From Nitrospina sp. (GTDB lineage: Bacteria; Nitrospinota; Nitrospinia; Nitrospinales; JACRGP01), in the NCBI GenBank assembly GCA_024648695.1, contig JACAVV010000043.1, positions 1 to 35,378 of the forward strand: 35,378 nt of DNA. The letters run 5' to 3'. The notes below the pieces were generated by a model. It was not told the DNA's origin. It made no database searches and saw only the letters and a list, made by a program, of their open reading frames with translations. A program made the translations under genes and the position numbers. How positions within the stretch are numbered: position 1 is the first letter of the stretch; every line of letters begins with the position of its first letter. Shown in pieces: positions 1 to 35,378 of this stretch.

Positions 1-76
1 AAAAGTACCTCAAAAGTTCCCTAAATTTCTTGGTCGAAATTCGGGCGCGTTTTAAAATCGGGTTTCGCCGCTTCAT
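1..76 (-). CDS. IS1595-family (ISXO2-like) transposase, N-terminal fragment cut by the window edge
   Basis: A minus-strand frame opens with ATG at 74-76 and stays open to base 1, giving 25 codons. It contains RARISTKKFRELLRYF, which strongly resembles the N-terminal RxRIS-xKFREllR-F block of IS1595/ISXO2-type transposases, just before their helix-turn-helix. The DDE catalytic part would lie outside the window. Upstream bases 77-125 would then be the element's end; a terminal repeat there cannot be confirmed without the other end. The family call rests on recalled similarity over about 16 residues, so it is moderate. Confidence 0.5.
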   Translation of the reverse strand, partial: MKRRNPILKRARISTKKFRELLRYF

Positions 77-150
77 AACTACATTTTAGCCCTCTTTGGA
101 GGACGTTAACTAGTCATGAACCTTAATTTATTTATCAATTAGATGCCTAA

Positions 151-336
151 CAGGTTGCTGAAAAAGTATTTTTGGGCTCCTTTAAAATTTTTTATAAAAA
201 AGTCAGACTCTATAGCCACTTGCGCTTTAAAGGCAATAAAAAGGTTATTGAATCTTTATTGCAAAAGCATGGGTTCGGCAAAAAAACGCTTTAAATGGGC
301 AAGTTCTCCCAGGAGTTGGACTTTTTCAGCAACCTG
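151..336. mobile_element. MITE-like element with 17-bp perfect terminal inverted repeats
   Basis: The left arm CAGGTTGCTGAAAAAGT (151-167) is the exact reverse complement of 320-336. The 186-bp interval encodes nothing convincing; the 65-codon frame at 143-340 simply reads through both arms. CTAA occurs directly outside both arms (147-150 and 337-340), as expected for a 4-bp target-site duplication. CTAA fits the YTAR target reported for some IS5-group elements, but the parent family is inference. The element lies next to the transposase fragment at 1-76, though its arms need not match that element. Confidence 0.6.
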
Positions 337-340
337 CTAA

Positions 341-752
341 TGAAGGATCAATAAAAAGGGTTGCGACATGAGGACTCTTTGTTTCTGTAAAATTTACACG
401 CTTGTAATAATTTTTTTATAAACTTGAAATAAAACTTTGATATAAAATTACAATTACTTTGATAGTTTAAATTTATTGTGATATTAGTAACCTTATAAAA
501 CTATTATTAATTTTTAAGAAATTTTTTGGGTTTTTGGCGATTTATTCTGAGCAAAATCATTCTTATTGGTTTATTAGTTTGGCTTTACCAATCCAGTTAA
601 TAAGTTTTTTCAAATTTTAATCGATTGGCGGCAAAAGTTCAAAACTAAACTTTTTCCACATTTATTGAAATTGATTGTAATTTTAATTAGGTGATAAAAA
701 CTTAGACAAGCTGAAAATCCTTGTAATGGTGGTTCAGCTGGAGATTAAGGTT
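341..752. other. AT-rich intergenic spacer upstream of the REC-HD-GYP gene
   Basis: No reading frame of interest was found in about 410 bases that are markedly richer in A/T than the flanking genes. A weak promoter-like pair lies at 671-676 (TTGATT) and 693-698 (GATAAA) with a 16-bp spacer, upstream of the start at 753. In sequence this AT-rich, this may be chance. No strong terminator hairpin was seen. Confidence 0.5.
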
Positions 753-1764
753 ATGAGCATAGAATTTGATAAGCGACACCGGATTCTAGTTGTAGATGAC
801 AATCAGGCCGAAAATGATTGTTTGAAGGAAACACTAAGGGCCGAAGGTTATGAGATTGAATTACTCAGTGACCCAACTCGAATCCAATTAATTTTGGAAA
901 GCCATGACCTTGATTTAATTATTATAGAATTTGCCAATCCAAAGTATTCTGGCATCCGTATTTGTCATGGCCTAAAAAAAGATCCCAGGTATAAAATCGT
1001 CCCTATCGTTTTTCTCGCCGATTCTCTAGTCTCATCGAATAGATTAAAAGCCTTAAAGGTGGGTGCCTATGACATCTTTGCAAAGCCATTAGACATTGAA
1101 GAAATAAAATTGAGAATACGGTGGTTGATGAATTATAACAAAAATTGGCATCATTTGGAGTCTCCCGAAGAAGTATTGATGGCCCTCGCAAGGACGGTAA
1201 ATGCCCGGGATGATTATACCGGGGGGGCATGTGGAACGGGTAACCGGGGTATCTTTAGTGTTGGGCGAGAAGTTAAACCTTCCGGGGATTAGTTTGGAAT
1301 CCTTAAGAAAAGGTGCGATTTTACATGATATCGGAAAGATTGGAATGCCAGACAGTATTTTGCTAAAGCCAGGCAAACTCACTAAAGAGGAATATGAAGA
1401 GATAAAAAAACATTCTCGCATTGGTTATGAACTTTGCAAAGGACTTAAGAGCCTGGGAATGGGAGTGGATCTGATTCTTAACCATCATGAAAAACTGGAT
1501 GGAAGCGGCTACCCGCGAGGGTTAAAAGGAGATGAAATCGACATGCCATCCAGAATACTTGCGGTTTCTGATATTTTCGATGCTCTTATTTCAAGCCGGA
1601 ACTATAGAAAAGCTTTAGATATTCATAAAGCTTTTAAAATTTTGTGGAGTGAGGTTAAGGAAGGTAAAATTGATGGCGATGTTGTGGAAGCCCTTGTCAA
1701 AGAATATGGGAATGGAGACCACGATTTTTTTATAAATCCAAAAATGTCTCAACTGGTTTCTTAA
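753..1764 (+). pseudogene. REC-HD-GYP response regulator / c-di-GMP phosphodiesterase, frameshifted in a G7 tract
   Basis: The N-terminal part (753-1292) is a receiver domain. The acidic pair is D15-D16 and the conserved Lys is K111. The usual phospho-acceptor Asp is replaced by E59 (IIIEFANP), and the usual Thr/Ser is A89. The C-terminal part, in another frame (1201-1764), is a complete HD-GYP domain: GGHVERV, LHDIGKIG, HSRIGYEL, NHHEKLDGSGYP and AVSDIFDAL. The two halves meet at G7 (1221-1227), where six Gs would give an uninterrupted TGGHVERV. One extra base therefore breaks the gene; a sequencing error or slippage-based phase variation is possible. The start at 753 is preferred over 726 because GGAG lies 9 bases upstream. 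If restored, it would hydrolyse c-di-GMP in the cytoplasm. Confidence 0.85.
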
Positions 1765-1869
1765 TCATATGTCCCCTGTTGTTAACAAAAAGACCTTCTC
1801 GAATGAAGAGACCGGCGCTTTTTTAATATTCAGAAAAATCTTGTAAAAACTTATTTTTCACCCGTTTCC

Positions 1870-2877
1870 ATGATTTCTATTTCAAATTATATACAAATTG
1901 ACAAGGGGTTCCTAAATAGAACCCGTGGCCAAAGGTTCAACGTATATATAAAAACCCTTAATGGAAATCAAGAAAACTTTGTTCTCTTTGCGGACAAATC
2001 TCTTAAGCATCAAAAAAAACTACGGGAACTTTTGGAATCGGGAGAACTGGGGCAACCTCTTTATATTGAAAAAAGGGAACAAGATGAATATTTCATGCAA
2101 ATCGCAGAGCAACTCAGGAAAATGGCGAGTGAAAACCTAGTTTCGCCTAAGGTAATTACGCAAAAACTATATTTAGCCGCAAAGGCCATAACCAAGGATA
2201 TTTTTGAAAACGGTTTTTCTGAATCCCTGCTGGATACCGCAGATGGAGTTGTGGATACGATGCGGAGTTTTTTCTCGGAATCCGATATCAAGTTCAACGA
2301 ACTGGCCAGTGTTTTGGCCAAAGATATGGAAGCCTACACGCACGCCATCAATGTTGCGTCATATTGTCTGGCTTTGGGAAAGCATTTCAAGCTGAATTCG
2401 AAAGATACTTACGCCTTGGGAATTGGAGCCATCTTTCATGATATAGGTTTGGTGTCTGTTCCCAAAGAGGTTCTTGCAAAAGAAGGATCATTCCACGATT
2501 TCGGCACATTGCCCAAAATGAAACCTGTTCGCGTTCAAATGGGTGGAGATGATTTATGCCTTCAAAACCATCCTGCAAGGGGAAGAAATATACTCGAAAA
2601 AATCAAACGCTACCCCAAAACGGTTCTTGATATCGTTGAACAACATCACGAAAGTTATGACGGAAGTGGTTACCCTAACGGTCTAAACGGTGAATCCATT
2701 CCCCTCCTTTCCAAAATTTGCAAAATCGCCGACACATACGATACGCTGAGAAACCCCAAGTTTTACCGTTCAAATTCTTATGATCCTTTCCACGCTTTGA
2801 ATATTATGGTCAAAGATCTGAAAGGGCAATTCGATCCCAGGCTGATTAAGGAATTTATCATAATTATGGGTTCTTGA
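1870..2877 (+). CDS. HD-GYP domain cyclic-di-GMP phosphodiesterase
   Basis: This 335-residue cytoplasmic protein has an N-terminal region of about 130 residues resembling the accessory domain often found before HD-GYP domains. A full HD-GYP domain follows. Metal-ligand candidates are H158, H190-D191, H234, H259-H260 and D288, and the signature DGSGYPNGL lies near 264-272. Family knowledge gives hydrolysis of c-di-GMP to pGpG or GMP using a di- or tri-metal centre. It lies 105 bases behind the frameshifted REC-HD-GYP gene on the same strand, so the two may share a signal circuit. No clear ribosome binding site precedes the ATG at 1870. There are no membrane segments and no GGDEF domain. Confidence 0.85.
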   Translation: MISISNYIQIDKGFLNRTRGQRFNVYIKTLNGNQENFVLFADKSLKHQKKLRELLESGELGQPLYIEKREQDEYFMQIAEQLRKMASENLVSPKVITQKLYLAAKAITKDIFENGFSESLLDTADGVVDTMRSFFSESDIKFNELASVLAKDMEAYTHAINVASYCLALGKHFKLNSKDTYALGIGAIFHDIGLVSVPKEVLAKEGSFHDFGTLPKMKPVRVQMGGDDLCLQNHPARGRNILEKIKRYPKTVLDIVEQHHESYDGSGYPNGLNGESIPLLSKICKIADTYDTLRNPKFYRSNSYDPFHALNIMVKDLKGQFDPRLIKEFIIIMGS

Positions 2878-3168
2878 AGTTTCCTGACCTGAAATAGCCT
2901 GTTTACTGGCGAAATTGTTTTCCTCCAAAAGTGAACGTTGCAATACGCAATCAACCTCAGCGCGGTTTTTGAAATTTATTGCGTTAAAGCATTGAGGTAT
3001 AATGAAAAGAAGGTGGCATGCTCAGGAATAGACCAAAAGGGCGCTTTCTACCTTTTTCCTGTTTCTACCTCTTGAATGGGAACAGTCATTAATATTGCTT
3101 TTTCCTTCAAATCAGGTAAACTTATGAAAAGCCTATATTTGTTTGAAAGTGTTTAAAAATAAGAATTT
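2878..3168. other. Intergenic spacer, no gene recognised
   Basis: About 290 bases without a convincing frame. A perfect TATAAT lies at 2998-3003, but no good -35 hexamer sits at the right distance: TTGCGT at 2979 is only 13 bases away and TTGAAA at 2969 is 23. It is a weak promoter candidate at most for the gene at 3169. Confidence 0.4.
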
Positions 3169-3789
3169 ATGTCAAACGACCGTCAATTCCAGTTTAAAAA
3201 GGCGCAAATAGAAAACTTCTTGAAAAGTGAATTTAAAAAGAAGTTTCGCCATCGCTCTAAAATATCTATTCGCAAACGGCAAAAATTTCTCGAATCAGTT
3301 ACTCGAAAAGTCAGCCAACGGTTTGGAAAGGATGTTTTGTGTTTGATTGATTTTACCAAGAATGGTTTTATATCGGTGGTGTCGCCCTCGCAAAGTGAAC
3401 CGACCTCTAAGGGCCGGTTGTTTCAATCTTTTTCGCATCCCCAGGTTTATTATACGTCGCATTGTGTGGACCGATTTGCTCAACGGACCGAGACCACGGA
3501 AAACTGTATCCTGATTTTGGATACTTATTTACAAAATGCATTACTCACATATGGTCTGCATCCAGGTCATTTGGTGTGTCCCGATGGATTATTTGCCTAT
3601 GAATTGGAGGAGGACCGGTTTATTATTAAAACCTATATTAATTATGAATTACTTTCGGATTCGCAAATCAGGGAGTTTTACGTTCCGGACGTGCAGTCCC
3701 TGTTTGCAGAAAATATGGTTACCGAGAACTTTCATGAGAGCGATTTTATATTGTCCGACGAATATCCTCACCTGACAAACCAATCATAG
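3169..3789 (+). CDS. Unrecognised 206-residue protein
   Basis: The function is not recognised. The first 55 residues are strongly basic (many Lys/Arg, including RHRSKISIRKRQK) and could bind nucleic acid. The centre holds a compact block SHCVDRFAQRT followed by a helix and a hydrophobic beta-rich stretch ending IIKTYI. The H-x2-DRFxxR pattern is vaguely like small DUF4258/RelE-type folds, but that is only a resemblance. There is no signal peptide or membrane segment. The reading frame is clean and codon use matches its neighbours. The start is the first ATG, with only a weak purine-rich stretch ahead of it. It stands alone between the HD-GYP gene and ftsE. Confidence 0.6.
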   Translation: MSNDRQFQFKKAQIENFLKSEFKKKFRHRSKISIRKRQKFLESVTRKVSQRFGKDVLCLIDFTKNGFISVVSPSQSEPTSKGRLFQSFSHPQVYYTSHCVDRFAQRTETTENCILILDTYLQNALLTYGLHPGHLVCPDGLFAYELEEDRFIIKTYINYELLSDSQIREFYVPDVQSLFAENMVTENFHESDFILSDEYPHLTNQS

Positions 3790-3908
3790 TTGTTCTGCAT
3801 TAACCGGCCTATTTCAGCCTGTCTATTCCAGGGACTTCCTGGTGAATTCAGTTCAATCTTCAGATTTCTTTCCCACACTTTAAATTTTCCTGATTTTTTA
3901 CAATTGGA

Positions 3909-4565
3909 ATGATCCAGCTTTATAATATTTTTAAAACTTACAATGGCAAAATTCCTGCCTTAAACGATATTTCCCTGCTGATCAAAGAGGGTGCCTTTGT
4001 ATTTATCACCGGACCCAGCGGCGCGGGAAAGTCCACCCTCCTGAAACTTCTCTATCGTTGGGAAAACTTTGATAGCGGGCAAGTTTTGGTGAATGGCATG
4101 AACATCGCCAAAATCAAATACACCAAGTTGCATTTGCTCAGGAGGAATATCGGTGTGGTTTTTCAGGATTATAAATTACTTCCTAACCGCACCGTTTTTG
4201 AGAATGTAGCCTTTGCCAAGGAAGTCGTTGGAGCTAGCACCAAGACGATCCGGTTTAAAACATTAGACTCATTGAAAAAGGTTGGGCTGTTGGATAAAAG
4301 GGATTCCTACCCTCTGCAACTATCGGGAGGGGAACAGCAAAGAGTTGCCATCGCCCGGGCGATTGTCAATTCCCCAAAGATCCTCTTGGCTGATGAACCT
4401 ACCGGAAACCTGGATCCGGATATGGCTATGGAAATTGTCCGCTTGTTTCAATCTGCCAATGAACGGGGAATGACAGTCGTGTTTGCCACTCATAATCATG
4501 ATCTGGTGGCCAAGTCGAAATACCCTTTCATCATGCTCAATCGCGGCAGTATTGTTCGTTCCTGA
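3909..4565 (+). CDS. ftsE: Cell division ATP-binding protein FtsE
   Basis: This 218-residue ABC ATPase has the usual FtsE length. Walker A is GPSGAGKST (about 35-43), the signature is [14 protein letters not shown], Walker B plus D-loop is [11 protein letters not shown], and the switch His lies in FATHNHD. FtsE forms the cytoplasmic ATPase of the FtsEX complex, which recruits and switches on septal peptidoglycan hydrolysis. ftsX starts 13 bases downstream and an EnvC-like gene follows, which distinguishes FtsE from LolD- or MacB-type ATPases. The SD sequence is poor (GGA almost touching the ATG). Confidence 0.95.
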
Positions 4566-4578
4566 CCCTTCATAGCCG

Positions 4579-5478
4579 ATGATTTCTACGCATTTAAAAA
4601 CAGCCATTCAAAATTTAAAATCCAATAAACAGGTTGGAATCGTAACCATTACGACCTTTGCCATCGCATTTTCCATTTTTGGATTGTTCCTTGTAATTTT
4701 TGTCAATTTGAATTCCATATTAGCGACTTGGAGTAAACAGGTTCAGATTGTGGTTTATTTGAAGGATGATATCAGCCTGGAAGAGAGGCAAGCGCTGGAA
4801 GACCTTATTCCGAAAAACCCGGATGTGGAATCTGCCACGTTCGTTCCTAAAGAGTTGGCCTGGAAAAATTTTAAAAATGATTTTTCAGCCAACGCGGATA
4901 TCCTCAATAGCCTGGACATCAATCCTCTGCCGGCATCTTATAATTTGCAATTTAAGCAGTCGGCGGACCGGGTGGAAAGGATTCGTGAATTTGCTGAAAC
5001 TTTATCCAGGAAACCGGGTGTGGAATCTTTGGAGTATGGGGAGAAATGGATTTCACGATTTGAGCAATTCATGGTTTTTTTAAGGGTGTTTTTGTTAGCG
5101 GTCGGGGGTCTTCTTTCTTTGGGTCTGATATTTATTTTGGCCAATACGATTAAACTGTCTGTGGTATCACGCCAGGCAGAAATAGAGCTGATGCTATTGA
5201 TTGGTGCCACACACCGGTTTATCAAAGGCCCATTCTTGGTGGAAGGTATGTTGCAAGGGTTTTTGGGTGCAGTGATTTCGCTGATTCTGCTCAAGGGAAT
5301 TCATATTTATATGAAATTCCAGTTTCTGGAATCCATTCAGTCGATTTTGAGAGGGGGCGAAATCCTGTTCATTTCTCCCTTACACAGTTTGATGCTGATT
5401 TCCATTGGCCTGTTCGTTGGGTGGATTGGAAGCTATATATCCATCAACCAGTTTCTGTTTGCCGGAGACCTGTCTTGA
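4579..5478 (+). CDS. ftsX: Cell division membrane protein FtsX
   Basis: A 299-residue ABC-type permease. There is one membrane helix near residues 20-45, a periplasmic domain of about 110 residues with the usual IVVYLKDDIS...LEERQ start, and then three C-terminal membrane helices. This is the FtsX topology. FtsX transmits FtsE ATP hydrolysis across the inner membrane to its periplasmic hydrolase activator. The gene follows ftsE directly, and its TGA overlaps the probable TTG start of the envC-like gene (TTGA), implying translational coupling. Confidence 0.93.
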   Translation: MISTHLKTAIQNLKSNKQVGIVTITTFAIAFSIFGLFLVIFVNLNSILATWSKQVQIVVYLKDDISLEERQALEDLIPKNPDVESATFVPKELAWKNFKNDFSANADILNSLDINPLPASYNLQFKQSADRVERIREFAETLSRKPGVESLEYGEKWISRFEQFMVFLRVFLLAVGGLLSLGLIFILANTIKLSVVSRQAEIELMLLIGATHRFIKGPFLVEGMLQGFLGAVISLILLKGIHIYMKFQFLESIQSILRGGEILFISPLHSLMLISIGLFVGWIGSYISINQFLFAGDLS

Positions 5479-6665
5479 ACTGGATGCGTTTCCTCACCCT
5501 TTATGGACTGCTGGCTTTTGGTCTTTGGCCATGTAGCCCAGCGGAGGTGATCGCCAGGCAGGATGTGAGTGAAAGCCTTCAAAAGCGCCTGGAAGAGGAG
5601 AAAAAGAAGCTTAATCAACTGAAAGCCAAAATTAAAAAAGAAGAAAAAAAGTTCTCCTCTTTTGATAAAAAGGAAACCTCCCTGCTCAGAACTCTGGGGA
5701 AAATTGAGGACCATTTGAAGGTTAAAAAAAGGGAGTTGGAAATTTATAAATGGAACATGGAAATCAATCAAAACAAGATCAAAAACCTGGCGGAAAATAT
5801 CAAAAACACAGAAGCTGTGTTGGCTGAGCAGAAACAGGTGTTGGCAAGAAGATTACGTGCTTCTTATAAGGAAGGACGATTATTTCCATTGAAGGTGATG
5901 TTTTCGGCGAAGAACTTTAATGATCTGATTCAGAGAATCCGCTTTCTGGAAATAGCAACGGAATATGATTTATCCATGTTTGACAAGTATCAGAAACGTT
6001 TGAACCAGCTGTATTTTGAAAAAGAGAATTTATTGAAAACCAGGGAAAAGATTCTCGAATTGAAAAAAGATGCCCAAATTAAGCAGGATGAAATTAAAAA
6101 ACAAAAAAGAGGAAAGTCGCGGTTTCTGAATAAACTGAAAAATAAAAGGGCTTTGATGGTCAAGGCAAGAAAGGAACTGCTGAAAACCTCTGAAGGCCTG
6201 AATGAAATGATCCTCAACCTGGAAAAGAAACTGGTGAAGGGTGAAGGACTCAACATCAGGGAATCGAAGGGGTATTTAAATCCTCCCGTTCAGGGTGATA
6301 TATTGAACCGCTTCGGAAAGAAAAGAGACAAGAAATATGATTCTTATATCGTTTATAATGGAATTAATATAAAAACTCCTTCCGGAACACCGGTTCGTGC
6401 TATTTTCGAAGGCACTGTGTTATTTACAGGGTTTCTGGAGGGTTATGGCAACCTGGTAATTGTGGGTCATGGAGGGAACTATCATTCTTTGTACGGCCAT
6501 TTGGATGAAATTATCACTTCCAAGGGAAAAAAAATCCGAAAGGGACAAATCCTTGGAAAATCTGGTGATACGGGTTCCCTTTTTGGCGAAACCCTGTATT
6601 TTGAATTAAGGCACAAAGGAAAACCGGTAGAACCTGCAAGCTGGTTTAAACTGTCGAAAAAATGA
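5475..6665 (+). CDS. EnvC-like murein hydrolase activator (coiled coil plus degenerate LytM domain)
   Basis: A secreted protein of about 396 residues. It has an N-terminal hydrophobic export signal, a long Lys/Glu-rich coiled coil (about residues 30-240) and a C-terminal LytM/M23 domain (about 280-390). The zinc-binding residues of active M23 enzymes are missing: the H-x-GxD site reads YNGIN and the final HxH site reads LYFELR, as in E. coli EnvC, which activates amidases rather than cutting peptidoglycan. With ftsEX just upstream, the likely role is an FtsEX-controlled activator of septal amidases. The start is probably TTG at 5475, because GGAG lies 7 bases upstream and the TTGA overlap couples it to ftsX. 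ATG at 5484 is the alternative. The longer frame from 5421 would run deep into ftsX. Confidence 0.88.
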   Translation: MNWMRFLTLYGLLAFGLWPCSPAEVIARQDVSESLQKRLEEEKKKLNQLKAKIKKEEKKFSSFDKKETSLLRTLGKIEDHLKVKKRELEIYKWNMEINQNKIKNLAENIKNTEAVLAEQKQVLARRLRASYKEGRLFPLKVMFSAKNFNDLIQRIRFLEIATEYDLSMFDKYQKRLNQLYFEKENLLKTREKILELKKDAQIKQDEIKKQKRGKSRFLNKLKNKRALMVKARKELLKTSEGLNEMILNLEKKLVKGEGLNIRESKGYLNPPVQGDILNRFGKKRDKKYDSYIVYNGINIKTPSGTPVRAIFEGTVLFTGFLEGYGNLVIVGHGGNYHSLYGHLDEIITSKGKKIRKGQILGKSGDTGSLFGETLYFELRHKGKPVEPASWFKLSKK

Positions 6666-6826
6666 AGCCCGGTGAAATCAAATTTTAGGAATAAAACTTT
6701 ATTCACTTTATAATGTTTTAAATATTAGATATTAACTTTTCTGATTAGTGAATTGGCCAGGTGCTTTGATCAAACTATAGATACAGGTCCCTTTAATTAT
6801 TTAATCCCTTTGGTGGAGAGATCGCC
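6666..6826. other. Spacer upstream of ctpA with a possible -10 element
   Basis: An AT-rich spacer of 161 bases. It holds a perfect TATAAT at 6709-6714 on the plus strand without a recognisable -35 hexamer 16-18 bases upstream. No terminator hairpin was seen after the envC-like gene, so read-through from ftsEX into ctpA is possible. Confidence 0.35.
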
Positions 6827-8323
6827 TTGAATAATTTTGGTAATGCTTTAGAAAATAAATTTCGTTGGATATCCGTTTGGATGGTTTGTTTGATAATCAT
6901 TGGTAGCTTGCTGGTGACAGGCCCGTCTCTGGCCGGGGCTGAGGAATCTACTAGCGAAGATGAAGAAGAAAAAGTTTCCACCTATGAAAAGCTTAAAGTA
7001 TTTTCGGAGATTCTTTCCCTGCTGGAAACCAGTTATGTGGAAGAGGTCGAAAACCAATCTATAATTGATGGTGCGATTCGTGGGATGTTAAAAACCCTGG
7101 ATCCACACACGACGTATATGCCTCCGGAATCCTATAGAGAGATGAAGGTTGAGACTTCCGGAAAATTCGGTGGTCTGGGGATCGAGATCAGTATCCGTAA
7201 CGGAGTTCTGACCGTGGTGTCTCCCATTGAGGACACGCCGGCTTTTCGAGCGGGTATTCAGGCAGGGGACAAAATAATAAAAATTGAAGATGAGTCGACA
7301 CTCGATATGACCTTGTCCGACGCGGTGGGCCATTTAAGAGGCGACAGAGGGGAACCTGTAACCATCACCATTTTCCGTGACGGTCTTAAGGAGCCTAAAG
7401 AGGTGACGATTGTCCGGGATATCATTAAAGTCCAAAGTGTTAAACACAAGCATTATAAAAAAGATATTGGTTATGTGAAGATCAGAAGTTTCACCAAAAC
7501 CACCAGCACCGGGCTCGACAAGGCTCTCAGGGAGCTTAAGGATGAGGGAATAGATAAATTGATTCTCGATTTACGAAATAATCCCGGCGGTTTGTTGAAT
7601 CAGGCGGTGGAAGTCTCGGACCGGTTCATCGGCAGGGAAAACCTCATTGTGTACACTAAAGGCAGGTCGGACGACCAGAATATGAGATTCACCACCCATG
7701 ACAATGTGGATCGGGTGGACTATCCCATGATCGTTCTGGTAAATGGCGGTAGCGCCAGTGCTTCGGAGATTGTTGCTGGCGCCTTGCAGGATCTGGGTCG
7801 TGCTGTAATCCTTGGAACGCCAACTTTTGGTAAAGGATCGGTTCAAACCATCATTCCACTCACCGATGGATCCGCTTTGCGCTTGACTACTGCACGCTAT
7901 TACACTCCTAGTGGCCGGGTGATTCAGGAAAACGGAATAGACCCGGATATCGTTGTGGAGATGCCTGTTCCCAAACTGGAAGATGAAGATGAAGACAAGG
8001 AAAATAAGGATAAGGAAGATTCTGAAAAAGAGCGCATGCGAAAATTTTTGCGCGAAAAGGATCTGAAAAAACATCTTAAAGGTAAGAAAAGTGAAGAAGT
8101 GGGTGCCGATGAGTCTCAACTGGATTCGGAGGATGTGACGAAAAAAGATGAAGACGCTGAAAAGGAAAAAGAAGACGAAGAGGAAAAAGCTGAGCAAGAA
8201 TTGAGGGAAGAAATGGAAAAAGACCCGCAACTTCGTGAAGCCATTGCCTTATTGAATGGTTGGGAAGTGATGATGAGTTCTTTCAAATCCAAGGTAGCCA
8301 ACAATATGGCAGGTCCTCAATAA
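6827..8323 (+). CDS. ctpA: Carboxyl-terminal processing protease (S41 family, CtpA/Prc type)
   Basis: A 498-residue envelope protease. An N-terminal hydrophobic segment (about 17-37) serves as export signal or anchor. A PDZ domain lies near 110-200 and the S41 catalytic domain near 200-380. The Ser-Lys dyad is visible as S311 in GGSASASE and K336 in PTFGKGSVQ, 25 residues apart as in known CtpA enzymes. Family members degrade or trim periplasmic proteins, including peptidoglycan-hydrolase regulators, which fits the upstream ftsEX-envC genes. The start is TTG, chosen because GGAGAG (6815-6820) lies 6 bases ahead. An unusual tail of about 100 highly charged Asp/Glu/Lys residues follows the protease domain, then a short hydrophobic-helix-like end. 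Confidence 0.93.
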   Translation: MNNFGNALENKFRWISVWMVCLIIIGSLLVTGPSLAGAEESTSEDEEEKVSTYEKLKVFSEILSLLETSYVEEVENQSIIDGAIRGMLKTLDPHTTYMPPESYREMKVETSGKFGGLGIEISIRNGVLTVVSPIEDTPAFRAGIQAGDKIIKIEDESTLDMTLSDAVGHLRGDRGEPVTITIFRDGLKEPKEVTIVRDIIKVQSVKHKHYKKDIGYVKIRSFTKTTSTGLDKALRELKDEGIDKLILDLRNNPGGLLNQAVEVSDRFIGRENLIVYTKGRSDDQNMRFTTHDNVDRVDYPMIVLVNGGSASASEIVAGALQDLGRAVILGTPTFGKGSVQTIIPLTDGSALRLTTARYYTPSGRVIQENGIDPDIVVEMPVPKLEDEDEDKENKDKEDSEKERMRKFLREKDLKKHLKGKKSEEVGADESQLDSEDVTKKDEDAEKEKEDEEEKAEQELREEMEKDPQLREAIALLNGWEVMMSSFKSKVANNMAGPQ

Positions 8324-8366
8324 TTGATTTGGGACTTTCACTTCTTTATCAGGCAGGCTTGGGTTT

Positions 8367-9362
8367 ATGTTGACTCTGGGTATTGAATCGTCCTGTGACG
8401 AAACCGCCGCCGCGGTTTTGGAAGGGGAAAGCACTCTGCTTTCCAACATTATTTGGGATCAGACCCGGATCCACTCCCACTACGGCGGTGTCGTTCCGGA
8501 ACTTGCGGGCCGCTCCCATGTGGAGCGAATTCATCTGGTGATTCAACAGGCTCTGGAGCAGGCTGGAGTTCGCCTTTCGGACATTGATTTAATCGCAACC
8601 ACACAGGGGCCCGGCCTCATCGGGTCCCTTTTGGTTGGATTGAATACAGCTAAAGCCATCGCCTATTCCCACGATTTACCTCTTGTTGGAATCAATCATC
8701 TGGAAGGCCATTTGCTTGCTATTTTTCTTCAGGAGCCTGTAGAGTTTCCTTTCATTTGTCTGATTGTCTCAGGAGGTCATACGGATCTCATCCGGGCCGA
8801 CGGATTTTCCCGGTATCGTCTCCTGGGCCGAACGCGGGACGATGCGGCAGGTGAGTGTTATGACAAAGTGGCCAAGATGCTTGGTCTTGGATACCCTGGC
8901 GGACCGATAATTGATAAAATGGCCCGCTCTGGCAATAAGACCGCAGTCCGGTTTCCTCGATCCTATCTTGAAAAGGGTTCTCTTGATTTTAGTTTTAGCG
9001 GGTTAAAAACCTCCGTAAAAAATTACATTGCCCGTCATCCAGATCAGGAAAAAGCAGATGTGTCGGCAAGTTTTCAAGAGGCCGTTGTTGAGGTTCTCAC
9101 CCAAAAAGCCTTACTGGCTTGTAGAATGGAAAACGTCCCCCGTTTGGTTGTGTCGGGTGGGGTGGCGGCTAATAGCCGTTTGCGCGAAAGCATTTTTTCC
9201 GAATCGGCAACAAATAAAATTCAAGCCTGGTTCCCCAAACCTCTATTTTGTACCGATAACGCCGCGATGATTGCCTGCGCGGGTTATTACCGATATAAGC
9301 ATGTCCCCGATGCTGTCAATGGCTCCAGAAACATGGATGCCAAAGCTAACCTGAATTTTTGA
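8367..9362 (+). CDS. tsaD: tRNA N6-threonylcarbamoyladenosine transferase TsaD
   Basis: A 331-residue protein matching the universal Kae1/TsaD family throughout. It starts with GIESSCDET, has metal-binding H111 and H115 in NHLEGH, then SGGHTDL, a GYPGGP segment and the late SGGVAANSRLR motif. It transfers threonylcarbamoyl to A37 of ANN-decoding tRNAs with TsaB/TsaE partners, which are not in this window. It lies 43 bases after ctpA and 19 bases before the SDR gene, probably in one transcript. Confidence 0.97.
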   Translation: MLTLGIESSCDETAAAVLEGESTLLSNIIWDQTRIHSHYGGVVPELAGRSHVERIHLVIQQALEQAGVRLSDIDLIATTQGPGLIGSLLVGLNTAKAIAYSHDLPLVGINHLEGHLLAIFLQEPVEFPFICLIVSGGHTDLIRADGFSRYRLLGRTRDDAAGECYDKVAKMLGLGYPGGPIIDKMARSGNKTAVRFPRSYLEKGSLDFSFSGLKTSVKNYIARHPDQEKADVSASFQEAVVEVLTQKALLACRMENVPRLVVSGGVAANSRLRESIFSESATNKIQAWFPKPLFCTDNAAMIACAGYYRYKHVPDAVNGSRNMDAKANLNF

Positions 9363-9381
9363 ACCATCCAATCTATTTGAA

Positions 9382-10374
9382 ATGAATATTCTGGTAACGG
9401 GAGGAGGCGGATTTCTTGGCTCTGCGATTGCGACGAAGCTTGTTGAACGTGGTAATTCTGTTCGTGTGTTTGGGCGCAACCGATACCCTCATTTAAACCC
9501 GGAAATCGAATGCGTTCAGGGCGACATTGTGGATTCAATGGCTGTGACCAAGGCGTGCCAGGGGATGGACACTGTTTTCCACGTCGCCGCTATTCCGGGA
9601 GTTTGGGGGAAAAAGGAATTGTTCTATGCGGTGAATGTCGATGGCACAAGCAATGTCTTGGAGGCATGCCGGAAACAACGAGTCAGAAAATTAATTTATA
9701 CCAGTTCCCCCAGCGTGGTGTTTGGCCACCGTCCACTTGAAAATGCTAATGAGGATACACCCTATCCGGGAAGTTATCTGTGGCATTACCCTGAAACCAA
9801 GGCCATTGCAGAACGCATGGTTTTGGAGAAAAATGGGTGCGAAGGTTTATTAACCGTAGCTTTAAGACCGCATTTGATTTGGGGGCCTGGTGATCCGCAT
9901 TTGATTCCAAGGTTGTTGCAACGAGCCCAAATGGGCCGGTTGGTTCAGGTGGGAGAGGGCACGAACCTGGTTGATATGATTTATATTGATAACGCGGTAC
10001 ACGCTCACCTACTAGCGTGTGATGCTCTGGGTCCGGGATTAGGAGGAAAGGTGTATTTTGTCAGTGACGACCACCCCACACCACTATGGCCCTGGATCAA
10101 TCGTTTGCTGGAAAGAATGAATATTGAATCCGTCCGGCGTTCTATACCGTATCCTGTAGCTTTCGGTTTGGGTGCTGTATTCGAATTTGTTTATGGGTCC
10201 CTGGGGCTCCATGCAGAGCCTCGCATGACTCGCTTTTTAGCCGCCCAGTTAGCCAAATCGCATTACTTTGATATTACCCGCGCGAAACATGATTTTGGAT
10301 ACAGCCCTGTAGTGTCTTCAGAAGAGGGCTTTGAAAGGCTTATTGAGGATCTGAAATCTCACCCAGCAAATTAA
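9382..10374 (+). CDS. NAD(P)-dependent epimerase/dehydratase (extended SDR, 3-beta-HSD-like)
   Basis: A 330-residue extended short-chain dehydrogenase/reductase. The cofactor motif TGGGGFLG lies at 6-13, an acidic DI follows the third strand, the catalytic region TSSPSVVFG lies near 107-115, and the Tyr/Lys pair is Y136-PET-K140. The overall pattern is closest to the 3-beta-hydroxysteroid dehydrogenase/isomerase-like branch, which acts on sterol-like, terpenoid or sugar substrates; the substrate here is unknown. It follows tsaD closely. Its 3' end overlaps the 3' end of larB on the other strand by 35 bases. Confidence 0.85.
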
Positions 10375-11110
10375 TTTTATGAGCCAGACATCCGGCTCCG
10401 AAACCGTTGTCAATGTTCATCGTGGCCAGTCCGGGGGAACAACTGTTCAACATGGCCAGTAAGGCGGAGACACCCCCAAAGGCCGCTCCGTAACCGACAC
10501 TTGTTGGAACGGCAATCACCGGCTTATCGACCAGGCCGCCTACCACACTCGGTAATGCACCGTCCATACCGGCGACCACAATTACCACCCGTGCTTTATG
10601 AAGGACATCCATTTTGTCAAAAAGGCGATGAATCCCCGCTACCCCTACATCAAACAGGGTTTGAGTCTGGCTTCCAAAAAACCGGGCGGTGACGGCCGCT
10701 TCCTCGGCTACGGGTATATCAGAGGTTCCTGCAGATGCTACCAGCACAATGCCTGCTTTGGATGAAGTGTCCTTTTGCTGGATGACCAGTGTTTTGGAAG
10801 TATTGTTATACTGATGATTTTCCGGAAGAGCTTCTTTCAAACCAAGGTATTGATCCTGTAAAAGGTGTGTTCCCAAAACATTGCCCTGGGCATTCAGCAT
10901 TTGGGTCACGATTCCTTTCAGTTGTTCAACGGATTTCCCACGGCAGTAAATCACCTCCGAGAGTCCGGATCGCAAAGAACGATGGTGATCTATCCTTGCA
11001 AACTCGAGGTTTTCATAAGGTAACTTTTTTAATTGTTGTAATGCTTTTTCAGGGGTGAGCGCCCCATCCTGAATGGCCTGCAGTAATTCACGAATGGTAT
11101 CCTCGTTCAT
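10340..11110 (-). CDS. larB: Nickel-pincer cofactor biosynthesis protein LarB (AIR carboxylase-like)
   Basis: A 256-residue protein with a helical N-terminal region (MNEDTIRELLQAI...ALxxL) and a C-terminal PurE-like domain. Motifs include ASAGTSDIPVAEEA, DVGVAGIHR, VVAGMDGALPSVVGGL, PTSVGYGAAFGG and NIDNGFGAG, all characteristic of LarB. LarB carboxylates and hydrolyses nicotinate adenine dinucleotide, the first step toward the nickel pincer cofactor of lactate racemase-type enzymes. larC and larE are not in this window. Its ATG overlaps the gpsA stop by 4 bases (ATGA). A good AGGA ribosome site precedes the start. Confidence 0.92.
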   Translation of the reverse strand: MNEDTIRELLQAIQDGALTPEKALQQLKKLPYENLEFARIDHHRSLRSGLSEVIYCRGKSVEQLKGIVTQMLNAQGNVLGTHLLQDQYLGLKEALPENHQYNNTSKTLVIQQKDTSSKAGIVLVASAGTSDIPVAEEAAVTARFFGSQTQTLFDVGVAGIHRLFDKMDVLHKARVVIVVAGMDGALPSVVGGLVDKPVIAVPTSVGYGAAFGGVSALLAMLNSCSPGLATMNIDNGFGAGCLAHKINLLGEISDPQ

Positions 11111-12129
11111 TCCAATCCTTTAACCCCCGTAAATTCGGAAGTGATCTCTACTTTCATCAGGTCCTTTAGAGCCTGTTGCGGCGATTTGTTCTCATGAAGC
11201 ACCCGGTAGGTTTCTTCGATGATAGAAGCTTGAATGCCCAAATCCTGTTTCAAACGAAAAGCCGATTTTACGGTGCGAATACCCTCCGCCACCATTTTCA
11301 TACCTTGAGTGATTTCCTGCAGGGATTGACCTTGCCCCAATTTTATTCCAACGCTACGGTTTCTACTAAGGTCTCCTGTGCATGTTAGCACCAGATCGCC
11401 CATTCCTGAAAGCCCCGAAAAGGTTTCAGGTCGCGCGCCCAAAGCGGTTCCAATCCTTTTGATTTCGACCGAGCCCCGGGTAATCAAAGCCGCACGTGCA
11501 TTGAACCCCAGGTTCAAGCCGTCAGCGATACCGGTGGCAATGGCAATCACGTTTTTCAGTGCCCCCCCTAACTCGACACCAATCAAATCGGTGCTGGTGA
11601 ACACCTTGAACCAGGAATTGGAGAATAACTCCTGAACCCTTAAGGCGATCCCTTCGCTTTCCGAAGCCGCTACAGCGGCAGAAGGCATGCTTTTTGCCAC
11701 TTCGGAAGCAAAAGTGGGTCCCGAAAACACCGCAATATCCATCGGGCCGGGCAAGGTATGCTGAACGATCTGGTGAATCAATTGCAGGCTGTCTTCTTCA
11801 ATCCCTTTACTGGCATTGATGATCAGGGCACCGGGTTTGATAAACCCTTTTATCAGATCAAGCGTTGTTCGAATGGCATGGGTAGGAACCACCAGGAGAA
11901 TCGTATCGTTATTCCGCACTGCGGTTGGCAAATCCGAAGTGGGTTTGATTTTAGGAGACAATTCAATCCCCGGCAGAAAGTATGTGTTTTCCCGGGTTTC
12001 TGAGATAATGGACGACAACTCAGGCTCATAGGCCCATAGGGATATATCGAATCCGTTTCCTGCCAGCAATTGAGCCAGGGCGGTTCCCCAGCTACCTGCC
12101 CCTATAACAGCTATTGAATTGGAATGCAT
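11107..12129 (-). CDS. gpsA: Glycerol-3-phosphate dehydrogenase [NAD(P)+]
   Basis: A 340-residue cytosolic enzyme of standard length. It has the N-terminal dinucleotide motif GAGSWG (10-15), NASKGIE, FSGPTFASEV, the catalytic-Lys segment GGALKNVIAIATGIADGL, and the later GLSGMGDLVLTCTGDLSRNR block. It reduces dihydroxyacetone phosphate to sn-glycerol-3-phosphate for phospholipid synthesis. It is transcribed away from the TPR gene at 12312, with a 182-base divergent spacer, and is coupled to larB downstream by a 4-base overlap. Confidence 0.97.
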   Translation of the reverse strand: MHSNSIAVIGAGSWGTALAQLLAGNGFDISLWAYEPELSSIISETRENTYFLPGIELSPKIKPTSDLPTAVRNNDTILLVVPTHAIRTTLDLIKGFIKPGALIINASKGIEEDSLQLIHQIVQHTLPGPMDIAVFSGPTFASEVAKSMPSAAVAASESEGIALRVQELFSNSWFKVFTSTDLIGVELGGALKNVIAIATGIADGLNLGFNARAALITRGSVEIKRIGTALGARPETFSGLSGMGDLVLTCTGDLSRNRSVGIKLGQGQSLQEITQGMKMVAEGIRTVKSAFRLKQDLGIQASIIEETYRVLHENKSPQQALKDLMKVEITSEFTGVKGLE

Positions 12130-12311
12130 GTTTCACTTGACTCAACTAAAAAATCATAAAAATAAATTTTCCCAAGTTTACAGTAAAGAAGCAATAAATA
12201 CTCGAAGATTCCAGATTCAAACCAAAATATAATTCTCTTGTGTGCGAAAAACCTTTGTGATTAAATGATTTAATTAACCACAAAACATTTCCCATTAAAA
12301 GTAAAGAAATT

Positions 12312-12998
12312 ATGGCCAAAGTTGAAAAATTTCGCAGAAAAACATTAAAAGAACCCGATCAGTTTTTTACAACCTCCGACAAAATATTACATTTTGTTCA
12401 GGATAACGCAAAATCCACTATCATTTCCATTTTGGCGGTGGCCTTGATTGCAGGTTCCGTGTGGGCTTTTAGATATAATGCCCAGGCGAACAGTTTAAGG
12501 ATGGAAACCCGTCTTTTTGAAATGGAGCAACTCAAAAAGAAGGGCGGAACAGAGGATCTGAGCATGGTTATCGAGGAGTATAAAAAATCTTTATCTGAAT
12601 TTAGTGGTGGCAGTGCCAAGCAAAGGGCTCAAATGGTATTGGCGGATTTATATTATCAAAATGGACAGTTTAAAGAATCCATAAATACTTACAACACCCT
12701 GCTCTCGGAAACCAAAGTTGGAGAATTGAATCACGATTTAGCCCAATTAGGCTTGGCTTATGCCCAGCAGGGCGATAAAAACTATAAGGAAGCCATTTTG
12801 TCGTTTCGTGCAGTGATAGATGGCCATTCCTCATTGCCCTTGTTTCAGGCCTATACAGAATTGGCTCGATGCTATGAACTGAATAACGACTCCAAAAATG
12901 CGATTCTGGTTTATAGGGAAATGCAGGTCAAATTTCCGGCCCATCCGGATCTGGAAAAGGTGGAATCCTCCATCAAAGAACTGGAAGCCAAAGCCTAA
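12312..12998 (+). CDS. Membrane-anchored tetratricopeptide repeat protein (YfgM-like)
   Basis: A 228-residue protein with a short basic cytoplasmic N terminus, one membrane helix near residues 37-55 (STIISILAVALIAGSVWAF) and a periplasmic helical region. TPR-like repeats include QMVLADLYYQNGQFKESINTY and ELARCYELNNDSKNAILVY. The layout matches the YfgM/TPR_21 family, linked in E. coli to the SecYEG translocon and periplasmic chaperones. The next gene, 14 bases downstream, encodes an M48 protease, suggesting a joint role in envelope protein quality control. TATAAT occurs at 12228-12233 but lacks a clear -35 box. Confidence 0.78.
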   Translation: MAKVEKFRRKTLKEPDQFFTTSDKILHFVQDNAKSTIISILAVALIAGSVWAFRYNAQANSLRMETRLFEMEQLKKKGGTEDLSMVIEEYKKSLSEFSGGSAKQRAQMVLADLYYQNGQFKESINTYNTLLSETKVGELNHDLAQLGLAYAQQGDKNYKEAILSFRAVIDGHSSLPLFQAYTELARCYELNNDSKNAILVYREMQVKFPAHPDLEKVESSIKELEAKA

Positions 12999-13012
12999 CA
13001 AGAGGCGTTTTT

Positions 13013-14104
13013 ATGTTCCAGAAAACTTTTAGTTTAAAGCTCACCCTTTCAGCCCTGATTATTTCCTCCATGGCTTTTTATTTCGGGAATGAGGTGACAG
13101 CGGTTCCTTTCATCAGCAAAGAAGATGAGATTGAAATGGGAAAGGGCGCCGATCAGGACATTACCAAGCATTACGGGATCTATCAGGACAAAAAACTTCA
13201 GCTTTATGTCGATTCCATCGGTCAAAAACTGGTCTCCAATCTTTCAGACAAGCAATTTAGAAAATACTTTTTTAAGGTTGTGGATAGCGCCGACGTGAAT
13301 GCCTTCGCGCTTCCTGGCGGATACGTCTATGTCACCCGCGGCATATTGGCCATGATCAATAGTGAAGCTGAGTTAGCAGGGGTCCTGGGCCATGAAATCG
13401 GGCATGTCATCATGCATCATGGAGCCAAGAATGTGATTCGCCAAATCGGCGCTACTCTTTTGAGTGTCGGTGGAGCCGTGGGTGGAGCGATTGCCAGTCC
13501 AAAAAACGCAAGTCAATGGTTATTGGTCAGCACGCAGATGTTTGATCAAATCAACAAAGGTTATGGCCGCGATGCTGAACTGGATTCCGACGCGCAGGGA
13601 ATTATTAATGCCTATGAGTCGGGTTATAACCCGGAAGGTATGGTTTCATTTTTAAAATCCCTCAGGCGTCAGGAAATATTTTCTGGCCAAACGTACCACT
13701 CCTTTATTTCCACTCATCCGGATACTAAGGACCGCATAATCAAAACTACTCTGTTCTCATCGTCTCTGATCGCCAGAGAACGGATTGAGGGTTCGGAAGG
13801 ATTACAGGATAAAAGAAAAGTATATCTGAATCAGTTAAAAGGCCTGCCCTTTGGTGGAAAACGTCAAAAGAATGAACGACGTGTGGGTAAACCGCAATAT
13901 ATTGATATTTATGAGGTAAAGCCTGGAGATACTTTCACTTCCATCGCTAAAAAGGAACTGGAGGATGAAACCATGGATTTGGATATCGCCGTCTTAAACG
14001 GTAAAAAGTTGAAAAACACTCTGGTTCCCGGTGAACTTTTGAAAATCATTCGCGATGGAAAGTATGTTGAGAAAAAATTGGAAATCAAACCCGAAGATTC
14101 TTGA
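13013..14104 (+). CDS. M48-family periplasmic metalloprotease with C-terminal LysM domain
   Basis: A 363-residue exported protease. A hydrophobic signal segment occupies about residues 8-30. The zinc motif is H127-E128-x2-H131 (LGHEIGHVIMHH), with E189 in DAELDSDAQG as the likely third ligand, and THPDTKDRI follows. A C-terminal LysM-like domain (YEVKPGDTFTSIAKKEL, about 301-350) would bind peptidoglycan. BepA/LoiP-type relatives degrade misassembled outer-membrane proteins. It follows the TPR gene, and an in-frame SH3-like reading frame comes after a single stop codon, so the present C terminus may be a truncation. Confidence 0.88.
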   Translation: MFQKTFSLKLTLSALIISSMAFYFGNEVTAVPFISKEDEIEMGKGADQDITKHYGIYQDKKLQLYVDSIGQKLVSNLSDKQFRKYFFKVVDSADVNAFALPGGYVYVTRGILAMINSEAELAGVLGHEIGHVIMHHGAKNVIRQIGATLLSVGGAVGGAIASPKNASQWLLVSTQMFDQINKGYGRDAELDSDAQGIINAYESGYNPEGMVSFLKSLRRQEIFSGQTYHSFISTHPDTKDRIIKTTLFSSSLIARERIEGSEGLQDKRKVYLNQLKGLPFGGKRQKNERRVGKPQYIDIYEVKPGDTFTSIAKKELEDETMDLDIAVLNGKKLKNTLVPGELLKIIRDGKYVEKKLEIKPEDS

Positions 14105-14113
14105 AACCGGTTC

Positions 14114-14305
14114 ATGGAAGCAGGATTTCACCTGGAAAAAACCGAAATGGTTTATTTGAAACCTAACGGCGAGGTTTGCAATCGTTTACCCAAGGGCACC
14201 CTCGTGTTTCCCATTCAGAAAAAAAACGATTGGATGAAAATCAATTGGAGGCGCGGTAAAAAGAAAGGCTGGATTCAGCTGGACCCGGAATCCGGGTCCG
14301 GATAA
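14114..14305 (+). CDS. Small SH3-like (SH3b) protein, in frame with the upstream protease
   Basis: A 63-residue frame with the pattern of a bacterial SH3 domain: a Leu-Pro-Lys-Gly-Thr turn, then NDWMKINW, then KKGWIQLD. It starts 9 bases after the TGA (14102-14104) of the M48 gene and lies in the same reading frame, with no intervening stop other than that TGA and no good ribosome site. It may be a separate coupled gene, or the detached C-terminal domain of the protease after a nonsense change. The LysM-SH3b order would be normal for a cell-wall-binding tail. Confidence 0.5.
   Translation: MEAGFHLEKTEMVYLKPNGEVCNRLPKGTLVFPIQKKNDWMKINWRRGKKKGWIQLDPESGSG
14281..14299. terminator. GC-rich perfect inverted repeat between convergent genes
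   Basis: GGACCCGGAATCCGGGTCC is fully self-complementary (9-bp arms around a central A). It lies at the 3' end of the SH3-like frame and just past the stop codon of the convergent GAF-HD-GYP gene. On the minus strand a T-rich stretch follows about 15 bases later. It could act as a terminator for the minus-strand gene or as a bidirectional hairpin. The lack of an immediate U-tract keeps confidence low. Confidence 0.4.
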
Positions 14306-14309
14306 AGCT

Positions 14310-16049
14310 TTAATAGGAAGGTCGGTAAGAATCAAAGCGAATATCTTCGGGCCGGACTTCTTCCCCGTTTTCCAAAGTCGTTCTTTCCTGATCCTTTTCG
14401 TGGATTTCCAGGTACCGTTCGTAGATCTTTTCGTTAATAAAAAATTCAACCAGGTCATGATCCAGGTTTCCATCCTGGACCATAGCTCTTAAAATCCGGT
14501 ATACGTTATCTAAAGGCATCGCCTTTTTATAAGGCCGGTCCGTGGCGGTGAGCGCTTCGGCGATATCTGTTACCGCCATCAATTTTCCTTCAAAAGGAAT
14601 TTCATCTCCCTTCAGGCCCAATGGGTATCCTTGCCCGTTGATACATTCATGGTGCGCTCCGGCGAAATTAGGGATGTCCTTTAGCTTTTTTGTGAAAGGA
14701 ATTTTGTTCAACATGCGCAGAGTAACGTCGGCATGGTTCTGCATTATTTTCCTTTCCCTTTCGGTGATGCTTCCGCGCCGAATTGACAGATTCTCCAGTT
14801 CGTCGTCGTCCAGATAATTTTTTGTGTTGCCGTCGATATCCACATACGTCATTCGGGCAATCTCCTGAAGTCGCTGAACAATCGCTTCGTCCAAAAATTC
14901 GGTGGGCTCATTGCACATTTGAATGAAACTGCGAATTTCCTTGAATTTATTTTCTTCAGCGGCGTTATCCTCCTTAATCATTTGAACTTCTTCGGGAGAG
15001 GCTCCATTTTGCAATGCCACCGTTACTTTTTTAAAGCCCTCCAATTGCGCTCTTTGAATGAGGTACTGCATTCTCAAATCCACCAGATGAATCCGGTCGA
15101 AAATGGTTTGCAATTTTTTTGCTTTTTCGATGACTTCGACAGGTGTGGTAACTTTCCCGATATCGTGCATCCAGGCGGCGACACGGAGTTGATGAAGTTC
15201 TTCCCGCGTGAATTTAGTGTTTTTGAATGTTCCTTCCGCCGATTCGTTTAGGGTTTCCGCCATGACCATGGTCAAGTTGGCTACCCTGCGAATATGCCCA
15301 CCTGTCACCGGAGATTTTTCATCAATAGCCGTCGCCATCACCTGGACGAAGGATTCAAACAGGCGCTCCATATCGTTGATCAATTTCACATTGGTAATGG
15401 CAATGGCCGCTTGTGACGCAAGAGATTCCGTAAGATGCTCGTAATCGGGGGAAAACGGGATCACCTCGTTGTTGTCCTTGTTGACCGCATTCATTAGTTG
15501 AAGGACACCAATGACGTCGTTTTCATGATTTCTCATTGGAACGACCAGCATAGACTTGGACCTGTAACCATTGGCAAGGTCAAATTTTTTGGGTCCGGTG
15601 AAATCGAACAAATCTGTATCATAAACATCAGGAATGTTGACGGGGACCCCCTTGATGGCCACGAATGCCGAAACATTGGTTTCTTTTAATTCCACTGGAT
15701 CAAAAGAAATGTCTTCGCCGGAGGCTCCACCCATTCGAATATTCAAAGTATCGTTTTGAACGATCATGAATTTGAGAACATTGTCCTCCAGGATATAAAG
15801 GGTGCCTGCATCGGCATAAGTAAACTTTCTCACCTCGTCCACAATCATTTCCAGCAAGGTGTTCAAATCCGTTTCGCCTGATAGCGCTCTGCCAATGTTA
15901 GACAAGCGTTTTATTTGCGACATCAACTGGTTGGCGTAACTTTTCACCTGGCCTACCATCCCTGTTAAGAGCGAGTTCAACCGCTCATCCTGGGAAAGCT
16001 GATTCGAGGATAGACTGATATTTGTTGGTTTTTGGGAAGAATCTTTCAT
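14310..16049 (-). CDS. GAF-HD-GYP phosphodiesterase with a large insertion in the HD domain
   Basis: A 579-residue cytoplasmic signalling protein. Residues about 45-225 form a GAF sensor domain (for example MLVVPMRNHENDVIGVLQLMNAVNK). Residues about 235-545 form an HD-GYP domain. Metal ligands are H252 (TGGHIRRV), H295-D296 (HDIGKV), H439, H466-H467 and D495; the signature is NGQGYPLGL. About 140 residues separate HDIGKV from the next ligand His, against roughly 25 in ordinary HD-GYP proteins. The insert is rich in helix formers and charge and could be a second regulatory element. It probably degrades c-di-GMP under control of a ligand or redox signal sensed by GAF. It is the third HD-GYP gene in the window. 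Confidence 0.88.
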   Translation of the reverse strand: MKDSSQKPTNISLSSNQLSQDERLNSLLTGMVGQVKSYANQLMSQIKRLSNIGRALSGETDLNTLLEMIVDEVRKFTYADAGTLYILEDNVLKFMIVQNDTLNIRMGGASGEDISFDPVELKETNVSAFVAIKGVPVNIPDVYDTDLFDFTGPKKFDLANGYRSKSMLVVPMRNHENDVIGVLQLMNAVNKDNNEVIPFSPDYEHLTESLASQAAIAITNVKLINDMERLFESFVQVMATAIDEKSPVTGGHIRRVANLTMVMAETLNESAEGTFKNTKFTREELHQLRVAAWMHDIGKVTTPVEVIEKAKKLQTIFDRIHLVDLRMQYLIQRAQLEGFKKVTVALQNGASPEEVQMIKEDNAAEENKFKEIRSFIQMCNEPTEFLDEAIVQRLQEIARMTYVDIDGNTKNYLDDDELENLSIRRGSITERERKIMQNHADVTLRMLNKIPFTKKLKDIPNFAGAHHECINGQGYPLGLKGDEIPFEGKLMAVTDIAEALTATDRPYKKAMPLDNVYRILRAMVQDGNLDHDLVEFFINEKIYERYLEIHEKDQERTTLENGEEVRPEDIRFDSYRPSY

Positions 16050-16201
16050 AGACCCTTTACTGGGACCTTAAAAAAATTTAAGGAATTACCCCAACCTTAA
16101 ATGAATACCTATATATTTAATTATCCAGTAAAAAGAACATAAAATCAACTAATTGCAAGGTCTCGGTTTATTTATTGCCCGAATTTCGATGAAATTAGGA
16201 A

Positions 16202-16996
16202 TCAATCGAGGATTTGTGCCTCGTTATCTCGCCAAATCATCTTGCCGCACACGTTAATAAAAGGAGGTCCTTCATGTTTCAATAATTCAAGATGAGCCTG
16301 GAACAGGGTTTCAGGGGTGGTCGGGCTGTCGCCATATTTTTCTTTTTCCTCATTTATGATACCGTTGAGAAAATTTTCTATGCCGTCCTTGGAGGGTACC
16401 CCTTCGAAATACGATCTCAGTAAAGGATCCTTGATGTTATCAATTTTTTTGGCATTTTTTCTGAGCAATAATTTGATCCCGCGGGAAGATTGCGATTCGA
16501 ACAATCCCGCCCGTATACAAAGTCGCTTTGATTTTCCTTCTTCAAGCGTCCATTTTTCAATAGCTTCCTTGGAATACCCCATAGCGCCGTAACTGCATAG
16601 CTGGTGCTTTAGACTATAAAAGGTTGAATAGGTTACAATCGTGCCAATGTTTAATTCCGATTCCAATTGCAAAATGGGGTCGAAGGATAAACGATTGGAA
16701 TGAGCGATTTGCTCGGGACTGGATTCTTTAATAGCAAAGCCAACATCTCCTAAAGCGGTTGCATAATGGAGATAATCATAGCTTCCCGAGTTAATGGATT
16801 TTATTTTTTCCAGGCATGAATTTTCGGTAATATCACCAAAGACAGTATGGTCGGCTCCTTCAATGGCCTCTCCAGTATCTTCTTTACCATACCAGTTTGC
16901 CACAATAACCGCATTCTCCCCAAAAACCGAGCGTATTGCTTTTATTGCGGCAGTTCCCATCACACCGGTGCCGCCAACGACCAGATAATATTGCAT
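16202..16996 (-). CDS. Rossmann-fold NAD(P)-binding protein, atypical SDR
   Basis: A 264-residue protein starting with a clear dinucleotide motif, VVGGTGVMG (6-14), then a Rossmann-like alternation and YSTFYS before the expected active site. The catalytic Tyr-x3-Lys of SDRs is not in its usual form: the region reads SYGAMGYSKEA, as if MGY had been inserted between YGA and SK. It may use a different Tyr, or may be a binding rather than catalytic protein. Substrate unknown. The gene stands alone on the minus strand between the GAF-HD-GYP gene and a secreted unknown. Confidence 0.65.
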   Translation of the reverse strand: MQYYLVVGGTGVMGTAAIKAIRSVFGENAVIVANWYGKEDTGEAIEGADHTVFGDITENSCLEKIKSINSGSYDYLHYATALGDVGFAIKESSPEQIAHSNRLSFDPILQLESELNIGTIVTYSTFYSLKHQLCSYGAMGYSKEAIEKWTLEEGKSKRLCIRAGLFESQSSRGIKLLLRKNAKKIDNIKDPLLRSYFEGVPSKDGIENFLNGIINEEKEKYGDSPTTPETLFQAHLELLKHEGPPFINVCGKMIWRDNEAQILD

Positions 16997-17108
16997 TCTT
17001 TCTTCTCCTGCTTTTTCTATGATTGTGTGGATAATAAAATTTGAAAATGTTGCTTTGAGGAAAACGGTTCAATGGATACTGGAAGATTCAATTGATTGGA
17101 ATGGTCTG

Positions 17109-17801
17109 TCAGGACCCTCCATGATTCTCATCGAAATCCCAATAAGGAACCATAGCCAATTCCCCTGAGGCTAAAGTGAGATTGGGGTCGGAAGCGACCA
17201 AATCCTCAATTTGAGTGGTCAATTTCAATGTGGCTTTTTGAACCGTTTTTGCTGAGGCAACTGAAGGAATCTGGTTAAACAGGTTAATGTAGGTTTGAAC
17301 AAGTTTCTCGGCCGAACCAATTGTAGATTTCACGGAAATGAAATCCAGTTTACGTTTTTCGATTTTTAATGCCTTTTGGGTAAACTCCAGCCAGATTTCT
17401 ACTTTTTCAGCGGCCTTGCCTAACCCTATTAAATGGGATCGGGTCTCATTTAGGGTCATTTTTTTTAACAGGGAGTTTACATAAAAAGCCAAATCATTCA
17501 AAGGGACCCCATTCAAGGTTTCACAAAGATAACTCAGGGTAAAAACCAAATTGTTAATCCTTGTATCCAATTTTAAGGCTGTTGTCGATTCCGGTCTTAA
17601 AGATTTTGATTGTTCAAATCGCGACCAGACTCCGCCAAGGTGAGTTACCTCCGTTTGACCCACCTTTATTGGTGACAACATATTTTTGCATTGCTTGATA
17701 TCTCCCTTTTCCTGACCCCAAATTTCTGCTACCGATCCTGGAAACAGGGAGCAAAGAATAATAATTGAAACAACCAAAGGCCGGAAATAAATGGAGGGCA
17801 T
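17109..17801 (-). CDS. Secreted helical protein of unknown function
   Basis: A 230-residue protein not recognised as any family. The N terminus is a signal peptide (basic start, hydrophobic core at about 8-24, then SVAEIWG). The mature part is predominantly helical with two Cys (KQCKN and YLCETL) that might pair. The C terminus ends with YWDFDENHGGS. It lies 36 bases behind the EVE-domain gene and could be cotranscribed. No ribosome site stands out before the start. Confidence 0.6.
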   Translation of the reverse strand: MPSIYFRPLVVSIIILCSLFPGSVAEIWGQEKGDIKQCKNMLSPIKVGQTEVTHLGGVWSRFEQSKSLRPESTTALKLDTRINNLVFTLSYLCETLNGVPLNDLAFYVNSLLKKMTLNETRSHLIGLGKAAEKVEIWLEFTQKALKIEKRKLDFISVKSTIGSAEKLVQTYINLFNQIPSVASAKTVQKATLKLTTQIEDLVASDPNLTLASGELAMVPYWDFDENHGGS

Positions 17802-17837
17802 TATATTAAACCGCGTTAAATAAAAATGATGGAAAAT

Positions 17838-18260
17838 TCAAACGCCATCCAGGGACGTTTTACTCAATTTAAGGATATGCTTGAATTCTGGTTTGCTCAG
17901 CGGGAGCACGGATAAACGGGTTTGTTTGACCAGAGCGATGTTTTCCAATTTGGGATCCGACTTGATAATTTCCAAAGATACCGGGTTCGCCAGGGCTTTA
18001 ATGGCTTTTAAATCCACTACCACCCAACGATCATCATTCGTTGTTGGGTCTTGATACGATTCCTTGATGACTTGGGCGATGCCTTTGACGGATTTTTCCA
18101 CGACGCTATGATAGAAAAAAACGAAATCACCCTTTTTCATTGCCATCAAATTGTTACGTGCCTGGTAGTTTCTTACTCCATCCCAATAGGTGGTTTTGTC
18201 TTTGACAAATTCGTCCCAACTATATTTAGAAGGCTCCTGTTTGACCAGCCAGAAATTCAA
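17838..18260 (-). CDS. EVE domain-containing protein
   Basis: A protein of about 140 residues that is essentially one EVE (PUA-like) domain: FWLVKQEPSKYSW at the start, YWDGVRNYQARNNLMAMKKGD, FFYHSV and a final LPLSKPEF block. EVE domains bind modified nucleobases in DNA or RNA. The frame can be extended upstream to 18305, but the start is best placed at TTG 18260: GGAG lies exactly 6 bases before it and the protein then begins MNFWLVKQEPS, as in typical family members. Confidence 0.87.
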   Translation of the reverse strand: MNFWLVKQEPSKYSWDEFVKDKTTYWDGVRNYQARNNLMAMKKGDFVFFYHSVVEKSVKGIAQVIKESYQDPTTNDDRWVVVDLKAIKALANPVSLEIIKSDPKLENIALVKQTRLSVLPLSKPEFKHILKLSKTSLDGV

Positions 18261-18638
18261 TGGATACTCCTCACGGAAAATTGTAGAAGTGGAATTATAA
18301 TCCAAATGGTCGCTAATTTCATAATAAAGTAAATATTCCTTCCAATAGGCGGGTAATTTCTTTATATTGCCCTTCAGGAAATCACTCTCCGCTTAAGGTT
18401 CCGAGTGGAAATGACAATGTTACCATTTTACAGTTGCCTCAAAAAATTCAAATTTTGTGTCTGAATTGGCCATTAGCCCCCTTTTATTTGTCCTCCTGAG
18501 GCCTTTGTTGGGATTTTTGGGTCACTCTTTCCTGAAAGTGGCTTTATATTTTGAGGAAGTCCCAAATTCCTCTTGATACAACGCTTAAACCAAAATATAA
18601 TCAAAAACTTCCAAAAAATTATGCTTCTGGGGTCTCAA
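18261..18638. other. Divergent intergenic region between the EVE gene and the aldolase operon
   Basis: No gene recognised. It contains the sigma70-like promoter at 18573-18601. A 6-bp inverted repeat, GAGGAA (18553-18558) and TTCCTC (18567-18572), lies directly before the -35 box and could be an operator or chance. The rest is unremarkable spacer. Confidence 0.5.
18573..18601 (+). promoter_or_regulatory. Near-consensus sigma70-type promoter for the aldolase genes
   Basis: TTGATA (18573-18578) and TATAAT (18596-18601) are separated by exactly 17 bases, giving 5/6 and 6/6 matches to consensus. Transcription would start near 18608. This rules out the long upstream extension of the downstream reading frame and supports translation from ATG 18639. 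Confidence 0.7.
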
Positions 18639-19589
18639 ATGTTTCGAAAGGAAATAAAGGTACTGGATTGCACAATCCGCGATGGCGGGTTGATGAACAA
18701 TCATAAATTCACGGACGATTTTGTCCGAAATGTTTATACTGCTGTAAATCAAGCGGGTGTTGATTATATCGAAATGGGATATAAGGCGGATGAATCTCAA
18801 TTCGATCGATCTGAGTTTGGACCCATGAAATTTTGCACTGAAAATGATCTTAACCGCCTGCTCGGTGATTTGGAGAAAAAGTGTAAAATTTCGGTTATGG
18901 TGGATATTGGCAGAGTGGACCCATCGACCATCGTTCCCAAGGGCGAAAGCCTGGTGGATATGATGCGGGTAGCGAGTTATGTCAAGGATATTGACAAGGC
19001 CATTGATCTCACTAACCAGATCAAGGCCAAAGGCTATGAAACAACTATCAACATCATGGCGGTGTCTCATGCCCGAGAACAGGAGTTGGATGAAGCTCTG
19101 CAACAGATTGAAAATGAAAGTGGAGTCGATGTAGTTTATCTGGTCGATAGTTTTGGCGCTTTGTATTCCGAACAAATTGCCTATATGGCCCAAAAGTACA
19201 AGACCATTTTAAAAAGCCGGGAAGTGGGAATCCATACCCACAACAATCAGCAACTGGCATTTTCTAACACGATTGAGGCGATCATTCAAAACATCAATTA
19301 TCTGGATGCGACCATCTTAGGAATTGGCCGGGCCGCCGGGAATTGTCCTTTGGAATTGCTTCTCGGATTTTTGAAAAATCCTAAATTTGATCTCCGTCCC
19401 ATTTTAGGCGTGTTGGAAACCGAGTTTGTCCGGTTGAAAGAGGAAATTGAATGGGGTTATACCATTCCTTATATGATCACCGGATCGTTGGATATCCATC
19501 CTCGCGCCGCAATGGCCTTGAGAAAATCGGATAAAAAGGACGACTACACCGGCTTTTACAATAAGTTGACGAACGAGGCGAACGTTTAG
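18639..19589 (+). CDS. HMG-CoA lyase-like / DRE-TIM metallolyase-family aldolase
   Basis: About 316 residues from the chosen start. The N terminus LDCTIRDGG carries the family Arg-Asp pair (R14, D15). HTHNN (H199, H201) supplies the divalent-metal ligands, and the C-terminal helix region is intact. Relatives include 4-hydroxy-2-oxovalerate aldolase and 2-isopropylmalate or homocitrate synthases; the short length and lack of a regulatory domain point to an aldolase/lyase. The substrate cannot be read from sequence. The frame extends back to 18573, but that stretch contains the promoter, so ATG 18639 is preferred. A KDPG-aldolase-family gene follows 5 bases later. Confidence 0.82.
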   Translation: MFRKEIKVLDCTIRDGGLMNNHKFTDDFVRNVYTAVNQAGVDYIEMGYKADESQFDRSEFGPMKFCTENDLNRLLGDLEKKCKISVMVDIGRVDPSTIVPKGESLVDMMRVASYVKDIDKAIDLTNQIKAKGYETTINIMAVSHAREQELDEALQQIENESGVDVVYLVDSFGALYSEQIAYMAQKYKTILKSREVGIHTHNNQQLAFSNTIEAIIQNINYLDATILGIGRAAGNCPLELLLGFLKNPKFDLRPILGVLETEFVRLKEEIEWGYTIPYMITGSLDIHPRAAMALRKSDKKDDYTGFYNKLTNEANV

Positions 19590-19594
19590 CCTGT

Positions 19595-20245
19595 ATGGAT
19601 CCAGGCGAATTTTCGCAACGTTTCAAAAGGGCTCCCGTGCTGGGAATCATTCGGGGGATATCTAAAGACCATTTGGATCCCGTTTTGCAATGCTCGAAAA
19701 ATGCCGGCCTTAAGTTCCTGGAAATCACAATGAATACCGAGGCCGCACCAGAGTTAATCCGGGCGGCCCGGCAGGGATATGGTTCAACGGTTTGCATAGG
19801 GGCTGGAACCGTATTATCGATTACGGATGCTCAAACGGCTCTGGATTCCGGTGCACAGTTTCTGGTATCTCCAACCATTAACACCGAGTTGGCAGAATTT
19901 TGTAACGAAAACAAAGTTCCGTATTTCCCTGGTGCGTTCACTCCTACCGAAATAGAGACTGCCTGGTCGCTGGGAGCTTGTATGGTCAAAGTGTTTCCCG
20001 CCTCATTATTGGGTCCACGGTTTTTCAAAGAAATGAAAGGACCCTTCCGCGATATTCCATTGATGGCTGTTGGAGGAGTCCGCGTGGAGAATGTTGCGGA
20101 GTATTTACAATCCGGTGCGAGCGCCCTTGCTTTTGGTGCCTCTGTGTATTCCCTGGATGCGATAAAAAAAGGCTGTTTTGCAGAAATTCAATCAAAAATC
20201 GAAGAAATTCTATTGGAAGTGAACCTGTTTTTTCCTACAATATAA
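19595..20245 (+). CDS. KDPG/KHG aldolase family protein (Eda-like)
   Basis: A 216-residue class I aldolase of usual Eda length. It has GIIRG (R20), E43 in LEITMNT, GAGTV, the Schiff-base Lys K132 in CMVKVFPAS, and the phosphate-binding end PLMAVGGV. The family cleaves 2-keto-3-deoxy-6-phosphogluconate or 4-hydroxy-2-oxoglutarate to pyruvate or glyoxylate products. Being 5 bases behind an HMGL-type aldolase suggests the two act on related 2-oxo acids in one pathway. No Entner-Doudoroff dehydratase (edd) is nearby. Confidence 0.88.
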   Translation: MDPGEFSQRFKRAPVLGIIRGISKDHLDPVLQCSKNAGLKFLEITMNTEAAPELIRAARQGYGSTVCIGAGTVLSITDAQTALDSGAQFLVSPTINTELAEFCNENKVPYFPGAFTPTEIETAWSLGACMVKVFPASLLGPRFFKEMKGPFRDIPLMAVGGVRVENVAEYLQSGASALAFGASVYSLDAIKKGCFAEIQSKIEEILLEVNLFFPTI

Positions 20246-20300
20246 GAATTATATATTGTTATCAAAGTAACTCATTCGTTCCGATTGGAGGGAGCAACAC

Positions 20301-20558
20301 ATGTCATTTGATTTTATGAAAAACCTGATGATTGCAGAAGATGACGAACGTTTTGCCAAGCTCTGCGATACTCTGGAGGATGTGATTCGCGAATTGGATG
20401 AGGATGAAGAAAGGTTCACCGATGTTGAAGTCATGCAGGCCCTGGATTATGTGGGTTTCAACTTGTTTCGCGATTCCTGGGAAGAGTTCAAAAAGATGGA
20501 ACTCTCCAAAGACCTCTATATCAAGGATCCTGAAGACGGTAAAAATCTGATCAATTGA
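20301..20558 (+). CDS. Small acidic protein of unknown function
   Basis: An 85-residue, strongly acidic protein (EDDERF, ELDEDEERF, DPEDG) that is probably helical. It has no Cys, signal peptide or membrane segment. A strong ribosome site (GGAGGGA) precedes the ATG, supporting it as a real gene. It lies 55 bases after the Eda-like gene and could be in the same transcript. Function not recognised. Confidence 0.7.
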   Translation: MSFDFMKNLMIAEDDERFAKLCDTLEDVIRELDEDEERFTDVEVMQALDYVGFNLFRDSWEEFKKMELSKDLYIKDPEDGKNLIN

Positions 20559-20578
20559 TATCGCAAATCTTTATCCAT

Positions 20579-22162
20579 TCAGTTTTGCGACATTTTATCG
20601 AACTCTTCCAACCGGCTCAATAAATGATGCATCTTCTTGTCCAAAGTGTGGATGTGTTTGCCGATTTCCTGGATTTCCTTTTTCTCATTTTTTAAATAGA
20701 TCGATTTGCATTTCTCAAGATGTTGGCCAATGTGTTCGATCATGTCATGAATTTCAGTGCTTTCATGAAATAGGTCTTCCGTTGTTTCCTGAATTTCCAT
20801 GATCATATCTGTATCGAGTGATTTCTTTTGAATATTCTTTTTGATACGTTTGGCTTTATTACGCTGGTAGGTAATGACGAATCCGGACAGCACCAAAAAC
20901 AGTAAGCCTATGGTTGCTAAATCAACTAAAAGGTAGATGTAGGAGCCAAAGAAGCGACCGGTATGAATTTCAGTGAACAGTTTCACGAGATCCATAGTGC
21001 GCTCTTCTCTGGCTTGACCTTCAAGTCCCTGGGAGCCAAGATCCATATGTTTCCACGTCGCTCCGTCTTCCATAGAAACCAGTAGACCCGAATCAGTAGC
21101 CACCCAGTACAATGGGGGGTCACTGGAATACCATTCTGTGGATTTTATTTTTATCGAGTGGGGCAGGGCCGATTCGCTTTCCACGTTGTCTTTGGGATCA
21201 ATGGATAAACCTTTCCACTGGTCACCGCCATTCCTTGTGATTTGAACTCCAAACTCCCAGGACACTATCAAATGTGAGAGGTCCTTGGGATCAACCCAGA
21301 TGGATTCAATTTTCCGCTCTTTGAATGCTTGATCTGCAACCCAGGAAATTCCCCGATTGAAGGATTTGAACAATCCCTGTTCGGAACCCACATAGAGGAA
21401 TTCCGGTTCAGTTTTTAGAGAAACAATTTGGCGAACATCCTTCCCCACTTTTTCCCAAGTTGAGGTCCAGGTTTTCCCCAAATCCTTGCTACGATAGGCG
21501 CCGTTCGCTGTGGCCAGGTAAAGCACATTCGGATTGTTTGCCGATATAGTAATGGCCCGCACATCCAGGGCGGACTCGTAACCCTTTCCGTCGAACCCCT
21601 GTGCCCAGGATTCTCCTTCATCCTCCGAAACGTAGAGTCCCATAGGTGAGGCCGCGAAAATCAATTCCGGGTTTTCCGGGTGAATTAAAATGTCTACGAT
21701 TGGTGCACTAGGTAAACCCGTAGATTCCTCAAACCATTCCAGCCAATGAGCGCCACCGTCTTCGGATTTGAAGATACCCTTTCCGGTTCCCAGGAACAGC
21801 ATTTCCGGGTCCATGGGATGGGGTGCGATGGATCGAATATCGAGATTGAACAAGCCTTCATTTATGGGTGACCAATGTAATCCCAAATCCTCAGACCTGA
21901 AGAGTCCCAGGACGGTACCGGCCAGTAAGACTGGGGAGGGGCCTGGAAGGGATCTTAGGGTTTGAACGGAAAGGCCCGCGCCTTCTACATCGAAATATTT
22001 TTTGGGCAGATATTGTTCGCTGATTTCGATTTTATCCAGTTCCAGTTCTTCCCAGTGCATTAACAACAAACCGGAAATACTGAGGGTGAGGATAAAAATC
22101 GCCGCCAGACTGCCCGTCCAACGATGGAGGCTTCTATTGTTGTGAAAAAACCTGTTTTTCAA
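20579..22162 (-). CDS. PepSY-type membrane protein carrying a seven-Asp-box beta-propeller and a His/Cys helical tail
   Basis: A 527-residue protein. The first membrane helix (about 12-36, [22 protein letters not shown]) matches PepSY-associated transmembrane segments. Residues about 75-385 carry seven Asp-box repeats: [48 protein letters not shown] and SMEDGATW. That is the sialidase/VPS10/Ycf48 propeller pattern. A second membrane helix follows (about 405-430), then a cytoplasmic coiled coil of about 95 residues. The tail is related to the FTR1 tail encoded just upstream. The start overlaps the FTR1 stop by 4 bases, so the products are made together; a role in iron uptake or ferric reduction is inferred from context. 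The catalytic sialidase residues are not expected, since only Asp boxes are visible. Confidence 0.8.
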
Positions 22163-24309
22163 GGCAATTCCCTGGGCCCGGCAGGAAGGTCTCCAGCCAA
22201 GCGGTCGTATTCATCCTGAAGGTGGTCTTCCATATAGCGCACCTGGTTGGATAGCTGGTGGACCTTGTCGTGAATTTCCCGCAAATGATCCGACAATTCT
22301 TTCAAGTCCTCATCGGCGGTGTCTTTAAGAAAAATTTCACAGCGCTTGGCATGATCAGAAATGTGCTCCACCAAATCGTGGACCGCCGATATGTCTTTCC
22401 GAATATGACTGGTTTCCTTTTGCAGTTGTTTAGATTCGATTTCGGGTTTTACTCCAAAGGTATAAATCAGGGCAAAAACGTACGCCGCAACCAGGATCAT
22501 TTGCCCGATGAAAGTCTCCCAAGTCGGGTACATGCCCATCCAGGCAATTTCCGGAACGAACTCGGCAGGGGTCATGGATACCAGGCTCCCCATTTGCAGT
22601 TCATGCAAACCTTTACCCATGAAAGTGAAAGCCATGTAGTAAAGAAGCACACTGGTCACAGCAAAAAACCATTTCACCGGAATGTGTACGCCGAGCCGGT
22701 TGATCATATAATAAACCCCCGCTAAAACCGCACATCCGACCAGAAACCCGGGAATGATTCCGGCGGAGCTTCCCTCGGCATAGGTATAAAGCGCCTTGTA
22801 AAAAAGAACCGTTTCAAATCCTTCACGGTAAACCGACAAAAAGGCGACGGTCGCAAGCGTAAAGGCACTTCCGGTGGTCATGGCTTCGCGCATTTTACCG
22901 GTGATATAGGCCTGCCATTTTTGCGCCTCTATTTTGGTGACCAGCCAGTAACTGACCCAGAACAGGACGACCACCGCAACCATCATGATCCAGCCTTCGA
23001 GTAACTCTTGGCTGGCAGTGCTGATATCCAGAATTTCGTGCAGGATATAGGCAGTTAAAAAACTAGCTAAAATGCCTACAGCCACGCCGGAATAAATCGA
23101 TTTAAGTTTGTCTTCATTGCGCGATTTGACCAGAAAGGTAATCAGGGCGGCGATGATCAATATGGCTTCAAATCCTTCGCGGACAATGATGGCAAGGGAT
23201 TGGAAAAACATGGTCATGAAACCCTGCTTTTGAATCAATACCGCTTCTGCTTCTTCCAGGTTTCCCAGAATGCCGGAATAAATCGATTCAATTTGTTCCA
23301 ACGAAGCTTTTCTTTTGATCTCTGCCCGGTAACGCCCAAAACTTGATTCCAGTAAAAGGCCCAGTTGTTTGTTTTTGTTTGCCAGGCCTCTTTCAATGGT
23401 TTCATAAGCAAGGTACGCGTCAAATGCCTGTTCTGCGGCAGAATCTATCTGCCCCTCTTTAAAAGTGGCCAGGCTTTGTTCGAGCAGGTTACGGGTTTCC
23501 TGAAATACTCCTTTGAAACTCGACCCACCGGAATCTCCATCTGTAGGTTTACCTGCAATTGCAGATACCACTGGAAGCTTAAGGTTTGAATTGGAAAAGG
23601 ATCGAATGTAATAGGTCACGTTCCAGATATCCGTAGTCGACAGGGTATCCGCCCAACCAACCATAGCCGTGCCCCCGATACCGACGCTGATGATCTGAAA
23701 ATTATCGTAAGCCTTGGTTTCCGCATCCCCTGTGAGAGCGGGGTCGGCGAGAACCGCGGGTTTGGGATTCAATTGAAAGGCGAGGGGACCGTCCCCTTTT
23801 CCGCTCAAGCCGTGGCAAATTTTACAATTCGATTCATAGATCAGTTTGCCCTGATCCAAAGACACTGGTTCCAATGGATTGACATCCATCTTGATACCAA
23901 ACTCATTGAGGATATCATTTTGTATTTTTTGGGTTTGAGATTTAACTTCGCCTGGATCGACTTTACTTTTCAAATCGGCGATCAATTTCGTAAACAAAGG
24001 CAAAGTGGAATCCGCTTGACCCGGCTTCGGCGATTGTTTGCTGATGGACTGGTAGCGGTTGTAAGACTCCTTTAGAAAAATCTGGCTTTCCTCGTACTCG
24101 CCATCATTGATGATCTTTCCATTCTGAATTCCTTCATAATATTCCTTCACCACGATATCCATCATCATGATGATCTTTTTCACACTGGATTCAAGATCCT
24201 GCGATTTTACTTCTGCGTAAACGGGAGCCGTCAAAATTGAAACCAATAGAATTAACAATAAAAAAGGAGTTGATTTGATTGTAGAGGGGGGAAAACGATT
24301 AAAAGACAT
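22159..24309 (-). CDS. Cytochrome c-FTR1 fusion, high-affinity iron permease
   Basis: About 716 residues from the chosen start. A signal peptide is followed by a helical periplasmic region. A c-type cytochrome domain follows, with CKICH at about 162-166 and a likely axial Met in GGTAMVGW at about 216. A second helical stretch leads to an FTR1 permease with about seven membrane helices. The two iron-translocation motifs REGFEAIL and REGFETVL are intact. A cytoplasmic coiled-coil tail of about 75 residues carries [13 protein letters not shown]1 imports iron coupled to ferrous oxidation; the fused cytochrome may take the electrons. The frame reaches 24360, but ATG 24309 is preferred because the signal peptide starts there and the Fur box abuts 24360. 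Confidence 0.92.
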
Positions 24310-24365
24310 AGAAATCCATAAAATATTGGTGATGCCGGAAAATAGTGGCAGGGGGCACATTTATT

Positions 24366-24384
24366 AATAATGATAATAATTATC
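24366..24384 (-). promoter_or_regulatory. Fur box upstream of the iron permease
   Basis: Read on the minus strand the site is GATAATTATTATCATTATT, matching the 19-bp Fur consensus GATAATGATAATCATTATC at 16 positions. It lies 57 bases before the preferred start of the FTR1 gene, where a promoter is expected. Iron-replete repression of the permease and the coupled propeller gene is the natural inference. Confidence 0.8.
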
Positions 24385-24451
24385 AATATTAAAGGAAGAT
24401 ATATATAAAGTCAATATTTAGAGGGGTTTTCAGGCCAAAAAATGACTTAAT

Positions 24452-27400
24452 CTACAGCCAATTATTGATCATGAGGAAAGGCGACCAGAAATAGGGGTGT
24501 TGAAATTCCTTTTGAGCCAGGAGTTTGTTTTGTGCCAAGCGAAGGGCTTCTGCTTTGGAATTTTCTGGGTCCTTGAGTTGACGGTAAAATTCTTCGACCA
24601 ATTGAGCGGTGCCCAAATCACTCACGCTCCACAGACTGCCCATCACACTTCTTGCTCCCGCCTGAATGGCAGAGCCTGCCAGACCAAAGGCCGCCTGGTC
24701 GTCTCCGGCCGCTGTCTGGCAGGCACTCAATACCAGGAGTTCAACGGGAGTTTCACGGAACTTGGTTTTGCCGATTGATTTCTTGAGTCGGTTGATCGAC
24801 ATTTTGCCATCAAATGCCAAAAGAAAATTGCCAAATCCATTGCCTGTGAAACTGCCGTGCGAGGCGATGTGGACAAGAGAAAGGGATCTGTCGTTTGTTA
24901 ATTCCTCTTCAAATCGTTCCAACGTAAAGTTCTGGTCCATCAATACAGAACCTCCGTACAGCTTTTGAATGGATGCCAATTCTTGGGGTACTGCCGCCAA
25001 CTCCGGATAACCTTGAACCGATTCGCTAAGTCCAGCCAAAAGAAGCTTCATCTTGGAGCGCTCAAGTGGTTTGGGATCGATTAAACTAAGACTGGGAGTT
25101 ACCGCCACTGCATATTTCTGAACAATAAACTGTTCCCCATCGTGCAGAGCCGAGAATGGAATGCTATTCAAAGCTTCGTGAGGCAGAAATACCAGAGTGT
25201 GTACACCGGATTTTGCTAACTCTTTGGAATAAGGCCGTATCAGGGCATCGTATAATTTCTGAGATAATTCCAGATATTCGTCTGTGCCTGGATCTTCCAA
25301 CAGGCTCCTGAATCTTTGTATCGCCTGGGTGGTTTCTTCGGCTCCAGCAGGGACGGAATACCTGTGCAAACCGGAAGGCAAATGCACCAGCAACTCCAGT
25401 CGGTCAGGAAGCAGAATAGGATATATCACTGCCGCATCTTTGGCGACTTTATCGAGTGATACCTTATGCGCTTCGTATTCAGCAACACACTCGTCTTTAA
25501 AATAGGCTCGCAATTCAGCGGCTTTTAATTGTTCCACCGTTGACCGGGCTTCCAATAAAAAGGCGTTGATTGTTGTTGGATCAACACTTGCTTCACTGGC
25601 CTGCAACAGAGCATTTACCAGATCAAGATACACCGGCGAAATAGACTGATTGAAATAATGTCTGGGCGAGCCATATCGTGCCAGGCTTTCCTGTCGGGTT
25701 TCGTTGAGGATGTTCACTGCCGCCCGGTAAGAATGGAGTGAGTTTTCTTTTTCGCCCATAGCCCACAGGACGCGTCCTTCCTGCCAACGCCAGAGATAAA
25801 TCATCTCTGGTGCTTCCTCCTGCTCAGCTGAGCGTAGAGCCTGGCGAGTGAGGTAGAGAGCTTCTTCGTATCGATTCCGGTCTTCATACAGTTTGCCAAG
25901 GTTTCCCAAGGCATAGGATCGAGCACGGAATTCCTGCAGGCTTTCGGTTACTTCAATTGCTTTTGCAAGAGATTTATAGGCACCGACATATCCACCCTTG
26001 GTGAATTTGGACGACGTCTGGGCCAATTGCTCGTAGGACTTGGCCAGATGGATCAGAATGTAGGCTTTGTCGATTTGGTCATCCAACTGCAAGGTCCATT
26101 GACGCGCCGCGTCCAGTCTTTGCAGAACCTGTTCGGTGCTTCCGGTCGCAAGAGCCGCTCGCGCCTCGTTCGACACCGCCTTGGCAAAGTTGATCTTTTG
26201 TCCACTCTTTCGCGCAACTTCGGCGCTTTTATGATAGTGGAGCATGGCCTCCTGATATATCCCGCTTTGAACATAGTAGTTTCCCATGCTGTTTAAGGAG
26301 GCTGTTTCCAAATCATAATTGCTGGTTCCCGTGGCGATTTTCATTCCTCGAGTGAGCATGGCCTTTGCCTCTTCACCATTACCCAAGGCGAGATTCGCAT
26401 TTCCTATGGCTACCATCAGAGAAGCCATTTGTTCCTCATCTCCCACCTGTTCAGCGATTTGAAAAGCTAAACCCAGCGTTTCAAGAGACTCAGAATACTT
26501 TCCTAAAGCCTGTTGGGTATGGGCCAGTTGGCGAAGCGTACTGTGGCGTTGCTCCAGATTACCTCTTTGGGCTAACAGCATGGATGCCTGAGCCAGATTC
26601 TCTTCCGCCTGATCAAAATCTCCTTCTCGAAAAGCTTGCAATCCCTTGGCAGTTTCGATACTGGCAACTTCAAACGGTTTGAATTTCTGCTTGTCTGCAG
26701 GGATATCAACCAACTCGACCTGCCCTGAACGAGTTTTGGGGATGTCTATTTCAGGGCTATAAACCATCAGCATTTCTTCAGGAGAAGCAGGAATGCCCCT
26801 GGTTTTAGCTACTTTAAGACCACCACCAATGTTTCCTGCCGATTTTAAAGAGCAACTTTGTCTCAAACGTTGAGACGGATCTATATAGGCGGTTTTCAAA
26901 GCCACCGTCCCCTGCACCGTGTTGCTTTCGGGAGAAGTTACATTTATTTGTCCATCAATTCCAGTTTGCGAAGTCGATTGGATGATACTGTCGGGATTAC
27001 TCAACAAAAAATCGGTTGTGATATTGATGTCCCCGCCATTTCCCCCGATGGCATTGGCTGAAATAGTGCTGTTATCTAGGGAAACAACGTTTGAGTCCAG
27101 GTTGATGTCCCCACCGTTACCCACACCCGCACCCACGTTGGTGCTAATTTGACTATCTTTTAAATGAATAAAGGACCCGGATGATAAATCGATGGTGCCG
27201 CCGAAAGAGTTCGCTGATTCCGTTTTGATTTCGCTACGGGTTAAAAGTATTTCCGAGCCGGGGCCTACTGTTATACTTCCTGCTTCAGCAGGGGATATTA
27301 AACTTGTGCTGGAACTGCTAATTTCTGAATCTTCAAGATTTAACCTGGAAAAATTGGTGATTGAAATAGTTCCTACGTTTCCTTGTGAATCCGAATTCGT

Positions 27401-29998
27401 GGTTATTGAGGCACCTTGTAAATCCAGATTACCACCCAACCCGAAAAGGTTAACATTTCCAGCATCTCCAGTATTGACTCCCCCAACCGACCTTGACGAT
27501 GTCGAAATAGAAGTTCCCTCTTGCAAAGATAAAAAGGAAGTTTGAATATCAATTGTTCCCCCGGTCCCTGTTCCTCTGGTTTCCGCAGTAATACTTGATT
27601 TTAGACCAAATATGGATTCTTCACCTGACAAAACAATTTCATTAGCTTTGATTTTAATATCATCAGCATCGCCGGGTCCAAAAGTAGTTGTGCTTAGACT
27701 TGCGGCATTATTTAATTCGAGATTAATTGCTTCAATTTCGAGGGAACCCCCGTTTCCGGTTCCTTGGCTTTCTGCAGTTATTTGAGAGCCTAACCCGGTA
27801 ATAAAGTTATTTCCCGTCAATAAAATTTCCCCAGCTTTTACATTCAAATCACCGGCATTACCTGTACCTGATGTAGTCGTACTGATGGTGGCTCCATCCT
27901 CTAAGGTAAGGCTTAAGGTCTCAATAACAATAGTTCCACCTTCTCCTGCTCCGGCGGTTTGTGTGCGAAGGGTTGAAGATCCAAATAAATTATTGGAACC
28001 GGACATGGAAATCTCGTTAGCTTTGATTTTGATATCGCCGGAATTTCCTAAGTTTTCTGAGCTTGCATCTATTAAAGCCCCATCATTAAGAATCAGACTA
28101 CTGGTTTCGATGTCAATTGTGCCGCCATTTCCAGATCCTTGCGTTAGGGCATTAAGAGAGGAGCCGATTCCTAAAAATCCTCCTACTCCTGATAGTGAGA
28201 TAAGATCTGCTTTAACCAGAAGATCACCGGCGTCACCAGAACCTAGGGTGCTGGTATTGATAGTAGCCGAATCTTCCAAATTTAGACTTTCGGTTTCAAT
28301 CGCAATGGTGCCACCTTTGCCAGTGGCCGAAGTTTTAGCATCTATAATTGCACCTAATCCAAATGAGCCAGTACCCGATAAGGATATTTCTTTAGCCATT
28401 ATTTTGATATCTCCGGCATTTCCTACTTCGGTACTAGTTCGAATTGCCCCACCATCTTCTAAGCTAAAATTTCCAGTTTCAATTTCAATGGTCCCACCTT
28501 CATTTAAACCTAAGTTCCTAGAATTTATTGAAGACGTAATACCAAGTGCATCGCTACCAGACAAGATAATTTCATTAGCCTGGATCTTAATATCCCCCCC
28601 ATTACCCAAAAAAGCAGTGCTGGTATCAATAAAGGATCCATCGTTTATTTTAAGGCTGTCTAATTTGAGATCAATGATTCCTCCGTTACCGGTACCAGTA
28701 CTTTGGGAAACAATGGAAGCACCCTGTCCATCGGATCTGGGACCAGACAATAAAACTTCACTAGCATTAATAAAAATGTTTCCGGCATTTCCGGTTGATA
28801 AGGTATTAGCGCTGATAAAAGCACCTTCTTCTAATTTAAGGCTAGTTGTATCAAGATTAATTTCCCCTCCATCACGAACTCCTCGGGTTAGAGATTTTAA
28901 AGAAGATGCAAAACCAAATTGATCACTGCCTGTCAAAACTATTTCTCCAGCTTTGATTATAATATTTCCACCATTACCAATATTTGTTGTGCTTGCATCT
29001 ATAAATGCTCCATTATCCAATCTAAGGCTATTTGTTTCGAGGTCTATGGTACCTCCATTTCCAGAACCCAAGGTTTGAGCGGCAATGGAAGATCCGCTTC
29101 CATCGAATCTAATACCGGACAAAGAAATATCATTGGCTTTAATTGTTAAATTACCTGCGTTACCATTATTTGTTGTACTAGATGAAATAAAGGCACCCTT
29201 TTCCAAATTTAGAATGTTAGTCTCAATATCAATATTTCCACCATTACCTGAGCCACCGGCTGTAGATCCTATAAATGACATAAAGCCGAATTGATTTTGA
29301 CCAGACAAAATAATATTTTCTGCTTCAATCAAAATGTTTCCACCGGCTTGTTCTCCTAATGAAGAGGCCGAAATATTTCCCCCGTTTTCAAGAAATACTC
29401 CATTAGCTTTTAAAGAAATTCCATTGGGTAATCCTAAAGAACTTCCATTTAAAGTTATATTTGCGGAAGAAGGACCAAAGAAACCAAATTCCACTGGATT
29501 TGCTGAAGTAAGAATGGGAGGCGTAGAGGACGCATCCAACTGATTTCCGTCTTCAAATATCAGTGAGTCCGTTGCACCCACATTGAAAGAGCCATCGACA
29601 TTGACCTGGGCATTGGGACCAAAGAAGACGCCGTTGGAATTCAATAGCCAGAAATTGGCTCCGGTGATGGACGAGGAGTCGAGCAAGCCGTCGATGTTGG
29701 ATATGTTGGGTCCTGTTACACGGCTGATGACATTGTCTATGGGGCTGATTGCGGTGAAGGTCGCTGATTCGTTGGTCAGGATGTTGAATTCTTCGAAACT
29801 GTGGAACAGGTTGGACCCTGCGAGGGCACCCATATCTTCCGGAATAATATAGTTAGGGCCTGTCGGTTGAATTTCCACACCCGGTCCCACCGTCCCGTCA
29901 CGGATGATCTGGGCCTCGGATGAAACTGCGAAAAGAAAAAACAAAAAAGCTAAGGTTAATATTCTGGAAAATACCCAAACAAAATTATCTCTTTCCAT
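24452..29998 (-). CDS. Two-partner-secretion exoprotein (TpsA) with C-terminal TPR and CHAT protease domains
   Basis: A 1848-residue protein with these parts in order: signal peptide (1 to about 29); TPS haemagglutinin secretion domain (about 30-200) with VISRVTGPNISNIDG and the NPNG-type motif LLNSNGVFFGPNAQ; ten beta-helix repeats of about 62 residues (219 to about 845); degenerate beta-helix to about 1040; an SC-containing passenger-end segment like those in cyanobacterial TpsA proteins; TPR helices (about 1100-1500); and a CHAT caspase-like domain (about 1520-1848). The CHAT dyad is H1714 in HIASHGSF and C1760 in LSACQTAAGD, followed by GARSVMGSLWSV. tpsB ends 14 bases upstream. It should cross the outer membrane through TpsB and present or release a cysteine protease. 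Substrate and activation are unknown. A purine-rich site precedes ATG 29998. Confidence 0.88.
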   Translation of the reverse strand: MERDNFVWVFSRILTLAFLFFLFAVSSEAQIIRDGTVGPGVEIQPTGPNYIIPEDMGALAGSNLFHSFEEFNILTNESATFTAISPIDNVISRVTGPNISNIDGLLDSSSITGANFWLLNSNGVFFGPNAQVNVDGSFNVGATDSLIFEDGNQLDASSTPPILTSANPVEFGFFGPSSANITLNGSSLGLPNGISLKANGVFLENGGNISASSLGEQAGGNILIEAENIILSGQNQFGFMSFIGSTAGGSGNGGNIDIETNILNLEKGAFISSSTTNNGNAGNLTIKANDISLSGIRFDGSGSSIAAQTLGSGNGGTIDLETNSLRLDNGAFIDASTTNIGNGGNIIIKAGEIVLTGSDQFGFASSLKSLTRGVRDGGEINLDTTSLKLEEGAFISANTLSTGNAGNIFINASEVLLSGPRSDGQGASIVSQSTGTGNGGIIDLKLDSLKINDGSFIDTSTAFLGNGGDIKIQANEIILSGSDALGITSSINSRNLGLNEGGTIEIETGNFSLEDGGAIRTSTEVGNAGDIKIMAKEISLSGTGSFGLGAIIDAKTSATGKGGTIAIETESLNLEDSATINTSTLGSGDAGDLLVKADLISLSGVGGFLGIGSSLNALTQGSGNGGTIDIETSSLILNDGALIDASSENLGNSGDIKIKANEISMSGSNNLFGSSTLRTQTAGAGEGGTIVIETLSLTLEDGATISTTTSGTGNAGDLNVKAGEILLTGNNFITGLGSQITAESQGTGNGGSLEIEAINLELNNAASLSTTTFGPGDADDIKIKANEIVLSGEESIFGLKSSITAETRGTGTGGTIDIQTSFLSLQEGTSISTSSRSVGGVNTGDAGNVNLFGLGGNLDLQGASITTNSDSQGNVGTISITNFSRLNLEDSEISSSSTSLISPAEAGSITVGPGSEILLTRSEIKTESANSFGGTIDLSSGSFIHLKDSQISTNVGAGVGNGGDINLDSNVVSLDNSTISANAIGGNGGDINITTDFLLSNPDSIIQSTSQTGIDGQINVTSPESNTVQGTVALKTAYIDPSQRLRQSCSLKSAGNIGGGLKVAKTRGIPASPEEMLMVYSPEIDIPKTRSGQVELVDIPADKQKFKPFEVASIETAKGLQAFREGDFDQAEENLAQASMLLAQRGNLEQRHSTLRQLAHTQQALGKYSESLETLGLAFQIAEQVGDEEQMASLMVAIGNANLALGNGEEAKAMLTRGMKIATGTSNYDLETASLNSMGNYYVQSGIYQEAMLHYHKSAEVARKSGQKINFAKAVSNEARAALATGSTEQVLQRLDAARQWTLQLDDQIDKAYILIHLAKSYEQLAQTSSKFTKGGYVGAYKSLAKAIEVTESLQEFRARSYALGNLGKLYEDRNRYEEALYLTRQALRSAEQEEAPEMIYLWRWQEGRVLWAMGEKENSLHSYRAAVNILNETRQESLARYGSPRHYFNQSISPVYLDLVNALLQASEASVDPTTINAFLLEARSTVEQLKAAELRAYFKDECVAEYEAHKVSLDKVAKDAAVIYPILLPDRLELLVHLPSGLHRYSVPAGAEETTQAIQRFRSLLEDPGTDEYLELSQKLYDALIRPYSKELAKSGVHTLVFLPHEALNSIPFSALHDGEQFIVQKYAVAVTPSLSLIDPKPLERSKMKLLLAGLSESVQGYPELAAVPQELASIQKLYGGSVLMDQNFTLERFEEELTNDRSLSLVHIASHGSFTGNGFGNFLLAFDGKMSINRLKKSIGKTKFRETPVELLVLSACQTAAGDDQAAFGLAGSAIQAGARSVMGSLWSVSDLGTAQLVEEFYRQLKDPENSKAEALRLAQNKLLAQKEFQHPYFWSPFLMINNWL
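27461..29344 (-). repeat. Ten tandem repeats of about 186 bp encoding TpsA beta-helix coils
   Basis: Each unit encodes about 62 residues with the pattern GDIKIKANEI-LSG...S-I-A-T-G-GNGGTIDIET-SL-L-DGA-I-TST--GNA. The ten units are diverged but aligned in phase, and an eleventh (after residue 845) is degenerate. They extend the stalk of the exoprotein. The low-complexity Gly/Asn/Thr coding also creates long meaningless frames on the opposite strand. Confidence 0.85.
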
Positions 29999-30012
29999 GG
30001 CCTTGCTCTCTT

Positions 30013-31731
30013 TTAAAAAACAATGAATGTACCGCTGAAATGAATGCCGTCGTCCTGGGTGTCTCGGTCAGAGGCTTCGATGACTTCTCGGAACTGGTGT
30101 CCCCAATAGACTTCCATTTGCAGTCTTTTATTAAATCCCATACGTACCCCCACTCCGGCACTCAAAAGGGTGTCTTGCCCAGGTGAGAGTTCATCCCTAT
30201 TGTTCCAGGAGTAACCTGCGTCGGAGAAGACCCCAAATTCAATATAGGACCCTCGCTGAATATCCCGCCACACGGGCATACGGATTTCGATTGATCCGGA
30301 GGACCCGTTATCATCGACTAATTGGTTTTCACGGTATCCGCGCACCGAGGCGTGACCACCAACGGGGAATTGTTCCAGACCAAGCATCGGGGAGTCGGTC
30401 ATTTGCGCGTCGCCTCGTACCACCACTTGCAGATTACTCCAGGGAAAGCGTCGGGCGTACTGAATTTGTCCCAGCCAGGAAAAATATTGTCCATCGGGTG
30501 TTTCTCCGCCGTTGACTGTTGCTCCCAGGGCGTCCAGCCCCACACTCATTGTAGAGCGTGCTGAAAAAACCTGATTACGGCCGCGATAAACAAAATCCTG
30601 TCCGAAGCGGATCGCCATGATTTGTGACACCCCGTCGTCCGGTCCTTCGGCGAAACTGAAGGGGTCGCCGAAAATGAAGGAGTCGGTGCGCTTGTGCTCC
30701 CCGGTTACGAACACGGAGAAACTGCTATTGGGTGAGCGATACAGGGGTTGTGTGAGGGTGCCGCCTATGGTGACAGAATTGCTCTCGATATTTAACGCAT
30801 TGAACGGTTCCTCCAGAATCTCTGCCCAGTTTTCCCGGTAGTGAAACTTGAAGGTGGTGTCATAAGAGTTGAGGGGAATACCATACGAGGCATCGATGCT
30901 TTCGAATCCTTCACTCTTTTGCAGGGTGGCGCTGACCCGGTCGCCTAAACCCAAAAGATTGGCGTGGGAAAAAATAAAATGACCACGCACGTTTCCGACG
31001 GTTGGAACCTGGTGGTTGCTGATTCCCATTTCGAAACGATAGGGTTTGGATTCCTTTACGTTGACAGAAAGTCGTGATCCTCCTCTCGTTTCAGTAGGTC
31101 TCAATTGAGCTTCGATCCTTCGGACCCGATCGTCTAGCTGGAGGAGTTGTAGTCTGCGTTCCAGTTGCAGGATATTCAAGGGGCCATCGGAGTCGCGCCT
31201 TAATCGTTTTCGAAAGTAATTGGTCCGAAAGCGCCCGTCAGTTTGCACTTCCAGATCGGTCAAGTTTCCTTCAATGATTTGGTAGGTAAATATTCCATTT
31301 TTAATGTCCTGGTCCGGAATAACAGCTCCGGAATTGATATAGCCCTTATTCAGGTAAGCAAGAGTGAGTTGGTCGCGCAGTTTTTCCAGATCACTCAGGT
31401 AGACATTTTTGTTTGTATAGGGAGCTGTGATTTGGGCAATTTCTTCGTTGGAAATAACGGTGTTGCCCCGAACGCGGATCGTTTGAATGAATATCTGCGC
31501 ACCGCCTCTCAGGCCCTGGGTGTCTTTACCCTTGGGAATGGGTATTTCCGGTAGGACCCGCTCTGGTGGTGCCGATTCAAATTGCGGGAGTTCGGGACGG
31601 ATATCCCCCGGGCGGTCAAACGGTTGGAATTGCGCCCAGGCAACAGGGGAATAGGAGTTAATGCCCAGGATTATTGCCGAAGCATATATAAAACAAATCC
31701 ATATTTTCAGAGGAACAACAGGATCTTCCAT
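30013..31731 (-). CDS. TpsB outer-membrane transporter (ShlB/FhaC/HecB family)
   Basis: About 572 residues: signal peptide (cleavage near AWAQ); a Pro-rich stretch; a POTRA region (IFIQTIRVRGNTVISNEEI, then AYLNKGYINSGAVIPDQDIKNG and IIEG); a second POTRA-like part (RIEAQLRPTETRGGSRLSVNV); and a 16-strand barrel with VRGYRENQ near the conserved inner motif. It ends in FSGTFIVF with the terminal Phe typical of outer-membrane barrels. It exports the TpsA partner encoded 14 bases downstream. ATG 31731 is the likely start: GGTGAGG lies just ahead, while the frame's first codon at 31743 is GTG inside that site. Confidence 0.93.
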   Translation of the reverse strand: MEDPVVPLKIWICFIYASAIILGINSYSPVAWAQFQPFDRPGDIRPELPQFESAPPERVLPEIPIPKGKDTQGLRGGAQIFIQTIRVRGNTVISNEEIAQITAPYTNKNVYLSDLEKLRDQLTLAYLNKGYINSGAVIPDQDIKNGIFTYQIIEGNLTDLEVQTDGRFRTNYFRKRLRRDSDGPLNILQLERRLQLLQLDDRVRRIEAQLRPTETRGGSRLSVNVKESKPYRFEMGISNHQVPTVGNVRGHFIFSHANLLGLGDRVSATLQKSEGFESIDASYGIPLNSYDTTFKFHYRENWAEILEEPFNALNIESNSVTIGGTLTQPLYRSPNSSFSVFVTGEHKRTDSFIFGDPFSFAEGPDDGVSQIMAIRFGQDFVYRGRNQVFSARSTMSVGLDALGATVNGGETPDGQYFSWLGQIQYARRFPWSNLQVVVRGDAQMTDSPMLGLEQFPVGGHASVRGYRENQLVDDNGSSGSIEIRMPVWRDIQRGSYIEFGVFSDAGYSWNNRDELSPGQDTLLSAGVGVRMGFNKRLQMEVYWGHQFREVIEASDRDTQDDGIHFSGTFIVF

Positions 31732-32271
31732 TGACCTCACCAATAGCAGGATTATTTAAAAAAGTTTTTATACAGAGTTTTCGCCAAAAGTGTCCCATTT
31801 TTAGCCCAATGGGTCAATATAAAAACTCTTTTTGATTAAGGTGAAAGGTCACGGTCAATTGACACCGCTAAAGTTTGGTGAGGTTAAAGCTGTTGAATCA
31901 TGTCCATCGCCAATGAATTCCATTGCAAGCCTGTGGCTGTGGCTTGTATCAAGACAGAATCCCAAGGATTCAATTTAGTGATGTCCGGATAACTGTGGCC
32001 GTGCGACGAAGTTAACCCGTACAGATCGTATGGATTCGTCCCCGACGCTTATCTTATTTGTAATTGAGGATTTTGATCAAATATGTTTTTAACCCGAAAC
32101 GCAGGTTTTTTTGTTATTTGACAGGAAGGAGTTTTGTAAGGAGAGAACTTTATTGAAGGGGTTTGATCGTATTTGTTTAGTGAGATTAGGTTTTATACAA
32201 ACAAAACCCCATTCGCCTCCGGGTTAAAGGAAAGGCCGTTTAAGGCAAATAAAAGGGGGTGGGAGAAAGTA
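31732..32271. other. Intergenic region upstream of tpsB
   Basis: About 540 bases with no convincing gene. Next to tpsB there are nested inverted repeats: GTTTTTATA (31764-31772) with TATAAAAAC (31818-31826), enclosing CCCATT (31794-31799) with AATGGG (31808-31813). A 10-bp perfect palindrome GTCAATTGAC lies at 31854-31863. The rest (31870-32271) holds only short frames (27 codons at 31900) and T-rich or purine runs. No known riboswitch was recognised. Confidence 0.5.
31764..31826 (-). promoter_or_regulatory. Nested inverted repeats in the tpsB leader
   Basis: A 9-bp perfect inverted repeat (31764-31772 and 31818-31826) surrounds a 6-bp perfect one (31794-31799 and 31808-31813), 33 to 95 bases before the tpsB start. 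In the transcript these could fold into an extended hairpin controlling leader stability or translation; as DNA they could be an operator. The outer arms are AT-only apart from one G/C pair, so chance is possible. Confidence 0.35.
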
Positions 32272-35100
32272 TTAAACGATACAAACAGAAAGGACCTGTT
32301 TTAGATCACAATCGCCTTTAAAGACTTTGTAGATTCCATCTTGTTTCAGGGTGGTCATTCCATCCTCTATGGCTTGAGCACGAAGATCTTCTACCAATGA
32401 ATTTTTCATGATCAGGCGTTTCATGTCTGGAGTCCCTTCCAGCAACTCATGCAATCCGGTTCGTCCTGCATAACCTGTGTTATTACAATCTTCACAACCT
32501 ACAGGTTTAAACAGTTTCAGATCGTCTGTAAACTGGATTCCCAGTTTAGGAAAGGTTTCTTCTCCGTACTCTTTTACCAAAATCTGAAATTCTTCCTTGG
32601 TGGGATGGTATTCCGTCTTACATTTTTTACAAAGAGTCCGGACCAAACGCTGGGCGACAATCAATAACATAGCATCCGCGAAATTCAAGGGATTCATTCC
32701 CATATCAAGCAATCGGGTGATGGTTTCAGGTGCCGAGTTGGTATGGAGTGTACTGAATACCATGTGACCGGTCAGTGACGCTTCCAGTCCAATAGAACAG
32801 GTTTCTGAGTCACGCATTTCACCCACCATAATGACATCTGGATCGCCACGTAAAAAAGATCTCATGGCTCGGGCAAAGTCGAGGCCGATTTTGTTCAGCA
32901 TTTGTACCTGCCTCAATCCTTTTTGTGTGATTTCCACAGGGTCTTCTGCGGTCCAGATTTTGCGTTCGGGATTGTTGATGTATCCCAAACAGGAATGCAG
33001 GGTAGTCGTTTTACCGGAACCGGTTGGCCCCACAACCAAAACGAGGCCGTAGGGTTTTTGAATCATCTCCTTACACAACCCTAGATTACGGGTGGAAAAA
33101 TTCATTTTATCCAGAGGGATGGGTTTACTGGCGGCAAGGATACGAAGCACCGCATCTTCATTTCCGCCAACGGTAGGACAGGTGGCAACACGATACTCGA
33201 TCTCTCTTTTGCCATACTTCATTTTGATCTTTCCGTCCTGGGGTAAACGCCGCTCTGCAATATCCAGTTTGGACATGATCTTGATTCTGGAAATGACAGC
33301 CTGCTTGTAAATTGCAGGAATTTCTTCATAGATTCGACAGGCCCCGTCTTTGCGATAACGTACGGTAATGTTGTCTTTACCTAGACCGGGTTCAATATGA
33401 ATATCCGAAACACCTTCATCATAGGCATCAGTTAAAACCTTATTGACCAATTTAACAATGGTGCTATCGGTTTCACTGATGGCGCTGACTTCATCGTCTT
33501 CAGCTTGAGGTAGATCGACCTCTTCCTTGCTTTCTTTTTCATGGCGAAGGGCATCCAAAAGTGAAGACATTTCCTCTGACTTGAACTCTTCGCCTCCCAT
33601 ATCCAGATCGCCACCCATCGCGGTATTCAGGAAGTCCAGAATGTCGACCTTCAATCCAATCTTGAATTCGGTTTTCTTTCTGGGAAAAATCAGCTTGATA
33701 TTCTGAATCTTGTCCTGGTTTGTGGGATCGTTGATCAGAATATGGACGGTATCTTCCTCCATATTCAAAGGAATCCAGAAATTTTTGAGCAGGAAGTTCT
33801 TGTTCAGCCCGGCAAGAATTTGCTGGGGAAGAATCACCGAATCACTGTAGCCGACATAAGGAAGATTATAAAATTGTTCCAGAGATTTCCCTATATCAGC
33901 TCGTTTTACACCAAGGTCTTTCAGCAAGATGGTTTCGATATCCGCTTGAGTCTTTCGGGCTTTGGCTATAGCTTTGGTCAATTCTTCTTCGGTAATGATT
34001 CCATTGTTAATCAAATAACTGAATTTGGTGGGTTTTTGCTGGACAAATTTTGCCTGGTTACTCAGAGCCAAAGCAAGGGTTTCCCCAATGATCTGGGAAT
34101 TTTTTTCATCCAACTGACTAAAAGGTCCATCACCTTTTTTGTTTATAAGCTGAAGCACCCCCATTAATTTGTTGGCATGGATTAACGGACTCACCAGCAT
34201 GGTCTTTGTCGAAATCCCGGCTTTTTTATCCCAGGAACTGTCGAACACCAATTGTGGATGATATTCTTTCAATTCAGCCTGGTCGTTGGCATCGAGAATA
34301 TTGACCATTCTTTGTTCCATAGCCACACAACCGGCGATACTCTTTGTTGAAATGGGCACTCGAATTTCATTAATAGCATTGCCTGTTTTTACTTTGGAAT
34401 ATATTTCGTTTTTTGCAATATCAACAGCATATATGGTAATGAGGGATGCATCGAACAGATCCATAATGGAATCTTTTAATTCCAAAAGGATTTCATCCAC
34501 ATTTTTTGCCGCATGAATGGCGTGGGCAATGGTATGAATTTCTTTTTCTTTAGGAGTGCCTTCTTCCCCAGGACGGGATTCCTCCAGTTTGGCCAATGCG
34601 AGACCGACTACGGGAGAAATTTCGCGTGCGGTTTTCAGGTTTTCATCGGAAAAACTGTTGTCCCCCTGCTTGTTTAGTATTTCCATAACTCCCACAAGTT
34701 TTTTATTAAAGGGGAGCGGAATGAACATGGCCGAACGCGTATTAAAAGAGGTTTGGCCGTCGCGTGAGGATCCTGGGTTTAGTTTGGGATGATACGATGA
34801 AATTTCCGCCTGAGATTGCACATCTTTTATGTTGAGGGCCTTGCCACTTGCGGAAACATAACCGGGAAGCGATTTAGGAGAAATTTCAACTCGAATTTCT
34901 TTGACATCGTCTGATATGAAGTTCCTTGAGAACAGTTGTTTGTTAGCCCGGTCCAGGGCCAACAGGGTGACTGCTTCACAATCGAATAAAGCTTTTAAAT
35001 CTTCAATAAGTGGCGAAATGATTCCATTGACATTCTCGCCAGACTGAAGTTTTGCCCCGATGGTCCTGATATTGGATAATGCGCTTTGAGTGGATGGCAT
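32272..35100 (-). CDS. PilB/GspE-type pilus assembly ATPase with two N-terminal GAF domains
   Basis: A 942-residue protein. It has GAF1 (about 10-170), GAF2 (about 185-348), an MshEN/GspE N-terminal-like domain (about 358-500), an acidic linker and a secretion ATPase (about 540-940). Walker A is GPTGSGKTTT (691-700), the Walker B region is DVIMVGEMRDSET, and the His box is STLHTNSA. A four-Cys zinc site follows (CKKC and CEDC). GAF2 carries N320-K321-x5-F327-x3-D331-E332, matching the NKXnFX3DE pattern of cyclic-nucleotide-binding GAF domains; GAF1 has a shortened version. The MshEN part lacks the usual RLG motifs. It would power type IV pilus extension or type II secretion. No pilC or pilT lies in the window. 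Confidence 0.9.
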   Translation of the reverse strand: MPSTQSALSNIRTIGAKLQSGENVNGIISPLIEDLKALFDCEAVTLLALDRANKQLFSRNFISDDVKEIRVEISPKSLPGYVSASGKALNIKDVQSQAEISSYHPKLNPGSSRDGQTSFNTRSAMFIPLPFNKKLVGVMEILNKQGDNSFSDENLKTAREISPVVGLALAKLEESRPGEEGTPKEKEIHTIAHAIHAAKNVDEILLELKDSIMDLFDASLITIYAVDIAKNEIYSKVKTGNAINEIRVPISTKSIAGCVAMEQRMVNILDANDQAELKEYHPQLVFDSSWDKKAGISTKTMLVSPLIHANKLMGVLQLINKKGDGPFSQLDEKNSQIIGETLALALSNQAKFVQQKPTKFSYLINNGIITEEELTKAIAKARKTQADIETILLKDLGVKRADIGKSLEQFYNLPYVGYSDSVILPQQILAGLNKNFLLKNFWIPLNMEEDTVHILINDPTNQDKIQNIKLIFPRKKTEFKIGLKVDILDFLNTAMGGDLDMGGEEFKSEEMSSLLDALRHEKESKEEVDLPQAEDDEVSAISETDSTIVKLVNKVLTDAYDEGVSDIHIEPGLGKDNITVRYRKDGACRIYEEIPAIYKQAVISRIKIMSKLDIAERRLPQDGKIKMKYGKREIEYRVATCPTVGGNEDAVLRILAASKPIPLDKMNFSTRNLGLCKEMIQKPYGLVLVVGPTGSGKTTTLHSCLGYINNPERKIWTAEDPVEITQKGLRQVQMLNKIGLDFARAMRSFLRGDPDVIMVGEMRDSETCSIGLEASLTGHMVFSTLHTNSAPETITRLLDMGMNPLNFADAMLLIVAQRLVRTLCKKCKTEYHPTKEEFQILVKEYGEETFPKLGIQFTDDLKLFKPVGCEDCNNTGYAGRTGLHELLEGTPDMKRLIMKNSLVEDLRAQAIEDGMTTLKQDGIYKVFKGDCDLKQVLSVCIV

Positions 35101-35212
35101 ATATGCTTTTCTATTAGACGTTTACTGTTTGAAAAAAGCGTTTTTTAGTTCTCGCAACCTTTGGACCAAAGATCACCAAAAAGAAGCTCAACTTTAGTAT
35201 AAACCATTAAAT

Positions 35213-35241
35213 AACATACTCTTTTTACCATTTTGAATCAA
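35213..35241 (-). promoter_or_regulatory. Possible promoter for the GAF-PilB gene
   Basis: On the minus strand TTGATT (35236-35241) and TATGTT (35213-35218) are separated by 17 bases, giving a leader of about 105 bases before ATG 35100. Each hexamer matches consensus at four of six positions, and the area is AT-rich, so this is tentative. Confidence 0.3.
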
Positions 35242-35253
35242 TATCTTTTTGCA

Positions 35254-35378
35254 CTAGTGTCCGGGGAAACTTAGCTGATATTGTATAGGTTCTAAGTTGA
35301 TTTTTCTCAATCGTTGTGGGTTTAGAGTCAAAATGTCGATTAAAGCTTTCTTATCCATGAGTGTTTCCCTTATAACGC
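35254..35378 (-). CDS. C-terminal end of a frame open to the window edge, possibly a transposase
   Basis: A minus-strand frame is open from the right edge to TAG at 35254-35256. It reads VIRETLMDKKALIDIL and ends IQYQLSFPGH, with an internal ATG at 35358 that would give a 34-residue peptide. The stop falls within GTTTCCCCGGACACTAG. A coding frame running into such a sequence resembles the way compact insertion sequences end inside their terminal repeat. No catalytic region is visible, so the transposase call is inference. The alternative is a free-standing 34-residue peptide with a GGGA ribosome site. Confidence 0.3.
   Translation of the reverse strand, partial: VIRETLMDKKALIDILTLNPQRLRKINLEPIQYQLSFPGH

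What the first reader, a model, noticed from the sequence alone, without database searches (positions are those of the whole stretch)
24452..31731. Two-partner secretion system whose exported beta-helix protein ends in a TPR-CHAT caspase-like protease
The sequence shows TpsB followed 14 bases later by a TpsA with signal peptide, TPS domain, ten 62-residue beta-helix repeats, TPR helices and a CHAT domain with an intact H1714/C1760 dyad. CHAT proteases are best known as cytoplasmic effectors in cell-death or CRISPR-linked pathways. Here the domain order predicts a protease displayed or released outside the cell on a stalk. Possible roles are a contact-dependent toxin, self-processing of the passenger, or a surface receptor cleaver. 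TPS-CHAT fusions may already be annotated in cyanobacteria and related genomes, but I know of no assigned function.
Basis: partly seen in the sequence, partly recalled or inferred. Interest (0 to 1): 0.8.

Follow-up and report, generated by a model that had tools for sequence, protein, structure and literature searches.

The report
Secreted filament fused to caspase-like protease
A bacterium makes a long surface filament whose tail is a caspase-like protease, and in many cyanobacteria the same two parts are neighbouring genes, which suggests an undescribed system in which an envelope protease works together with its own secreted filament.

Summary
Window 24452-31731 (-) encodes TpsB and, 14 bases on, an 1848-aa TpsA: signal peptide, TPS domain, about ten 62-residue beta-helix repeats, TPR superhelix, CHAT domain with intact H1714/C1760. 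It is one open frame. The junction recurs in a Myxococcales contig, so it is not an assembly join. It is the genome's only TPS system.

It is not unique. This TPR-CHAT belongs to a clade that in cyanobacteria is usually a separate gene, typically just downstream of a TpsA gene, with its own signal peptide, near TpsB, DUF928 and CHASE2 genes. In four cyanobacterial genomes 43 of 64 CHAT frames of this size lie within 10 kb of a TPS domain, against 7 of 77 other CHATs (shifted control about 3 of 61). Fusion happened at least twice within the clade and again in another CHAT group. The window's copy sits in a non-cyanobacterial clade spanning four phyla, so it has moved horizontally.

So 'outside the cytoplasm' is well supported; 'displayed outside the cell' is not established. 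I favour a periplasmic, TpsB-held protease that processes or regulates its own filament, by analogy with LapG-CdrA. A contact-dependent toxin is unlikely. No paper found describes the association.

The parts
30013..31731 (-). tpsB: outer-membrane transporter (POTRA + ShlB/FhaC-type barrel), signal peptide ending ...SPVAWA
   Evidence: Pfam POTRA_2 68.3 bits, ShlB 107.1 bits; phmmer match to CdiB 6wim E 7.8e-18; only ShlB-type protein in the genome. The listed frame starts at TTG 31743; first ATG at 31731.
24452..29998 (-). tpsA-CHAT fusion gene, 1848 aa
   Evidence: One open frame; only TPS-domain protein of the genome; same junction in L051.
29909..29998 (-). Sec signal peptide, residues 1-30 (MERDNFVWVFSRILTLAFLFFLFAVSSEAQ)
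   Evidence: Read directly from the sequence; not run through a dedicated predictor.
29291..29914 (-). TPS secretion domain, residues 29-236
   Evidence: Pfam PF05860, 84.5 bits; NPNG motif reads NSNG at residue 120.
27622..29341 (-). about ten 62-residue beta-helix-type repeats
   Evidence: Direct repeats at 183-189-nt spacing.
26852..26854 (-). C1049, the single cysteine of the TpsA tail; equivalent to the first of two C-terminal cysteines in unfused relatives
26678..26851 (-). junction and linker (residues 1050-1107); its GIPASPEEML motif matches the C-terminal motif of ordinary cyanobacterial TpsA (GRGGLPxxPxxxL); the terminal cysteine module is absent
   Evidence: Compared with L038, L051 and unfused tails; modelled start is low confidence, pLDDT 27.
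25700..26677 (-). TPR superhelix, residues about 1108-1433
   Evidence: Pfam TPR families; AlphaFold2 helices, mostly pLDDT over 85.
25487..25489 (-). C1504, cysteine between TPR and CHAT, invariant in the clade (41/41)
   Evidence: absent in the other fused CHAT group L141-L143.
24467..25270 (-). CHAT caspase-like protease domain, residues 1577-1844
   Evidence: PF12770, 196.6 bits; fold matches Csx29/Craspase TPR-CHAT and separase.
24857..24859 (-). catalytic histidine H1714 (HIASHGSF)
24719..24721 (-). catalytic cysteine C1760 (LSACQTA)

Best explanation
This is a type Vb (two-partner) secretion system whose filament protein carries an active-looking TPR-CHAT cysteine protease as its C-terminal domain. 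Sec exports the chain, and TpsB threads the TPS domain and beta-helix to the surface. The folded, alpha-helical TPR-CHAT half, which replaces the end of the usual two-cysteine C-terminal tail, is held on the periplasmic side of TpsB. There it works as a built-in, regulated protease that cuts its own filament or a periplasmic partner, controlling release or retention of the filament, much as the periplasmic cysteine protease LapG controls the TpsA adhesin CdrA. In most cyanobacteria the same protease is a separate Sec-exported protein encoded next to the TpsA. Shown here: anatomy, intact conserved dyad, fold, gene association, repeated fusion, horizontal spread. Strongly inferred: location outside the cytoplasm. 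Inferred only: periplasmic rather than surface position, and the filament as substrate.
For: Domains and single frame. Fold and invariant dyad. Unfused relatives have signal peptides: 73/91 by a strict rule against 58/374 background frames and 0/20 DUF1822 plus sigma genes. Association: 43/64 CHAT frames of 830-930 aa lie within 10 kb of a TPS domain against 7/77 other CHATs; 40/61 on chromosomes against 3.3 expected, maximum 10 in 500 circular shifts. Among 55 loci with an unfused TpsA nearby, the nearest TpsA is upstream on the same strand in 40, 34 of them within 1 kb: the same order as the domains in the fusion. Repeated fusion: AU p = 0.003 against one origin of window + L051 + L038, plus L141 and L143 in another CHAT group. 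Two-cysteine tails in 69/73 CHAT-linked and 18/20 unlinked TpsA; window, L051 and L038 keep only the first. Precedent: HMW1/HxuA disulfide anchors (PMC5422565) and CdrA cut near its C-terminus by periplasmic LapG (PMC4694147, PMC11898600).
Against: No activity, substrate or location is shown. The two-cysteine tail is general for this TpsA family, linked to CHAT or not, so it does not by itself tie CHAT to filament release. A 2026 preprint reports that the large C-terminal moiety of FhaB can cross its TpsB (PMC13232309), so periplasmic retention is not assured. DUF928 was not found in this genome (where no control genome rang either) and its two CHASE2 proteins are on other contigs, so any accessory partners of the cyanobacterial loci may be missing here.
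Confidence: 0.42

Rival explanations
1. Fully exported effector protease: the whole chain passes TpsB and the CHAT domain acts at the tip of the stalk or after release on proteins of other cells or the matrix.
For: Same chain as a TPS domain. TpsA proteases exist, e.g. LepA (PMC5422565). The FhaB C-terminal moiety was found outside cells (PMC13232309).
Against: Relatives exported by Sec alone, with no TPS domain, keep the same conserved protease, which suggests it works in the periplasm. A confidently folded 20-helix TPR-CHAT is an unusual cargo for a TpsB pore (inference).
Confidence: 0.22
2. Envelope sensing: the beta-helix senses surface events and the periplasmic CHAT cuts an inner-membrane or periplasmic regulator, relaying a signal inward (sigma factor release or regulated cell death).
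For: CHASE2 proteins (one with a CHAT domain, one with a histidine kinase), DUF1822 and sigma-like genes near many loci. The fold search also finds the transmembrane anti-sigma factor DdvA. Craspase's substrate Csx30 binds RpoE (PMC9729208).
Against: No such partner gene next to the window pair; order-wide FTR1 gene lies downstream. The sigma-like query protein had no Pfam hit. The association could reflect regulation of the locus instead.
Confidence: 0.24
3. Contact-dependent inhibition (CDI) type toxin: the CHAT domain is a toxin delivered into neighbouring cells and neutralised by an immunity protein.
For: TpsB-TpsA gene order; CdiB-like TpsB.
Against: Only 91 bases between tpsA and the next gene, which is an iron-permease gene conserved across the order. 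No PT-VENN-type Pfam domain. The C-terminal half is conserved across phyla, the opposite of polymorphic toxins.
Confidence: 0.04
4. Artefact: chimeric assembly, or a decayed read-through of two genes without function.
For: Single draft genome; among 61 genomes of the order only this one has the fusion.
Against: No stops. A Myxococcales contig carries the same junction. Flanking genes are order-typical, and 16202-24360 is largely colinear with G004. Dyad and signal peptide are intact.
Confidence: 0.03

Closest known systems
Two-partner secretion adhesins with an anchored C-terminus (CdrA-CdrB with LapG; HMW1; HxuA)
   Same: TPS domain, beta-helix, adjacent TpsB; relatives here have two C-terminal cysteines; CdrA is released by a periplasmic cysteine protease (PMC4694147, PMC11898600)
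   Different: Here the protease is a CHAT (caspase fold) domain, not LapG, and is fused to the filament or encoded next door; [quoted passage not shown]
TPR-CHAT protease Csx29 / Craspase (type III-E CRISPR)
   Same: TPR followed by CHAT, His-Cys dyad, best fold match
   Different: Craspase is cytoplasmic and RNA-activated; this one has a secretion signal and a filament in front
DdvA, Myxococcus transmembrane anti-sigma factor (PDB 8rot, 8rw5)
   Same: Fold match over the TPR-CHAT model at a similar level to Craspase
   Different: Membrane anti-sigma factor, no TPS domain known; whether its CHAT-like part is active was not checked
CHAT domain-containing protein of Acaryochloris marina MBIC10699 plasmid pREC3 (WP_261892134.1)
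   Same: TPS + TPR + CHAT in one 1756-aa chain, same clade
   Different: Independent fusion; DUF928 gene upstream; no TpsB found within the 10 kb on each side

Membership tests
Two-partner (type Vb) secretion system | Exoprotein with signal peptide and N-terminal TPS domain | tested here: met
Two-partner (type Vb) secretion system | Cognate POTRA + barrel transporter encoded alongside | tested here: met
   14-base gap
Two-partner (type Vb) secretion system | NPNG motif in TPS domain | tested here: inconclusive
   Reads NSNG at residue 120
Two-partner (type Vb) secretion system | Secretion through TpsB | not testable with these tools
   Needs experiment
TPR-CHAT protease | TPR array followed by CHAT domain, caspase/separase fold | tested here: met
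TPR-CHAT protease | Conserved His-Cys dyad | tested here: met
   41/41 in A2
TPR-CHAT protease | Proteolytic activity | not testable with these tools
   Needs experiment
CDI / polymorphic toxin system | Immunity gene directly downstream | tested here: not met
   91-base gap, then a conserved iron-permease gene
CDI / polymorphic toxin system | Pretoxin (PT-VENN) region and variable C-terminus | tested here: not met
   No such Pfam hit; C-terminus conserved across phyla
LapG-CdrA type release system | LapG-family protease | tested here: not met
   Protease domain is CHAT; works-like analogy only
LapG-CdrA type release system | Two-cysteine C-terminal anchor in TpsA | tested here: inconclusive
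   Present in relatives (69/73, 18/20); fused window TpsA keeps one, C1049; a disulfide was not tested

The most novel reading that the evidence does not exclude
A widespread, horizontally moving envelope system, not found in the literature searched, in which a caspase/separase-like TPR-CHAT protease, fused to or encoded beside a two-partner-secreted filament, controls that filament from the periplasm, often near CHASE2 and DUF928 genes. It would be a CHAT protease paired with a secretion pathway rather than with cytoplasmic death or CRISPR.
Probability: 0.4. Interest if true: 0.8.

Novelty: new variant of a known kind. Interest (0 to 1): 0.62.

Why it matters
CHAT proteases are studied as cytoplasmic executors (Craspase, gasdermin operons, separase kin). 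Here a large clade of them appears to work outside the cytoplasm with type Vb filaments. Proteases that process TpsA filaments have been described as lying outside TPS operons; these loci offer a candidate inside them, sometimes in the same chain, which makes the question directly testable in tractable cyanobacteria.

Tried and rejected
CDI reading: rejected for lack of an immunity gene and of a variable tip. L055 was first labelled fused (tree) because of a long high-GC frame; its N-terminal part is a spurious frame and it is unfused with a TpsB beside it. Hypothesis that the two-cysteine TpsA tail is specific to CHAT-linked loci: rejected, since 18/20 unlinked TpsA have it too. Hypothesis that tail cysteine C1049 pairs with C1504: not testable, because the fold tool returns no distances. 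DUF928 model (pLDDT 84): an Ig-like sandwich plus helices, with weak matches to MtxA and carbohydrate-binding modules; it gave no clear function. Sequence searches of the PDB with the CHAT or TPS part alone gave nothing. No paper joining 'CHAT domain' with two-partner secretion, hemagglutinin or CHASE2; broader combined searches listed none either. The library holds only open-licence papers. Searches were failed requests.

Full report
Check of the observation. The minus-strand genes at 30013-31731 (tpsB) and 24452-29998 (tpsA-CHAT) are as described, 14 bases apart. Pfam finds POTRA_2 and ShlB in the first, and TPS, TPR and CHAT in the second, all well above cut-off. The repeats have 62-residue spacing. 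The dyad H1714/C1760 is present. The genome (4.2 Mb, 56 contigs) has one TPS domain, one ShlB protein and three CHAT proteins, so this TpsB is the evident partner.

Not an artefact. The frame has no stop. L051, a Myxococcales contig, carries the TPS and TPR-CHAT parts in one frame with a homologous junction. The downstream cytochrome c-FTR1 gene has 50-66% relatives in nearly every relative searched, and the stretch 16202-24360 is largely colinear in G004 (all but 17109-17801), which has no tpsA-CHAT there. So the pair is probably an island that entered beside a resident gene; among 61 genomes of the order only this one has the fusion.

Structure. AlphaFold2 on a 41-sequence alignment gives pLDDT 87 and pTM 0.85. 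The top PDB matches are Csx29/Craspase TPR-CHAT, then separase; DdvA, a Myxococcus transmembrane anti-sigma factor, also matches. H and C of the dyad are invariant in all 41 sequences.

Relatives. tblastn of plasmids showed TPS-CHAT and TPR-CHAT genes in cyanobacteria. In loci from plasmids and from a scan of 84,980 genomes, most TPR-CHAT relatives are separate genes beside TPS, TpsB, DUF928, CHASE2, DUF1822 and sigma-like genes. Of 37 loci with at least 8 kb on both sides, 27 have a TPS domain, 30 DUF928, 28 CHASE2, and 36 at least one of the family. Some plasmid loci were chosen because TPS hits lay on the same record, so a control was run on four whole cyanobacterial genomes: 43 of 64 CHAT frames of 830-930 aa lie within 10 kb of a TPS domain, 7 of 77 other CHATs do, and circular shifts give 3.3 of 61 on average, at most 10. 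The length class was chosen after seeing the loci. In 40 of 55 loci the nearest TpsA is upstream on the same strand, 34 of them within 1 kb: the gene order equals the domain order of the fusion.

Fusion and transfer. Same-frame fusions: the window, L051, Acaryochloris pREC3 (L038), and in another CHAT group L141 and L143; L142 is also in one frame by Pfam. One origin for window, L051 and L038 is rejected (AU p = 0.003). The window falls in a non-cyanobacterial clade with Myxococcota, Pseudomonadota and Verrucomicrobiota members (support 99; 89 in the smaller tree). In the larger tree this clade is nested among cyanobacteria; in the smaller one it is a sister group, so the donor direction is open.

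Compartment. Unfused TPR-CHAT relatives carry signal peptides by a home-made strict rule in 73 of 91 cases, against 58 of 374 background frames and none of 20 DUF1822 and sigma-like genes. Together with the fusion to a TPS domain this makes a location outside the cytoplasm likely. Without a TPS domain the unfused forms should stop in the periplasm, so the shared compartment is probably the periplasm.

Tail cysteines. Ordinary TpsA proteins of this family have two cysteines at the C-terminus, about 100 residues and about 4 residues from the end: 69 of 73 CHAT-linked and 18 of 20 unlinked. HMW1 and HxuA use a C-terminal disulfide anchor in the TpsB pore (PMC5422565), and CdrA has a presumed cysteine hook and is released by periplasmic LapG (PMC11898600, PMC4694147). 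The fusions window, L051 and L038 keep only the first cysteine and have TPR-CHAT where the tail would end; the TPR-CHAT clade has an invariant extra cysteine, C1504 here. Whether these pair is unknown.

Mechanism. The simplest account is a filament whose TPR-CHAT half stays behind TpsB as anchor and regulated protease, acting on the filament or a periplasmic partner. Full export remains possible; the FhaB C-terminal moiety has been reported outside cells (PMC13232309). A signalling role is suggested by the CHASE2 neighbours, one carrying CHAT and one a histidine kinase, and by the DdvA fold match. CDI is unlikely.

Novelty. The parts are known kinds, and some fusions are annotated generically as CHAT domain-containing proteins. 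The systematic association of a CHAT clade with two-partner secretion was not found in the papers searched, with the limit that only open-licence papers are held.

Noticed in passing
L004:2717-10861 (own genome, contig C2): A 2714-aa protein with signal peptide, TPR arrays, a degenerate and an intact CHAT domain; frames of about 2600-2800 aa with CHAT matches recur through much of the order, so a second, conserved exported CHAT protein seems likely.
   Followed up: partly
window 22159-24360 and 20579-22162: A cytochrome c-FTR1 iron permease fusion followed by a PepSY-TM protein with BNR/sortilin-type repeats, conserved as a pair in several relatives of the order.
   Followed up: partly
window 32272-35100: PilB/GspE-like ATPase with two N-terminal GAF domains and an MshEN domain.
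   Followed up: no
L038:15569-20600 (Acaryochloris pREC3): Downstream of the TPS-CHAT gene lie two genes annotated as toxin-activating lysine-acyltransferases and a calcium-binding protein gene.
   Followed up: no
L101:3418-6039: CHASE2 and DUF928 regions in one frame in a Rhodospirillales contig beside a TPR-CHAT gene, which supports a link between the two.
   Followed up: no
L053:13523-14254 and relatives (alignment A3): DUF928 proteins have two nearly invariant cysteines and a predicted Ig-like sandwich plus helices; likely exported.
   Followed up: partly
G061:C1:6976374-7006801: Cluster of about a dozen tandem TPS-domain genes of about 830 aa in Calothrix brevissima NIES-22; a similar cluster lies in G064:C1:2837757-2875899.
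   Followed up: no
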